A stretch of DNA of 64,000 nt from positions 1,364,001 through 1,428,000 of the forward strand of contig NZ_CP082161.1 in assembly GCF_023101665.1 (NCBI RefSeq), given 5' to 3'. Positions 1 to 64,000 of this stretch are shown here, piece after piece (positions within the stretch are counted from its first letter, which is position 1; every line of letters starts with the position of its first letter). This DNA is from Bradyrhizobium sp. 195. Lineage in GTDB: Bacteria; Pseudomonadota; Alphaproteobacteria; Rhizobiales; Xanthobacteraceae. The notes below the pieces were generated by a model, which was given only the letters and a program-made list of their open reading frames with translations, was not told the DNA's origin and ran no database searches. The position numbers were made by a program, and so were the translations under genes.

Positions 1-370
1 CTTGCGTACGCAGTTGGTCATCGTCTCTCGCGCGGTATGTGCGTCCCGCAGACTGTTGCTGCTGGGCTTTGAGTGGAAATCCGAACGGAGCGCGTCGCTG
101 CAGAGCCAGATCAGCACCACAATCAGGATCATTCTGGCTTCATCTAATGCTGTCCGCCGTGCCAAGCGGCTGAGTATTGGCCAGCGCAATGCCCAAAATC
201 TTGCCTTTGAGGTTGCTGTCTCGAAGCGTGGTCGCTCGCGGCCCTTCTTCGGGCGCACTCTGGCCAAGCCTCCGCCAGGAGCGAGGTCAGTAGCCGAACA
301 GCGTGATCAACATCAATTTGTCTTGAGGGCGTTGCCGGCAGCTTCGAGGTCGCCGCATTTGGGAGTGTCT
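1..370. other. Upstream region without recognised gene
   Basis: The reading frame of the following monooxygenase is open through this stretch, but the translated residues are Arg/Ser-rich and match nothing I recognise. I found no NifA site or -24/-12 promoter here. It is probably the 5' flank of the operon plus possible mobile-element debris cut by the window edge. Confidence 0.4.
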
Positions 371-1714
371 ATGTCTTCCGTCATCCGCACGCTTCATCTT
401 GGCCTCAACCTTCACGGCGCGGGCGGTCACTCCGCAGCGTGGCGTTGGCCGGGCACCAACCCAAGCGCCTTCTTCGACATTGGGCATTACGTTCGTGCTG
501 CGAAGATTGCTGAGCGCGGCCTGTTGGATGCGGTGTTTCTAGCGGATACTCCCGCGGTGCCCTTCGACATCACTCGGCAGCCGCCACTCAATGGGCTTGA
601 GCCTACGCTTGTGCTTTCCGTAATCGCACGCGAGACAACGCGCATCGGGCTGATCGCAACGGCGTCGACGACCTACAATGAGCCATACAATCTGGCGCGC
701 CGTTTCCAGTCGCTCGATGTCATTAGTGGCGGCCGAGCCGCCTGGAATGCGGTTACGACATCCAGCCCAGCGACGGTAGCAAACTTTGGTGGTCGCCAGA
801 TCGGACGCGAAGAGCGCTACAAGCGCGCCGAGGAGTTCGTTGAAGCCGTCCGTGCTCTCTGGCTGAGCTGGGGGGATGAGACCATCATTGCCGATCAGGC
901 ATCTGGAGTTTACGCCAATAACGATCATTTCCGGCTGCTCGATCCCAGCAAGAATGCGTTCGCAATCCGAGGCCCGCTCACCCATCCTGGCTCGCGCCAA
1001 GGCTATCCCGTTATCGTTCAGGCTGGAGGTTCGGATCCTGGCGTGCGCCTCGCCGCGCGCAGCGCCGATGTCGTTTTTTCCGCTGCCGGCGACTTGACGA
1101 CGGCTATCCGGGAATCCGAGCGCGTGCGTGCGCTCTCGCGACAATTTGGCCGCGTTGCAACTCCACTCATCCTTCCCGGTCTTGTCACCTTCATCGGCGA
1201 CACGGAACAAGAGGCACAGCGCCGAAAGAAGGAAATTGACGCGCTGCTTGATCTGAAGCGCGCCATGATCGCTCTCGCACGGGACATGGAAGTGCCGGTC
1301 GAGAAACTCAGTCTCGACCAGCCCATTCCCGAAAAACTCTTGCCCGACCCGCAGAATGTACCCTTTTCGGTCGGTCATCACCGCACGATCGAAGCTCTGG
1401 CACGCGAAGGCCGCACGGTCCGCGAGATCATCGGCAGCGTTCAAGCCTTTGGTCATCGCTTGGTCGTGGGCGCACCCGAGCAGATTGCCGATTCGATCGA
1501 GTCATGGTTCCGCGCTGGCGCAGTTGATGGCTTCAACATCATTCCAGACGTACTGGAAGACGGCGCGGCGTCCTTTGTCGACCATGTCGTGCCGATTCTA
1601 CAGAGCCGCGGGCTGTTCCGCACTGAATACCAGGGTGAGACGCTGCGCGAGCATCTTGGAATCCCTCATCACGGCGCTCCTGCGGACAAGTTGGCGGCTC
1701 CGTCGTCCGTGTGA
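371..1714 (+). CDS. LLM-class flavin-dependent monooxygenase (NtaA/SnaA/DszA type)
   Basis: A 447-residue protein of the bacterial luciferase-like family, which oxidises substrates with FMNH2 supplied by a separate reductase. Family features are the N-terminal strand followed by a W-R-W-P segment near residue 25, the segment ending in TYNEPYNLARR near residue 115 and the SGGRAAWNAVTT segment just after it, all characteristic of NtaA/SnaA/DszA enzymes. The length is usual for the family. The frame is open further upstream, but homology begins at ATG 371, which has GGGAG five bases ahead of it. Its stop overlaps a possible GTG of the next gene, and an ABC importer follows on the same strand, so the enzyme probably acts on the imported compound. 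The substrate (chelate, sulfur compound or other) cannot be told from sequence. Confidence 0.9.
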   Translation: MSSVIRTLHLGLNLHGAGGHSAAWRWPGTNPSAFFDIGHYVRAAKIAERGLLDAVFLADTPAVPFDITRQPPLNGLEPTLVLSVIARETTRIGLIATASTTYNEPYNLARRFQSLDVISGGRAAWNAVTTSSPATVANFGGRQIGREERYKRAEEFVEAVRALWLSWGDETIIADQASGVYANNDHFRLLDPSKNAFAIRGPLTHPGSRQGYPVIVQAGGSDPGVRLAARSADVVFSAAGDLTTAIRESERVRALSRQFGRVATPLILPGLVTFIGDTEQEAQRRKKEIDALLDLKRAMIALARDMEVPVEKLSLDQPIPEKLLPDPQNVPFSVGHHRTIEALAREGRTVREIIGSVQAFGHRLVVGAPEQIADSIESWFRAGAVDGFNIIPDVLEDGAASFVDHVVPILQSRGLFRTEYQGETLREHLGIPHHGAPADKLAAPSSV

Positions 1715-1746
1715 CGCTGTTTGTCCGTATTCACTGGAGTTTGAAT

Positions 1747-3444
1747 ATGTCTGTTATCACACGCACGAGCATTGGGCGTCTCGCCATCCAACCGAACGGT
1801 CGAAGAAGGCAAAAGGCGACGGCTATGCTGTTCGCGCTCTCAAGCCTGTCGCAGATCCCGATTATGACGAGCGGCTGTGCCCAGGACGTTTCAGACGGCA
1901 GCTTGAAGCGAGGAGGTGTTATCCGTTATGGGCATTTCCAAGAGCCGCCATGCCTGTTCGGAGGATGGGTGCAGCAATGGTACCTTCAACGGCAGTATAG
2001 TGACAATCTGGTCGCTCGGAGTGAAGATGGAAAGATTGTGCCCTGGCTGGCTACGTCGTGGACAATCTCCGGCGACAAGAAAGTATACACGTTTGAGATC
2101 AAGCCAGATGTGAAGTTTACCGACGGGACGCTTCTCGATGCACGAGCCGTTGCCGAGAACATCAACGGATGGCTTGGCAATGATCCGGATCGTCGCAACC
2201 CTACTGCCGCTCCTTACCTCGAAGACAGCTTTGAATCGGCGACAGCAATTGCGCCGCTCACGTTGCAGATAATCCTGAAGACACCTTTTCAGCCGTTGCT
2301 CAACGTTTTCGCGCAGTCCTCCCAAGGCATTTTGTCACCGACTGCGCTCAAGCGCGGACTTGCGGTGAACTGCAACAGCCCGGTCGGATCAGGTCCGTTC
2401 ATCGTTGAGAAGTGGAATCACGGGCGAAACGTTGTGTTCCGCCGCAACCCGAATTACAATTCGGCGCCAGGAAACGCGAAGCACCAGGGGCCGGCTTATG
2501 TTGATGGCATCGACTGGCGGTTTCTTTCGGATCAGACGGTTCGTTATGGGTCGCTGCTTACGGGCGAATCTGACGTCGTCTATGATATTCCGGCGGTTGC
2601 TTGGAAGGACGCCAATTCCCGCTTCACCGTCTTGCGGCATATTACGGGCGGCACCCCTTTACGCTTGGCGTTGTATACGGCACGGCCGCCGTTTGACGAT
2701 GTGCTCGTCCGGCAGGCTTTTGCACACTCTGCTGACCGAAGAGCCGCTGTTGAATTGTCCTTCCTGGGCGCTTTGCCGTTCGAGGCCAATGGTGCGCTGA
2801 GTCAGAGTTCGCCCGAGTATCTCAGCGGCCTCGGGCGGTCCTATTCGTATGATGTTGGAAAGGCCAATCAACTCCTAGATCAGGCGGGTTGGACTGAGCA
2901 CAATAGTGGCGGCATTCGCCTTAAGAATGGCAAGCCCCTCGTCGTGCGTATCTCCTATTCAAGTGCGTTTCTGAAGCCCGATGGCGAGCAGGCATTGCAG
3001 GTCATCCAGCAGCAGGCAAAAGCTGCCGGATTCGACGTGCGGCTTCAGCCGACAAACCAGGCGGATTTCTTTGCCGGGAAGAATCTTGGACCGAACGACT
3101 ACGAGGTTGTGCTCCTCTATTGGGTTGCACCCGGCGCAGAGATCTTCCGCATTTCTTGGAAGCCTGACCAGAACGGCGAGCGGAATCGGTTCAATCCGTC
3201 ACGCTACCAGGATGAGGCGCTATGGAATGTCATCCGGAAAGCAGAACAGGAATTCAACGATGGCGGGCGGACTGCTCTCTATCAGCAGGCGGAACGCAAA
3301 ATAGTAGAGAAAGCCGCCGTAGTTGGCTTCACAGTGCTGGATGTCACCTTGGCGACCAGCCCAAAGTTGAAAGATGTCTGGCTGGACCGTGGGTCGGTCG
3401 GTGAACCGGTCTTTTATGACGCTCATTTCGCCGACAAGAAATGA
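1747..3444 (+). CDS. ABC transporter substrate-binding protein, family 5
   Basis: A 565-residue periplasmic binding protein of the peptide/nickel/opine class (SBP_bac_5). The N-terminus has a GRRRQKA stretch followed by a hydrophobic segment ending in TSGC, so it may be Tat- or Sec-exported and perhaps lipidated; the lipobox is weak. The mature part contains the family segment around WxxSGDKKVYTFEIKPDVKFTDGT and a P-V-G-S-G-P-F motif near residue 210. I prefer ATG 1747 because GGAG lies seven bases upstream; GTG 1711, overlapping the previous stop, is possible. It delivers ligand to the two permeases encoded next. Similar genes are known as y4tO in NGR234 (recalled). Confidence 0.9.
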   Translation: MSVITRTSIGRLAIQPNGRRRQKATAMLFALSSLSQIPIMTSGCAQDVSDGSLKRGGVIRYGHFQEPPCLFGGWVQQWYLQRQYSDNLVARSEDGKIVPWLATSWTISGDKKVYTFEIKPDVKFTDGTLLDARAVAENINGWLGNDPDRRNPTAAPYLEDSFESATAIAPLTLQIILKTPFQPLLNVFAQSSQGILSPTALKRGLAVNCNSPVGSGPFIVEKWNHGRNVVFRRNPNYNSAPGNAKHQGPAYVDGIDWRFLSDQTVRYGSLLTGESDVVYDIPAVAWKDANSRFTVLRHITGGTPLRLALYTARPPFDDVLVRQAFAHSADRRAAVELSFLGALPFEANGALSQSSPEYLSGLGRSYSYDVGKANQLLDQAGWTEHNSGGIRLKNGKPLVVRISYSSAFLKPDGEQALQVIQQQAKAAGFDVRLQPTNQADFFAGKNLGPNDYEVVLLYWVAPGAEIFRISWKPDQNGERNRFNPSRYQDEALWNVIRKAEQEFNDGGRTALYQQAERKIVEKAAVVGFTVLDVTLATSPKLKDVWLDRGSVGEPVFYDAHFADKK

Positions 3445-4406
3445 TGCCCGTCAATATCGCAGCTCATAAGTGGACAGGCTGGCTTGCGGGCCGGCTCGTG
3501 TCCGCTGCGTCCGTCGTGTGGCTTGCTGCGACTTTCACCTTCTTTGTTCAGTGCCTGCTGCCCGGCGATCGCGCCCAGATCATCATCAACATGACGAGCG
3601 GCAACGTTGGACAGGCCCCTGCCGGAGAGATTGCGGCGGTCAACGCAAAATACGGCTTTGATCAGCCACTTGTTCTTCAATACGCGAAATACATCTGGGG
3701 TATCCTGCACGGAGATCTTGGCCAGTCTTACCAGCAGCATCGGCCCGTCGTTGATATCATCGCAGAACAGGTTGGCCCTACAATTATTCTGGCGCTTGCG
3801 GCGCTGATTGCGGCATGGGTCATCGCCATCCTGACAACGATCCTCATCGCCGGCAGAGACAACATGTGGTCGACCTTGCTCAGCGGAATGCAGGTGTTCT
3901 TGGCAACTGTGCCGCCCTACTGGCTGGCTACAATTCTGCTCGTTGTCTTTGCGGTACAGCTTCGCATTTTCCCGGTCGTCGGAGGGAATTCCCCGATCGG
4001 GCTCGTCTTGCCAACGATTGCGTTGGCTTTGGAATTGTCGGGATTTTTGGGGCAAATCGTTCGCAGCGAATTCACGCGTGTCCTCGAGCAGCCATTTGTC
4101 ATGTCCTCGCGGGCGCGAGGTATGGGCGAGCTCGGCGTCAGGTTTCGCCATGTCCTGCGTCATGCAGCGTTGCCCGGTATTACTTTGTCAGGTTGGGCTA
4201 TCGGAAAGCTTCTTTCCGGTGCGATCCTAATTGAGGCCGTTTTTGCGCGTCAAGGCCTTGGCGGAGTCCTTGTCGCTGCGACGTCCTCTCGAGACGTTCC
4301 AGTCGTCTCGGGGGCTATTTTGATCTCCGCCGGCCTGTTCGCCATCACCAGTATGGTCGTCGATCTCACCTACCGGATCGTAGATCCAAGGATCAAAATG
4401 ACATGA
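3441..4406 (+). CDS. ABC transporter permease, DppB type
   Basis: A 321-residue inner-membrane permease with about six hydrophobic segments. The N-terminal segment (FTFFVQCLLPGD) and the cytoplasmic loop with SSRARGMGELGVRFRHVLRHAALPG near residues 220-245 are typical of DppB/OppB proteins. The start ATGA overlaps the stop of the binding-protein gene, and its stop overlaps the next permease in the same way, showing tight translational coupling. It forms the channel with the following permease. Confidence 0.9.
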   Translation: MMPVNIAAHKWTGWLAGRLVSAASVVWLAATFTFFVQCLLPGDRAQIIINMTSGNVGQAPAGEIAAVNAKYGFDQPLVLQYAKYIWGILHGDLGQSYQQHRPVVDIIAEQVGPTIILALAALIAAWVIAILTTILIAGRDNMWSTLLSGMQVFLATVPPYWLATILLVVFAVQLRIFPVVGGNSPIGLVLPTIALALELSGFLGQIVRSEFTRVLEQPFVMSSRARGMGELGVRFRHVLRHAALPGITLSGWAIGKLLSGAILIEAVFARQGLGGVLVAATSSRDVPVVSGAILISAGLFAITSMVVDLTYRIVDPRIKMT

Positions 4407-5266
4407 GCAGGGTCGGCGACTTGAGCGTGTCGTCGCAGCTAGGAGAGGCACCGCAGATCGTTCGTCATGCTCCTCTACGACTTTACGTCGCGCTGATCAT
4501 CATTGGATTCTTTGTAGTCGCGGCAACTGCGCCGGGTCTGTTGCAGACGCACGACCCGCTCGCTATTGATTTGACGGCACCATTGCAAGCTCCCTCGTTA
4601 GCGCACTGGTTCGGAACGGACCAATCGGGCAGGGACCTCTATTCCAGAATTGTCGAGGGAGCAGGACAGTCTCTCACGATCGGTTTTGGCGCAACCGCGC
4701 TGAGCATCGCTATTGCGCTGGTTTTCGGCCTGGTCGCCGGACTTTTGGGCGGCGCGCTCGACAACGTTCTCAGCCGGCTTTTGGACGTACTGTTCGCACT
4801 TCCCACGCTTTTCCTGGCGCTTCTGTTCGTGAGCGTATTCGGGCCGTCAGTGCTGACCGAGGTCATAGCGGTCGGAATCGGCACAGCACCGGGCTATGCT
4901 CGCATGATCAGAGGCCAGGTTCTCTCGGTAAAAGGGGCAGCCTATGTGGAGGCTGCCAAGGCACTCGGTCATCCTTATTCGCGTATCCTGTGGAGGCATA
5001 TCATTCCCAACGCGATGAGCCCGCCCACTGCGATGATGACGCTTGGTGTTGGGCAAGCCATCATCTGGGCCGCAGGTCTCGCGTTTCTCGGTCTCGGCGT
5101 TGCTCCCCCGGCGCCTGAATGGGGCGCGCTGCTGAATGCTGGGCGCAACTATGTGATCTATGCATGGTGGCTTGAAATCATGCCGGGCGTTGCCGTTGTG
5201 GTTTTTGCTCTCAGCCTGACCGTCCTCGGACGCTATTTCCAGGATCGGTTAGAAGGAAAGATCTGA
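4403..5266 (+). CDS. ABC transporter permease, DppC type
   Basis: A 287-residue permease with an N-terminal membrane segment, a FGTDQSGRDLYSR motif near residue 75 that is diagnostic for DppC/OppC, and the EAA loop (YVEAAKALGHPYSRIL, about residues 180-195) that contacts the ATPase. About six membrane segments. The ATGA overlap with the upstream permease and the one-base gap to the ATPase gene place it firmly in the operon. Confidence 0.92.
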   Translation: MSRVGDLSVSSQLGEAPQIVRHAPLRLYVALIIIGFFVVAATAPGLLQTHDPLAIDLTAPLQAPSLAHWFGTDQSGRDLYSRIVEGAGQSLTIGFGATALSIAIALVFGLVAGLLGGALDNVLSRLLDVLFALPTLFLALLFVSVFGPSVLTEVIAVGIGTAPGYARMIRGQVLSVKGAAYVEAAKALGHPYSRILWRHIIPNAMSPPTAMMTLGVGQAIIWAAGLAFLGLGVAPPAPEWGALLNAGRNYVIYAWWLEIMPGVAVVVFALSLTVLGRYFQDRLEGKI

Positions 5267-5267
5267 A

Positions 5268-6989
5268 ATGCTCCACGTTCCTCCTCGGCAGGTTCCCCCG
5301 CTGGCGGACCTCCTTACTGTCGATTCGCTCTGTGTGTCATTCGGGCGGGATCTTCCTGAGGGAACAGCCGTGCGCGGTGTCTCTTTCTCTCTCCAGGCTG
5401 GCCGCTGCCTGGCAATCGCCGGCGGGTCCGGCTCCGGCAAGAGCGTGGCCTCGCGCGCCATTGTCGGTCTTGCTGGCCGCCGAGCTCATGTCCATGCGCG
5501 TCAACTGAACTTCGCGGGCACCGATCTCATGGATCTTGATGACCGCAGCTGGCGGCGCGTCCGTGGCAAGGAGATCGGCTTCGTTCTGCAGGATGCGCTC
5601 GTGGCGCTCGACCCGCTCCGCCCTGTGGGGAAGGAAATCGGCGAAGCATTGCTTCTCCATCATGCAGTTACTTCAGGAGAGGAACTCAAAAGGCGTGTCG
5701 TCGCACTCCTTGAGCTCGTCGGGGTACCTGAAGCCGAGGTGAAGGCCCGGCAACTGCCGCATCAACTATCTGGTGGCCAGCGTCAACGCGCGCTCATCGC
5801 TGCCGCGCTGACGCTAGATCCGCGTATCCTGATCGCCGACGAGCCGACCACGGCTCTCGACGTCACTGTGCAGGCACAGGTGCTGGGACTGCTGGAAGAG
5901 ACCAAGGTTCGGGGCAAGGCGCTCATCTTGATCAGCCATGATCTGGCGGTGGTCTCCCGGATAGCCGACGAAGTCTTAGTCATGCATGAAGGCGAGGTCG
6001 TCGAGCGCGGATCGGCAGACCAGGTTTTCCAGGACCCGCAGCACGCCTATACGCGCCAGCTCCTGGATGCAGTGCCCTCTGCTCGCCCGCGCGGCCCTCG
6101 TCTGTCGTTATTGGCCGCTGCACGGCCGCCGCAGCCGCAGTCACGCTCTCTGGAGCAATTACCAGCGCAATTATCATCGACATTCCCTCCCATCGTGCTC
6201 AGCGCGGCAAATCTTGTGAAGCGGTTCAAAGGACCAGACGGCGTGCTGCGGACGGTCGTCGACGATGTCTCCTTTGAGCTGCGATCTGGCGAGACTCTGG
6301 GCGTCGTCGGCGAGTCCGGATCTGGCAAGTCGACGATGGCACGAATGGCGCTGGCGCTCGACCTGCCCGACGATGGGGCCGTTCTGTTTCAAGGTCAGGC
6401 CTGGACCACGCTCACTGATCGCGAGCGCAGAGCGCGGCGCCGGGCTATCTCGGTCATTTACCAGGATCCCCTCAGTTCCTTTGATCCTCGCTGGACTGTG
6501 GGACGCATCATATCCGATAGCCTCACCAGTGACGTGTTGACCAGAGGCGAGCGCGATCAGCGCGTTGTCCAGCTCCTTGACCTGGTCGGACTATCGCGAG
6601 CCTTCCTGGGTCGCCGACCGCTCGAACTCTCGGGCGGTCAGCGCCAGCGCGTTGCGATCGCCCGCGCGATCGCTCCAAGGCCCGCCGTGATCGTCTGCGA
6701 TGAGCCGGTCTCAGCGCTCGACGTCTTAATCCAGGCACAGGTGCTGGACCTGCTGGCCGATCTGAAGGCGCATCTTAACGTGAGCTACATCTTCATTTCG
6801 CATGATCTGGGTGTGGTCCGCCATCTCAGCGATCGCGTGATGGTCATGCGGCAAGGGCGCGTCGTTGAGACCGGCACCAGGGACGAGATATTCCTCAATC
6901 CGCGTACCGACTACACCAAGGGCTTGATCGACGCAGTTCCAAGTCTTGCGCGCGGCGGGGCGGCCAATCGTTCATTCAGCCGCCTCTAA
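5268..6989 (+). CDS. ABC transporter fused ATP-binding protein (DppD-DppF fusion)
   Basis: A 573-residue protein carrying two complete nucleotide-binding domains in one chain. The first has Walker A GGSGSGKS (about residues 52-59), signature LSGGQRQRA and Walker B LIADEPTTALD. The second has Walker A GESGSGKST (about residue 355), signature LSGGQRQRVAIARA and Walker B VICDEPVSALD. Each is followed by a switch His in an ISHDL motif. The fused arrangement matches GsiA-like importer ATPases and replaces the separate D and F subunits. It energises the two permeases upstream. Nothing is broken, so the whole five-gene unit from 371 to 6989 looks functional. Confidence 0.93.
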   Translation: MLHVPPRQVPPLADLLTVDSLCVSFGRDLPEGTAVRGVSFSLQAGRCLAIAGGSGSGKSVASRAIVGLAGRRAHVHARQLNFAGTDLMDLDDRSWRRVRGKEIGFVLQDALVALDPLRPVGKEIGEALLLHHAVTSGEELKRRVVALLELVGVPEAEVKARQLPHQLSGGQRQRALIAAALTLDPRILIADEPTTALDVTVQAQVLGLLEETKVRGKALILISHDLAVVSRIADEVLVMHEGEVVERGSADQVFQDPQHAYTRQLLDAVPSARPRGPRLSLLAAARPPQPQSRSLEQLPAQLSSTFPPIVLSAANLVKRFKGPDGVLRTVVDDVSFELRSGETLGVVGESGSGKSTMARMALALDLPDDGAVLFQGQAWTTLTDRERRARRRAISVIYQDPLSSFDPRWTVGRIISDSLTSDVLTRGERDQRVVQLLDLVGLSRAFLGRRPLELSGGQRQRVAIARAIAPRPAVIVCDEPVSALDVLIQAQVLDLLADLKAHLNVSYIFISHDLGVVRHLSDRVMVMRQGRVVETGTRDEIFLNPRTDYTKGLIDAVPSLARGGAANRSFSRL

Positions 6990-7281
6990 GAAGACGCCCT
7001 CATAAGTGCGCTCATTTCCATGCCCTGTGATGAAGGCCGCTTCGACGAACGGGCCACGGCCTTTGTCGATTGAAAACGCGTAGAAGCCACATCCTCGTCA
7101 GCAAGCGAGGCCTTTGTCATTGGGTCCAACGTTTACTGCCATTCGAGTCGAGAGTTCAGTCTAACCGATTTGCGGCGCTGGTGAGCTCGGAGGGGTTGTC
7201 ATATTCGGCGTCCGTCTATTGGGATTCCTGCGGTGCAGAAATTGCGGGATGTCTGCGGGCTGGCTCGTCTTTGATGCCGAC
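6990..7281. other. Intergenic, nothing recognised
   Basis: Between the ABC operon and the first NifA site. No convincing ORF, hairpin terminator or repeat was seen. Confidence 0.4.
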
Positions 7282-7297
7282 TGTGGGATTTGCGACA
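7282..7297 (+). promoter_or_regulatory. NifA upstream activator sequence 1
   Basis: TGT-GGGA-T-TTGCG-ACA fits the full NifA consensus TGT-N4-T-N5-ACA. It ends 62 bases before the -24 element at 7360, the usual placement for an activator that loops to sigma-54 polymerase. Confidence 0.8.
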
Positions 7298-7359
7298 TGT
7301 TGTCGGAGGAGGACACGCCCGCTAAAGCAAATAGCCATTACAAATCAAGCTATCGCAGT

Positions 7360-7375
7360 TGGCACGAGCCTTGAA
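7360..7375 (+). promoter_or_regulatory. Sigma-54 (RpoN) -24/-12 promoter 1
   Basis: TGGCACG-N4-TTGAA differs from the consensus TGGCACG-N4-TTGC(A/T) at one core position, where the C of the -12 GC is A. With the NifA site upstream it forms a normal nif-type promoter reading rightward. The -12 mismatch could weaken it. It drives the ferredoxin remnant and possibly the MATE gene 500 bases downstream. Confidence 0.7.
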
Positions 7376-7417
7376 AGGGAGCTGTCATCCAGCATGGCAT
7401 GCTCAAGGAACGTAGTG

Positions 7418-7530
7418 ATGGCTCATAAGATCATAGCCTCTCAGTTCACGTATGCGTCGCGTGCGATTGCGACTCCCGAACGCCACTGTCCGACTCAGTG
7501 CGCGCTCGCGCACGCTTTCGCCAAGGTGAT
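7418..7530 (+). pseudogene. Decayed 4Fe-4S ferredoxin (FdxN-like)
   Basis: The ATG at 7418 follows an AAGGA ribosome site and begins MAHKIIASQ, the start of rhizobial nif-associated 2[4Fe-4S] ferredoxins (MAYKI-ASQCT-CGACE-ECPN). The first Cys codon is TTC (Phe). A one-base deletion after the Thr codon shifts the frame, after which a Cys-x-x-Cys pair and, after another one-base loss, the Pro-Asn of the cluster motif can be followed. The C-terminal half with the second cluster is not recognisable. In rhizobia this gene lies downstream of nifB and donates electrons for nitrogen fixation. This copy cannot make a cluster protein. Confidence 0.6.
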
Positions 7531-7870
7531 CGACCAAGCCTCGATTGCGGTCCACGCCCGCACCTATCGCGGTGCCGATGACCGACCATTTTGCTAGCCA
7601 CCTGCCGCGTCTTCTTTGCGCTCAAAATGCGCCAAAAAGTCGATGCGCTGGCGGAGGCGCTGATCAAGCCGCGCATCAGCGGGCGAGCAGTCGCCAAACC
7701 ACAGGCTTAACGGTAAGCCCAGGCCGATGCGCGCCTCCTCTGTGAGGCGAAGCTGCCCAGGCGGACTGATTCCGCATCGGCAGCCCATCGCGACTTCAGG
7801 GCGAAAAGAGCATCATCTCGGCGGAACAAGAGTCGTTTGCGGCCGGGGCAAACCGAGTAGCTAGATTTCC
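7531..7870. other. Intergenic with possible C-terminal gene fragment
   Basis: One forward frame ending in TAA at about 7710 reads as ...ALKMRQKVDALAEALIKPR..., which looks like the tail of a protein whose front is gone. I could not assign a family. No other feature was seen before the MATE gene. Confidence 0.3.
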
Positions 7871-9298
7871 ATGGACAAAATAATCGAAGCAAAACCAGTA
7901 TCAGTTTTGCGGCAGGGGGGCACGAGACGGGCGGCTGGCCAACACCTCACGATCGAGCTCAGCGAAACCGTGAAGCTCGCGTGGCCAATGGTGTTGACCC
8001 AGCTTGCGCAGGTCGCGATGATGACAACGGATCTTGCCTTTATCGGCCACATCGGGCCTCAGGCACTCGCCGCGGCCGCCCTGGCGGTCACGCTCTATCT
8101 CGTCAGCTTCACCTTTGGCGCGGGCCTGCTGGCGCCGATCGCACCGTTGGCCGCGCAGGCCTATGGGGCGGGGAATCTTGCTATGGTACAGCGCGCACTG
8201 CACACGGGGCTATGGGCGGCGCTGTTACTATCGTTCCCGATCATAGCGTTTGCGTTTTGCGGAGAGCAAATACTGCTCGCTTTCGGTCAGGCCCCAGACG
8301 CGGCGCGGCTCGCCAAGCAATATCTGTTCGGACTGGCCTTGGGCGTGGTGCCGGCGCTATGGCTGCAGGCCATCCGTAATTTCATGAGTGCGGTCAACCG
8401 GCCGGAGCCGATCTTGTGGATCACGCTGGCGGCAATCCCTCTCAACGCCGTGCTCGTGTATCTGCTGGTCTATGGCAAGTTCGGGCTGCCGCGGCTTGAG
8501 CTGTTCGGGGCGGCGCTTGCGAGCACGCTGGTGAACTGTGCGATGTTCCTGGCCGGTTTGTGGTTTGCCACAATGCGTCGTCCTTTCCGTGACTACCACG
8601 TGCTTGCAGATCTCTGCCAATTCGATTGGCCCTTCTTGCGCCAGCTGATCGTGATCGGGACTCCGATCTCAATCGCCTCCCTGATGCAGTACGGAGTTTT
8701 GTCGGCTGCCGCGCTCCTGGCGGGCCTGATCAGCACCAGTGCACTCGCTGCTCATCAGATTGCGATTCAGATCACCGTGATTACATCCATGATCGCTTTC
8801 GGCATCAGCATGGCGGCGGCCGTGCGCGTTGGCCATGCGGTCGGCCGCAACGACGGTCCCGGCATCAAGCGGGCAGGCCTGGTCGCGATGCTGCTCGGTA
8901 CCGTAATCGCTGCTTTGCTGATAATTGCGGTGATCGTCGCGCGTTTTGAGATCGCCGAGCTGTTTCTGGACAAATCGGTCGGAGATGCCGACGCGACGAT
9001 CGGACTGACTGCAGAGCTCCTTATGGTCGCCGCGAGCCTTTTTGTCACTGATGCCGCGCAGAGCATTGCGGCGGGCGGTCTGCGCGGCCTGAAGGACACT
9101 CAGGTGCCGCTTCTGTTCGTCTGCATTGCCTATTGGCTGATCGGCTTCTCACTTGGCTACGTGCTTGGTTTGAAGATCGGGCTTGGTGCGATTGGCATTT
9201 GGATTGGCTTGTCAATCGGGACAACCATCTATGCGGGGCTCCTCGTCCTGCGTTTCCAACTGCTGGCGAGCAGGCGTGCTCTCAGAGCCGTCACTTGA
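7871..9298 (+). CDS. MATE family efflux transporter
   Basis: A 475-residue membrane protein with about twelve hydrophobic segments in two similar halves, as in NorM/DinF exporters that use a Na+ or H+ gradient to expel cationic drugs or metabolites. Family marks are the first-helix region W-P-M-V-L-T-Q-L-A-Q and the P-L-A-A-Q-A-Y-G-A-G-N loop about residues 90-105, typical of MATE proteins. The length is standard and the frame is intact. It stands alone on this strand, about 500 bases below a NifA/sigma-54 promoter with only a ruined ferredoxin between, so it may have become a member of the NifA regulon; that is inference. The substrate is unknown. Confidence 0.88.
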   Translation: MDKIIEAKPVSVLRQGGTRRAAGQHLTIELSETVKLAWPMVLTQLAQVAMMTTDLAFIGHIGPQALAAAALAVTLYLVSFTFGAGLLAPIAPLAAQAYGAGNLAMVQRALHTGLWAALLLSFPIIAFAFCGEQILLAFGQAPDAARLAKQYLFGLALGVVPALWLQAIRNFMSAVNRPEPILWITLAAIPLNAVLVYLLVYGKFGLPRLELFGAALASTLVNCAMFLAGLWFATMRRPFRDYHVLADLCQFDWPFLRQLIVIGTPISIASLMQYGVLSAAALLAGLISTSALAAHQIAIQITVITSMIAFGISMAAAVRVGHAVGRNDGPGIKRAGLVAMLLGTVIAALLIIAVIVARFEIAELFLDKSVGDADATIGLTAELLMVAASLFVTDAAQSIAAGGLRGLKDTQVPLLFVCIAYWLIGFSLGYVLGLKIGLGAIGIWIGLSIGTTIYAGLLVLRFQLLASRRALRAVT

Positions 9299-9429
9299 TT
9301 GCGTAATGATGGTTCTTGGCGAGCGGGAATCCAGGAATGCGAGGCGACTTCAGGGGTCCCTCCGCCTTCACAGAGGCAAGGCGTCCGATTGGAAACAAGA
9401 TGACAGACCGCGCAGTCACCAGCAGTTGC

Positions 9430-9705
9430 GTGCCTTTTGCAAAGGCACATCGAAACCAATTTGCCGGCCCAGTTTGACATCCATCTCGTCGTTGCCGACC
9501 GCGCCACCACAAGCATCCAAGGAGCTGGCTCGCCCGAAGTCCGCGCTGGCACATTCTCTTCTGCCCTATCCTTCCTCGACCAGGTCGAGCGCTTCTTCAG
9601 GCTCATCACCCGTCACGCCCATCCGGCACCGCCGACCACAAAAAAATGCGACGGCCTATCGGCGCCTACAATGCAATTGCACGCCCTGCATGTGAACTCC
9701 TGACC
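9430..9705 (+). pseudogene. IS630-family transposase remnant (C-terminal part)
   Basis: Pieces in several frames follow the IS630 DDE transposase: an N-L-P-A-Q-F-D-I-H-L-V-V segment with a degenerate continuation, then DQVERFFRLIT (the conserved QVERFF segment carrying the last catalytic Glu) and a Y-N-x-x-A-R-P fragment. Frameshifts and a truncated N-terminus mean it is not active. No terminal repeats were identified. Confidence 0.6.
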
Positions 9706-9945
9706 CGAACTCCGCCCCCGGAACCTCGCGCGACGTTGTCGGCGAATTTCCGGAACGGAGCTGCGTCGCCGGGACGAAAACTGAGGAACGCAGGCGGCGA
9801 TTTGTGGCTCAATACGACATCTGGAGAATGCGCCTACGTGCATTGAAGGCAACCGTCACTCAACGGTCGCGGAAAGGGACATCGCACTTGTGGTCGAAGT
9901 GATAGAGAACAAGCAGGACCCGCCGTTACGAGCGTTGTGAATCAT

Positions 9946-9961
9946 TGTCCGATTTGTGACA
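9946..9961 (+). promoter_or_regulatory. NifA upstream activator sequence 2
   Basis: TGT-CCGA-T-TTGTG-ACA is a full match to TGT-N4-T-N5-ACA. It lies 84 bases upstream of a perfect -24/-12 element on the same strand, as in known nif and fix promoters. Confidence 0.85.
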
Positions 9962-10045
9962 GGACGCGCTCCTTGTCAGTTGCCAGCCCAGACGGCTTCT
10001 GCCGAGCGCCGTTTCTAGACAATGTCTATCAGGACAGATGAGGGA

Positions 10046-10061
10046 TGGCACAGACGTTGCT
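10046..10061 (+). promoter_or_regulatory. Sigma-54 (RpoN) -24/-12 promoter 2
   Basis: TGGCAC-AGACG-TTGCT matches the sigma-54 consensus at every core position. Transcription would start near 10073 and run toward the pentapeptide-repeat gene, leaving a leader of several hundred bases in which no ORF is convincing. Confidence 0.85.
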
Positions 10062-10563
10062 ATTGAAGTGCATCGTGAGGCCGACTGTTAGAAGCACGAA
10101 CTCGGGGTTAGCCGAAGTTGCGGCGTTTTTCGCTCGACTGTCGACGGGCTGATTAAGTACCACAAGGGTGAGGTCCTGGGAGATCAACTCCGTCTGCTAC
10201 AACTTGCTCAGGCTTTTCGTGCGTGTCGGTTCGTGATGGCACAATTCAAGAGGCCCGGTCAGGTAAGTTAAATCCTGATGAGTGATGATGCTTAAGTCCC
10301 AGAAAGAAATCCCAAGAGGCGCTCGCGGCAAACCTTGGCTACCTGAAACAGACGGGCCATGCAAAAGGCGCGCGGCAAACGAGACTAAGAAAGTGCGCTC
10401 GTGATCGAGAATGGAAACTGTCGACAATGACGCAAGCCATCGATACCAATAGCCACTTCAGCGTGCATGAGGAGCTAAGTATCCGTGCAACGACGATAAG
10501 CCAGTCCTCGGCAGATGGTGACTTTGTCCGCTACTGGAGCCGAAAAGTGATCGGGCGTCTGCG
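10062..10563. other. Long leader region after the sigma-54 promoter
   Basis: The ATG frame at 10427 starts MTQAIDTNSHFSV and runs as a different frame into the pentapeptide gene. It could be the true N-terminus of that protein separated by a frameshift, or a chance ORF. Nothing else is recognisable. Confidence 0.35.
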
Positions 10564-11913
10564 TTGGCTGCGGTGGAAAGGCGAACCGAGGACGCAATCA
10601 AGAAGACCGGCATCGGCCTGCGGCTATCTTCCGAGAACTTCACCGGTCATGATCTATCCGGATTTTCGTTGCGGCGATGCATCCTCAATCGTGCGCAACT
10701 CCACGGAGCGAAGCTGGATGGGGCCGATCTGTCGGAGGCCAACCTTGTTTGCCCCGGATTAGAGCGCGCAAGCTTCCGCGGAGCCAAGCTCGACTTTGCG
10801 TATATGCATGCTATTGCCGCGCAGGTCTGCAATTTCGATGATGCAAGTTTGCGCAATCTCATCGATGCAACCGGTAGCCTATTCCACGGGTGCAGCATGC
10901 GAAGGACCCGTTTCGACAACGCAGTCCTAAGTGGCGTGCTCTTTTATCAATGTGACGCGAGCCAGGCTGTCTTTGATGGCGCTGAACTGCAAGGATCGAC
11001 CATCAATGAATGCTACCTGCCTTGCTCGTCCTTTAATTTTGCCAAGTTAAACCAAGTTACGATGACGAAGGCGCATCTGACCGGCAGCTCGCTCTTGCAG
11101 TCAAGGGGGGAGTGTCTATCAATCCTGCGCCCCACTTCGGTCGATGATCTTGTCCTAGAGAACGCTCATCTTCCTTACTTCAGGCTTTCAAAGGCGAGCG
11201 GTCGCATCCTGGCCAAAGCGCTGAGCGCCCCCTTTGCGGATTTCAGCCTCTCAAATCTTGCCAAGGCAGAGCTCGAGGAGGCAGATCTATCGGAGGCGCG
11301 ACTTCTGTCCGTAAACCTCGCCAATGCCAACCTCGTCGGCGCAGTGTTGAACGGAGTATCAGTGCGTTCTTGCCAGCTCGATGGAGCTGATCTATCTCGC
11401 GCATCAGGGGAAGCCATTTCGATCTTCGAGAGCACGATGCGATCCGCCCAGTTGCGCGGCTTCCGTGCGCGCTGTGCGTTTATACGCGATTGCGATATCG
11501 ATGATTCAGATTTTTCGCAGGCGTACCTATATCGCTCAATGATTACCGGTGATCCTCCGCAGTCCATGGCTTTGAACCGCGCCAAGTTCGAGGGAGCCAA
11601 CCTTGTTCAGTCATATATTGCGGCAGGAATGACTGGCAGCAACCTGGAAGCGGCCCGTACGGCATACGTTCGAATGAATCAATCCTCGCTCTGCAAAACG
11701 AACTTGAGTGGAATTTCACCTTTCCAGGCAAGCTTTGTAAAAACAGACTTCTCGGATGCAATGATAACGACGTTTGAACCTCCGTTCTTTGCAGACAGAT
11801 GTCCTGGGCTCCAGGCTGCTTTGAAGGACGTGGAAGATCGGAAATCCGAACCTTCAGAATATCTGGCTGAGTTCTCATCGCTAATGAGGCGCGGTCGAGA
11901 AGGATCGACCTGA
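10564..11913 (+). CDS. Pentapeptide-repeat protein
   Basis: A protein of up to 449 residues built largely of A(D/N)LxX pentapeptide repeats, for example AKLDGADLSEANL near residue 49 and ADLSEARLLSVNLANANL near residue 240. Such proteins fold into a right-handed quadrilateral beta helix; some mimic DNA and bind gyrase, others are secreted effectors or scaffolds, and the family gives no single function. The last 40 residues lack repeats. The start is uncertain: the frame opens at about 10525 and offers only TTG 10564 or GTG 10573, while a better ATG at 10427 lies in another frame. It is the first sizeable gene after a perfect NifA/sigma-54 promoter and is followed closely by two same-strand ORFs, suggesting a nitrogen-fixation-regulated operon. 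Confidence 0.8.
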   Translation: MAAVERRTEDAIKKTGIGLRLSSENFTGHDLSGFSLRRCILNRAQLHGAKLDGADLSEANLVCPGLERASFRGAKLDFAYMHAIAAQVCNFDDASLRNLIDATGSLFHGCSMRRTRFDNAVLSGVLFYQCDASQAVFDGAELQGSTINECYLPCSSFNFAKLNQVTMTKAHLTGSSLLQSRGECLSILRPTSVDDLVLENAHLPYFRLSKASGRILAKALSAPFADFSLSNLAKAELEEADLSEARLLSVNLANANLVGAVLNGVSVRSCQLDGADLSRASGEAISIFESTMRSAQLRGFRARCAFIRDCDIDDSDFSQAYLYRSMITGDPPQSMALNRAKFEGANLVQSYIAAGMTGSNLEAARTAYVRMNQSSLCKTNLSGISPFQASFVKTDFSDAMITTFEPPFFADRCPGLQAALKDVEDRKSEPSEYLAEFSSLMRRGREGST

Positions 11914-11978
11914 TTGGGCTAAAGGACGCATGACGATCTGGGGCGCCTGTCATTAGAGAAGGAAAATGGAGAAGCGGG

Positions 11979-12113
11979 ATGCGTCCCCGTTGTGGCCGGA
12001 TTCCAGGCGCTCATGAGCTCATTCGCCGCGCGGTCGATGTGGCCGGTAGCGCTCGCCATGCGTTATGTCTAATCGAGCAGCAGGGCTGCGGGGCAATCAA
12101 CAAGACGGAGTAG
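11979..12113 (+). CDS. Small ORF, 44 residues, unknown
   Basis: ATG 11979 follows a purine-rich stretch (GAAGGAAAATGGAGAAG) and the frame runs to TAG at 12111, six bases before the start of the PanC-like gene. The translation MRPRCGRIPGAHELIRRAV... has no family I know. Position and spacing favour a real small gene in the operon, or else a translational coupler. It could also be a chance frame. Confidence 0.35.
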   Translation: MRPRCGRIPGAHELIRRAVDVAGSARHALCLIEQQGCGAINKTE

Positions 12114-12118
12114 GAAAC

Positions 12119-13030
12119 ATGCATCTAGCGTCTCTTTCAGCTGGCAAGACCTTCATTACGGACGTAGCAAGAAGAGGTCAAACTATCGGCACAGTACACA
12201 CTTTAGGAGCGTTGCATCTGGGCCACGCTGAGTTAATCAGAAGGGCCGCAGCCGAGAACGATGTGGCCATTGTCACAGTGTATCCGAACAAAATTCAGCT
12301 TAGCCCAGGTCCTGAGTACGAGTTCAATTTGGAGGATGACATTGCGCTTGCGCTGGGAGCGGGCGCTTCTGCTGTGATTTCAACGAGCGACGCGGAGATG
12401 TTTCCGCCGGGATATCGAACGTTTGTGTCTCAAGGGGATTATCCGCTGCGTGCGAACGGGCCTCATGGGCTCCTCAAGGAAGGTGTCACCGGATGCATCC
12501 GCTGGATTTGTTTTGCGCGACCAACTCGCAGCTATTTCGATTTAAAGGATATTGGACAGGCCCTTCTCGTGAGGCGAGCGGTCGCGGACCTGCTTCTTGA
12601 TTGCGAGATACGATTTGTGCCGACAGTACGATACAAGAACGGAGTGCCTATTTCGTCGCGTTTGCGACACTTCGATCGTTCCGAGCTGGACGAGCTTTCA
12701 TCGCTCTTCATGGCGCTGGACCACTTGAGAAAAGAGGCCGCTCGCGGAGTGTCTTGCGCCCAAGACCTGATAGACTCGGCAAGACCGCTGATCAAATTCC
12801 GACGGTTTGAATTTGAATCTCTTCGCATTGTTGGCGCGGACCGCTTTGAAGATCAGAAGCAGATCGAGCTTCCCTTTATAATCAGTGGAGTCGCCCTCGG
12901 TCGCGGCCTCAGAGTGTCTGAGAGTATCTTTGTACCGGATCAAGATACACTTTTGCATGGTCCTGCTGATATATGGATCGATTTGCCCGCGGAGTGGGAG
13001 TCTGGCGATCGCGCACAGTCGCGGGCTTGA
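12119..13030 (+). CDS. Divergent pantoate-beta-alanine ligase-like protein (PanC family)
   Basis: A 303-residue protein aligned by eye with PanC, which joins pantoate and beta-alanine with ATP to make pantothenate. The HIGH-type motif reads LGALHLGHAELIRRAAAEND (about residues 29-48). The later nucleotide-binding region reads FDLKDIGQALLVRRAVADL, followed by VPTVR and an SSRLR segment in place of the usual SSRN. The FVNPxQF substrate motif of true PanC is replaced by VYPNKIQL, so the substrate may differ. ATG 12119 is chosen over ATG 12065 because of the adjacent AGTAGGAAAC. It sits 205 bases below the pentapeptide gene, same strand, likely under the same NifA/sigma-54 promoter. No panB or panD is nearby. 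Confidence 0.75.
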   Translation: MHLASLSAGKTFITDVARRGQTIGTVHTLGALHLGHAELIRRAAAENDVAIVTVYPNKIQLSPGPEYEFNLEDDIALALGAGASAVISTSDAEMFPPGYRTFVSQGDYPLRANGPHGLLKEGVTGCIRWICFARPTRSYFDLKDIGQALLVRRAVADLLLDCEIRFVPTVRYKNGVPISSRLRHFDRSELDELSSLFMALDHLRKEAARGVSCAQDLIDSARPLIKFRRFEFESLRIVGADRFEDQKQIELPFIISGVALGRGLRVSESIFVPDQDTLLHGPADIWIDLPAEWESGDRAQSRA

Positions 13031-13429
13031 TGAGATCAGCGGCGGTTCGGCCATTGGTCGTTAAACCGGCTAGGCGGCTCGAAATCTCATCTTCGTCCTG
13101 CTGCTTGTCTCTGGCGGGTTGCTCTCGCTTAAACGGAAGGCTTCGGCTTTGCGCGGCACCTCGGACTCCTTAATTGCTAATTGTTCCTCGAAATGCTGAG
13201 GAGGCTCCGGGAGGGAGAGGAGCCGCAAGCACCCTGTTAGCCGAACGAGGGTTCCGCCCATTGATCCCGTTGACCGCAGGCCCGGTTGGCGGGCGACGTT
13301 GCGTTGACCGTGCTATTCGCGCACTTTCTCTTACACGGCGAGCTCATGGCCGAGCAGGCGTGGACCTATACGGATCGGAGATTGCAGCTTGGGCAGCGTG
13401 TCCCCGTTAAAATTTCCTTCAGTGGAGCT
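13031..13429. other. Intergenic, nothing recognised
   Basis: No convincing ORF, RNA or regulatory site was found between the PanC-like gene and the IS3 remnant. Confidence 0.4.
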
Positions 13430-14270
13430 GGTCCGGTTGTTTCCGCGTTTCGATAGTTGGGGCCTTTGGGATTAGGCTGCATACCTAGCGGCAGCGGGGT
13501 GAAGAAGGCTTGATCCGGCGTGCTGCCGTCAAGACGACTCAAATGGGGCGCCTGCTGTTATATATAGCCGATCGAGCTGCGCGCCCGGCTGACGCTGTCA
13601 TAGCAGGCACATCTCCTCGTATTTGACGCTGCGCCGGAGCTGTCCGACAAACACGTTGTCCCGCCATGAGCCCACGCCGTCCATGCTGATCGCGATGCCG
13701 TTGTCGGCGAGCACGCTGGAAAAAAGCTGTCCAGTGAACTGAGAACCCTGATCCGGTTCAAGATGTCTGGCGTGGCCAAGGCATCCTCCAGCGTGTCGAG
13801 GCGGAAGGCTGCTTCCATGTGAGTGACAGTCGCCACGACAGAACACGACGTGTTGCGCAGTCCAGCACCACGACGAGATAGACGAAGCCAATCGCCGTCA
13901 GGATGTAGGTCATGTCCATCGCGCAGACCTGGCTCGGTAGCGTAATCTCAATGAGGCGCAGCAGATATGGGATCTTGTGGCCGGGCTCGGGTCTGGTGGT
14001 GATAGAGCGCCTCTATCCCACCGCCACATCAGAGTCTTCACGTGCCGGCGGCCGATCTTGCACGCTCGTAGCGAGCAGGCCTCTCACCATTCGCGAACCG
14101 GCGAGGGAAACTCCAGATGCAACCACCGCATGATCGCGAGATCGGCGTGCGGCACCGGTCGAAGGGACCCGGAGAACTCCAACCCGACCTAAACCCGCCG
14201 ATACATCGTTTCTGGGCTGTCGTTGATCCCTATGGACGAATTTCTCGAGGCGTTGAACTTCATTCCAGCG
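13430..14270 (-). pseudogene. IS3-family transposase (OrfB) remnant
   Basis: Reverse-strand fragments follow an IS3 OrfB integrase from GSRMVRGLL (about 14110) through MEAAFRLDTLEDALA (13810), DQGSQFTGQLFS with NGIAISMDGVGSWRDNVFV (13740-13640) and a DGSTPDQAFFTPLPL tail (about 13490). The reading frame changes several times, so the gene is dead. The OrfA part and clear terminal repeats were not found. Confidence 0.7.
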
Positions 14271-16022
14271 AGTACTCGTGTGCCTACCGGTCGCCCCGGC
14301 TCGGAAACATGCCGATGTCACTGTGAGGAGCACCCATCCGAACAACAATCGATGGGCTTGAATCGGCCGTAGCGTCAGGTTGTACAACACGACAACGGCA
14401 TATCCGCGAAGCATTGGCCAATGAAACAAGCCTCTCTCTGTCTTGTACTATATTCTGTTTTCGGTTGCTTGGGCTGAATGAGATTTCGCTCGCGGACTCA
14501 ACGCGGCGCTACGATTGCGCCACAAGCGGCACCGATGGAGAGCCGACAGGCGATCGGAATGGGTGCATCATTGTCAGCCTTCAATACACCTGCCGCGTTG
14601 CCGATGGTCTGTTGAAGGACGCGGGGTAAAGTCGGAGCGCGCGTTCCGAAAAAGGACACAGACGATGTCAGAAGTCTTATGGCGGGAGGATGGGGGGATC
14701 AAACTGGCTGGTTCATCGCCGAGGGGCAGCGGATCGGTCCGAAGCACTGCACGTTGGAAGGCCAGGAGCTGGTTGCCTGCACCTCTGATGTTCGGCTCAT
14801 TCACCAGTCCAGCGCAGTGGTGGAATGTCGCCTGACGCTGAAAACGAACATGAACAGCTGAATCGGCTTCGCTGTACTGCGGATTAGAGGACGGGCAAGA
14901 GCCGCATACGAGGTTTCGACGCGGATAACCAGTGACCTGCCACTTTTTGGCGATATGTGGCCTGCAATTCCAGTGAGGCACCCATGGAATGGTTAAGTGG
15001 AGCTTGCACGCGATGGCGCGCAATTGGCGAATGCGGCAAGCATTCGTGAGAAAGAATTAAATTCGACATAGCACGCGCATGGAAGTCGAGACTGATTAGC
15101 TCTACTTGGAGTGTGTTGGGGGCACGAGTCCCTCCGCTAAGGCATTGTCATTGGCGGTGCTTGGCCGGCTTTTCGAGAAGAGACATGTCACGGCGCTCAC
15201 CGTATCGTGACATTCATTGCGAGCGGATGCCCGCCAAGTCGCCATAAGTAATCCAATCCGCTATATTTGGCGGCGATGTTGATGTTCTAGTTATTAAACA
15301 GATCCCAGTTCACGTTGCACCGTTCTTTTGGAAAGCGTATCCCGAAAAACGGGTGATATAGCCCGTTGTTAAACCGCAGCGGGAATTGTTATCGCGCGAG
15401 ATGACATCGATCTTCTGCTTCGCGATGCGCACCTGCTCCGTATGTGACAGGCGAATGAAACCGGCACAAATCGATTTGGTTATAACGCTTAAATCGCATG
15501 TTGAATTCTACATAACTTATGGTAGAGCTCCTGCTTTCGCGCCGATTGATTAAGACCGCGAGTTATCCGTTTCGTCCCTACAACCTCGATTGTACCTGTT
15601 GCGGACGCGTGAGGAATCACTTTCCTAAGAATATCTTCAAGCTTGGTTCGCGGACAAAACGAACATTTCTCATCGTCGAAAAGAAAGCTGGTTTCGTTTC
15701 ATGGACTGGACATCGATTGATAGTATGATTGCGATGTAAGAACGAGGTAATTGATCATGTTGCACGTCGATCCCGGCACCATTGCCCGCCGACTTCGTCG
15801 TCTGATCAGAACCGATGCAAGACTCGGGGCTGTACGCGACTGAGCAGGTCACACGATGGTCGTGCTCCGTAGCCGACCACCGGTTTTGGCCTTTTGTGGC
15901 GGCTGCTGCGGCACATTGCGGCCGAGTATGGTGCATCACCAGACCGACTTCGTTGGCTTCTGTCGTTAGTCCCGCGACCAAGTTATTACGCAACTTTGTT
16001 TAGGCATCACGATAGTGAGAGA
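14271..16022. other. Gene-poor region
   Basis: About 1.75 kb with only short incoherent frames. The part from 14680 to 14861 gives a 60-residue frame ending KTNMNS that I cannot place. The AT-richer stretch 15440-15500 weakly recalls the AATCGATT core of a nod box but lacks its ATC-N9-GAT pattern. Confidence 0.4.
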
Positions 16023-16928
16023 ATGAGCATGAGTAACATGACGGATAGCATTATCCCGCGAGCGGATATCGTCAAATCCGCGGCCCGGCTGGGTGCCGAG
16101 ATCAAGAACATCAGGCTATCGGACGAATTGTCCGACGAGGTCATCCGGGCCATTAGCCAGTTACTCCTCGAGCACAAGGTCGTCTTCTTCCGTGATCAGG
16201 GACATCTCGATGATTTCGAACAGCAGCGCTTTGCCTACAAGCTCGGCTCGCTGATAACGCGTACGACCAAGCAGGCATCGATCCTGGGAATGGCGCCGGA
16301 TCGTCGGAGCGGTCGTGCCGACCAGATGCATACGGATGTCGGTGACGCATGTCCGAAGATCTCGGTGCTGCGCGGCGTCGTGATCCCGCCTGATGACCGT
16401 GACACAGTTTGGTCAAGCACTGCGGCCGCATATCTTGATCTTCCGGAGGCGCTGCGGATGCTGGCCGACCACCTCTTGGCGGTACACTGCAGCGCTTATG
16501 ATTACATCGTGAGAAGGCACTCCGCCGAGACGGACGCAAAGCAATTTGACGATGTCTTCACCGGAAGCATCTGCGAAACCGTGTGTCCCGTTGTTCGCAT
16601 CCATCCAGAGACGCGCGAGCGCTTGCTCGTGCTCGGAGATTCCGTGCAGAACTTCGTTGGCCTCGAAAAATATGTTAGCCAAAAGCTGTTTGAGCGCCTT
16701 CAATCCTACCTCACCTCGCCCGAGAATACCGTAAGATGGAATTGGAAATCGGGCGACGTTGTAATCTGGGATAACCGGGCGACCGAGCGCTACGCCATCA
16801 AGGAAGCCAGTGACCGAGATCAGCTGGAGAGGCGTACCGCTATCGGTGGCGGTGTGCCGCTCAGTATCGTTGGTCCTCGCAGCTTGGCGCGCACCAAGTC
16901 GAAGCCGCAGGCGGACAAGGCTGCCTAG
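16023..16928 (+). CDS. TauD/TfdA-family dioxygenase-like protein lacking the distal His
   Basis: A 301-residue protein of the 2-oxoglutarate/Fe(II) dioxygenase family that hydroxylates small acids such as taurine. The N-terminal part (RLGAEIKNIRLSDELSDE) and the HKVVFFRDQ segment near residue 50 are typical. The first iron ligands are present as H-T-D in QMHTDVGDA near residue 102. The distal ligand, normally His in W-D-N-R-x-T-x-H, is Arg here: WDNRATERYAI, codon CGC at 16788-16790. The co-substrate-side R-R pair further on is kept. Loss of one facial-triad ligand usually abolishes normal activity, so the protein may be inactive or changed in role. ATG 16023 is chosen because the family N-terminus begins there. 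A second, broken member lies at 26 kb. Confidence 0.82.
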   Translation: MSMSNMTDSIIPRADIVKSAARLGAEIKNIRLSDELSDEVIRAISQLLLEHKVVFFRDQGHLDDFEQQRFAYKLGSLITRTTKQASILGMAPDRRSGRADQMHTDVGDACPKISVLRGVVIPPDDRDTVWSSTAAAYLDLPEALRMLADHLLAVHCSAYDYIVRRHSAETDAKQFDDVFTGSICETVCPVVRIHPETRERLLVLGDSVQNFVGLEKYVSQKLFERLQSYLTSPENTVRWNWKSGDVVIWDNRATERYAIKEASDRDQLERRTAIGGGVPLSIVGPRSLARTKSKPQADKAA

Positions 16929-17118
16929 TTTGGGTCACTCTCTGGTCTATCGCGATAGAAGGAAGTGATCTGAAGTGGGCGTCATCAAAACTTTCGTGCG
17001 CGCAATGAGACGTTGAGTAGCTGATGCGTACACCTTGGTCTGTTGTTTACCGACATTCGCGACGTTATTCGACTGAAGCTCAAATGGGTTCCGCATCACG
17101 GCGCCACAGGCATCCAGA

Positions 17119-17484
17119 TTGTTGGTACTTCTCATGTTCGGCTGCGAGACCACCGCCCTCTTGCGTGCAGTTCTAAATGAAGTTTGCAATGAACTCTCGG
17201 TTCGCGAGACCGGCACCCGAACGCACGTAGCTTCGAGAATCCTTGAAGCCGCGTCACGAGGAGAGACGTCCGTTGAGGTCCTCGCAGATTGGTCAGACGG
17301 CGTTGACCCGCGCTCCGGACGATGTGGCCCCAGAAAGGCTCCCACCGTGTTGATCCGCCAGCCGTGGTTAGGGCGACGAGCTCACAAGAAATCAACATGG
17401 ATTGACCTGCCCCAATCCTTCACCGATATGTGTGTGAAAAAGGCGAGCCATCGCGGGACTGATCCGCAGCGACGGTTGACCTGA
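17119..17484 (+). CDS. Conserved hypothetical protein, probably with altered ends
   Basis: The middle of this frame (LLRAVLNEVCNELSV, then ETGTRTHVASRILEAASRGETS, about residues 14-50) resembles small uncharacterised alpha-proteobacterial proteins that end in a conserved APTM-type tail. Here R-K-A-P-T-V-L appears near 17345 and the frame then runs on into unrelated sequence, suggesting a late frameshift. The start is also unsure because the first 12 residues look foreign. No function is known to me. Confidence 0.45.
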   Translation: MLVLLMFGCETTALLRAVLNEVCNELSVRETGTRTHVASRILEAASRGETSVEVLADWSDGVDPRSGRCGPRKAPTVLIRQPWLGRRAHKKSTWIDLPQSFTDMCVKKASHRGTDPQRRLT

Positions 17485-17548
17485 GATCAGGCAATTCGCG
17501 GCCTGCAAGGTAGAAGAGGCCAACGCATCAGGTGGCTAAAGCGAACCT

Positions 17549-18230
17549 CTACTTAGTCGTTCGGTAAGTCAGCCGCGGCGAATGATCGGCGGCCGCTATG
17601 AGTGGGGTCAGGATGAGCACCAATGAACCCTCAGCCAAGCGAAGATGCGGCGGAAGTTGTGTCCGACGGCGGAGAAGATGACGTTGGCGGCATCTCCAGC
17701 GCGGCCCTTGAGATAGCCGCGGCCGATGTGGATTTTCAGTCTTCATCTGTCCGATGATGGGCTCGATTGCGGAGCGGCGGCGCAGCTCGCGCCTAATGGA
17801 CCGACGCGACGGGGTTTTTTGCGTCGTGGCCGCCCGACATAGGGCCGCCCGATCGGACAGCCCGTGTGCGCCTAGGGGTGGTCAATGACGGCCCGCAAGG
17901 TGTGACCGTCATAGGGATTATCGGGCAGCGAGCCGGCATACAACACGGATAGGTCGCCGGGAGTCCGGCGGTTGTTGATGACGCTAGAGGCCTGTACGCC
18001 GAGCTCATAGGGCGCGGCGGCCTTGCCTTTGCCGATGCAATCCACCTTCGGGGCATTGGGAATAGAGCTTCCATTCGCGGTGGCGCTGCTGCTGCGAGCG
18101 GGTCTGACTGGCCCGTCCAAGGGGAAGTGCAAACCCCTTCTCCAATGCCGGCTGATCTTCGATCTTGGTGGGATGTCGTGGATGATCCGGCCGAGCCGGC
18201 TGCGCAGGATGCGCAACTGCCGCTGAAGCC
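17549..18230 (-). pseudogene. IS5-type transposase, C-terminal half (split by IS66)
   Basis: Reverse-strand frames read FKRLQRQLRILRSRLGRI (18230 side), then KVDCIGKGKAAAPYELGV and DGHTLRAVIDHP, which belong to the DDE transposase of an IS5-type element. The frame then shifts and the gene decays toward 17555. Its N-terminal half continues at 20727 on the far side of an IS66 insertion. Confidence 0.75.
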
Positions 18231-18238
18231 GTTTGAAC

Positions 18239-19778
18239 GTAAGCGTCGTTCTCAGGCCACGACCCTGAGCGCCGGGCAATGGGATCGGCCCATGGCAGCA
18301 GATCGTCGACTTGGCTGTTGGGGTGAGCGTTGACGATCTTTGTGATGACGTCGGCAAGGTACGCGTGAGGTTCGATACCCGTGAGCTTGCAGGTTTCGAT
18401 CAGCGAGGCGATGATGGCCCAATGCTCGCCGCCGCGGTCGGAGCCCGCGAAGAGTACGTTTTTGCGATTTAGGGCAATTGGCCGGATCGCGCGTTCGACG
18501 ACGTTGGAGTCGATCTCGATGCGGCCATCGTCGAGGAAGCGGGTCAGGCCCTCCCAACGCGAGACCGCATAGCGGATCGCTTCAGCGAGTTTTGTCTTCT
18601 GACTGATCAGAGCGAGCTTGGCGCGCAGCCAGGGTTCAAGCTCATCGATGATGGGCCGGCTCCGCCGCAGCCTGGCCTCGTGCCTTTCCTCGGCGCTGCT
18701 GCCACGGATGTCGCTCTCGATGGCATAGAGCCCGCGATGCGTTCGAGCGCCTCGCTGGCGATCGGCGCCGGGCCGGCCGCAGCGAGTTCGTAGAAGCGTC
18801 GGCGCCCATGGGCCTAGCAGAATGCCAGTCGCACGTCGCCGCGCTCGGCGAGTACGCGATAGCCGGCATAACCATCGACCTGAAGGGTGCCCGTGAACCC
18901 AGCGAGATGGGCGATCGGCCGCTCCGCCTTGCGATCGGGCGCGTAGACATAGGCCACGCCGGGCGGGTCGGCGCCACCCCAGGGGCGATCGTCGCGTGCG
19001 TAGGCCCACAATTGGCCGGTCTTGGACTTCCCGCGCCCGGGATCGAGCACCGGCGCCGTCGTCTCGTCGGCGAACAGCTTGGCCGAGCCCTTGGGCCTGG
19101 CGAGCAGACGCTCGTGCACAGGCCGCAGCAGGAAGGCAGCGCGGCCGACCCAATCGGCCAGAGTCGAGCGATCGAACGTGATGCCCTGCCGCGCATAGAT
19201 CTGGGCCTGTCGATACAGCGGCAGATGATCGGCGTATTTGGAGACGAGAACCTGCGCCACCGTCGCCTTGGTCGGCAACCCGCCCTCGATCAGCCGCGCC
19301 GGCGCAGCCGCCTGCACCACCCCGTTCTCGCAGGCGCGGCAGGCATATTTGGGCCGACGCACAACAAGCACGCGGAACTGGCCGGAACGATATCGAGTCG
19401 TTCGCTGACATCCTCGCCAATCCGATGCAGCGCATTACGGCAGCACGGGCAGACATGATCGTCGATGTCGACCACCATCTCGATGCGCGGCAGATGCGCC
19501 GGCAGCGATCCACGGTTGATGCGGCGCTTGGCGGCGTGGCTTGCCCGCTCGGCTGGCGCCGCCGCTTCGTTCTGGGCCTCAGTGCTCGCCGCCGTCTGCT
19601 CGGCTTCTTCGAGGCCGAGCAGCAATTGATCTTCCGGCAGCGTCTTGGCCCGTCGGCCGAAGCGGTGACGCTGCAACTCCTTGATGATTTGCTCCAGCCG
19701 TTCGGCGCGCGCACGCTCCGCCAGCAGCATCGCCTTGAGCGTGCCGGGATCGTCGGGAAGCGTGTCCGTCGTCGCCAT
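18239..19778 (-). pseudogene. tnpC: IS66 tnpC, frameshifted
   Basis: The N-terminal frame starts MATTDTLPDDPGTLKAM at 19778 and covers the leucine-rich and Cys-rich (CPCCRN) region. A frameshift near 19375 moves to a second frame with the catalytic core (LFADETTAPVLDPGRGKSKTG). That frame stops at a TAG in place of the Trp codon of LAFCWAH near 18814, and the rest (WEGLTRFLDDGRIEIDSN, VVERAIRPIALNRKN) follows in a third frame. At least two disabling lesions make it inactive. Confidence 0.88.
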
Positions 19779-19834
19779 ATGGCGCGATTACATCATGTGC
19801 TGCAGCCGTTGCGAGCGTTTCGATCGGACTGATT

Positions 19835-20194
19835 CACTCTGTCGCAGATCAGCCTGGCTGCACCGGCACCGGGATCTCGCGCGCGGCGTGAACCCGTCGC
19901 CAATCGAGCCCTTGAGAACTCCGCAGCCGACAGCCGCATCACCCCATCCTGCACGTTCGGCCAACGGAACTTGCCATCCTCGAGCCGTTTGGCGAACAGG
20001 CACCCTCCCGTGCCGTCCCAATAGATCAGCTTCACGCGGTCGGCCCGTTTCGCCCGGAACACATAGATGGCGCCCGAGAACGGATCGGACTTCATCGTCT
20101 CGCGCACCAGTGCCGCCAGACCCTCGGCACCCTTGCGGAAGTCCACCGGCTTGGTTGCCATCATTACCCGCACCGCGCCGGTCGGACCGATCAC
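19835..20194 (-). pseudogene. tnpB: IS66 tnpB, C-terminal frameshift
   Basis: Starts MIGPTGAVRVMMATKPVDFRKG and keeps the IS66 Orf2 core (YVFRAKRADRVKLIYWDGTG, KRLEDGKFRWP). After SAAEFS the frame departs from the expected LLDGLDWRRV tail, so the last 20 or so residues are scrambled. Confidence 0.8.
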
Positions 20195-20637
20195 GTGCCG
20201 ACCTTCAGCGCCCGGATGACCACCGCGACCGTCTTGGCGTCAGCGCCACGGCCGACCCGGACGCTGACGCCTTCGATCTCCACCTCGATGATTCCCGAGG
20301 CCCGATCCACCGGGCGTGCCCGCTGGCGCTGCCGCCGGCGAGCTGCGCCTTGCGGCAATGCCGATTCCACCACCGCAGGCACGAACTGCGGCGCCGCGGT
20401 GGCAGCGTCCGCCCCAGCAGGCTGCCGTGCCTGGCGGCGTCAAGTGAACAGTTGCTGCGGCGCAAGCCCATGCCGCCGCGCAACTTCCGACACCACCGCA
20501 CCCGGGACAAGCGTCTCTTCAATCATCAGGGCCTTGTCGTCTGCCGAGAACCACCGGCGATGGCCCGTTCCCGTGATAACCTCAAGCCGGCGCGCCGTCG
20601 TTGCCTCCGGCTTAAGCGTATGGTCAAGCGTAGACAC
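20191..20637 (-). pseudogene. tnpA: IS66 tnpA, nonsense mutation
   Basis: The N-terminal helix-turn-helix part (RRLEVITGTGHRRWF through HGLAPQQLFT) ends at a TGA near 20440 where the family has Trp. The downstream part (RRQARQPAG... to VIRALKVGT) remains in frame after that stop, so a single TGG-to-TGA change explains the break. Confidence 0.8.
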
Positions 20638-20726
20638 AACACGATCTCTCCGATTCAGAGATCGTCACACTCGCGGATCGTAATCTTCAGGAAAAGGTGC
20701 GGTCAAAACACCGCTTACGTTTGAAC

Positions 20727-21260
20727 TACTTGGCATCGAGCGTAACGGCCCGCCATCATCGCCGCCAGGATTGCCGCAGTCTGACGCCGCTGCCTCGCCA
20801 GGCGGTTAAGCCCCTGGACCGCCGCATGCAGCAGCTTGGCGTCGGTCGGCAAGCTGATGGCCTTCGGCTGCACCGTGGTGTCGACGGGACTCGCTTGAGG
20901 TCCTGATTGCGCAGCGCGCCGGCCTCGTTGCCGCCCGCAGGCTGTCGACCAGCAGCAGTTCCAGCTCGTCGCCGAGCCGCTTGCGCCCACGGCTCAGGGG
21001 CGAACGCTCGTTCGGGAACTCGTGCTGGAAGAACTTAATGCCGTTGAAGTTCGTAGATCCAGTGCTCGCAGACATCCTCGTCGGAGAGGCCGCAAATGTG
21101 TTTGTGCAGCAACAGCCCGATCACGAACCGGCTTGCGATCCCAAGCCAACCCTCCTGGCTGTAGAGCGGTGCTATCTCGCGATCGATCCAGTCACAGTCG
21201 ATCTTGCCGCCAGGCCGCAATAGCTCGCTTCAAGCTGATGATCTGATCCAGTCTGGCGCG
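20727..21260 (-). pseudogene. IS5-type transposase, N-terminal half (split by IS66)
   Basis: Reverse-strand frames read GKIDCDWIDREIAPLYSQEG, IASRFVIGLLLHKHICGLSDEDVCEHW (21210-21040), FFQHEFPNERSPLS, and VDTTVQPKAISLPTDAKLLHAAVQGLNRLA (20900-20790), the N-terminal half of the same IS5-type gene whose C-terminal half is at 17549-18230. Several frame changes show it was already decaying. Confidence 0.75.
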
Positions 21261-22440
21261 ACGCAGATCCCATTCCTCCCTCGCCTCCGGTTCTTCGGTC
21301 GGATCGCTCGCCTTCGCTGCGAGCGCGTAAATACGGCTGGCCTCGAAGAAATCTGAAAACGAAATCCCAAGCTTTTCGGCCTCCCGACGCCAAAAGCTTC
21401 CCCAGCAGAGCCAAAAACAGAATTTCACTCAACGGCTTGGGTGCTTCTTCGCGGACGACTCAGAAATTTCGTCCGCCATCGCGTCCAGCAATCCGACCCG
21501 GGCACCTTATGCTATTGATTGGGCAAATTCAGATATCCGGCAAACCAGAAAACCATCCTTTCCGTTCATGCGATCGACAATCTCGCAAAAAGTCGACCCT
21601 TCGAACAGATCCTTATACCTGTCGCGGAGAAGGTTGCCCAAAAACGTGCCGTCGCTCAAAATCCAAGCAGCAGAGAGTAACGTCGCCATTTGGGAGAAGA
21701 ACATTGCGATGCTGTCGTTCGTCAGGACAAATCAGTGCTCCGGCGATCGGCTGTCTGCTTCAACGATCTTAGGATTGACGCTTCTGCTCCTGCTGCTCAG
21801 CGGAGAAGAGCGAATCAGCGCTTGGTCGGGAATTATCTCGACAAGGTCAGGATGGACCTCCCAGAACGATGAATAGCAACGATGAGATGTCTGCGGCGAT
21901 CAGTTGACGCATCAAATCGACATAGTTGCGCCTGACTAGATGAAAACGCAGTGGCAGGTCACAAGACCCTAGACACCAGATTTTGGCCTCAAACGCCCAG
22001 CAGATTTTACTCGCGAACTATAGATTAACGTTACTAGCACTATTTTTGCAGATTTGTTTCCTGCGGCTTTCACGCGTGCGCCTTCTGCAGTAAGGGCATC
22101 GCTGAGTTGGCGTCGACGAATGGGATTGAAGGGTGGCGAGGCATACCGTCGGTAATTTTTCTCTCCACGGCGATGAAGGCCTTACCCCGATCGCCCCGTC
22201 AAACTAGTCAAGCCGAGTTCTTCAACGGCTGATGAACCTGCTCAGCAACTCCTTCGTGGCCAAATTGGTCATCCGTGAAGAATGTGCGGATTGACCTGAG
22301 AAACAAGCAGAATTGGTCTCGATATAGTATTCGATTTTGCAGGAAAGCGGGGTATTGGGCCGCGCTTTCTTGCGTTTTGGGATTTTGCTTTCGAGCGATT
22401 CGTGATTCCCTGACGGCCTCGTCGACATTGGGGAATGCGA
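21261..22440. other. Gene-poor region with an unassigned decaying ORF
   Basis: On the reverse strand 21960-21505, consecutive frames read LVRRNYVDLMRQLIAADISS, then FWEVHPDLVEIIPDQALI and later FLGNLLRDRYKDLFEGSTFCEIVDRMNG. These look like pieces of one former protein of unknown family. A GATGAAAA-CGCAGTGGCAGGTCA motif at 21939-21961 recurs near 58498. The rest holds nothing recognised. Confidence 0.35.
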
Positions 22441-23732
22441 TGAGCAAACCGCGGGATGGTCGCCAGAAAGACTTGTTGCTTCCGGCTCTTGATCAGATCA
22501 TCGACATGGGTCATCCGCTGGTGCGGTTGGCGGCGCTGATCGACTGGAGCATCCTGAATGAGCGCTTCAGTGCGGTTTGCCAAGCAGGGTCGGGGCAGCC
22601 CGGTTTGCCGACGCGGCTTGTCGCTGGCCTGTTCATTGTGAAGCACATGCACAACCTGTCAGATGAGGTGCTGTGCGCTCGATGGATCGAGAATCCCTAC
22701 CACCAATACTTCTGCGGCGAATTGAGCTTCTGCCACCGTCTGCCGTTCGATCGATTGTCGATGACACGCTGGCGCCAGCGGCTTGGCGAGGAACAGCTCG
22801 TCGCGTTGATCCACGAAAGTCTGTCAGTGGCGCACAAGACTGGCGCCATCGTTCCAAAGGAGCCGGAACGGGTAGTCGTCGATACCACGGCGCAGCCGAA
22901 GGCGGTTGCGCATCCGACCGACGCGTGGCTGATGCACCGGGCAATCATCAAGCTGGTCGGGCTCGCCAAGCGCGACCATGTGCCGCTGCGCCAGAGCTAT
23001 CTGCGCCTTGCCAAGCGCGCCGCCATTATGGTCGGCCGCTATACCCACGCCCACCAGTTCAAACGCGCCCGGCGGCAGCTCACTTCCTACGGACACGGCT
23101 TGGCCCGATCATCCGCGACATCCGCCGCAAGATTGATGGCGATACGGTGCTGGAAGCTCGCTCCGACCCGTTGCTCGGTTTAGCGCAGCATGTGCGCAGC
23201 CAGGATCAGCATGAGCGCGGTCCAAAGGTCTATGCTTTACATGCTCCGGAGGTCGAGTGCATCGGCAAGGGTAAAGCCCACGCGCCCTACGAGTTCGGCT
23301 GCAAGGTCAGTCGTGCTCCACGCCAAAGCCCTGCGTGGCAATCTCTTCGATGGGCACACGCTCGGTCCCGTGATCGCCGATATCGGGAAGCTCACCGGCG
23401 TGGAGGCTCGCCGTATCCACGTCGACAAAGGGTATCGCGGTCACAATCACCCGCATCGGTTCAGGGTTTAGATCCCGGGTCAGGTCCGCCGCGTCACAGC
23501 TTCCATCCGTTACGAGATGAAGCGTCGCGCGGCTGTCGAGCCCGTCATCGGCCACGTCAAGGCCGAGCACCGCTTGGATCGCAATTATCTCAAGGGACGC
23601 CTCGGCGACAGGATCAACGCTGTCTTCGCAGCAGCCGGCTACAACTTCGGCCTGCTCCTGCGATGGCTCGCAGAGCTTGCGTGTCATCATCCGAGCCTCA
23701 TCGAAACCGTCCGGGCCCGAAGCATCGCTTGA
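22441..23732 (+). pseudogene. IS5-type transposase, second copy, frameshifted
   Basis: ATG 22441 begins MSKPRDGRQKDLLLPALDQI and continues through RLVAGLFIVKHMHNLSDEVL and VVDTTAQPKAVAHPTDA in one frame to about 23094. It then shifts (RLGPIIRDIRRKIDGD, HAPEVECIGKGKAHAPYEFG), shifts again near 23310 (VVLHAKALRGN, DGHTLGPVIADIGK), has a stop at 23471 and ends with AAVEPVIGHVKAEHRLDRNYLKG. At least three lesions. It is related to the IS5-type ruin at 17.5-21.3 kb but clearly not the same copy. Confidence 0.82.
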
Positions 23733-23822
23733 CCCTGGAGCCGCGCAAGTTCTTCACGGGCGACTAATTGTGGCACCTAATGTGCGCAGACCTGTCGCGG
23801 CCGGTATGTTGGCACATCAACT

Positions 23823-24554
23823 TTAAGTAGGGTCTAACCCCGCCGGCGAAAATGACGGGACTACGAGTAGCTCGGTACTGTCCTGACCATCAAACCGGCT
23901 CCTCAACTCCTCGCCGGTTAGCCAAGAAAGCCAATTGTCCTCCACAATATCCTCGTCCACCAGCTGTAATACCGCCCCGCCTGCTTCATGATGTGGCATA
24001 TCGTCGACGCCCTTATCGAGAGTCGAGCGCGCTACAAGCGCACATAAGAAATCAGGAGCCCACATGGCGAACGAAACGCCGTGTGTTATTCGTGTTATGA
24101 TCTTGCGAATGCCCTGTCCCCTGAGGTCTCTGCGGACCCAAAGGTCCCCGTGATAGGCTACCTTCCCAGTCATCTTTTTCGCGGTTGGTGCTGTGCAAAT
24201 ACACCGGTCTTGAGGATGTGCATGTCTGGTAGGGTCAGCGTAGAACGCCTTCAAGGATTCAAGATGTTCTGCAAAGTTGCTGTGCGAAAGCCGATACAGT
24301 CGAGCAGCCTCCAAACCCGCGACATCGTTATTCTTATCGACGCCTATGATCCAATACCCCTCGCCAGCCTCAACTCGCGAGCGATCTGATCGAAAATTCG
24401 GATTTGTCCGCTCCTTTGCCGGAGTGGTGCGAGTGATCAAATTATATTCATGAAAATCGAACCCTATAAAAAACCTGATGCCTTTTCGAGCGGCGACGTC
24501 TTCATGTATTTGAAGGCAGCGCGAGACGCGCAGCGGATTAACGATGCCCTTCAT
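23823..24554 (-). CDS. GNAT-like acetyltransferase, hypothetical
   Basis: A 243-residue intact frame. Residues about 140-165 read YHGDLWVRRDLRGQGIRKIITR, which fits motif A of GNAT acetyltransferases (R-x-x-G-Q-G, binding the acetyl-CoA pyrophosphate). The preceding strand GYWIIGVDKNNDVAGLEAARLY fits the family fold. Substrate unknown. AAGGTG lies about six bases before ATG 24554. It shares the strand with the M24 hydrolase gene 265 bases upstream and may be co-transcribed. Confidence 0.55.
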   Translation of the reverse strand: MKGIVNPLRVSRCLQIHEDVAARKGIRFFIGFDFHEYNLITRTTPAKERTNPNFRSDRSRVEAGEGYWIIGVDKNNDVAGLEAARLYRLSHSNFAEHLESLKAFYADPTRHAHPQDRCICTAPTAKKMTGKVAYHGDLWVRRDLRGQGIRKIITRITHGVSFAMWAPDFLCALVARSTLDKGVDDMPHHEAGGAVLQLVDEDIVEDNWLSWLTGEELRSRFDGQDSTELLVVPSFSPAGLDPT

Positions 24555-24819
24555 TGCTGCACCTTGTCTTATCGTGATGGATCCAAGTTTTACCTACTAT
24601 AGTAAGAAGTATCGCATCGACTTGCAGAAGCGGTGTTGGCGCGTATCGGGATTGAGCGGGGCAGAGCGTTCTTGAGCCGGGTCGATAGGGCTGCCCTTTC
24701 GGCGTCAGAGGAGGAGCGTTCTTGTGAGTGTCCATTCGATTCCCCGTGAATCACCATTCGTTTTGGCGACATCGGCGATCACGGCCGGGGCCGAATGGAC
24801 GACTCCTGAAAGTTCACAT
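24555..24819. other. Intergenic, nothing recognised
   Basis: Short reverse-strand frames here are not convincing genes. No promoter consensus was recognised. Confidence 0.4.
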
Positions 24820-25995
24820 CTAGTTAAGCTCGAAAAGCTTCCGTGGTGCACACGTTAACACCTCGACGCCGGACTCGGTTACACGAAAAGTCTCGCTGAT
24901 GACGTACCCGAATTCTTCGTCAATCATCCAGTTACCTAAATGCAAATGGAAAGTCATATTCGGCGCCAGTGCCGTCATGTCCCCTTCCCTGATGCTGGCG
25001 GTCCGCTCCACCCAATCGATGCCAACGGGGTAGCCACACCGCGATTCTTTCTTGACTCCCAACTTCTCAATCGTGCGATGGATTGCTTCGGCGACGTCAC
25101 TGCAGGTACATCCCGCGTGGACCATGCCCAGCGCGGCCTCCAGGCCGGCGAGCTCGGCCTCATGTACGCGACGAAGGCGGTCGGAGGGCCGACCGATTGA
25201 GAAGGTGCGACTGATCGGGGCAGTGTAGCCATGGCGCACGCCGCCGACTTCGAGATTTATCTGCGAACCTTGGTGAAAGACATCCTCGCTCCATGTGATG
25301 TGGCTTGTTCCCGTGCGCGGAGAGGAGCATAAATAGGGAGTTTCGATCATCGTTCCAGACTTGCCATTTGCGCCGCGCACCAGCGTTGCCAAGACCTCCG
25401 CGATCGCATCAGCTTCCCGAAGCCCGGGGCGTATCACTTCCGCGGCACGCATGATTCCGGCATCTGTGATAGCGGCCGCTTCCTTCATGACGAATATCTC
25501 GAGATCCGACTTAACCATTCGGATCCAGGTTACGGCGCTGGTGCAGTCGACAATCGTCGCTTGCGGCAGCCGCAGCTTGAACTTCTCCGCTGAAAGCGCC
25601 GACATGGCGCCAAGCTCGAGCCCCACGCCGCGGTTTGCAAGACCAACCTCGAAAAGGAAATCGATCAAAGCATCGTAGCCATTCATACCAGAATTGCCCA
25701 CAAGAGCTTCGGGATAGCCTACTACCTTGTCGCGCTCGATGAAAGTCTGATGCAGGGCTGCGGGTACATCCATTTTACGCAAGATGAACGTCGGCTCCTG
25801 TTTGTGGATCGAAACCACTAGCCCTTTCGGGTCATTCGGCGACTTCGCGGTGTAGCCTGTGAGGTAAGTAATATTGGATCCGTCGGTTACGACGAGCGCA
25901 TCAACCTCCCGGCGTGCCATTTCTGCTTTCACCGCGGCAAGCCTGCGCAGGTACTCTGTTCGCGGGAATGCCTGCAGCCCTTTTCTGATCGTCAT
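24820..25995 (-). CDS. M24-family hydrolase (Xaa-Pro peptidase / ectoine-hydrolase-like)
   Basis: A 391-residue protein with the creatinase N-terminal domain (YLRRLAAVKAEMARREVDALVVTDGSNITYLTGY) and a C-terminal pita-bread metallopeptidase domain. Metal-site segments are altered from proline peptidases, as in DoeA-type ectoine hydrolases: EVGGVRHGYTAPISRTFSIG in place of the usual D-x-G and D-x-T-R-T, and a late M-T-F-H-L-H-L-G-N. DoeA opens the ectoine ring, and rhizobial relatives (Y4tL/Y4tM of NGR234, EutD) sit in ectoine-use or opine-like loci. ATG 25995 follows GGAG and immediately follows the stop of a TauD remnant. Given the EctB-like gene at 39 kb and the Lrp/aminotransferase/dehydrogenase set at 61-64 kb, an amino-acid-derivative substrate is plausible, but the exact reaction is not proven. 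Confidence 0.82.
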   Translation of the reverse strand: MTIRKGLQAFPRTEYLRRLAAVKAEMARREVDALVVTDGSNITYLTGYTAKSPNDPKGLVVSIHKQEPTFILRKMDVPAALHQTFIERDKVVGYPEALVGNSGMNGYDALIDFLFEVGLANRGVGLELGAMSALSAEKFKLRLPQATIVDCTSAVTWIRMVKSDLEIFVMKEAAAITDAGIMRAAEVIRPGLREADAIAEVLATLVRGANGKSGTMIETPYLCSSPRTGTSHITWSEDVFHQGSQINLEVGGVRHGYTAPISRTFSIGRPSDRLRRVHEAELAGLEAALGMVHAGCTCSDVAEAIHRTIEKLGVKKESRCGYPVGIDWVERTASIREGDMTALAPNMTFHLHLGNWMIDEEFGYVISETFRVTESGVEVLTCAPRKLFELN

Positions 25996-26410
25996 TATTT
26001 TGGCTCCATCGGATTTAACCTCGGATGCTTTGTGTTGAAATTGGCATAATCGAGAGAAGAGGGCGTCATCCGAAACGTTATTGCAGATCTGCTTCGCGAA
26101 AGCGAGGCTCTGGACAACACTGCCCGCCTACCAGATATGAGGGGTCGCTCGATGCTCAAGCGCACGAGCGACGAGATGTGCCACTCCCGCCACTTCGCAC
26201 GGATCGCCGCCTTCAGATCAAGCGTGCCACGACGCGCTCTGCATTTTGTTGCTCCGGCTTCCATGGCGCACTTCGCGCGGTGTTCCGGCAAATCGCCGGA
26301 GAGCTTGATATTTCTGATTTCAGCTCCGATGCGCGCTTGACGATGTCTGCATGGGGATGACACTTTGATCGAAGCCGTTTCACTTATGATGGTATTCTCC
26401 ATTGCGATTC
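25996..26410 (-). pseudogene. TauD/TfdA dioxygenase remnant
   Basis: Reverse-strand sequence beginning MENTIISETASIK near 26400 continues with ARIGAEIRNIKLSGDLPE, closely recalling the N-terminus of the TauD-like protein at 16 kb (RLGAEIKNIRLSDELSDE). The catalytic middle is missing or unrecognisable. A short tail frame (LCQFQHKASEVKSDGAK) ends one base before the M24 start, suggesting the ancestral gene was the first of a two-gene operon with the hydrolase. Confidence 0.55.
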
Positions 26411-26662
26411 TTCGCCAGATAAAGCTATTCATGCAACGCGAGATCGGCCGGGAGGCAGATCGCGGCCGATCCGTGCCAGGCCCCATGGAACAGCCCGCTT
26501 GACTCTCGCTGGCGTTCCCCTTGCGTGCCCGCACCCTATAGAAGGGGCCGATCACACGCGAAAAAGCGTCTTGGCCCATAACTTCAGTAGTCGCTTCGGT
26601 CAGCTTCGTTGGGATTAGCGGAGGCGATGTCGCTGTTTCCAAGCACTAGGTGGTGTGGACAC

Positions 26663-27085
26663 TTATCGCATCCATAAGACGATGGCAGCGAGGGTGACGA
26701 CGGCACGGTAGTTTCGGGCGGTCTTCTCGAAGCGGGTTGCGACGCGGCGGAACTGCTTGAGTTTTGAGAAGCAGCATTCGACGAGATGGCGCTGGGCATA
26801 AAGATGCTTGTCGAGCGGGTATTTGATCGCACGTGACGGATTGTTGGGAATGACGGCCATCGCTCCCTTGGCAGCGATGGCTTGGCGCAAGTGATCGGCA
26901 TCATAGGCCGTATCGGCCATGACGACCTCGGCGGGCAAGCCGTCGATCAATGCGGCGGCTTGCGGTGCATCACCCTTCTGACCTGCGGTAAGCATGAGCC
27001 GCACGGGACATCCCAAGCCTCGAACGGCCATATGTATCTTGGTGCTCAGGCCCCCGCGCGAGCGGCCGATCGCTTGATCTTCCAC
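26663..27085 (-). CDS. IS5 (IS427 type) transposase OrfB
   Basis: About 140 residues with IGRSRGGLSTKIHMAV, the second catalytic Asp in VVMADTAYDADHLRQ and the Glu region HLVECCFSKLKQFRRVATRF. No stop interrupts it. It is expressed as the C-terminal part of a fusion by frameshifting from OrfA, so its own ATG is probably unused. Confidence 0.83.
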   Translation of the reverse strand: MEDQAIGRSRGGLSTKIHMAVRGLGCPVRLMLTAGQKGDAPQAAALIDGLPAEVVMADTAYDADHLRQAIAAKGAMAVIPNNPSRAIKYPLDKHLYAQRHLVECCFSKLKQFRRVATRFEKTARNYRAVVTLAAIVLWMR

Positions 27086-27092
27086 TTGATCT

Positions 27093-27428
27093 TCAGACCC
27101 CCTTTTTGGCCCCGGCGGCGTGCTGATGCGCCCGAACGATGGTGGAATCGACGATCAGATATTCGAAGTCCGGATCATCAGACATCGCCTCGAAGATCCG
27201 CCACCAAACACCCTTGATGCTCCATCGACTGAAGCGCCGGAACACGCTGTTCCAATCTCCAAACGCCTCTGGAAGATCACGCCAGGGAGAGCCTGTTCGT
27301 ACGATCCACAGCACACCTTCCACGAACATCCGGTTGTCGCGCCCGGTGGAGCCTTTCTGATCGGGGCGACCTATGATGAGCGGCGCCATCCGTTCCCACG
27401 CCGCGTCGCTCAACACCAAACGGTCCAT
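27093..27428 (-). CDS. IS5 (IS427 type) transposase OrfA
   Basis: Starts MDRLVLSDAAWERMAPLI and contains RTGSPWRDLPEAFGDWNSVFRRF and the first catalytic Asp in YLIVDSTIVRAHQHAAG. It ends AKKGV after an A5-G5 run that is a typical slippery site, so ribosomes shifting frame would make the full OrfAB transposase with the following ORF. Confidence 0.85.
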   Translation of the reverse strand: MDRLVLSDAAWERMAPLIIGRPDQKGSTGRDNRMFVEGVLWIVRTGSPWRDLPEAFGDWNSVFRRFSRWSIKGVWWRIFEAMSDDPDFEYLIVDSTIVRAHQHAAGAKKGV

Positions 27429-27510
27429 CACACCCAAGGCGGCCTCCCAAAAAGAAGCCTTGAATCTGATTTGCTCCTAAAAGGGAATCCTTAGAGTCCA
27501 CACGACCTAG

Positions 27511-28257
27511 GTGCGAAACGCCTGGAGATGGGCGGACTGGTAAGGTGACGTCGCTGACTCTCATGGGCGTGCCTCGTGCTACCACCTTTCTTGAGCAAAC
27601 ACCGTTCCAAAGCATCACACCGTTCGTTTACCGGAGGAAAACGCTCATCCTGGCACCCACAGCGCAGCCGCCTGCCCGACATGTCGTTGTATTATCGCAG
27701 ATACGACGACCGCAGCTCGACATGCGATTTCACCGCCGGCGCAGCGACCCGTATTTACGCATAGACGTCGGGTCCTGGGTTCAATCGACTGAGAATCTCG
27801 TCTTGCCTTGGAACTGCGTAATCGCTCCGAACGCGTCCCGCGCGTCGTCCTGGTATTGTGACCTAAGCACTGCGACGGAACGAAGACGATGAAAACGAGG
27901 ACAATGTGGCCCATCAGTCGCTACGAAGGAATTGTGCAGTAGGTTCTTGGACTGTTTGGTAGCGGGTTCCGCTACATCGGGAGCCGTCTTTTCCTCCGAC
28001 CTGTCAACCGCGGCATAGGCACGGTCGACGCTCTCTGACTTGAGCCGAGATACATAGCACGTAGGGTTCTTGTTCTTTGGTACTAAGTTCTGTGGAGCCG
28101 CCTCAAGAACGCGCGAACGCAACCAGTTCTACCTAAAGGCAAAGCGAGCAGGTTCGATCAGAACTGTGCGAGGCCCGCACTCTGAGGAGAGACTTGCCTC
28201 TTCCAAAAAATCGCTCAGAACGCAATTCGCCTGATCCCAAGTCCATTACCGGGACAA
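27511..28257. other. Intergenic, nothing recognised
   Basis: Several short frames on both strands but no family match. The amidase reading frame can be followed back only to about 28258, so its 5' part seems deleted and replaced by this DNA. Confidence 0.4.
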
Positions 28258-28531
28258 GCTCCTAGGCAGACGACCGGATCGGTGATCCGGGCTGCTTCCT
28301 TTTGCGGTGTCGCCGCGATCAAACTGTCCTATCGCTTGCTGCCGACGGTCTGCATTACATGTCATGCATGGACGCTCGATACCGTCGTTCTGTTCGCAGC
28401 GGGCGTCGAAGACCTCAGCATTGCGCTATCGGCTATTGTGGACCGCCCCGAGCTTGCGATCGACGCGCTTGACAGACTGCCTTGCATCGATGTGGTCACC
28501 CAGGAGTTTCCTGCCAAGCCGGCGCTGAAAG
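28258..28531 (+). pseudogene. Amidase fragment, 5' of IS66 insertion
   Basis: The frame reads QTTGSVIRAASFCGVAAIKLSYRLL, then TLDTVVLFAAGVEDLSIALSAIV and DVVTQEFPAKPALK, the core and following part of an amidase-signature enzyme (family motif GSVIRPASFCGV-GYKP). The N-terminal third is absent. The reading frame is cut at 28531 by IS66 element 2 and resumes without loss at 33617. Confidence 0.7.
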
Positions 28532-28605
28532 GTACGCATACGACGACCGCCTGATTGAGACATGCGCGCGGGCACGGCGAGCTCTATGATGGCGTTGCGT
28601 GAAGG

Positions 28606-30307
28606 TCAGGCGGCCTGCTGACCGGCGGGCTTGTCGGCTTGGCGCAGGAGCTTCCATTCCCAGGGCAGCAGTTCGTGCAGACCGCGACGCGGGAAGATCG
28701 GCGATACGGGCGAGGACGTCGGCGAGCCAGGCCTTGGGATCGACGTCGTTGAGGCGACAGGTCGTGATCACCGTCAGCATGATGGCGGCACGGTCGGCGC
28801 CACGCTGGCTGCCGGCGAAGGTCCAGTTGCGCCTTCCCAAGGCGATGCCCCTCAATGCGCGCTCAGCACAATTGTTGGTCAAGCAGATCCTGCCATCGTC
28901 GAGGAAGCGGGCGAAGTCGTCCCAGCGCCTGAGCATGTAGTTCATGGGCTTCAGGACCTCGGAGGAGCGCGAGAGGGTTTCGCGCTCGCGGAGCAACCAG
29001 GCGTGCATGTCCTCGAGCAGCGGCTTGCTCTTTTCTGGCGCACGGCGCGCCGCTCGTCGGCGCCGCAGCCATTGATGGCGCGCTCGATCTCGAACAACGC
29101 ATCGAGGCGTCTGACCGCCTCCAGCGCGATCGGAGAGACCGGTTTGCCCTTCTTACCTTCCCGGGCATTTTTCTCGATGTCAGCCAACTCGAAGAAGCCC
29201 CGCCGCGCATGGGCCAAGCAAAACGCCGGCGTAATCGGCAACACCTTCTTCTGCGGGTCGAACAGCGGCTCGAAGCCGTTGTAGCAATCGGCTTGCAGGA
29301 TGCCGGCGAAGGCGGCCAGATGCTTCTGGGGATGCTCGCCTCGTCGGTCGCTCGAGGCGTAATAGACCCATCCCGCACATATGTCCAGATCCGCCCGGTC
29401 TTGCACTTGCCCTTCGCCAGGATACGGATGGTGGTGTCGTCGCCATGCAGGCGCTCGGCAGCCAGTACATGGCGTTCGATCAAGTGGAAGAGCGGCATGA
29501 CGGCGAAGGTCCCGTGGCCGACCTGGTCGGCCAGTGTCGACAACGGCAGGTCGATCCCCTCGGCCTTGAAGCGCGCGCTCTGGCGGTTGAGCGGGATATG
29601 CATGCCGAACTTGTCGAACACGATCGTCGCCAGCAATTGTGGGCCGATGAAGCCGCGCGGCGTGGCATGGAACGGCGCGGGCGGCTGGCTGATCTTCTCG
29701 CAATCGCGGCAGGTGAACTTCTCGCGTACCGTCTCGATCAGCTTGAAGCGGCGCGGGATCTCCTCCAGCGTCTTGGTCACATCCTCACCGATCTTCGCCA
29801 GCCGCGATCCACCGCAGCAGGCGCAGGTCGTTGGAGCCTCAATGACGACGCGCTCGCGTTCGATGTCATCCGGCCATGGCTTGCGCACCGGCCGCTTGCG
29901 CGTGAAGGCGCGGACGCTCTGCGCCTTTGCCGCCGCGGCCTGCGCGGCGAGCTCATCCTCGCTCGCCGTGGTGACGAGTTCTTCAAGTTCCAATTCCAAC
30001 TGCTCGATCAGCCGCGCCGTGCGCTCGGAACGCGGCCCGTACAGTTCGCGTTTGAGCTTCTCGATCCGCAGCTCGAGATGCCGATCAGCGCCTCATTGTC
30101 CGACAGCTTCGCCCGCGCGTTCGCCGCTTCGGCTTGCCAATTGATGGCTTCGGCCTGTATCCGGCTGACCTTCGCCGCGGCCGCATCGCGTTCGACCTCG
30201 ACCCTCAGCCGCGCTTCGCGTTCAGCCCGCAACGCCTCACGTTCGATCAACAGCGCCGCCTGGGCGCTGGCGAGATCCGAAGGAAGGTCATCCGGCTTCA
30301 AACTCAT
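28606..30307 (-). pseudogene. tnpC: IS66 tnpC, frameshifted
   Basis: Begins MSKLPD-like at 30307 (MSLKPDDLPSDLASAQAAL). The frame shifts near 30075. The next long frame holds ELELEELVTTASEDELAAQ, CACCGGSRLAKIGEDV and the catalytic region HGDDTTIRILAKGKCKTGRIW. It shifts again near 29370 (AGILQADCYNGFEPLFD) and near 29030 (MNYMLRRWDDFARFLDDGRICLTNN, AERALRGIALGRRNW), ending with LLPWEWKLLRQADKPAG at 28608. Three or more frameshifts make it inactive. Confidence 0.85.
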
Positions 30308-30344
30308 GAAGCCAGTGAATCAGATTTCCCGGTAGGTTCAATCG

Positions 30345-30405
30345 CAGAATGCTATCCAACTCGCGTTGGACGCAAAGTTTCTTGAGGATTCCGCCAGTCG
30401 ATCCC
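30345..30405 (-). pseudogene. tnpB: IS66 tnpB, C-terminal tail cut off by the recombinase cassette
   Basis: Reverse strand reads GIDWRNPQETLRPTRVG followed by a stop, the usual TnpB C-terminus. Its N-terminal part lies at 32887-33180, beyond the inserted cassette. Confidence 0.85.
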
Positions 30406-30419
30406 AGATAGCGAGGGGA

Positions 30420-30803
30420 TTGAGGAATGTCCCCAATAGTGAGTCTGACGAATCATTTCCGGAGGTGGTCGAAGTTCGAGACCCCCACCATCCTTTGTAC
30501 GGCCGCTCATTTCGAGTGATCAGGAAGATCGGCCAGCGAGGCCGAGGCATTCCCGCTTCGTATGAAGTTGAGTTTCGCACGGGAAGCAGTCTCCTAATTC
30601 AGGCAACCGCAATCGAATATTATGGACAAGAAGCAAATCAGATTAAGCTGAGTATGGAGGCTCTACTCGAGCTTTTATCGACAGCGGATTGTCCCGACGC
30701 ACATGAGCATGGATCCAGCCGATTTTTGGTCGACGCTGACGCCCGCGCTCCGACGCCAGATCGTCGAAGACGTCGCCGCGATTTTGGCGGAGATCCCTCA
30801 TGA
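30420..30803 (+). CDS. Small recombinase-associated protein (DUF5372-like)
   Basis: About 127 residues from a TTG preceded by GAGGGGA; the frame is open further upstream into IS66, so the start is uncertain. The core VVEVRDPHHPLYGRSFRVIRKIGQ, with PASYEVEFRTGSSLLIQATAIE after it, resembles small proteins found just upstream of large serine recombinases, which share an H-P-x-x-G pattern. The role is unknown; a helper or regulator of recombination is likely from position. It overlaps the next two ORFs. Confidence 0.55.
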   Translation: MRNVPNSESDESFPEVVEVRDPHHPLYGRSFRVIRKIGQRGRGIPASYEVEFRTGSSLLIQATAIEYYGQEANQIKLSMEALLELLSTADCPDAHEHGSSRFLVDADARAPTPDRRRRRRDFGGDPS

Positions 30804-30951
30804 AGTCCGAGTTGGTCACACCAAGCCACTTGGCGCGCAAAGCCGTAGTCTACATCCGGCAGTCGACGCCCCACCAGGTCGTAAGCAATCAGGAGAGCCT
30901 GCGCCTTCAATACGCGCTTCACAAGCGCGCCCGCGAACTCGGATGGCGTGA
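30703..30951 (+). CDS. Small ORF upstream of and overlapping the recombinase gene
   Basis: Starts MSMDPADFWSTLTPALRRQIVEDVAAILAEIPHE. This acidic helical segment recalls the corresponding small ORFs in the other cassettes (for example [18 protein letters not shown] at 57.8 kb). Its 3' part overlaps the recombinase in a different frame and is less convincing. It fits the second gene of the cassette. Confidence 0.4.
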   Translation: MSMDPADFWSTLTPALRRQIVEDVAAILAEIPHEVRVGHTKPLGAQSRSLHPAVDAPPGRKQSGEPAPSIRASQARPRTRMA

Positions 30952-32887
30952 GGCGGCCATCGACGTGATTGACACCGATCTCGGGTTGAGCGGCGCGTCT
31001 ACAGCGCATCGTAACGGCTTCAAAGAACTCGTTGGCCGTGTTGGCCTGAGTGAAGTGGGGCTCATCCTGTCGATCGACGTGACTCGCTTGGCGCGCAATT
31101 GTACCGACTGGTATCCGCTCCTAGATATCTGTGGTCTGCGTGGCTGTCTGATCGCCGACCGCGATGGTGTCTATGATCCGGGCACTCCCAACGGACGGTT
31201 GCTTCTCGGGCTGAAAGGTTCGATCTCCGAGCTTGAGCTACATACGATCCGCAGCCGGCTGATCGCCGGCCTGCTGGCTAAAGCCGAACGCGGCGAACTT
31301 GCGGTTATGCTGCCAATTGGGCTGATGCGGGACCCGAGCGGCGTGGTCGTTAAGGATCCCGACATGGCCGTGCAAGGGCGGCTCGGTCTCGTCTTCCAAC
31401 TGTTCCTGCAACTGCGTAGCGTTGCCAAGGTCATGCGGGCGTTGAATGAGCGTGACCTCGAACTGCCACGTCGTGATCGGCATGGCGATTTGTGTTGGAC
31501 GCGCGCGACGCTGGCTGCAGTGGCGGCCGTCTTGAAGAACCCCGCATACGCGGGTGCCTTCGTCTATGGACGAACCCACTTCCAGCCGCCGAAGCGGGAG
31601 GGCGCCCTGCCGCAAAAGGCTCCGCGGCCGATTGAGGAGTGGCGGATCGTCGTCAAAGATCGATATCCTGCCTATATCGACTGGCCAATTTATGAAAAAA
31701 TCCGAGCCGTCATCAGAGATAACCGAGCCGAATACATGCGCATCAAAACCCGAGGCGCGCCTCGCGATGGCGAGCTTCTGCTCCACGGCATCGCCTGGTG
31801 CGCACGATGTGGCCATAAGATGTACGTCCGCTACAAGGGGGGCGGCGAGTATGTATGCAATCACCTGCGTACCCAGGAAGGCCAGCCGACCTGCCAACAC
31901 ATCCGGGCCAACCGTATCGATGCGGCCGTTGCCGATGCATTCCTAACTGCACTGGCGCCGGCCGAACTCGATGCCTTGTCGCACTCCCGCCGGGTCCAGC
32001 AGCAGATGAACAATGCGTTACGTTCCAGCGCAGAACGAGAGCTCGAGCGCAAGCGGTACACGGCGGCGCTCGCCGAACGGCAGTTCAACCGAGCTGATCC
32101 AGACAATCGCCTGGTCGCCTCAGAACTCGAGCGCCGATGGGAAGCGGCGCTAACCGACGTGCGAGCCGCCGAAGAGGCGCTTGCCCGACAGACGCCCTCC
32201 AAAGCCATCACACAAGTGGCCATAAGCAAGGAGCTCGACAACAAGGTCATCAGCCTCACCGGCCGCTTGCCGCAGATATGGGCTGACGAGACTATCTCGG
32301 ATGCGCATCGCAAGGCGTTGTTGCGATGCCTCATCGAAAAGGTCGTGCTCGACCGCGGTGAGTACGACTTGGCCCTGGCCAGGATCGTCTGGCGAGGAGG
32401 CGCCGTGACGGAGCTCGAGGTGAGGATGAGCGTCAACTCCGTCACCAGATTGACGCGAGGCACAGAGATGCGGGCGCGCCTGCTGGCGCTTGCCCGCGAC
32501 GGCGTCCCAGACGACGAGATCGCCGCAATCCTTACTCAGGAAGGCCACCGCTCTCCTCATTGCGCCGATAAGGTGCTGCCCATCACCGTTGGGCGGCTCC
32601 GTCGTGCCGCTGCCATCAAGGTGATTACCCAGCGCAACCGATGGGTGCATGCCGACTCACTCCTCAGCCCGCCCGAACTGGCCCGAACGCTTAAGACCCC
32701 GGTGAACTGGCTCTATGTGCAGATCCGAACTAAGCGTTTGCTGATTGATCGCCAGTCAAGCGGCGCCTATCTCTTCCCGAATACACCATCCATTCTTGAC
32801 GCTGTCCGCGACCTTCGAAACCACGTCATTGCGCAACTTGATCTAAGAATCTGTCAGCCTAACAAGGAGGGGCATCAACATGGGTGA
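30800..32887 (+). CDS. Large serine recombinase
   Basis: A 695-residue protein. The N-terminal resolvase domain begins with AVVYIRQSTPHQVVSNQESLRLQY, where the Ser after R-Q is the nucleophile, and includes SIDVTRLARNCTDWYPLLD. The Recombinase domain follows (VLKNPAYAGAFVYGR). A zinc ribbon has Cys pairs CARCGHKMYV and YVCNHLRTQEGQPTCQH near residues 335-370. The C-terminal part is coiled-coil-like. The frame is intact. Such enzymes insert and excise DNA at short attachment sites without target duplication, consistent with the clean split of tnpB. ATG 30800 is inside the tail of the previous gene, so translation is probably coupled. Confidence 0.9.
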   Translation: MKSELVTPSHLARKAVVYIRQSTPHQVVSNQESLRLQYALHKRARELGWREAAIDVIDTDLGLSGASTAHRNGFKELVGRVGLSEVGLILSIDVTRLARNCTDWYPLLDICGLRGCLIADRDGVYDPGTPNGRLLLGLKGSISELELHTIRSRLIAGLLAKAERGELAVMLPIGLMRDPSGVVVKDPDMAVQGRLGLVFQLFLQLRSVAKVMRALNERDLELPRRDRHGDLCWTRATLAAVAAVLKNPAYAGAFVYGRTHFQPPKREGALPQKAPRPIEEWRIVVKDRYPAYIDWPIYEKIRAVIRDNRAEYMRIKTRGAPRDGELLLHGIAWCARCGHKMYVRYKGGGEYVCNHLRTQEGQPTCQHIRANRIDAAVADAFLTALAPAELDALSHSRRVQQQMNNALRSSAERELERKRYTAALAERQFNRADPDNRLVASELERRWEAALTDVRAAEEALARQTPSKAITQVAISKELDNKVISLTGRLPQIWADETISDAHRKALLRCLIEKVVLDRGEYDLALARIVWRGGAVTELEVRMSVNSVTRLTRGTEMRARLLALARDGVPDDEIAAILTQEGHRSPHCADKVLPITVGRLRRAAAIKVITQRNRWVHADSLLSPPELARTLKTPVNWLYVQIRTKRLLIDRQSSGAYLFPNTPSILDAVRDLRNHVIAQLDLRICQPNKEGHQHG

Positions 32888-33180
32888 TCGAGCAGGTAAG
32901 AAAGCTGCGCCGGAGAGATCGTCACGGCTTCACCGGCAGCCGAAGGCCAGATGAATCTTCCTCTTTCGAGTCTTTTTGTAAACAGGCACGCTCCCTGAGA
33001 ATCGTGCCAGATGATTTTTATCAGATCTGAACGGCGCCCCCTGAAGCAAAACAAATGCCCCCCCAGTAGGTCATGCTTCAAGACCTCCTGCACCTGCAAA
33101 GCCAGGCTCGGAAAGCCGCGCCGCATATCGGTATGGCCCGTCGCCAGCCATACCCGCACGCCAGAGGGGATCGGAATCAT
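32887..33180 (-). pseudogene. tnpB: IS66 tnpB, N-terminal part
   Basis: Starts MIPIPSGVRVWLATGHTDMRRGFPSLALQVQEV, with FCFRGRRSDLIKIIWHD and KRLERGRFIWPS, and is cut after YLLD by the recombinase cassette. The missing end is at 30345-30405. Confidence 0.88.
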
Positions 33181-33524
33181 CGCAGCGCCTTCAACACCGC
33201 CGACACCAGCAAGGGCGGCGCCGACCCGCAAATCCTGATCCGTCCGCTCCCCGTCAATTCCACCACGATCACTTCACCGGACGGTGCCGCTTCCTTGATC
33301 GGCTCCGCTTCTATCGCCGCTTCCACAAAGCCCTGGTCAGCAAGGTCCTGGCGAAGCCGACGCCGCCAGGTATAAATCAGCCCCGTTGAAATATCGTGAT
33401 CCCGCGCAACCTGCGCCACACACGATCCCGGCGCAAAGGCCTCCGCAACGATCCGGCACCGCTCATCCTCGCTCCAACGCCGCCGGCGTTCCGGCCCCGT
33501 CAGCACCGAAATCTGACCCATCAA
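33177..33524 (-). CDS. tnpA: IS66 TnpA (OrfA)
   Basis: An intact 115-residue protein starting MMGQISVLTGPERRRRWSEDERCRI, with a helix-turn-helix region (FAPGSCVAQVARDHDISTGLIYTWRRRL). It overlaps the tnpB start by four bases. It is the only undamaged IS66 gene in this element and cannot support transposition alone. Confidence 0.85.
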   Translation of the reverse strand: MMGQISVLTGPERRRRWSEDERCRIVAEAFAPGSCVAQVARDHDISTGLIYTWRRRLRQDLADQGFVEAAIEAEPIKEAAPSGEVIVVELTGSGRIRICGSAPPLLVSAVLKALR

Positions 33525-33616
33525 TCGCTCTTAAGCTCGCTCTTAAACACGTGCTTATGAGTGCTCAATCCGCCTCTCAGAACAAGGCGGCCTTCATCGT
33601 GGGCGTACGCTGAAAG

Positions 33617-34060
33617 CAACGGAGCTGCTGACCGCAATTGCGGCTGTGAAGCGCAGCGCAGACACAAAAGCTTGCGTACATTGTCGGCGAGGCTTGGCAC
33701 ATCATTTCGGTGATCGCGACTTGAGGCGCATCAGGCGCTAGCCTAGGGTATGCGCAGGCATCTCGAAGAGATCGTGCCGAAGCTCCGGCCCACCTGGATC
33801 AAATCGGGGCATTCCGCAATGGGCCTTACCACAAGGCGCTGGCGAACGCCGATACGCTCGTACATCGCTGGCCGATGTCTTTGCAGTCTTGATGTGCTGC
33901 TGACCTTCTCCGCACCAGGTGTTGCGCCGGTCGGCCTCGCGTCGACCGGCGATGCTAACCTCTATGGAGACTGATGGGAACTCCATGTGTCACGTTCCGG
34001 CCATCCTTGCAGACGGCCAATTACCGGTAGGTGTACTTGGTCGCCCGACCGTGCGGCGAG
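33617..34060 (+). pseudogene. Amidase fragment, 3' of IS66 insertion
   Basis: After the target repeat the frame continues ATELLTAIAAVKRSADTKA from the fragment ending at 28531. Further on, in shifted frames, come PKLRPTW, NGPYHKALANADTLVHRW and DVLLTFSAPGVAPVGLASTGDANL, the C-terminal region of amidase-signature proteins. Several frameshifts are present besides the IS66 split. Confidence 0.68.
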
Positions 34061-34884
34061 CACGCAACAGCGCTGTGGGACCCGTGCACTGTTGAACGCG
34101 CTGCCCCGCTATTCATTCTGATCTCGTCAGACGGTACTAACGTCCCTGCTTGCATGTAGGCGCCGCGCCCGAGCCGAAATGCCCTGCAAGCAGATGGCTT
34201 GCGGCTTGCTCCGCAACCAGCGGTCTGCACACTCGGTGCGGGCGACTGGCCGCCTGTTCACGGGTTTGGGCCGCCTATTCCGAATGACAGCGCCTCTTCG
34301 ATCGGTGCTACCTACTCCGCAATGGCGGTGAGAGAACCGGAGCGTTCCCGCGGACCCCGAAGCGGGCAGACAAATGTGAAAGATTGTCTCTTTAAAGTGG
34401 AGGCAGTGATGCCGGACCAGTCTTTGCGAGTCGCAGGAAATTCATGCGCAGGACGCCAGTGCCGGAGGCGAGGCATTGTTGTTGCCCTGGATGCACTTGT
34501 TGTTGTCGACAGCAGGACGGGCATTGTGCTCTACGCAGGTGAGATGCCAAACGCATTGCAAGCTAAGGTCGGTTACTGCGAAGACTTTCTCTTAGCGGCG
34601 GCCCGTTCGTTGTCCTATTGGACGGACGCGGCAGATATTTAGTCTTATCCGTCCGGATCGACAAAGTGGCTCTGCCGGGATCGTCTCCGACTAGAACCTC
34701 AGTCTTTCGGCAGAGGCGGGCCGTTTATCTGGCCAAGGCGAAATGAACAAGCTTTTGGATGTCAGTTTGGAAAAAACCGTGCGATGTCTGGTCTCAATAG
34801 GAAATTGTAGTAGGACTTTGGCCGCGGTCGCGGAGACAGAGCAAAACATCCTGACAAGAACGAAGTTGACGGCTCGAGAATGCC
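34061..34884. other. Intergenic, unassigned
   Basis: A forward frame at 34199-34642 ends with IVVALDALVVVDSRTGIVLYAGEMPN and similar text that looks protein-like, but I cannot name a family, and the N-terminal half is low-complexity. It is left unassigned. Confidence 0.3.
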
Positions 34885-35988
34885 TCAGCCGACTTGCCTC
34901 ATCGGCATCGCATCGAGACTGTAGACCCGACCGAACCTATTGCTGAGAAATTCCTTCAATGCGATCTCCTCCTGTCGGACGAACCCTTTTGCTGGCAGCC
35001 TTTCCTGCGCCAAAAGGTCCAAGATGGTGGCAATGCCTGCTGCGGTCGTGATCTGGATGGCACTTAAGTTTCGCTCCGCGACAATTCCGTCATAGATCTT
35101 GTTCGCATAGGTTTCCTGTACATAACCCGCATTCCGCCAGCCGCATACAGTGACGAAAATGACGACGACATCCTGCATAGTCGCGGGTAGAGCGTTTTCA
35201 AATAGATCCTTCAGCACCTCACGGCGGTTCTTCAGATTCAGGTCATTCAGCAGCGCCTTGATGATCGCCTGATGGCCAGGATAACGGATGGTCCGGTAGT
35301 TCAGGGTGCGCACCTTGCCGTTCAGCGTCCTTGCCAGAGTGCCGAGGCCGCCAGAGGTATTAAAAGCTTCATAGGTCACGCCGTCGAGCGAAAGCTCCTC
35401 CCGCTCCTCCATCGCCGCGACTGTAACTAGTCTTCCTTCGACGATGGCCTCGCAGGGCTCGATATACTCGTTGATCACGCCGTCGGTGCTCCAAGTCAGG
35501 TTATAGGTGAGTGCGTTGGAAGGATATCGGGGCAGCGCGCCGACGCGCATGCGTACGCTGTCGAGGCTATCGAAGCGCGATGCCAGATCGTTCGCGACAA
35601 TCGAAATAAATCCGGGCGCCAGGCCGCACTGTGGGATAAATGCGCGCTCGGCATTTTGCGCCAGAGCCTCAATTTCATTGCTGGTGGCCACATCTTCGGT
35701 CAGATCGAGATAGTGAGCGTCGGCCTCCAGTGCGGCCTCGGCGACCTGTCCCGTCAGGTGAAAGGGAGCGGCCGAAAGCACGGCGAAGTTACCCTTGATC
35801 GCCCTCACCAGACTTGCATGATTGGCAATGTCGAGCATCGCGCTCGAAATCATCGGGTGGGGGGCAATCTTGGCGAGCTGCTCGCTGCTACGATCAGAGA
35901 CCGTCACTTTGTAATCGCCGGTGCCGGCAAGCATCGATGCAATCGCGCTGCCAATCTTGCCTGCCCCGATGATCATGATCTCTTTCAT
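34885..35988 (-). CDS. Saccharopine dehydrogenase-like / lysine dehydrogenase-type oxidoreductase
   Basis: A 367-residue protein with an N-terminal Rossmann fold: MKEIMIIGAGKIGSAIASMLAG carries the G-x-G-x-x-G dinucleotide motif. HYLDLTEDVATSNEI and GLAPGFISIVANDLA are typical of the saccharopine dehydrogenase family, including bacterial lysine 6-dehydrogenase. The start MKEI at 35988 follows AGAGGTC; an upstream ATG at 36012 is less likely. It is divergent from an ALDH7-type dehydrogenase pseudogene, which in lysine catabolism would oxidise the aminoadipate semialdehyde this enzyme yields. With the partner ruined, the pathway is probably incomplete here. Confidence 0.8.
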   Translation of the reverse strand: MKEIMIIGAGKIGSAIASMLAGTGDYKVTVSDRSSEQLAKIAPHPMISSAMLDIANHASLVRAIKGNFAVLSAAPFHLTGQVAEAALEADAHYLDLTEDVATSNEIEALAQNAERAFIPQCGLAPGFISIVANDLASRFDSLDSVRMRVGALPRYPSNALTYNLTWSTDGVINEYIEPCEAIVEGRLVTVAAMEEREELSLDGVTYEAFNTSGGLGTLARTLNGKVRTLNYRTIRYPGHQAIIKALLNDLNLKNRREVLKDLFENALPATMQDVVVIFVTVCGWRNAGYVQETYANKIYDGIVAERNLSAIQITTAAGIATILDLLAQERLPAKGFVRQEEIALKEFLSNRFGRVYSLDAMPMRQVG

Positions 35989-36407
35989 GTTTGACCTCTG
36001 TTTTGTATGCATGGGTTTAGGCAGGGATTTGACCCTTTCATATCGACAAACCGCACATTTTCGGCCTACATGTTTCGGCAGGTTGACTGATTATATCGAC
36101 GGGCTGATAGGTGCCCCAAGCGTCGGTCGGCGAAAATGCGGAAACTGGTGAAGCTTCTGATGTAATCGCCCAAAGTCGACCCTCGTGGTCACGTAGCACC
36201 GTACAAGCCTCGCTTGAGCCGCTGGAAAGAGATTTATGCTGTCCGGCATCCGATGAATATTCTTCGAGCCTGATCCAGGACGCACATCCGGATCGGGACC
36301 ACTCGAAAGCGCGGGCGCAGGTTGCCGCAACGCAGTTGCGGCAACCGGGAAGGCTTGCTCGATCAGGCGCTGAATTAGCTCCGATCTTTCAATCCCAGGA
36401 GACTGCG
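35989..36407. promoter_or_regulatory. Divergent intergenic region between lysine-type dehydrogenase and ALDH7 pseudogene
   Basis: 418 bp separate two divergent genes, so promoters for both are expected here. I cannot define a -35/-10 pair, and no NifA or sigma-54 site is present. AT-rich palindromic stretches near 36035-36100 might bind a regulator; this is inference. Confidence 0.3.
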
Positions 36408-37963
36408 ATGTCAATCGCATCCGCCTCCCAGACGCAAGCCTACAAGACCTATCTTGCCGCGGAAACCGCCAGGCTGCTCAACGAACTCGGCGTCAGGCGC
36501 AGCAGCTACACAGAGGGGACGCTCGCCGTGCAAACGCCGATCACCGGAAAGACTATCGCATGCGTTAAACAAATCAGCGTCTGCGATGCGGCGGCCGAAA
36601 TCGACAGGGCTCACGCGGCTTTTCGTATATGGCGACTCGTACCTGCACCAAAGCGCTGAGAGCTGGTGCGCCTGTTCGGCGAAGAGCTGCGCGCCAACAA
36701 GCCGGCGCTGGGCCGGCTCGTTTCGATCGAGGTTGGCAAGATTGCATCCAAAGGACTGGGCGAGGCCCAGGAGATGATCGACATCTGCGATTTCGCTGTG
36801 GGGCTATTTCGGCAGCTGTATGGCCTGACCATCGCCAGCGAGCGCAGAGATCACCGAATATGGAGAGCTGGCATCCGCTCGGTATCACCGGTCTCATCTC
36901 CGCTTTCAACTTTCCGGTCGCTGTGTGGGCATGGAATGCGGCGTTGGCGCTAGTCTGCGGCAACAGCATCGTCTAGAAAACGTCGGAGAAGACCCCGCTA
37001 ACCGCGTTGGCGACGCAGGCATTGCTAGACCGAGCGTTGAAGCGCTTCCGGCTGGAGGACGGAACGCGCCGGATGGGCTCTCACTCGTGCTGTTGGGTGG
37101 CCGCAACATCGGCGAGGCGCTCGTCGACCATCCAAACGTGGCCCTGGTCTCGGCCACCGGCCCGACGGCAATGGGTCGCCCGTTGGCCCGCGGCTCGCCA
37201 AACGTTTTGCGCGCGCGATCCTCGACCTTGGCGGGAACAATGCGCGATCATCGCGCCGACGGCCGATCTCGACCTGCCCCTTCGCGGCATCGCATTTGCC
37301 GCCTTGGGAACGGCTGGCCAGCGTTGCACGACGCTGCGTCGTCTCTTCGTCCACGAAAGTATCTATGACAGCTTCGTGCCACGCCTGAAGTGCGCCTACG
37401 CGTCCGTGACGATTGGTAATCCCCTTGAAAGTGGCAATCTAGTGGGCCTACTGATTGACAGCGCAGTCTATCGCGCGATGCAAGGTACGCTCGAAATGCA
37501 AAAGCTGCAGAAGGCCAGGTTCACGGGGGCGAACGCGTTGCCGTCGAGGGTGCTGAGGATGCTCACTATGTCCGTCCTGCCCTGGTCGAGATGGCCGCGC
37601 AGACAGGACCGGTCGAGCACGAGACTTTGCATCCATCCTCTACGTGATACGGCGATCTCGATTCCGTGCTCGAACTGCACAACGCTGTTGCGCAGGGGCT
37701 TTCCTCTTCGATCTTCACCAGCGACCTGCGCGAAGCCGAGACGTTCCTGTCGGCGCGTGGCTCCGATTGCGGTATCGCCAACGTCGATATCGGACCATCA
37801 GGCGCGGAAATCGGTGGCGCATTTGGCGGCGAGAAGGAAACCGGCACGGACGCGAGTCCGGCTCCGACGCGTGGAAGGCCTATATGCGTCGCGCGACAAA
37901 TACGATCAATTTCGGTCGCACGCTCCCACTCGCTCGGGGGGGCGCAAGTTCGATGGGGCATAA
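36408..37963 (+). pseudogene. ALDH7-type aldehyde dehydrogenase (aminoadipate-semialdehyde type), broken
   Basis: ATG 36408 follows CAGGAG and begins MSIASASQTQAYKTYLAAETARLL. The frame breaks near 36655, then resumes as [71 protein letters not shown] and, near the end, [17 protein letters not shown] and [21 protein letters not shown] in other frames. These are hallmark segments of ALDH7 enzymes. At least five frameshifts or stops are needed to join them; the catalytic Cys region (GQRCTT) survives. Its start has a good ribosome site, showing a once-expressed gene. Confidence 0.85.
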
Positions 37964-39320
37964 GAGGGGATCAGGCGTGAACGCCGGTCCCAATGCAATT
38001 GCCACGGTTCCTGCCGTCGAGCAACCTGTCACCGGCGTCTCGGAGGTCTCAAGTCATCGCGGGTTCACTAAGAAGCTCCGAGCAGGAGATGTCGTGTTCG
38101 TCGTAGAGCCTGATTTCAGCGCGCCAGATCGGGAAGGCGGCGCGCGCGATTCAATCCGGCGCGCATTGCGATTGACGGAACGCCAGCCAATCCGCCTGAA
38201 ACTCGTTGGCGACAACGGCAACGACTTCGCCTGGGACAGATCACGGTCTCAGCCGGCAGCCGAGACACGAGTTCTTCATCATGCCTCCTTGCTCGCGAGG
38301 TGGAAAATATTGACGCTGTTTCAGTAAACCAATGGCTTTCGTCTGGTCGCAGAGCATCTTTGGACGGACGATCACGGTGCTCACATGACGGGCGATACTG
38401 AACTTGCCCTCCAATACGTTTGGTGTGCTGTATTCTTGCTGAGCGTGTTGGTTGAGCAAACGCACGTCTAACTGAGGTGGACATACGAGCACATCGTCTA
38501 CAAAGCGCGCCGGCAAGCTGGGACCGCCGAATGGTTGCTTCAGCGGCTACAACGGTCGTGCCAATGTGCCGGGGCGAGGCCTTTGGCGGCGTTCTCGCAT
38601 TCATCTACCGATTCGGTTACAACCGATCAACGATGGCCGGAGCGGTTGGGAACACCAACGACGACCGTTCCGTCGTGCAGACCCGGCACTCACCCGGCGA
38701 AGGATGAACCTGTCTAGCCGCACTTCCAACTTACGCTGAAAGGCGCTTCAGCGTTCCGATCGATCTCCGGATCGTAGAAGACTACCAGCCTTTGTAGGTT
38801 ATTTGTTCGCGTTTCTTCGGTAAATGAGCGGACATGCTGTGACGCACGCGTGACGTAAGATAAGTCGCCGAAACGCGCCTCTTCCCGCCATCGCTATTGT
38901 CCACAGCTCGCCCAGCATGAGAGAAGCGTGCTTGGACCGCGAACCACTTACTTGCGAAGGAGAGCGCCATGGCTGGAGCGGTTGGCGAGGACGCAATATG
39001 CAGACTCGGAACACCGGAAGTGAACCGTTGTGGTCGGTGGAGTTGAAGTGCTTTACGTTGGATGCATGAGACGGGCAACGTTCCTATCCGCGCCGTGCTC
39101 GCTCAGCGCGGTCAGGTCAGTGCTCATTTCCCCAATTGCTAAAGGCATATGGAAACAAGGCCGAAGAGGGCACGAAACAATAACCTTCAGAAAGAAAGGC
39201 CATAGCTACGGTTTGGAATGCGTCGTCAGGACTCTACCTCCTCTAACAAGAGCATATATCGCGCGAAACACATTCAGCTCGCTCATTGAATGCGATGCGT
39301 AATGCAGATGGATCTCTGAA
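37964..39320. other. Gene-poor region
   Basis: A forward frame to 38327 ([21 protein letters not shown]) and a reverse frame 38516-38241 (LVCPPQLDVRLLNQHAQQEY) look partly protein-like but overlap and match no family I know. The AT-rich 39080-39320 stretch is the likely promoter area of the EctB-like gene; no sigma-54 motif was found there. Confidence 0.35.
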
Positions 39321-40622
39321 ATGAACACCGATGCTTTCGCGGCTCATGAGTCTAACGTTCGTCGCTATGGGCGGTCCTTTCCGACAGTCTTTACAAAGGC
39401 TCTCGGAGCGACAATCTGGGATGAAGCCGGCAAGCCCTATATCGATTTTCTTGTAGGATCCGGCGCACTGAACTACGGACACAACAATCCGAATATTCTT
39501 GCACCAGCAATTGATTATCTCGCCGGTGGGAACATTCTGTTGTCGCTTGATATGTATACAGCGGCAAAACGTGAATTCATTGAAGTGTTTGTCGACTCAA
39601 TACTGAAACCTAAGGGGCTCTCCTACAAAATGCAATTTCCTGGGCCGACCGGCACCAATGCTAACGAAGCTGCGCTTGCACTAGCGCGAAAATATACAGG
39701 CCGCTCGAGTGTCATGGCATTTACAAATGCATTCCACGGCATGTCGCTCGGCTCTCTGGCTATATCGGGTTCAGCGTCGACCAAGAAATTAGGGGGCGTT
39801 GCTCGTCACGACGTGATCCGTGTTCCCTACGACGGCTATCCGAACGGAGCTTTCGATTCCGCGAGCTATATCGACTACGTACTGGGCGACCCGGGGAGCG
39901 GCATAGAAAAACCCGCCGCAATCATTCTGGAGACCATCCAGGCAGAGGGCGGCATGAACACCGCCTCCGCAGCTTGGCTTAGACAAATCCAGCGTGTTTG
40001 CCGTAAACACGGTGTTGTTTTGATCGTCGACGACATTCAGGCAGGTGCTGGACGAACCGGCGAGTTCTTCTCATTCGAGTTCGCTAGAATCGAACCGGAC
40101 ATCGTCTGCCTTTCGAAGTCCTTAAGCGGAGCAGGCAATCCGCTCTCCATTGTTCTGATTCGTCCCGAAATTGACGTATGGCATCCAGGAGAACATAGCG
40201 GAACCTTTAGGGGCAATAATCTCGCGTTCGTGACTGCAGGAGCGATGTGCAAAATGTGGTCCGACAAGCAGTTTACGGCAAGCGTCGAGCGGACGGCCGT
40301 GAGATTGCAAGGACATCTTGATCACTTACTTGCGAAGTTTCCAGGGTGCATCGAAGAAAAGCGCGGCCGCGGTCTGATGGCCGGCCTCAAGTGCCGCTCA
40401 CAGGCAATTGTCGACCGTGTGCACGATGCAGCCTTCGGCAACGGCCTGCTGATCGAATCGTCAGGGCCGAATCGCGACGTCATTAAAGTCCTTCCGCCGA
40501 TAACTATCACCGACGACGATCTCGATCGTGGCATCGCCATCCTCAATCAAGCACTACAGGAGCAAGCCAATGGTAACTGCCCAGACATCTCAAACACCAG
40601 CGATCTCGCCTCTTACGATTAA
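39321..40622 (+). CDS. EctB-like diaminobutyrate-2-oxoglutarate transaminase
   Basis: A 433-residue PLP class-III aminotransferase that would make L-2,4-diaminobutyrate from aspartate semialdehyde. EctB-type segments are QFPGPTGTNANEAALALARK (about residues 107-126), AFTNAFHGMSLGSLAISG, VPYDGYPN and VLIVDDIQAGAGRTGEFF; the PLP lysine lies in CLSKSLSGAGNP near residue 271, followed by HSGTFRGNNLAFVTA. The length agrees with EctB. No ectA or ectC accompanies it. Instead a 2-oxoglutarate dioxygenase gene overlaps its 3' end by 53 bases, so this is not an ectoine operon. The amino-group product may be further hydroxylated. Confidence 0.88.
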   Translation: MNTDAFAAHESNVRRYGRSFPTVFTKALGATIWDEAGKPYIDFLVGSGALNYGHNNPNILAPAIDYLAGGNILLSLDMYTAAKREFIEVFVDSILKPKGLSYKMQFPGPTGTNANEAALALARKYTGRSSVMAFTNAFHGMSLGSLAISGSASTKKLGGVARHDVIRVPYDGYPNGAFDSASYIDYVLGDPGSGIEKPAAIILETIQAEGGMNTASAAWLRQIQRVCRKHGVVLIVDDIQAGAGRTGEFFSFEFARIEPDIVCLSKSLSGAGNPLSIVLIRPEIDVWHPGEHSGTFRGNNLAFVTAGAMCKMWSDKQFTASVERTAVRLQGHLDHLLAKFPGCIEEKRGRGLMAGLKCRSQAIVDRVHDAAFGNGLLIESSGPNRDVIKVLPPITITDDDLDRGIAILNQALQEQANGNCPDISNTSDLASYD

Positions 40623-41412
40623 AGAACGAACCGGCTCGATCAGCACTGCGGAGATCATTTCAGTCCTGAAGGGTGAGACCACCGGACTGCACATTAGACA
40701 AGCCTTCAGTATCGAAGTAGCCGAAGAGATCACCGCGAACTTTGCACGCAATCCCGGCCTCAAAGAGCGCAAAGATGGCGTTCCCGGACAATATGTTGGC
40801 GCATCTCACTACAGGAAGGATGCTGCCACCTATTTCGCTGAGGCGGAAAATGCGCGACCGTTCGTCGACGCTCTTTTTGGCAATTTGGTTGATCCGGTCC
40901 GCGGATTATTCGACGCGCTCAAGCGCGAGCTTCACAATCAGGGCGTTGAATTGCGGCTCGCCCGCTCGGACCGCGGGCAGGCTAATATATGTCGCGCTAT
41001 CCGTTGGTCTGGTACGGGTATGTATGCTTTGGAGCCTCACGACGACGCCGCTCAAGTCCTATGTGCCGGGAAAGATTGTGAGTTACCGGCTGTGGCGAAC
41101 AACACTGTGGCAGCGCTCAACTTCTATCCCAGCATGGCCGAGCAAGGCGGGAATCTGCGGATCTGGAGCCATAAGCCGACAGTCACCGACCGAAAATCGC
41201 AGGGCGTGGAGACCAAAGGCTATCCCTATTCGACAACTTATCTCGAAGCCGTTCCTTGTCGCGACTTTCAGCTCAATGTCGGGGATATAGCTCTGATCGA
41301 CGGCGGTTTTGTTCACGGAGTCACCCGACAATCAGGGAACGGAAAGAGTCGCCTTCTGCTGAACTGCTTCCTCGGGTTTGCGCGGCCGGATCTTGTTCTC
41401 TGGTGGACCTGA
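40570..41412 (+). CDS. 2-Oxoglutarate/Fe(II)-dependent dioxygenase
   Basis: A 280-residue protein. An HxD pair in ALEPHDDAAQVLC (about residue 158) and a distal His in GGFVHGVTRQ (about residue 252) followed by S-R-L-L-L-N make the usual iron triad and 2-oxoglutarate Arg. The N-terminal third is specific to an unnamed group. ATG 40570, with AGGAG eight bases ahead, lies inside the end of the transaminase gene, showing translational coupling. The likely substrate is the product of that transaminase or a derivative, hence a hydroxylated diamino acid; this is inference. All catalytic residues are present, unlike in the TauD-like protein at 16 kb. Confidence 0.82.
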   Translation: MVTAQTSQTPAISPLTIKERTGSISTAEIISVLKGETTGLHIRQAFSIEVAEEITANFARNPGLKERKDGVPGQYVGASHYRKDAATYFAEAENARPFVDALFGNLVDPVRGLFDALKRELHNQGVELRLARSDRGQANICRAIRWSGTGMYALEPHDDAAQVLCAGKDCELPAVANNTVAALNFYPSMAEQGGNLRIWSHKPTVTDRKSQGVETKGYPYSTTYLEAVPCRDFQLNVGDIALIDGGFVHGVTRQSGNGKSRLLLNCFLGFARPDLVLWWT

Positions 41413-41529
41413 GCTCGGAGGTCACACTATAACCCGGTCTGCCGGCAAGGCGTCGCCATGCCTCGTAACGTGCAGCCCATCTTGTGATGGACGGTTGCAC
41501 CGATTTAAGGCGAATGTCATTCTGGCGTT
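41413..41529. other. Spacer before IS66 remnant 3
   Basis: Nothing recognised. No clear IS66 inverted repeat could be found at this edge. Confidence 0.3.
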
Positions 41530-41700
41530 GCTGCCCGCGGGCGGCTCACACGCACATAAGTCCAGATCCGCTCGGTCGTGCACTTGCCGTTAGCCAGGAT
41601 ACGGATGGTCCTGTCATCGCCAAGAAGACGCTCGGCAGAGAGCACATGCCGTTCGATCAAGTGGAAGAGCGCCATGACGCCGAAGGTGCCGTGGCCGACT
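41530..41700 (-). pseudogene. tnpC: IS66 tnpC fragment (core)
   Basis: Reads HGTFGVMALFHLIERHVLSAE and GDDRTIRILANGKCTTERIWTYVR, closely matching the catalytic-core segment of tnpC in element 2. It is cut off at both sides. Confidence 0.75.
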
Positions 41701-42519
41701 AGGAGCCTGTCTGAGTAATCTGATTTTTCTCGACGAAGTACAAGCATCGTGATTCAAACGATGGATGAGCAAGACATTTCGTCCGTGGGACGTTGATCAG
41801 GTTTAGCTGCTGCCGCCGTCGATCCAGGATGTGGTGCCTTCCGGGCACGTGGCGCACTTTGTCCGCGACACGGTTCGCACCGGTTCGGACCTGTCGGCGA
41901 TCATGGATGTCTACGACGAGGAGCGCGGCTTTCCGCCCTATCATCCTGGCATGATGGTGGCGCTGCTGCTTTATGCGTACAGCCAAGGGGTTTACTCGTC
42001 GCGCAAGATCGCGCGGGGCTGCGAGGAGCGACTGGATTTTGCGGCGGTAACGGGGAAGCGACCTCCAGACTTCCGCACGATCAGCGAGTTCCGCAAACGC
42101 CATCTCGCAGTATTATCGGGCCTGTTCCGGCAGGTCTTGACGCTGTGCCGGGAGGCCGGCCTTGTGAAGCTTGGCCATGTGGCGCTCGACGGCACCAAGA
42201 TCAAGGCCAATGCCGGGATCAACAAAGCGATGAGCTATGGCCGGATGAAAGAGGCCGAGCCGAGGCTTGCAGCGGAAGTCCAACGCTGGTTCGCCGAAGC
42301 CGCCCAGACCGACAAGGCCGAGGACCGCCAGTTCGGTGCCTTGAAGCGCGGCAACGAGATGCCGGACTGGATGGCTAATAGAGAGAAGCGGCTCGAGAAG
42401 ATCCGTGCCGCCAAGGCGCGCTGGAAGCTCAAGCCAAGGCTGCTGCCGAAGCCAAAACGGCCGCGAAGCCGGACGACGACGGCTCCGGCGACGGCGGCAA
42501 GGGCCGGCCTGGCGGTTGA
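41701..42519 (+). pseudogene. IS1182-family transposase, truncated
   Basis: ATG 41765 begins MSKTFRPWDVDQV and meets TAG at the next codon, then continues LLPPSIQDVVPSGHVAHFVRDTV, FPPYHPGMMVALLLYAYSQGVYSSRKIARG, FRTISEFRKRHL and HVALDGTKIKANA, all typical of IS1182 transposases. It is cut near residue 240, where reverse-strand IS66 tnpC resumes, so the C-terminal half including the later catalytic residues is gone. Confidence 0.8.
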
Positions 42520-43147
42520 GCTGGATATGCATGCCGAACTTGTCGAACAGGATCGTCGCCAAAAATTGTGGGCCGATGAAGCCGCGGCGTGGCATGGAAC
42601 GGCGGGGGCGGCTGGCTGATCTTCTCGCAATCGCGGCAGGTGAACTTCTCGCGTACCGTCTCGATCAGCTTGCAGCGGCGCGGGATCTCCTCCAGCCTCT
42701 TGCCCCCTCACTGATCTTCGCCAGCCGCGATCCACCGCAGCAGGCACAGGTCGTTGGAGCCTCAATGACGACGCGTTCGCGTTCGATGTCGTCCGGCCAT
42801 GGTTTGCGCACCGGTCGCTTGCGCATGAAGGGGCGAACGTTCTGCGTCTTCGCCGCTGCGGCCTGCGCGGCAAGCTGACCCTCGCTCGCCGTGGTGACGA
42901 GTTCTTCGAGCTCCAGCTCGAGCTGCCCGAGCAGCCGTGCCGTGCGCTCGGAGCGCTGCCCGTACAGTTCGCGTTTGAGCTTCTCAATCCGCAGCTCGAG
43001 ATGCGCGATCAGCGCCTCGTTATCCGACAGCTCCGCCTGCGCATTGGCAGCCACCGCCTCGGCTCGCAGCCGCGCCTCACGCTCGGCCTGCAGCGCCGCC
43101 AGGGCACTCGCAAGGTCCGGTGGAAGATCGTCCGGCTTCGATATCAT
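42520..43147 (-). pseudogene. tnpC: IS66 tnpC fragment (N-terminal part)
   Basis: Starts MISKPDDLPPDLASALAALQ, with ELRIEKLKRELYGQRSERTARLL and CACCGGSRLAKISE, then shifts frame near 42700 and continues toward the IS1182 junction. It is a close relative of element 2 tnpC. Confidence 0.8.
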
Positions 43148-43198
43148 GACGCCATTGAATCAGGTCAAGCAGCAGATTCAAACCGTAAAAACGGCTAT

Positions 43199-43392
43199 CT
43201 GACCAGCGTCGGATGATGGGTTTCTTGAGGGTTGCGCCGATCGATCCCGGACAACAGATAGCTCAACTGCGCCGGAGAGATCGTTACCGATTCACCGGCA
43301 ACCGATGGCCAGATGAACTTTCCTCTCTCGAGTCTTTTGGTAAATGGGCATGCTCCCTGGTCATCGTGCCAGATCACCTTCACAAGATCGCC
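43199..43392 (-). pseudogene. tnpB: IS66 tnpB, C-terminal fragment
   Basis: Reads GDLVKVIWHDDQGACPFTKRL through SYLLSGIDRRNPQETHHP. The preceding FRGRR part is at 45969-46117, separated by the recombinase cassette. Confidence 0.82.
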
Positions 43393-43426
43393 ACAGCGCG
43401 TTTCATAATGCATCCATTTGTCAGAG

Positions 43427-45540
43427 TCCGGGCAGTCGTCTAAGTCTATCGTATTGATATTCTTCGTAGAACTTTGGTCGCCTGGCAATCGCGCGCTGCA
43501 CGCCTATCCGCACTTCTTCGGAGGTTAGCGCTTCGACCGGAACGAGCCATTGCGAGCCTGGCATCGCTTGAGTCGCCGGCAATACGCCTCTGAGTGCGAG
43601 GCTCTTCGCAGATCCCACATAGATGCCGAGCCGTTCGGGTCCTTCGGCAAGACTGATCATCTCAACCCCAGTTTGGGTGGGGTCGTATTCGGGGAGGCCC
43701 ATACGTTCGCGCATTTCGCGCACACGGACCGTTGTCCAAGTTTCGCCATTGCCCGTCTTGCAGCGCATTTGGTTGAGCGATACCGCAAGTTCTCGATCAG
43801 GCCAGTGTCCGGGAAGCTTGCGGAGCGCATCACTGCGGTGGGCGCCATGTCGGTCGGATACCGGCCAGTCTTGACGCGCGCGACACGCACCTCTGTATGG
43901 CGTCCGCCGCGCCAGTGAACCAGTAGAACGGCCTCGTTGGTGGCGTCGTCGAGTTCACACAACGATTTCCTGAACCAGGATATGGATGAGCCGCTGCTTG
44001 GTTCGCGTGTCCGTTGAAGATGCGTTCCATACTACCGGCAGGTCACGAGCAAGCTGGAGCAAGCGAGCGCGATCAATCTTTGGACGCGTTGCCGACACGG
44101 CGGACAGTTCCTCTATTCGACGCTCAAGTCCCGCCACGTGCTCCAGCGTCTCGTTCCAACGCGCCTCAAGCTCGCGGGCGACGTGGCGCTTGGCGGGATC
44201 CACAAGTTCGTATCGACGCGAGGCGAGAGATGCATCATAGCGTGCTCAGTCAAGGTCCCGTTCAACGGCAGCGACAACTTCCTTTCTTGAACGCTCGACC
44301 TGATCTGAGGAAGATCGACGCTTCCACAGCGCGATCTGAGACGGCCTCCATTATCTGCCAGGCAACCGCGCGATCAATTCGAACCCCACCGATACCAATG
44401 CATAGTCCCGCACCCATATGCGCGTCGTCGCCGCGGCACTGGTAGCGATGCGCGTTTCCTTTCGCCATGCCATAGAAGACACGCATCATCCGCCCACAGC
44501 GTCCGCACCGCATGAGACCGGTCAGAAGCGCACGGCCGCCGCGCGCTGATTTACGTGCGCAATTTTTCTTCATATGAGCGTTTTCGAGAAGTAGCTTCTG
44601 ATTGTCTTCATAACTGCCAACTGATATAGCCGCGATGATTATCGCGCAGCAGAACGTTCCACTCTTCGCGGGGTTTGTCGAACCCGCTGACTTTGCGCGC
44701 CCGTCCATCGACAATCCGCGTTCGCTGAGCTCTCCGCCCGAACGCGTAGGCTCCAGCATACAGTGGATTGTGCAGAATCTGCATAACGCTGTGATAGGCT
44801 GGCGCCTTCCAGATCAGCTTGTAGACATCAATATTGCGCAGGACGACGGGCATTTTGAGGTCGACCGACCGCAGCCAAAGAAAGACCTGACCCGCGCTAC
44901 CCAACTCGGTGAACTTGGCAAAGACGAGCCGAATCGCGGCGACCACATGTTCGTCTGGGTCGATTTCGATCTTGCCCACTTCGCTCCAGCAGAAGCCAGG
45001 CGGCAGCATGAAGCGGTATTCCCCGCGCCGCGCTTTGGAGTCGCGGGCGGCGATGCCGCGCTGTCGCAGTAAGCTCAGCTCATATTCCGGCATCGTCCCC
45101 TTCAGACCGAGCAGCAAGCGATCATTGACGAGTCGCGGATCATAGGCTCCATCTGGGTCGATGACCACGGCTCCCGCCAACGCACACAAGTCGATCAAGT
45201 GGTGCCAGTCGCGCCCGTTTCGCGCTAACCGCGAAGCCTCGATGCAGTAAACGGCTCCGACATCGCCGGAGCAAACCATCGCCACAAGCCGCTCGAAGCC
45301 GGGCCGCTGCACGCTGCCGGAACCGGAACGTCCAAGATCCTCGTCGATCACCGTTGCCGACGCGAACCCCGCCTTCTCCGCAGCTCCCGCCAGCTCATAT
45401 TGCCGGCGCTGGCTTTCAAGATTGCCCGTGACCTGCGCCATCGTCGATTGGCGAACGTAGACCACGGCAATACGGCCGAGTTCAGAGGTGACCTTGCTGC
45501 TCATCGCCGCCCCCTTCATCGCCGATTCCTCCGCCCTCAG
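43427..45540 (-). pseudogene. Large serine recombinase, frameshifted
   Basis: The resolvase domain is intact in one frame, starting near MSSKVTSELGRIAVVYVRQSTMAQVTGN (nucleophile Ser in R-Q-S) and including CIEASRLARNGRDWHHLIDL and a Recombinase domain with HNPLYAGAYAFGRR. The frame breaks near 44620. The zinc ribbon (CGRCGRMMRVFYG) is in a second frame, AKRHVARELEARWNETLEHVAGLE in a third, and the C-terminal part (LAEGPERLGIYVGSAKSLALRG) in a fourth. At least three frameshifts. Confidence 0.85.
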
Positions 45541-45968
45541 GGCTTCCAGCAGGAGGTCCGCCAAGTCCTCGACCAGTCCTTCCGTGCTTCGCTCCGCTGG
45601 CGCTTGACGATTGTGATTTTCGAGCTCGAAAACGAGCTGACCAAAGGCTTCTCTGCACAACTCTTCTCCTTCTGCTTGGAAGGACCGGATTGTGCTCCTC
45701 GCTTCCGATTCGTTCCGAGAGCGACGCAAGAACCGCAGCAAACTCGTTGAGACCCTCGATGCTGATCTCAGGCTGCCCGAGCGTCATGCCGGCGCAGTAG
45801 CCTTCGTCAAACATCCAGTTCGGCAGCTCACGGCAAAGGTCAGGCCGCTCATCCGTGTAGATGCACGTCAAATCCTTGCCGTGAACGGCGATACCTGCAG
45901 GGTTCGCCTGAACAGCGGTTGCCACGGATACGCGATCGCCGCAAAACGAAAACTGTCGCTTGTTGTCT
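45541..45968 (-). pseudogene. Small recombinase-associated ORFs of cassette 2
   Basis: Reverse strand from 45965 reads FSFCGDRVSVATAVQANPAGI, KDLTCIYTDERPDLCRELPNWMFDEGYCAG and LGQPEISIEGLNEFAAVLASL, the first small protein of the cassette. A second short frame with LCREAFGQLVFELENHNRQA and LVEDLADLLLEALRA precedes the recombinase. The ends are altered; the first frame is fused to the tnpB remnant. Confidence 0.55.
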
Positions 45969-46117
45969 GCGGCGACCGCGGAAGACGAACAGATGACCAC
46001 TGACCGGGTCTTGGCGCAGCACCTCCTGCACTTGGAGTGCCAACGACGGAAAGCCTCTGCGCATACCGTGTAGCCTGTCGCGAGCCACCTTCGCACGCCG
46101 GTCGGAACCGGGATCAT
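45969..46117 (-). pseudogene. tnpB: IS66 tnpB, N-terminal fragment
   Basis: Starts MIPVPTGVRRWLATGYT. After a one-base shift it gives MRRGFPSLALQVQEVLRQD and LFVFRGRR, where the recombinase cassette begins. Confidence 0.75.
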
Positions 46118-46420
46118 CGGCGCACCAGGGCATCGAGCACTCGACGCTGCGCGTCTCCATCAACGTCGCCTATTGACCCGGATGCGGTCTCCGCTACCAA
46201 GATCGACCTCGATGATGCCCTGGCTCCTCCGTCGACGCGCCGGCGCCGCCGTCAATGGTCCTTCGGCCATATCCCGCGGCGGCACAGACGGCGCTATACT
46301 CGTCTTACTGTGCTTGCAGAGCTCTTTGCGCCGCGCTGGCCCACATGAAGGCCGGCCATGCGAGCCACCTCGGAAACAGTGGCTCCTGGCTTGGGCGATG
46401 CTGTAACTAGTCATTCTTTT
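46118..46420 (-). pseudogene. tnpA: IS66 tnpA remnant
   Basis: A frame ending GIIEVDLGSGDRIRVNRRR matches the usual TnpA C-terminal IEV-L-xG-xxIRV pattern. The helix-turn-helix half is scrambled. Confidence 0.55.
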
Positions 46421-46549
46421 TCATCCTGCGATCACCGACGCAGCCGCTCGACCACTGTGATCGCCTCTACCCACGAAATCGCAATACCGCTTCTCCTAGA
46501 AATTACCCCTTAGACTTGCAGCCCTCGCGTCCGTTAAACAGACGGTCCT

Positions 46550-47985
46550 TAACGGCTTTCAATTACCGACAAAATCTTCTCCAGCGCGATGTCGGTGAGG
46601 CGTGTCAGCCCGCGCCACATGACGGTATTGCCGGGTGGCGGATCGCTGGCGCGGGCGAGAAAATCGCCGAGCCGGGCGATCTTGATCAAATAGTGTGAGA
46701 GCGTTTTCTGTCTTGTTTTTGGTTTGTCGTTGACAAGGCGATCGAGCACGCCGATTTCAGTGGCAGTCAACGCTAGGGTTGGCGCTGCGTCTGGGCGGAA
46801 CGGTTGAGCATCGTCATCCAGAACACGCGCCAACTCAGGTTGCAAAAGAACGAGATCAGATTGGTGAGACGCTGGGCGGTCCTTAGCTTCGACTCCTCAG
46901 CTTTGCAGCCGGATTTGAGGATCTTGTGGAATACCTCGATCTTCCATCTCAAACCATACCATTCCAGCTTCTCAATGGCGTCGGAGCGGGAACCAACAGG
47001 CAGGTCGGTGATCAGCTTCCAATCGATCTTCTTTCTATTTTTCGGCGTCCCGCGCTCTTCGGCATGGATCACTGTCAGGGTCAGTGCGGGATAGCGCTTC
47101 TGCTTTCCGATCGGCGGCAGGACGCGGATCTTGCGATACCTGATCTCAAGCACGGCCTGGTCGGGATCGCCGTTGCTATCTCCGACTTCGATGCGATGGA
47201 GCCCTTTGACGGCGACCTCGTCCATTTCGTCGGCGATCGTGTGATCCCCGCCTTCAGCCAAGCGGTCGATGCAGATCCTGATCAGGAAATGAGTTCCGAT
47301 CCCCTGTGCTGCGCAGAAAAGCTCGTAAATGTCACTCTCGCGATCACCAATATGGATGCATCGTCCCGGATAAGTAGACTGCTTGTGATTTTCCAACCAC
47401 CGGATGCTTTCCCTCTTTCTCGATGGGGATCCGGGTCCGAGTGATCTTCTTCCTTAAGCGCTGCCGTCCCCTTGAATTTCTTCCGGGTCCAGAACTTAAC
47501 GGGCGCCAACCCCGCGGGTACCCCCTCGATTGCGCGAGGCTCGAATGCATCAGGATGCCGCAAACCGTGTGCGATCTGAGGCGACCCGGCTTATCCCGTC
47601 CGCTGTTTATGCTCTTGGTGATGCCGATCGCTTCTGACTTCTCGCGTTCATAGCTGAACTCGGTTGTATCGTGCAGCACAAGAACGAGACCTTCAGTGGC
47701 GGCGGCATGATCACGCGTCGATTGGAAATGGCCGGCCAGAATGTCCGCTTCGCTGACCCGGTCATTAGAGAAGAAGCGGTAGGCTGCCCTGGTATTCGCC
47801 CAATCGTGGCAGACGAGCGGAATGCTTTGTCCCATGGCGCTTCCAATCTGCGCGAGCAGTTTGCGGAATCTATCGCCGAGCCGCGCGTCCCTAAACTCGC
47901 ATCCACTACTCTCGATCAATCCACATTCACCTTGAGGAGATCGCAAACAGCCTTTTGCCGGTCGATCCCTTAATGTCAGCCCCAT
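46550..47985 (-). pseudogene. IS4-family transposase (IS50-like), frameshifted
   Basis: The N-terminal part has FRDARLGDRFRKLLAQIG and TRAAYRFFSNDRVSEADILAGH, followed by VLVLHDTTEFSYER with a catalytic Asp. The frame breaks near 47590. The next long frame holds CIHIGDRESDIYELFCAA with the second Asp and WYGLRWKIEVFHKILKSGCKAEE with the catalytic Y-x-x-R-W-x-I-E-x-F region. The C-terminal helix part lies in a third frame ending at 46550. No clear terminal repeats. Confidence 0.83.
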
Positions 47986-47989
47986 AGAG

Positions 47990-49070
47990 CACCCCCTCGC
48001 GAATCAGGTGCTCAGAAAGGATCACAAGTGATTCGTTCGATCAAGATTTTGCCGGTCAGCGGATCGCCCGAGTGGTCAAAGTTATGGGTAATTGAAAGCC
48101 TAACGGGGGATACGATTGAGTGGACGCGTACCTCACTCGACCTGTGAAGCAAGCCGGCCGTTGCTGGCTGATTTCGCTATAGCCTGTGGCGCGTGAATGT
48201 ATTGTTTAATTGAATAGTCATTCCCGAGGCTCTCGGCCGTTACGGATACGCCCTTGTCGGCAGTAGTGGACAGCGCAACGGCGCTGAAGGTGTATGCCAT
48301 CGTCAGGGGGAGTTCCAAGTCGTCAAATTGTGAGTCGGAACTCGTCGTCCGATGCGTCGAGCGTCACGGAGTGATCGGCTACTCCCCTATTGGTTGCGCC
48401 GTCGTAACTGTGGCGGCGATGCCCCATCTGACGCTGCTGCAAGAGAAACAGCGGACTTCAGCTGTCGGAGTCGCATAGCTCGCGAACAAGCTCCAGGATG
48501 GACGAGAATGGAAACGGCGGCTTCGTTAGCTGCAAGGCTTTACGCGCCACATGCAGCTGGCGCTGGAGGATCGTTAGCAATCGAATACAGCGTCACGACT
48601 TTCTGAAACACTGCGACTAACCTCCCGTATCATCTCGATACAGTGGCTTTGAGACGTAGGACGTAGCCACGGTCGTGACGTAGCACGACGTTCAAAAATG
48701 CTTCCCGCTGCGCTAACGAATTAGCCGTTTCTACAACAGCCCTTGTTGCCGGTCAGCGATCGTGTAGGACGTTAGCGTCGAAAAATATTAGGAACGTAGT
48801 GTTCTCGTGAGGCCGCGCACAAGGCGGGTCGCCAGGGTCAACGCAATTCTCCAGAATAGCCTCCATGCCGCCAGGAATCTGTTGGCTGCCTTGCATCCCA
48901 AGTGGTGCTTGATTAAGTCGCCTACCGTATTGGGTGGTTATCTATCTGTAGCTGTTGTCTTAAGTAGGTGTCTGGAGTCTTGAGGGCAAGCTTTCTCCGC
49001 TCGGAAGGCGCCCAGTAGTGAGCACAATGAAGTAAACGGTCCATGCGCAAGTCCGAGAAGGTAGGGGACG
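47990..49070. other. Gene-poor region
   Basis: A 55-codon reverse frame from ATG 48300 (MAYTFSAVALSTTADKGVSV) looks protein-like but has no ribosome site and no family. No sigma-54 promoter was found upstream of the SET gene. The remainder is unassigned. Confidence 0.35.
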
Positions 49071-49487
49071 ATGGTCGATAAGGTCTTTGATCGCAGCAAC
49101 GCCCTGTATGTCAAAACTGTGCCCCGAAAAGGTCGCGGCGTATTTGCAAATCTTTGTTTTAAGGTTGGAGATGTAATTGATCGCGCCCCGACGTGGGGAT
49201 TTGATGAGGCTACAGCCCAGCTGCTAGATCGCACGGGAGTCTTGGAGTACTACTTCGTGCGGCGCGATCAGCCCAAGGGGAATGCTCTGACAGGATACGT
49301 TGTCTTCGGTTTGAGCTCACTAATGAACCACTCCTCGAACCCAAATTCTCAAAGAATCTGGACCGATGAAGAGTCCGGCGCGTGGGTAAGCATTGTGGCG
49401 ATAAAGGACATAGAGGTGGATGAGGAAGTAACGCATCGCTATATCAATATGTCAGCTTATACCCACATTATCGACTTCATTGACTGA
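49071..49487 (+). CDS. SET-domain protein
   Basis: A 138-residue intact frame. The SET fold is shown by KTVPRKGRGVFANLCFKVGDVI (about residues 16-37) and LMNHSSNPNSQRIW (about residues 84-97, the N-H-x-x-x-P-N motif that binds S-adenosylmethionine), followed by I-K-D-I-E-V-D-E-E-V-T-H-R-Y, close to the G-E-E-L-x-x-x-Y segment of active SET enzymes. SET proteins methylate lysines, mostly in eukaryotes; small bacterial ones modify bacterial or host proteins. The start ATG 49071 has only weak purine upstream sequence (GTAGGGGACG). It is isolated among IS remnants. A host-directed effector role is possible but unproven. Confidence 0.8.
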   Translation: MVDKVFDRSNALYVKTVPRKGRGVFANLCFKVGDVIDRAPTWGFDEATAQLLDRTGVLEYYFVRRDQPKGNALTGYVVFGLSSLMNHSSNPNSQRIWTDEESGAWVSIVAIKDIEVDEEVTHRYINMSAYTHIIDFID

Positions 49488-49629
49488 GGTGCAAAGATCG
49501 AGGTGGTAGTGACGTTTCGCTGCCGTCATGCGGGGCAAGCATGGATAGCGGCCGGAGACGTGTGAGTTCTCGGCTTCAAGCATGGCAATGGATCGGAGCG
49601 GTCGGTTCGCCCTGATCCGTATTCCAGCA

Positions 49630-50286
49630 TCAAGAGCTGCAGGAAGTTTCTCGCGCGATCTCGCGAGTGGCTGCCGGAGCACAGGCAGGCACAGTTGGAC
49701 GATCGCCTGTGGTTCGAGCTGCTATCTCGTCGGCAATAGCCATCAGCGCAAAGCGCGCTGCTGCGGGCAGGCGTGCATCCGTCTCGTCCCGTACGTTTGC
49801 GACCAGCGTCTTATCCTTTGCCAAGCCGGCGGTGGCGATGATTTCCGATTTTGCTAGGTGCGCGCGCAACGCGTTGACCGCCTGCGTTCGCTGCCGCACT
49901 AGAAGAGCGCGGGCCTTCAGCACCATCGCGGCAGCCTGTTGCTCGGCCGTCTTAATCGGCACGAAGCGCATGGTCTTTCGGGTCACCGCTTCGCTGATGG
50001 CCTCCGCGTCCGCCGCATACGTCTTGCCACGCTTGACGAAGGGTTTGACATAAGCTGGCGGAATGAGCCGCACCTCATAACCGAGAGCTGCGATCTCGCG
50101 CGCCCAATCGTGGGCGCTACCGCATGCTTCCATCCCCACTAGGCATGGTGGCAGCTTCTCGAAAAAAAGAAGAACTTCGCTGCGCCGTAGCTTCCGGTTG
50201 AACACGGGTACGCCCTCGGCATCCGCCCCGTGAACCTGGAAAACGTGCTTGGCCAGATCCAGCCCGATGGTGATAACCTGTTTCAA
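49630..50286 (-). pseudogene. IS110-family transposase, truncated
   Basis: From a TTG at 50286 it reads KQVITIGLDLAKHVFQVHGAD, LRRSEVLLFFEKLPPCLVGMEACGSAHDWARE, VRLIPPAYVKPFVKRGK and DAEAISEAVTRKTMRFVPIK, the DEDD domain of IS110 transposases. After ARFALMAIADEIAAR the family sequence ends and the C-terminal Ser-bearing domain is missing. Confidence 0.85.
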
Positions 50287-50417
50287 CGACCACGCTCTAG
50301 CACTTTGATGCTGTTGGAGCGGGCCGTTCCGCCACATCAAGGTAAGCGCGATTTTCCCCGCACGATGACGCCGGCGGTTTTGATGGATTGCCCTAGTATC
50401 GGGCGATACCGGGCCGT

Positions 50418-51989
50418 TCAGGCAGTGGCGGCTTTGTGGAAGTTGAAGGGCAGCAGGTCGGTAATATCGGCGTCGCCGGCGCGCTGAGGCGATTCGGTGA
50501 GGACGTGGCGCAACCACGCTAACGGCTCGACACGTGAGGCGCGGCAGGTCAGCATCAGGCTGTAGACGACGGCACTGGCCTTGGCTCCGTCCACGGTATC
50601 GCTGAACAACCAACTCTTCCTGCCAGTTGCAAAAACCCTGATGTCGCGCTCCAGAAGATTGTTGTCGATCGGCATGCTGCCGTCCCCGGTGTAGCGCGTC
50701 AGATATTCCCATTGGTTTCGGGTGTAGGATACGGCGTCGCCGAGCTTGCTGTCAGGCAAGACCTTCGGGGCCATGTCATCGAGCCATACCTTGAGAGCAT
50801 TGAGGATGGGGACACTATGTTGCTGGCGGAAGCGGCGAATGCAGTCGGCCTGTGTTTCACCCTTCTCCGGTATTCCGTCCCGCGCCTGCCTTTCAACCCG
50901 GTAGAGCTGGTCGAAGAACCGCAGCGCCTGCTCGGGCGGACCGCCGCCCTTCTTCCTCGCCCTGAGGGCATCGACAAAGCGCCGCCGGGAGTGGGTCATG
51001 CAGCCGATGTGGGTGGCCAGTTCCAGCGTGCGCCATGCGGTATAGCCGTCACTCATCACGATGCCGCGGTAATCGCCGAGGAAGGCCTGCGGGTGGATTT
51101 GGCCGCGGCCCGGCTGATAATCCAGAAGAACGATGGGCTCGTGACTGCCCTTGCCGCTGCGATAAGCCCACATATACGATGTGCTGGTGGCCTTTTTGTC
51201 CTTCTCCTTGAGGACCTGAACCGTCGTCTCGTCGCCATGGATGAGAGGCTGCGATCTGAGCCGCAGCTTCAGGGCGTCATAGATGCGGGAGAGATGTTTC
51301 TCGCTCGAGCCGATCACCCAGCGACCCAAAGCGCCGCGGCTGACCGGAACACCGGCGCGTTCGAAGGCCTGCGCCAGGCGGTAGAGCGGCGTGCCATCGA
51401 CATATTTATGAACCAGCGCGAACGCCAGCGTTGAGGCCGTGGCAACGCTGCCCGGCAGCGGCTGCGTCGGCATCGGCGCGGTCACGACAGGGGCGTTGAT
51501 CCCGGTGCGATCGCAATGGCGGCACGCATATTTGAAGCGTACGTTCTGTAAAACCTTCGCCTTCACCTCGATATGAAGTTGCTCGGTGACAGCCTCGCCC
51601 ATGCGATGCATCTGGCCACGGCAGCAAGGACACGCCTTCTGATCGTCGGGCAGGTCATACTCGACGCGCTCACGCGGCAGGTTCGCCGGCAGCGGCCTGC
51701 GGCCGCGCTTCTTTCCCGTTGTGTTTTCGACGGGTGGCAAGCCCGTGTCCGGAAGTTCGGCGATATTGTTCGTTTCACTGCCGGCGTCATCCTCATCGGC
51801 GGCCTGCTCGGCTTCATTGAAGAGACGATCGACGTGCTTTTCGCTGCGTGGCGCAAAACGATGCAGGCGTGCCAGCGCCAGTTCTTCCTCGAGTTTGACG
51901 ACGCGGTCGGCGAGTTGATGGTTATCCGCCTGCAGCGCAGCAATGCGCGCCAACAGCACTTCAACACTCGGATCGCCGGTTCGATTCAT
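50418..51989 (-). CDS. tnpC: IS66 TnpC transposase
   Basis: An intact 523-residue protein. It has an N-terminal coiled segment (VEVLLARIAALQADNHQLADRV), a zinc-like cluster ACPCCRGQMHRMGE, a catalytic DDE core with HGDETTVQVLKEKDK and IVMSDGYTAWRTLE, and the Glu region PIDNNLLERDIRVFATGRKSW. The length is normal for IS66 TnpC. Confidence 0.93.
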   Translation of the reverse strand: MNRTGDPSVEVLLARIAALQADNHQLADRVVKLEEELALARLHRFAPRSEKHVDRLFNEAEQAADEDDAGSETNNIAELPDTGLPPVENTTGKKRGRRPLPANLPRERVEYDLPDDQKACPCCRGQMHRMGEAVTEQLHIEVKAKVLQNVRFKYACRHCDRTGINAPVVTAPMPTQPLPGSVATASTLAFALVHKYVDGTPLYRLAQAFERAGVPVSRGALGRWVIGSSEKHLSRIYDALKLRLRSQPLIHGDETTVQVLKEKDKKATSTSYMWAYRSGKGSHEPIVLLDYQPGRGQIHPQAFLGDYRGIVMSDGYTAWRTLELATHIGCMTHSRRRFVDALRARKKGGGPPEQALRFFDQLYRVERQARDGIPEKGETQADCIRRFRQQHSVPILNALKVWLDDMAPKVLPDSKLGDAVSYTRNQWEYLTRYTGDGSMPIDNNLLERDIRVFATGRKSWLFSDTVDGAKASAVVYSLMLTCRASRVEPLAWLRHVLTESPQRAGDADITDLLPFNFHKAATA

Positions 51990-52057
51990 CGGATTCTTGA
52001 ATCTGAACCGTACCGACGCGTCAACCGCTCAACTCGAGAGCTCAGCCGGCAACCTGA

Positions 52058-52396
52058 TATTGCCGCACCGGATGGCGGACCATCGCATCGATATCGATGC
52101 CGTCAAGGATCCAGTGCAATTGCTCGGTCGTCAGCGTGACGACCGCCTCCCTGGCGGCGCGGCCATCGGAACTTGTCCTCGGTCAGCCGCTTCAGGACCA
52201 GCACAAAGCCGGACCGGTCGAAGAACAGCAACTTCATCCGGTCGCAACGGCGATTGCAGAACGCAAAAACCGCCGGAGTGAATGGATCGAGCGCCATCGT
52301 CTCCTGGACCAGGACCGCAAGGCTGTTGATGCCAGCCCGGAAGTCGATCGGCTCACGGTGCAGATAGACCTGCAGGTCACCGCCCAGTCTGAACAT
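52058..52396 (-). pseudogene. tnpB: IS66 tnpB with one-base insertion
   Basis: Starts MFRLGGDLQVYLHREPIDFRAG and keeps the Orf2 core through EDKFRWPRRQ. An extra G then shifts the frame: deleting it restores the expected EAVVTLTTEQLHWILDGIDID tail, which can be read directly in the next frame. Otherwise undamaged. Confidence 0.85.
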
Positions 52397-52850
52397 GGCC
52401 CAGTGCTCCGATGATCGCCGTCAATGCATCCACATCGCCGCATTCCAGCGCGAGCTTCACGCCGTTCGGCAGCGACACGCTCACTTTGGCCGGAGAACAA
52501 AAAGCTGGAGTCCCTTTGGGTTCCGAACCACGCATTTCATCGCAAGTCGCCGGCAAATCCACCGTCGCCACGCTGTCTTGCCGCGACAGGGCTCGATCGG
52601 CGGACCCCTCAAGCTGAACCGGGATGAACGCCGGGCGTGAGGACGGCGGCAGCGACCTGGTGGCGGTGTGCTTCTTGATCCACTTCCGAAGGAGGTTCGC
52701 GTTGACCCCATGTTCGAGTGCAAGCCTCGATACCGAAACCCCAGGCTCAAGGCAGGCCGTGACAAGACGCTCTTTCGATGCCGCCTCGTAGCGCCGGCGA
52801 CCGTTCCGGCCAACAAGCCTGACCCGCAGTTTCTGATCATCCGCTGCCAT
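52377..52850 (-). CDS. tnpA: IS66 TnpA
   Basis: 157 residues from MAADDQKLRVRLVGRNGRRRY, with a helix-turn-helix (CLEPGVSVSRLALEHGVNANLLRKW) and a C-terminal VSVSLPNGVKLALECGDVDAL typical of IS66 OrfA. It overlaps tnpB by 20 bases. The frame also opens further upstream to 52907, but ATG 52850 fits the family. Confidence 0.85.
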   Translation of the reverse strand: MAADDQKLRVRLVGRNGRRRYEAASKERLVTACLEPGVSVSRLALEHGVNANLLRKWIKKHTATRSLPPSSRPAFIPVQLEGSADRALSRQDSVATVDLPATCDEMRGSEPKGTPAFCSPAKVSVSLPNGVKLALECGDVDALTAIIGALGHVQTGR

Positions 52851-52940
52851 CACAAGGTGTCCACCTATTTTGGTGGACACCTCATGCATCAGAGCACTCA
52901 AAAGCAAAAGGTGCGGAGAAATTCGCGCTTACACATCAAG

Positions 52941-53230
52941 TAGTCCTGAGTTCGCCCTTGCCGTTGGATTTGCCGTGCTGGGCGGTGGAAGCGAGGGGAG
53001 TTGGCGCGGAGCCCTCGGCATAGCGCAGCGCGAGCTCCCGGCGCGGGCGGCAGGTGAAGGCGAACCCGACGGCGTCTTCCATCCGAGCTGCGAGTATGGT
53101 CGTATGTCGTTGTAATCGGCCCGCCAGCATCCAAGCGCGACATGGGCTTGGGCCAGTGACGTGAACAGCGTCTCCCGCAGCCGGCCGTTGATGGGAAAGA
53201 CGGCGCCGCTCCTTCCGCGTCGGCGACATA
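52941..53230 (-). pseudogene. IS3-family OrfB C-terminal fragment
   Basis: Reads NGRLRETLFTSLAQAHVALGCWRADYNDIRPYSQLGWKTPS on the reverse strand in overlapping frames (about 53210-53080), the conserved end of IS3 OrfB. Cut by the IS66 target site on one side. Confidence 0.65.
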
Positions 53231-53269
53231 CTGGCGATGTACGGACCCGCTGACAGGAGCAACTAACCA

Positions 53270-53640
53270 ATGGAAATCGCGACAATTGGATTGGACATTT
53301 CGAAGCACGTATTTCACATCCATGCAGTTGATAGCCACGGCCGGGTGACTGGTCGCCTACGCCGAGGCGAGGTAATCTCCTTCTTCTCCCCGCTCGTACC
53401 CTGCCTGGTCGGTGTCGAGGCTTGCGCCACCGCTCACTATTGGGCGCGCGAGATCCGACTGTTTGGACACGATGTAAGATTGATCCCTCCGGCCTACGTC
53501 AAACCCCGTGTCCGACGGGAGCCAAGAACGACGCCGCTCATGCAGCAGCAATCTGCGAAGCCGTCACCCGGCCCAATATGCGATTCGTGCCTCCGAACGC
53601 GTCCAGCTGCGAGAGAACCAGAGACTTTTCACGTTTCTGC
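53270..53640 (+). pseudogene. IS110-family transposase, N-terminal fragment
   Basis: Starts MEIATIGLDISKHVFHIHAVD, with FFSPLVPCLVGVEACATAHYWARE and RLIPPAYVKPRVRR. A frameshift near 53520 moves to NDAAHAAAICEAVTRPNMRFVPP. The rest is missing. A different copy from the one at 49.6 kb. Confidence 0.8.
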
Positions 53641-53734
53641 ATATTGCGCGCCGGACTCGGGGCAGGCGGAGGGCCGGCTGCAGTCTGGCCGCACTGCCAA
53701 TCGCCTAGGAAATCGAGACTGACGCTTGCGGTGG

Positions 53735-54409
53735 CCTTTCGCTGCTTGCGCGGGGAGGCTTGCAATTGAGGCGGCCGGCACGGCGCTGAAGCGATATACA
53801 GGCGGGCGGGGTGTTGATCGACGGCGTTCCTGGTGTCCAGCCGGCCCATTTTGTGATGATCGGAGGAGGCGTTGTCGGTACGCATGCGACACGCATGGCC
53901 TCGGTGTCGGTGCCGAGATTGCCATCATTGATCGCTGGTCCGGCTCCGCGAGCTCGATGAATTGTTCGAAGGACCCGTCCGTACCAGGTCCTCGACCAAG
54001 GACAGCGTCGAGGAGGAGGTGTTTGCGGCAGACGTGGTCATCGGCGCGGTACTTGTGCCCGGAGCGAGCGCGCCGAAGCGGGGCAGCCGTAAAATATTGA
54101 GTTCGATGCGCAAGGGCTCCATGGTCGTTGACGTCGCCATGGATCAAGCTGGCTGCTTTGAAACTTCGCGTCCGACGACGCACGCTGATCCAATTTACGA
54201 GGTCGGCGGGGTCATTCATTACTGCGGCCAATATGCCGAGAGCTGTTCCGCTCACCTCAAGCCGCGCACTCAATAACTCAACGCTACCGTGTGGTTTGGC
54301 TCGCGCCAACAAGGGCTTTGCGGCTGTGCTTGAAGATCTGAACGTCTATCGCGGCCGGCTCACTTATAAGACCGTGGCTGACAGTCTCGCCTGCCATTTT
54401 CACCAATAA
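53735..54409 (+). pseudogene. Alanine dehydrogenase, N-terminally truncated and frameshifted
   Basis: Consecutive frames read AGRLAIEAAGTALKRYTGGRGV, GVPGVQPAHFVMIGGGVVGTHATRMAS (NAD-binding glycine motif), FEGPVRTRSS, DVVIGAVLVPGASAPKRGSRK, SMVVDVAMDQAGCFETSRPTTHADPIYEVGGVIHYC and RALNNSTLPC. These are the later two-thirds of Ald, which interconverts alanine and pyruvate. In bacteroids this enzyme has been linked to alanine export. The N-terminal third is replaced by the IS110 fragment and several frameshifts break the rest. Confidence 0.82.
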
Positions 54410-54633
54410 ACGAGCGGGTCCTCGTTTCCTCCCTGACCTGGACGGGACCACTCTTAGGAGTGACCCTCTTTGAGAAAGGTCGACAAGTTCGCTCACACTC
54501 CGCTGGAGTGCTTGAGTTAACGTGGAGGTTGAGAGGTCCAGAATTCCAAACAAACAGGGTTGTGATCTGAGGCCGACAAACTGGACCATTCTTGGCTAAA
54601 GTTTTCGCTGCCGAATCCCTCGGCTGGGAGGAG
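54410..54633. other. Spacer before IS3 element
   Basis: Contains the likely left end of the IS3 element (CTGACCTGGACGGGACCACTCTTAG region), but the exact repeat was not defined. Confidence 0.3.
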
Positions 54634-55680
54634 CGACGGACGATGAAGGCCTCGAAGTTTTCGGACGCCCAGAAGGCGTTCATTCTGAAGCAGGGCAGCG
54701 GCGGCGTTGCGGTGGCGGAGATCTGCCGCAAGGTCGTGATCAGCCAAGCGACCTACTTCAATTGGAAGAAGACGTATGATGGTCTGCTGCCGACCGAGAT
54801 GCGGCGGCTGAAACAACTCGAGGAGGAGAACGGCAAGCTGAAAAGAGCTGGTTGCCGATCTGTCGCTCGAAGGAGATGCTGCAGGACGTGATCCGCCGAA
54901 AGCTATGAAGCCTGGACGGAAGCGCAAACTGGTCGACGCCGATCCGCAGCGAATGGCAGGTTTCGATCCGCAGGGCAGTGGCGCTCTCGAGTTTGACCGC
55001 TCGACCTACCATTACAAGTCGTCGCTCCGACCAGGCTGCCCTCGAACAGAAAGTCTAGGAGAGCTGCCATGTTCGTATCCGCTACGGTTATCGTCGTGCT
55101 CACGTCCTGCTTCGTCGTGAAGGTTGGCGCCATGGCCAGAACAAGATGCGGCGCATCTAGCGCGAATTGGGCCTGCAATTGCGCAACAAAACGCCAAACG
55201 CGCCGGGTCAAGGCCAAGCACCGCGATGATCACAGGCCGGCGACACGATCGAACGAGACCTGGGCGATGGACTTCGTCCATGACCAGTTGGCGAGCGGGT
55301 ACAGGCTTCGCGTGCTTACGATCGTCAATACCTTCTCGCGCTTCTCGCCGGCCCTGGCGCCGCGGTTCACCTTCCGCGGCACCGACGTCGTGGAGGTGCT
55401 GGAAACGGCCTGCAAGGAAGTCGGATTCCCGGCAACGATCCGCGTCGATCAAGGCAGCGAGTTCGTCGCGTGATCTCGACCTGTGGGCCTATCAGCGCGG
55501 CGTCACACTCGACTTCTCGCGGCCTGGCAAGCCGACCGACAACGCGTTCATCGGGGCCTTCAACGGCCGCTTCCGGGCCGAATGCCTCAACACTCGCTGG
55601 TTCCTGTCCCTTGCGGACGCCCAGGAAAAAGTGGAGACTTGGCGCAGATACTACAATCGCGCATCAGAACACCCATCTAT
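54634..55680 (+). pseudogene. IS3-family transposase (OrfA/OrfB), frameshifted
   Basis: OrfA starts near MKASKFSDAQKAFILKQGSGGVAVAEI, with a helix-turn-helix, and ends by frameshift near 54845. OrfB pieces read ALEFDRSTYHYKS, SNETWAMDFVHDQLASGYRLRVLTIVNTFSRF and IRVDQGSEFVA, then, after a stop at 55471, RPGKPTDNAFIGAFNGRFRAECLN. The last residues before the recombinase cassette are RASEHPSI. Several lesions, and the C-terminus is cut. Confidence 0.82.
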
Positions 55681-57744
55681 CTATGTTGTTGAAGTGAAGA
55701 GGCTTTGCTGATCGGGATGCGATCCCGTGGGGTATTTGGGGTTCAGCCGTGCCCGTTCGGTGATGGATTTGGCAGCGGACATTGTGAGAGCGGCGCGGGC
55801 GAAGATCCACGGACCATCCGACAGAGGATGGATGGCATCGATCTCGCCGGCTTCAGCGGCCAGCCGAAGCGTCTTGGGCGCGATCTTCAGGAGCTTTGCG
55901 GCGTTGCCAAGGTTGAGCCAGGGTTCGGTTCCGTCCTCGGCGGGCTTGAACACCGCGATGTGGTAGTTCGAGCGCATTGATGTGACGCGCTCGCGGGTCC
56001 AGCGATTGCCGTTGCCGGTCTTGAGGCCGTTGCGGTTGAGGATGCCGGCAATCAGGTCATCGCTGGCGATCAGCACCAGTTGACGCACGGCTTGGATGAT
56101 ATCGGCAGAGGTGCTGTTGCGCTGCCGGCGCTTGGGCAAGCGCAACTCGCTGTGGGCGCCACCCACCCAGTGGACGATGAGAACGATCTCGGAGGCCGCG
56201 TCGTGGATATCGGCCACGACCTCATGGATGAGGGTGCGCACAATGCGCTTCTTGAGGCGAGCATCCGTCGTCGGCGCATCCCAGACCGTTTTGAGGTTCG
56301 AGGCCAGTACGCCGAGCGAAGCTGGATCAGCAATGGGGGCGGGCGTCGCCGCATCATGCATAGCGATCTTGCCCTCGACCTCCACCGCGTGAGCGAGCGC
56401 CCTGTTCCAGCGCGCTTCCAGCTCACTCGCCACCAGCCGGTTCGCGGGGTCAGCGGCATCGTATTGCCGGAAGGCCCGGTCGGCGGCATAGCGCGCCGCT
56501 TCGAGATCACGACTGAGAGCATCGCGCACCTGATCCCGCCGTTCCCCGGCTTCCTTGGCGCCCGCGGTTGCAGCGGCGATAGCGCCCGGACCAACGACGC
56601 CAAGCAGTGCTTCTTCGATTGCATCATCGACGCGCAATCCGCCGAAGGCGATGCAGTGAGGGCCGCCATTGTCCATCCAGGCGCGGCTGCAGCTGTAGCG
56701 CGGGATATGGTGCTTCATGCCGGAGTACCGGAGTGTGAGCTTGCGGCCGCAGCGCTTGCACCGGATCAGACCGGCCAGCAGCGCGTCACCATGCTTGGGC
56801 GCGCCGTGATGCCGACCGGTGGGAACGTTGCTGCTGACCATGGTGCGGATCGCCTCGAACCTCTCCCAGCTGACGTACCCTTCGTGGGTGTTGGGCTTCA
56901 GCGCCAGCCATTCGTTCCGCGCCATGCGGCGGAGCTTCACGCTCACGCCCTCGGCGCTGTATCCCGCCGCCACAGCCGTCTTACCATAAGCATAGGCGCC
57001 GCCGTAGACCGGGTTCTCAATGATCCGGTGGATGGCGGAGTAACTCGGTCGCCGCCAGGCCGTGTCGCCGTTGGTCTGCTTCACCGGCAGATCGAGATTG
57101 TACTCGTGGAGCCAGCAGAGCGCCTGTCGCGCGCTGCCCAGTTCCTCGACCTTGTCGAACACCAGCTTGATCGCTTCCTGGACACGCCGATCCGGATCTT
57201 TCTCATAACGGTCGCCGGCCTTCACGAAACCGACGGGCGTCGCCACAACCAACTCGCCGCGGCGCGCCTTCTCGTAGCGGGCCGAGAGCGAGCGCTGGCG
57301 CAACAGATCCAGCTCGTACTCGTTGAGGCTGCCCTTGAGCCCGAGCAGCAGGCGGTCGTTGCCGTGCCTTGGCGCATAGATGGTCTCCTGATCGACCAGA
57401 ACGGTATCGACCACGCGGCACATCTCAATGAGTTGCTGCCAATCCCGGCTGTTGCGAGCGAAGCGCGAGACCTCGCGGGCGCAAACCGCCCCAACCTTAC
57501 CGAGGCAAACCTCCGCTACCATTCGCTCGAACCCGGCGCGTTGTACGCCGCCGGCGGCTGAACGACCGAGATCATCATCGATTACTTCAACCTCTGCCCA
57601 CCCGAGCGCCGTGAGCCGGTCCCGCATGGAGTATTGCAACGCACTGCTCTCGCGATTGTGCAGCACCTGATGCGCTGAGGATTGACGCACGTAAAGAATC
57701 GCCTTGCGCTCCAGATGATGAGGCCTGACCTTGTCAGAGATCAT
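55681..57744 (-). CDS. Large serine recombinase
   Basis: A 687-residue protein starting [38 protein letters not shown], with the catalytic Ser in R-Q-S. The resolvase domain has [21 protein letters not shown] and [24 protein letters not shown]. The Recombinase domain has [14 protein letters not shown]. The zinc ribbon has [24 protein letters not shown]. The C-terminus contains a [23 protein letters not shown] helix-turn-helix. ATG 57744 has a perfect AAGGAGG eight bases upstream and overlaps the previous small ORF. It is intact. Confidence 0.9.
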
Positions 57745-57970
57745 GATCGACCTCCTTCGCGCGCGGCGTCGCTGTCGTCGCGGCATGATCGAGGATCAAC
57801 TGCGTCATCAGGCTCATGAGAGCTGCCCGGGCCTCCGCCGGCAATTCCAGCCATGCGGGTGCGCCGAGGGCGCCGTTCGGCAGGCCGCTCCCGAACAGAT
57901 CCATCTGCTGCGGCCGTGGTTGTCGATTGTGTCGGTATGCGTTCCCTGGCATTGCCGTCTGTCGTGGCAT
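57734..57970 (-). CDS. Small recombinase-associated protein
   Basis: Up to 78 residues, with [41 protein letters not shown] as its plausible core. It overlaps the recombinase start by 11 bases and the 3' end of the preceding ORF in another frame. Comparable small ORFs precede the recombinases of cassettes 1 and 2. Function unknown. Confidence 0.55.
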
Positions 57971-58469
57971 CGGTCTCTCCCCGATTCTGGTCGTGAGAAG
58001 CTCTGGGTGCGCCAGAAAGCAGGGCAGCTGATGGCGTTCGATCCTTCAACGCCAGATCGAGAAGCGCAGAAAGCGCTGCAAGTGCGTCAATGCTGACAAA
58101 CGGCTGAGCTGTCAAAAGCTCGGGGTCAGGGCGTACCGTCCGGTCGAACGTCCATGCCGGTACTTCAATCCAACGATCTGCTTGCGACCCGTCCAGCGTG
58201 CAGCGAAAAACGATATCACCGGCCTTGTCGACGGCCCCATGAACGCAAACTCGGCGACCAAACCAAGGATGATACCGATAAAGAACCTCGCGAAGAACGG
58301 TCCTGTGGGCGTTCTCAAACCTTGTTGTATAACGAAGAACGGCCGCATGGGGCGATCGGAAATCGACCGCCGATTTTGCTGCAAAACCACGTTGGCGCAA
58401 CCAGCCCGCCAACGTGACAGAAGCGCAAAACTCTAATTCTGGGTGGTCCAAAGTTCGGTCTCGCTGCAA
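57741..58469 (-). CDS. Small recombinase-associated protein (DUF5372-like)
   Basis: A frame of 242 residues. The conserved part is [47 protein letters not shown], followed by [18 protein letters not shown], resembling proteins upstream of large serine recombinases. The last 75 or so residues overlap the next small ORF and are low in complexity, so the real protein may end earlier or overlap by design. The true start is probably well inside the frame (TTG 58469 is the outermost). Confidence 0.5.
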
Positions 58470-59088
58470 AAAACCCCGAGACTCTAACCGCTGCTGGATG
58501 AAAATTCAGTGGCAGGTCAGGGGCAATACGGCATAGCTATGTTGAAGCCTTTCGCCCTGCAACAAACCGCTATGGCGCGGCTGCAGATTAAGCAGCCGCC
58601 GGTGAGGTCAAACTCGCGTGGCTTCAGGTCCGACAGACAAGTGGGTTGCGCCGCCCGCCTCCCCGTCAGTCAACAACCATAACACCTCCACTTCTTCGAC
58701 AGCATGAGGAGCGTTATCTCTTAGTTTAGAGTGCCGGTATACATTAGGCTTTCCGACCTTCGATTTGAACGATAATGCACGAACGTGAAAATTCGCCCAC
58801 CGAGGTCCTTGCGTCGAGCGGCTCGGAAGGAAGAATCGCGATCAGTTATCATCAGGAGCGATCGCCTGGTCGCCCGTTGCGCATAAAAGTCGGTGAATCA
58901 TCGACCCTTCACCGATAACTACCAGTGTCTCTTCGCTCGCATCACCAGGAACGAGTCCGTGCGCACTGCGATCTGGCACGTCTTCTATTGAGAAGAACCG
59001 ATCCGAACGGACGCTCCAGCATCCGGCGGATGCGGACAGGCTCAGGGCCGATGTGAAAAGCCAGCGCTTGTTGACCCAGTGCCCGCTC
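58470..59088. other. Gene-poor region
   Basis: Contains GATGAAAATTCAGTGGCAGGTCA at 58498-58520, similar to 21939-21961, probably the end of a shared IS type (IS21-like ends came to mind, unconfirmed). Nothing else was recognised. Confidence 0.35.
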
Positions 59089-60643
59089 TCACCGGGTCGA
59101 GCGGTTGCGCTGGCGTAAATAATCGAGCCAGGTTGGGCAGTGGTAACGCTCCGTCCACAGTTCTGGATCGGCGATATCGCGAATCGACCAACCGTAAGCG
59201 CCGTTGCGTTGCCGTGAGAGCTGTACTTCCCGCATCACGTTGTGAAAGGCACGCGCATTCTCCTGCGCCACACGATATTCGATTTCGACCACAAGTGGCC
59301 CACTGCGACGGGTGAGCGCGAGCCGCACCTCCGGATCCTCCAACGCCTCGGCGTCTTCACCGCGCGGGCTGATGCAGGGCATCCGCAGCCAGAGCCCAAC
59401 CAGCGGGGAGAGCAGCATAAGGGCCAAGGAAACCAGCAGGGCACCCTCGTACCCCAGCGCCATCGGTCAGATGCCCCAACCCCAGCTGCCGATCGTTATA
59501 CCGCCTGAGATCGCAGCCTCGTAGGCCGCAAACGAGCGGCCCGCTACCCAGCGCGGCGCTGAGAGCTGTATGGCGACATTGAACAACGTCAGCGCCATCA
59601 TCCACCCAGCGCCGGCCAAGATCAGTGCTGCAGCAGTCAGAAAGGGTTCACGGTTCAACGCCACCACCGCAATCGCGCGGGCCCTACAGAGCGTGCAGGC
59701 GCGCACTGCAGCTTCGCCGTTCATGCGCCTGCGCACTTCGGTAAGAAACAGCGCCCCTATGACGGCACCAAAGCCAAAGGCACCGAGCATGATACCGCGC
59801 ACCACCATGCAACAGATCGCGCGCGACCAGCGGCATGAGCGCCAAAATCGAGCCGCCGATGACGCCGGTTACCATGGTGCGGGCCAGCACAATCTTGATC
59901 GACGGCGAATTTGTAATGTAACGAATGCCCGGGACAATGGCATGGCCCAGCTGCTCGCGTGGTAGCCGGGACGGCGGCGCCACACGCTTCCAGAGCAACA
60001 ACGCCACCTTTAGCGGCAGATAGAGCGACGCGTTCAGCGCAAACGCTGCGACTGCACCCTCCATTGCAACCACGATACCGCCGATTGCAGGCCCGAACCT
60101 GCGCGCGATGTTGTAGCTGATGCCGTCGAGCGCAACCGCTTCCGGTAACGTTTCGGCCGGTACTTGCTCGCTGACAGCGGATTGCCAGGCGGGACCCCTC
60201 AATGTGATGCCGCTGCCGACCAAAAAGCAAAGCAGCAGCGACAGATTCGGCGTGATGAGACCACACCAATCGAGTACGACCATCGCGATCGCGCCGCAAA
60301 GCTCAATCGAGACCGCAACCAGCGCCGCGATGCGACGGTCATGCATGTCGGCAATGGCGCCAGCCGGCATCGAAATCAGCATCACGGGTAGCATGAGCGC
60401 GGTCTGCGCAAGCGCAACCTTGTCCGCCGCCGACGTCATCTGCGTCATTGCCCAAGCCGTCCCGACGCCCTGGATCAGCTTGCCAACATTGGCGAGCAGA
60501 CTCGCAATCCAAATTCGTCGGAATGCCGGAAATCGGAACGGAGCCGTGATTCCATCGCCGCTTGATGTCTGCGGCCTGGACTGATCGGTCATATCAGCTC
60601 GTGCGTCGTCTCGCGCGGCTTGAACTTGGACCATATTAGTCAT
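59089..60643 (-). pseudogene. MFS exporter (MFS_3, EntS-like), frameshifted
   Basis: The first frame (MTNMVQVQAARDD to about 59800) covers some seven membrane helices with FRFPAFRRIWIASLLANVG, MPAGAIADMHDRR and RGPAWQSAVSEQVP. The second frame covers two or three helices (WVAGRSFAAYEAAISGG) and stops at 59467. The third frame ends in the cytoplasmic domain of this subfamily: SGPLVVEIEYRVAQENARAFHNVM, NGAYGWSI and ADPELWTERYHCPTWLDYLRQRNR. Two lesions, near 59800 and 59465. These exporters often release siderophores or other metabolites. Confidence 0.85.
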
Positions 60644-61254
60644 CGACCAGGTAACCTGACGGCAAGTAACTCAGGTAGCGCTCCTTCAAGCTCATCTGCT
60701 TTGCGCAATTTGCATTCGTCAGCTTGACGAGGGTCGCTAATGTCCAGGCCCATCAATGGCGATTGGTGGTTGTCACGTCGCGCGCGAGAACTCACTCTGC
60801 GCCGCGCAAGCGTCAGCACGAAGCTTCTTGCGGACTGCTTCGTCGTCCTGTTCGACACAGCAGCGTCATTGTTCGGATGGGGGGAAATGAACTTAGGTCG
60901 GAAAACGGATGGCCGTAGACTTGATTTCAAGAATCTTGGCTTGACGTCAGGGAAGCCTAAAGTGGTTAGCTTTTCGGTGTCGAACCTCAGGTGAAGGTCA
61001 TAAACAGCCGACTCGAATATTCTGAAACGTCTCGCCAACGTGGACGGGAGATGCAATCCGATGAACCGCAATATTCCCGGTGTCTCAATTTCTCCTTCCG
61101 AACGCCAATAAGACACGACTCTCTCAGCTCCGCGTTAACGGCAGTCAGAGTAGAGGAACGGCAGCGCAAGTTGTTTGCGTTCTGTGCGAGTGAGCGATGA
61201 AAAAGCGCAACAACGGACGCTTCCATGAAGTGAGAGCTAGATAAGATGCGTTGG
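60644..61254. other. Intergenic, nothing recognised
   Basis: A 158-codon reverse frame at 60640-61116 has no family features and is probably chance. No promoter consensus was recognised. Confidence 0.35.
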
Positions 61255-61731
61255 TCATTCCTCGAGCGGAGCCTCAATTGGAACGGCAAAACCGACCTTT
61301 ACGCGGTCCACCACAACCATCGTCTTGAAGCCCTTGATGTTTGGGTTCTCATAGAAGAACCGTCGTGTGAATTGCTCGTAATCTTCCATGCTACGCGCGG
61401 TAATGTAGAGGACGAAGTCAGCATCGCCGGTGACGTAAAATCCATTGACGACTTCAACTGACGATTTGATGGCCTTCTTGAACCTGTCGATTATATCTGA
61501 ACGCTCGCGCTCCAGGCTCACCATGACAAGCATCTGAATAGGCCGTCCGACAGCGTTCGCCGAAACAATTGAGACGTCGGCCTCAATGATGCCGTCCGAA
61601 CGGAGCCTCTTCAGTCGTCGTTGGCAAGCCGTAGCAGAAAGCCCCGCCATCTCGCCGATCACCTCGGAAGTTAGACGGTTGTTCTTTTGCACGATTTGGA
61701 GGATGCGGGCGTCTGTTCGATCATACTGCAT
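61255..61731 (-). CDS. Lrp/AsnC-family transcriptional regulator
   Basis: A 158-residue protein. The N-terminal helix-turn-helix is ARILQIVQKNNRLTSEVIGEMAGLSATACQRRLKRL, typical of Lrp/AsnC. The C-terminal RAM domain shows FYVTGDADFVLYITARSMEDYEQF near residues 105-130. ATG 61731 (MQYDRTDARI) is chosen by family length although the frame is open for 500 bases more. It is divergent from the aminotransferase gene 225 bases away, the classic arrangement for a regulator of an amino-acid catabolic operon, and probably binds there with an amino acid as co-effector. It resembles Y4tD of NGR234 and DoeX (recalled). Confidence 0.9.
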   Translation of the reverse strand: MQYDRTDARILQIVQKNNRLTSEVIGEMAGLSATACQRRLKRLRSDGIIEADVSIVSANAVGRPIQMLVMVSLERERSDIIDRFKKAIKSSVEVVNGFYVTGDADFVLYITARSMEDYEQFTRRFFYENPNIKGFKTMVVVDRVKVGFAVPIEAPLEE

Positions 61732-61956
61732 GAGTGGCTCCAGCCTTGAGGTGAATTGCAGCGCCAAATGCCCGTGCCATGCAGGAAATCCTCCGAACGA
61801 CAGGAGATACGATGCAAATATGTTCACGACATCAGTATCCTGAACGCATGCGCATTTCAATAATGGCAGCATGAGACTTCGAAGTGCGGTCTCGACGCAC
61901 TTCTTGAGTCCGAACGGCTGCTTTGCGAACCCTGAAGCGTGAGAGAGTGGTGTACA
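61732..61956. promoter_or_regulatory. Divergent promoter region of Lrp regulator and aminotransferase
   Basis: 225 bp between two divergent starts. Lrp-type operators are expected here by analogy; they have no strict consensus, and none is claimed. Confidence 0.45.
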
Positions 61957-63360
61957 ATGACCATCAACATCAAAGAGATTAGCAAAAAGGACAAGAACAG
62001 CGTCCTGCATCCTTTCACGCAGCTTAAGGATTATGCGACCGGCGGGCTTGGCGAGCCCACGATTGTCGAAACTGGTAAGGGCATCCGAATTCAGGACGCT
62101 CATGGTAACCAGCTTATCGATGGTTTTGCTGGAATGTATTGCGTCAATATTGGTTATGGGCGTACCGAAGTCGCTGATGCGATCTCGCGCCAGGCCTACC
62201 GTCTCGCATACTACCACTCTTATGCGGCTCATACGACCGATGAGCTGGCGATCCTATCTGATCGCCTCGTCAAGATGGCGCCGGGAAAGATGAGTAAGGT
62301 ATTCTACGGCATGTCCGGCTCGGACGCGAACGAAACGCAGGCAAAGCTCGTCTGGTATTATAACAATCTGAGGGGCAAGCCGAACAAGAAGAGGATCATA
62401 TCGCGCGAGCGGGGCTACCACGGCTGCAGCGTGGTGTCTGGCTCGATGACGGGCATGAGCTTTTACCACGACCAAATGGATCTTCCGCTGTCGCAGATTG
62501 TGCACACCGGTGCTCCCCACCACTATTGGGGTGCGACTCCGGGGGAGACCGAGCGGGAATTCTCTGCGCGTCGCGCGGCTGAACTGAACCAGCTCATCGA
62601 ACGTCTGGGCCCGGACACCGTCGGCGCCTTCATTGCCGAACCTGTGCTCGGAACGGGTGGCATTACACCGCCTCCGGAAGGGTATTGGCAGGCGATCCAG
62701 GCCGTTCTCAAGAAGTATGACGTTCTGCTGATTGCCGACGAAGTGGTGACTGGCTTTGGCCGGACCGGCTGTATGTTTGGATCGCAGCACTACGGAATCG
62801 AGCCCGACTTGATTACCGCCGCGAAGGGCCTCACTTCCGCTTACTTTCCGCTATCCGCCGCAATCGTGGGGGAGAAGGTATACAAGGTGTTGGAAGACGG
62901 TGCTGATAAGGTCGGTGCGTTTTCACACGGGTACACATATTCCGGTCATCCGATCGGCGCCGCCACGGCAAATGCCGTTCTCGACATCGTTGAAAAAGAG
63001 AACCTTCCCGGCAATGCCCGCGAAGTTGGCGGCTATTTCCAGGCTCTACTCAAAGAGAAGTTCGCACAATTGCCGATCGTCGGTGAGGTGCGCGGGGTCG
63101 GCCTGATGGGTGCGATCGAGTTCGTTGCTGACCGTGACAAGAAGAAGCGATTTGATCCTTCCCTCAAGGTTGGCGCTCGTGTCTCCAAAGCGGCGCGCGA
63201 TCGGGGTCTAATTGCCCGCCCCATGCCGCACGGGGACATTCTCGGTTTCGCTCCGCCGCTCGTGATCACCAAGGCTGAGATAGATGAGATTGTTTCGATC
63301 ACCCAAAGCGCGGTCCGATCAGTGATGGACGAGCTCATCCGCAGCGGTGAGAAGATCTAG
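61957..63360 (+). CDS. Class-III PLP aminotransferase (Y4uB-like)
   Basis: A 467-residue protein. PLP-binding segments are FYGMSGSDANETQAKLVWYYN (about residues 113-133), RGYHGCSVVSGSMTG, the cofactor Asp in LLIADEVVTGFGRTG (about residues 260-274) and the PLP lysine in ITAAKGLTSAYFPLSA. The late YTYSGHPIGAATA is typical of omega-amino acid and diamine transaminases. It closely recalls Y4uB of NGR234 and DoeD (diaminobutyrate transaminase), from memory. ATG 61957 is preferred over GTG 61939. An aldehyde dehydrogenase gene follows, so it probably makes a semialdehyde that is then oxidised. Confidence 0.9.
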   Translation: MTINIKEISKKDKNSVLHPFTQLKDYATGGLGEPTIVETGKGIRIQDAHGNQLIDGFAGMYCVNIGYGRTEVADAISRQAYRLAYYHSYAAHTTDELAILSDRLVKMAPGKMSKVFYGMSGSDANETQAKLVWYYNNLRGKPNKKRIISRERGYHGCSVVSGSMTGMSFYHDQMDLPLSQIVHTGAPHHYWGATPGETEREFSARRAAELNQLIERLGPDTVGAFIAEPVLGTGGITPPPEGYWQAIQAVLKKYDVLLIADEVVTGFGRTGCMFGSQHYGIEPDLITAAKGLTSAYFPLSAAIVGEKVYKVLEDGADKVGAFSHGYTYSGHPIGAATANAVLDIVEKENLPGNAREVGGYFQALLKEKFAQLPIVGEVRGVGLMGAIEFVADRDKKKRFDPSLKVGARVSKAARDRGLIARPMPHGDILGFAPPLVITKAEIDEIVSITQSAVRSVMDELIRSGEKI

Positions 63361-63626
63361 AATTCAGCGTATTCAGTCGGCATTCCAACGGCGCGGATTT
63401 TGCGAGAAAGTCTGCGCATATCGTCGAAGTATCATTCACGTAGACGTATGAGATGATAGCGGCGGCCGCTTTGGCGGGACATTGATTGATAACAGCAATG
63501 TCTCGCTGGAAGGCGGATGAGCGGGTTGGCGGCAGGGTGTCGGGACGGTATCCGCCGGCCCGAGCGGCCTGGTATGGGGACTCCCCAAGCGAATAAGAAA
63601 AGCAACAGCATAACGGCGATTTACGG
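63361..63626. other. Spacer between aminotransferase and dehydrogenase
   Basis: 266 bp without a convincing ORF. No terminator hairpin was identified, so read-through from the aminotransferase is possible. Confidence 0.35.
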
Positions 63627-64000
63627 ATGACCGAAATCACGAAGTACCAACTCTTTGTCAATGGGGCGTGGCGCGCGGGCGGTAGTGGCACTGACCTCCC
63701 TCTGATCAACCCGGCTACTGAGCAGGAGTGCGGGCGCGTGGCCGTTGCTTCGGCGTCGGATCTGGATGATGCTTTGACGTCTGCACAGCGTAGTCTCCTG
63801 CCATGGTCCAACACTTCGGCTGCTAGCCGGGGAAAGCTTCTTGTTCGTGCTGCGCGAATTTTGAAGGAGAAGATCGAAGCCGCGGCGGCCGCCCTTTCCA
63901 GGGAGCAGGGCAAGACCCTCGCCGAGGCGCGGGGCGAGTACTCGCGCGCAATCGAAATGCTCGAGTGGAATGCTACCCACGCCGCTAAGTTCTCGGCTCC
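63627..64000 (+). CDS. Aldehyde dehydrogenase, succinate-semialdehyde type (N-terminal part)
   Basis: The first 124 residues of an ALDH superfamily protein: MTEITKYQLFVNGAWRAGGSG, INPATEQECGRVAVASASDLDDAL and the R-G-K-L-L-V-R-A-A-R-I-L-K-E-K segment followed by LSREQGKTLAEARGE are typical of GabD-like enzymes and of Y4uC of NGR234. The catalytic Cys lies beyond the window. It is 266 bases below the aminotransferase on the same strand and would complete a transaminase-dehydrogenase pair under the Lrp regulator. Confidence 0.85.
   Translation, partial: MTEITKYQLFVNGAWRAGGSGTDLPLINPATEQECGRVAVASASDLDDALTSAQRSLLPWSNTSAASRGKLLVRAARILKEKIEAAAAALSREQGKTLAEARGEYSRAIEMLEWNATHAAKFSA

Follow-up and report, generated by a model that had tools for sequence, protein, structure and literature searches.

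The closest described counterpart of the locus analysed here is the run of genes blr1850-blr1851-blr1852-blr1853 in the symbiosis island of Bradyrhizobium diazoefficiens USDA110, whose NifA dependence is already published: in Table 3 of PMC4926349, the log2 values for nodules of the nifA mutant versus the wild type are -5.2, -4.7, -4.3 and -6.0, respectively, and the nifH column holds no value for them. According to the part of PMC4842269 consulted, blr1853, which encodes a P450, has its own start site, mapped in nodules only, and its promoter is active in free-living reporter cells; it may therefore be a separate unit. In addition, a paper on the bacteroid proteome lists blr1852 in one of its tables. 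The available part of PMC4926349 gives no function for blr1850–1853, and a literature search, covering sources in part and with Hauser et al. (2007) and Pessi et al. (2007) outside its scope, found none for the pair formed by the pentapeptide-repeat gene and the PanC-like gene. Text searches returned no mention of pantothenate, panC or pentapeptide in PMC3538637 and none of pantoate, panC or pentapeptide in PMC4999443; PMC6066989 names pantothenate solely as a vitamin in the medium, and PMC6321122 lists a different ligase, Blr6152.

The window, i.e. the whole 64-kb stretch of DNA that was analysed, carries the pentapeptide-repeat and PanC-like genes in the same order as USDA110. Orthology to the blr genes was assigned from order, names and the B. 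diazoefficiens homologue P0027 (72–73% identity). In USDA110 the P450 has the next gene number, whereas in the genome of the window a P450 relative (75%) lies 380 kb away and, unlike in USDA110, a TauD-type gene, possibly an accessory of the pair, lies 3 kb downstream. The features are as follows.

9946–9961, + strand: NifA upstream activator site (UAS) TGTCCGATTTGTGACA, an exact TGT-N10-ACA match
10046–10061, + strand: sigma-54 -24/-12 promoter TGGCACAGACGTTGCT, with an exact TGGCAC-N5-TTGC match at 10046–10060
10062–10426, + strand: untranslated leader, poorly conserved by alignment and small-ORF scan
10427–11913, + strand: gene for a pentapeptide-repeat beta-helix protein, with the frame broken near 10541–10546 and a long open frame at 10564–11913
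11979–12113, + strand: 44-codon ORF, not conserved, taken as intergenic
12119–13030, + strand: PanC-fold adenylate-forming ligase of a divergent subfamily (303 aa; PF02569)
15894–16928, + strand: TauD/TfdA-family dioxygenase, near the pair in the window and its close relatives L007–L010 only

The original prediction placed a perfect NifA site and a perfect -24/-12 promoter ahead of the ORFs, and both are real. Taken singly, TGT-N10-ACA is uninformative (7 matches in the window, 7.2 expected); the TGGCAC-N5-TTGC match, which begins 100 bases further downstream than the UAS, is the sole exact one in the 64 kb, the chance rate estimated from base composition being about 0.004 per 3.5-kb strand. 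The two elements are significant because they are conserved in relatives. The survey covered 31 loci (the window and L007–L036), of which 30 were scored, the contig of L023 ending too soon. The -24/-12 element was exact in 25 loci, had one mismatch in 3 (L024, L033 and L034) and was missing from 2 (L022 and L036); among the 28 promoter-bearing loci, the UAS was exact in 23, at 75–114 bases upstream of the -24 box, and had one mismatch in the other 5. The window locus has the UAS upstream of the -24/-12 element, as a member of the NifA–sigma-54 regulon should, and these sequence data support a NifA/sigma-54-controlled, symbiosis-linked unit. The drop in transcript that a nifA mutant was expected to show has been published for blr1850–1853 of USDA110 (log2 -4.3 to -6.0, Table 3 of PMC4926349). 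As a separate matter, NifA control of the panBC genes (L002) of the same genome was rejected, no -24/-12 element with up to 2 mismatches being found in about 570 bases upstream of panB.

The three same-strand ORFs proposed for this unit reduce to two. The pentapeptide gene lies upstream of the PanC-like gene on the same strand in 31/31 loci, with a gap of 167–247 bases in 29 of them, 417 in L024 and 1200 in L011; in genome G177 the two are about 5 kb apart. Among 28 other aligned loci, the ATG and open frame of the 44-codon ORF are kept in the close relatives L008 and L009, in L007 the ATG is present but the frame holds a stop, L031 and L035 show a GTG with an open frame of dissimilar sequence, and the remaining 23 lack the start codon or contain a stop. 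Since this ORF is not conserved, we take it as intergenic, and a three-gene unit including it is rejected. No leader peptide or small gene common to the 10 loci shown was found between the promoter and the pentapeptide gene; blr1850 of USDA110 may correspond to an ORF annotated within this leader.

The anticipated co-occurrence was found for the pair, with the 44-codon ORF outside it: the PanC-like gene is present in 48 of 242 Bradyrhizobium genomes, all of which, and one further genome, also have the pentapeptide gene (Fisher p 3e-50, relatedness ignored). All 48 pair-bearing genomes have nifH above cut-off (146/242 overall) and 46 have nodC (126/242 overall), and in its own genome the window has nifH on one side and nodC on the other. 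With the pentapeptide profile at a strict E of 1e-90, 2 of 385 Alphaproteobacteria genomes matched, both Bradyrhizobium, but the protein search returned a 52% relative in Tistlia, so that Bradyrhizobium is not the sole genus of this class with the family. PADLOC gave no match to either protein of the pair as part of a defence system. A phage origin was rejected: the PanC-like gene was confirmed in no viral contig, and the two pentapeptide relatives in viral contigs lie in stretches of about 5 kb that lack the other tested parts.

We consider it somewhat probable (roughly 55%) that the locus is a NifA/sigma-54-controlled two-gene unit, in which a PanC-fold amide ligase and a beta-helix partner cooperate in nitrogen-fixing bacteroids to produce a small amide, with its ancestry in natural-product type clusters. 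The second gene would encode an ATP-dependent, adenylate-forming amide ligase that converts a (hydroxy-)acid resembling, but distinct from, pantoate to the acyl-adenylate and then joins it to an amine, and the long beta-helix encoded by the first, which looks suited to ligand binding, would serve the ligase as scaffold, acceptor or cofactor-binding subunit. In some lineages the neighbouring P450 might oxidise the amide further. The pair would share ancestry with clusters of this type in actinomycetes and other bacteria and was probably recruited from one of them.

The family assignment of the PanC-like protein stood (PF02569, 108.1 bits against a cut-off of 20.7), but its proposed start at 12065 did not; since homologues begin with MHL, 12119 is the most likely start. 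The protein is predicted to adopt the PanC fold. The catalytic residues of PanC, in M. tuberculosis numbering, include His44, His47, Asn69, Gln72, Lys160 and Gln164 (PMC5772511, in part). Matched to these by motif spacing, His33, His36, Asn57, Gln60, Lys143 and Gln147 are conserved in 29–30 of the 30 rows of alignment A2, which holds the window protein and 29 of 95 protein-search matches, with P0088–P0095, which bear the canonical motif, left out. The predicted change of VYPNKIQL for [IV]FVNPxQF was borne out by the alignments, VHTLG likewise replacing VPTMG. In A2 the pocket lining differs from canonical PanC by H for P, L for M, YPNK for FVNP, G-A/C/S for V-V and W for L, and is nearly fixed across phyla; Trp286, in a C-terminal extension, is invariant. 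The variant subfamily is set apart by a branch that has 100% SH-aLRT support, and one member, L011, combines canonical VPTMGALH with TVYPNKIQF. Conservation of Gln60 and Gln147 argues for a pantoate-like acid as substrate and the changed lining against pantoate itself, although pantoate is still a possible substrate since both glutamines are kept.

The PanC-like protein could instead be a bacteroid-specific pantothenate synthetase isozyme that raises the supply of vitamin B5 and CoA during nitrogen fixation, as its predicted fold and catalytic residues would allow and as the NCBI and USDA110 annotations (pantoate--beta-alanine ligase or similar) imply. We regard this as unlikely. The genome of the window already has two canonical PanCs (L002 and L003), one in a panB-panC pair, which pass the pantothenate-synthetase equivalog TIGR00018 with 329.6 and 292 bits, whereas the window PanC-like protein, at 105.7 against 212.75, falls far short, and it and six other variant proteins all score 105–146. 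The nearly fixed pocket changes also speak against an isozyme, as do the constant neighbour, a pentapeptide gene, and the closest relatives found outside Bradyrhizobium, which lie in clusters of actinomycetes, Polyangiaceae and clostridia that also contain HisRS-like and HisZ-like genes.

For the first gene, too, the predicted family was correct (PF00805, 117.5 bits in a Pfam profile search), but the start and a frameshift had been missed: the gene should begin near 10427, and an apparent one-base deletion at about 10541–10546 shifts the frame near the start, relatives having intact copies. The AlphaFold model of the intact L013 relative is a single continuous beta-helix with short strands repeating over residues 68–458, and many polar residues are invariant across phyla, which suggests ligand binding. 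Qnr, MfpA and AlbG are pentapeptide proteins that protect gyrase, and an S66 peptidase has an immunity role in the microcin C system. The pair might be a resistance or toxin relic, expressed incidentally in symbiosis, with the pentapeptide protein shielding a cellular target from the product of the PanC-like pathway. HetL, QnrB1, MfpA and AlbG are Foldseek neighbours of the model, and the S66 peptidase and HisRS of clostridial cluster L043 could be self-immunity to a tRNA-synthetase inhibitor. Such an origin seems improbable, however: the TM-scores are low, these proteins have about half the length of the model, the window frame 10564–11910 lies far below the equivalog cut-offs (Qnr 62.8 vs 240, MfpA 53.6 vs 360, and also HetL), the invariant polar residues point to a ligand, and the pair is under NifA control.

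Besides the frameshift in the window, the pentapeptide gene was found as two pieces in each of G106, G140 and G141, L024 has a shortened copy, and the PanC-like gene is split in L036 and only partly matched in G135 and G177, although some of these may be contig breaks. Since frameshifted, divided, shortened, partial or separated copies occur, the function of the pair may be dispensable in places. That the pair is a decaying passenger on the symbiosis island and no longer in use, as these copies and the absence of the PanC-like gene from 80 of 126 nodC genomes might suggest, is slightly less probable still, given a dN/dS of about 0.1 (medians 0.13 and 0.11 for the two genes; 78 pairs, 13 of 31 loci), which indicates purifying selection on both, the conserved promoter, the strong NifA-dependent expression in USDA110 (PMC4926349, Table 3) and the listing of blr1852 in the bacteroid proteome table.

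To return to the amide ligase with a beta-helix partner, relatives of the ligase, in some cases next to a relative of this partner, occupy natural-product-looking clusters in other phyla, which suggests that nodule bacteria may make a small amide. More tentatively, the product might be a bacteroid natural product specific to nodules, an acid-amine conjugate whose PanC-like and beta-helix engine came from an antibiotic-like pathway, one that in other phyla involves HisRS paralogues and that in Clostridia has a peptidase of the S66 immunity type as well. On this view the pentapeptide protein would have an active role in an enzyme complex instead of providing only a passive scaffold. The pair of USDA110 is about as NifA-dependent in nodules as the nitrogenase genes (PMC4926349, in part); it marks a gap in knowledge of the bacteroid products that benefit or harm the plant, and is a candidate source of a nodule metabolite. 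Databases name this ligase subfamily pantothenate synthetase, yet the seven tested members fail the curated cut-off, and a pentapeptide protein is here tied to an amide-ligase pathway present in several phyla.

Across 12 loci outside Bradyrhizobium, HisZ-like genes occur in 12, HisRS-like in 10 and pentapeptide genes in 4. These four, from actinomycetes (L037, L040 and L041) and Polyangiaceae (L039), have relatives of the pentapeptide (41–47%) and PanC-like (42–45%) proteins in one stretch, as in the window. Unlike the Bradyrhizobium loci, they also encode HisRS-like and HisZ-like proteins, a B12-binding radical SAM protein (3/4), a protein with a glycosyltransferase-2-like motif (3/4; without Pfam match in L041), and Ddl-like (2/4) and PurD-like (1/4) ligases. 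By tblastn, no HisRS, HisZ, B12 or PurD parts were found in the Bradyrhizobium loci; in the genome of the window, the sole HisRS-type match (36%) was considered a housekeeping one, and the best B12 radical SAM match (28%) was no clear orthologue. Since this genome has no clear second HisRS-like protein or B12 radical SAM protein, its pathway differs at least in part from that of the actinomycetes. The plasmid cluster of Streptomyces goshikiensis and Mg1 (L066 and L067) has a 44% pentapeptide relative, hisS, a HisZ-like gene and an adenylate-forming enzyme of class I, no PanC-like gene being found in the 33 kb read. On the Embleya plasmids L068 and L069, HisRS-like was the sole match among the tested parts, and these were set aside as uninformative. 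The clostridial operons L042–L048 share with the window a PanC-like relative (37–44%) and have their own S66 peptidase, membrane protein, HisZ-like protein, PurD-like ATP-grasp protein and HisRS, that of L043 above the hisS cut-off; no pentapeptide gene was found in these seven stretches or in L038, which likewise carries the ligase. Compared with pantothenate synthetase PanC itself (TIGR00018), the PanC-like ligase has the predicted fold and the catalytic residues in common, but differs in its pocket lining, C-terminal extension, sub-cut-off score and gene context.

The locus is a real, conserved, NifA-driven two-gene unit, comprising a pentapeptide-repeat gene and a gene for a PanC-like ligase. 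The original prediction had placed three ORFs behind a NifA upstream activator site (UAS, TGT-N10-ACA) and a sigma-54 promoter; the pentapeptide and PanC-like genes co-occur across the genus and are retained, whereas the sequence of the intervening 44-codon ORF is not conserved and it was rejected as a gene. The features in the window are:

9946, UAS
10046, -24/-12 promoter
10564–11913, open frame of the pentapeptide gene
11979–12113, rejected 44-codon ORF
12119–13030, PanC-like gene

The pentapeptide gene is expected to start near 10427, but the window copy has one base fewer than its relatives at about 10541–10546, reflecting either a genuine mutation or a fault in the assembly. According to PMC11218460, B. 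diazoefficiens strains differ by a one-base frameshift in a symbiosis island A pentapeptide-repeat gene, which we infer to be the same gene. That paper also equates a pentapeptide protein called YjbI with the Bacillus subtilis truncated haemoglobin YjbI; we take these to have the name alone in common. Median dN/dS was 0.127 and 0.112 for the two genes (78 pairs, 13 of 31 loci), values at which both look to be under purifying selection.

Taken alone, the UAS is at chance level (7 sites in the window versus 7.2 expected), and the -24/-12 element is the sole exact match within the window. The predicted promoter was borne out by conservation across the 30 Bradyrhizobium loci holding the region (window included; locus L023 lacks it): the -24/-12 element is exact in 25, has one mismatch in 3 and is absent in 2 (L022 and L036), while the UAS of the 28 promoter-bearing loci is exact and 75–114 bases upstream in 23 and has one mismatch in 5. 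The leader between promoter and pentapeptide gene is otherwise weakly conserved. In L022 and L036, the -24/-12 element has been lost, perhaps through deletion, and the upstream ABC-permease reading frame continues into the pentapeptide gene:

L022, 8072–9754, ABC-permease/pentapeptide run-on frame
L036, 7836–9512, ABC-permease/pentapeptide run-on frame

Genomes G040, G193 and G135 have ~650-codon frames that match in the same partial way.

NifA control is already known from published nifA-mutant data for the counterparts of the pair in strain USDA110. In PMC4926349, Table 3 gives log2 values (nifA mutant versus wild type nodules) of -5.2, -4.7, -4.3 and -6.0 for blr1850, blr1851, blr1852 and blr1853, whose entries in the nifH column are blank, and of -5.3 for nifH and -5.4 for nifD; blr1852 is described there as similar to pantoate-beta-alanine ligase. 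The product of blr1851 is described as a pentapeptide protein, that of blr1853 as a cytochrome P450 (PMC8632152), and a paper on the bacteroid proteome has blr1852 in one of its tables (PMC6320959). The blr1853 start site was mapped in nodules only, but free-living reporter cells likewise showed activity of its promoter (PMC4842269); the P450 gene may therefore be a separate unit. No function is assigned to blr1850–blr1853 in the parts of the expression literature examined.

The pentapeptide gene lies upstream of the PanC-like gene on the same strand in 31/31 loci, with partial pentapeptide copies in L023 and L024 and a gap of 1200 bases in L011. Among 242 genomes of the genus, evenly sampled from a larger group, the PanC-like protein (E <=1e-60) was found in 48; all of these and G191 have the pentapeptide protein, giving 49 for the latter. 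In G177 both genes are partial and ~5 kb apart. nifH exceeded its cut-off in 146 genomes, including all 48 carriers, and nodC in 126, including 46 carriers (G092 and G210 lack it), so that roughly one third of nodC genomes carry the pair. nifH was called by cut-off only, since at a loose E of 0.001 its kin match 241 genomes and all 14 controls (G127, G144 and G210 were judged by E-value); nodC had no match among the controls. Hypergeometric p values, which ignore kinship of the genomes, were 7e-13 with nifH and 3e-13 with nodC. On single contigs, the pair lies, for instance, 51 kb (G185), 67 kb (G002), 80 kb (G005), 163 kb (G010) and ~193 kb (the window's genome) from nifH, but ~730 kb in G141. 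This co-occurrence and these distances mark the pair as accessory to the symbiosis region.

In its own 9.14-Mb genome, the window (G000:C1:1364001-1428000) is flanked by nifH at 1,182,435 and nodC at 1,678,435 and 1,692,233, and the closest relatives that bear a name are strains of Bradyrhizobium (87–91% identity in the PanC-like protein). A second panB-panC pair, with PanC canonical by cut-off, lies at C1:1797343, ~104 kb past nodC; no -24/-12 site was found in the upstream stretch examined.

A P450 gene is downstream of the pair in 19/31 loci, that of L013 resembling the solanimycin P450 SolI (439 bits, below the cut-off of 850); the window has no local P450 but a 75% relative at C1:1756336. 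Only the window and L007–L010 have a TauD-type dioxygenase close to the pair. Luciferase-like monooxygenase (21/31) and SBP-5 transporter (25/31) genes in the flanking DNA read, which for the most part precede the promoter but lie on the opposite side in L011, are regarded as context. A MatE-family exporter gene (7871–9298) sits between ABC transporter genes and the promoter, with clustered relatives only in L007–L010 among the loci read. At 39321–41412, a WelO5-like iron/2-oxoglutarate enzyme adjoins a class III aminotransferase; its EPHDD motif resembles HxD and presumably marks a hydroxylase, not a halogenase.

The genome scan yielded 42 loci, 30 from Bradyrhizobium and 12 others. The latter encode HisZ-like (12/12), HisRS-like (10/12; the L044 and L047 contigs stop short of the expected place), PurD-like (7/12), pentapeptide (4/12; L037, L039, L040 and L041) and B12-binding radical SAM (3/12) proteins. 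The hisS cut-off of 286.75 was passed by the HisRS-like proteins of L040 (366), L043 (315) and the plasmid locus L066 (340), while the HisZ-like proteins of L040 and L043 fell below both the hisS and hisZ cut-offs. Pentapeptide relatives (37–52%) occur in Tistlia, Thiodiazotropha, Acidobacteriota, Myxococcota and Streptomyces, and P0206 combines pentapeptide repeats with a PurD C-domain match. Two plasmid clusters were read out of seven Streptomyces records found; both have the pentapeptide gene with hisS, HisZ-like and class I adenylate-forming enzyme genes, and neither has a PanC-like match within 16 kb:

L066 (Streptomyces goshikiensis plasmid), 4524–23986, pentapeptide, hisS, HisZ-like, adenylate-forming enzyme; further genes: two aminotransferases, methyltransferase, DapH-like

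The clostridial loci L042–L048, whose MAGs are named, for example, Lapin and Chicken, share a row (S66 peptidase, membrane protein, HisZ-like, PanC-like, PurD-like, HisRS) with the appearance of a biosynthetic cluster. What recurs is that a carboxylate-activating ligase is accompanied by HisRS/HisZ paralogues, at times with a pentapeptide protein; speculatively, the duplicated HisRS, with the S66 peptidase in Clostridia, would fit self-immunity against a tRNA-synthetase inhibitor.

The unit probably functions as an amide ligase; pantothenate synthesis is a less likely candidate for its true role. Its regulation was already known for the counterparts. For the ligase subfamily, its constant pairing with the pentapeptide gene and the connection to gene clusters in other phyla, no report was found in the literature searched.

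In an alignment of 14 pentapeptide proteins (10 Bradyrhizobium, three actinomycetes and one Polyangiaceae MAG; L013 numbering), numerous polar positions show no variation, e.g. His130, His156, Tyr176-Gln177, Asn196-Glu197, Arg351, Arg356, Tyr371-Arg372, GDPP (377–380), Tyr416, Arg418, Asn420-Gln421, Lys441 and Asp459-Arg460. As these exceed the needs of a scaffold, they suggest that the protein binds a ligand or partner. The L013 protein is predicted to form a single continuous beta-helix (~68–458) with helical caps (pLDDT 89.1), and the model has about twice the chain length of Qnr, MfpA and HetL.
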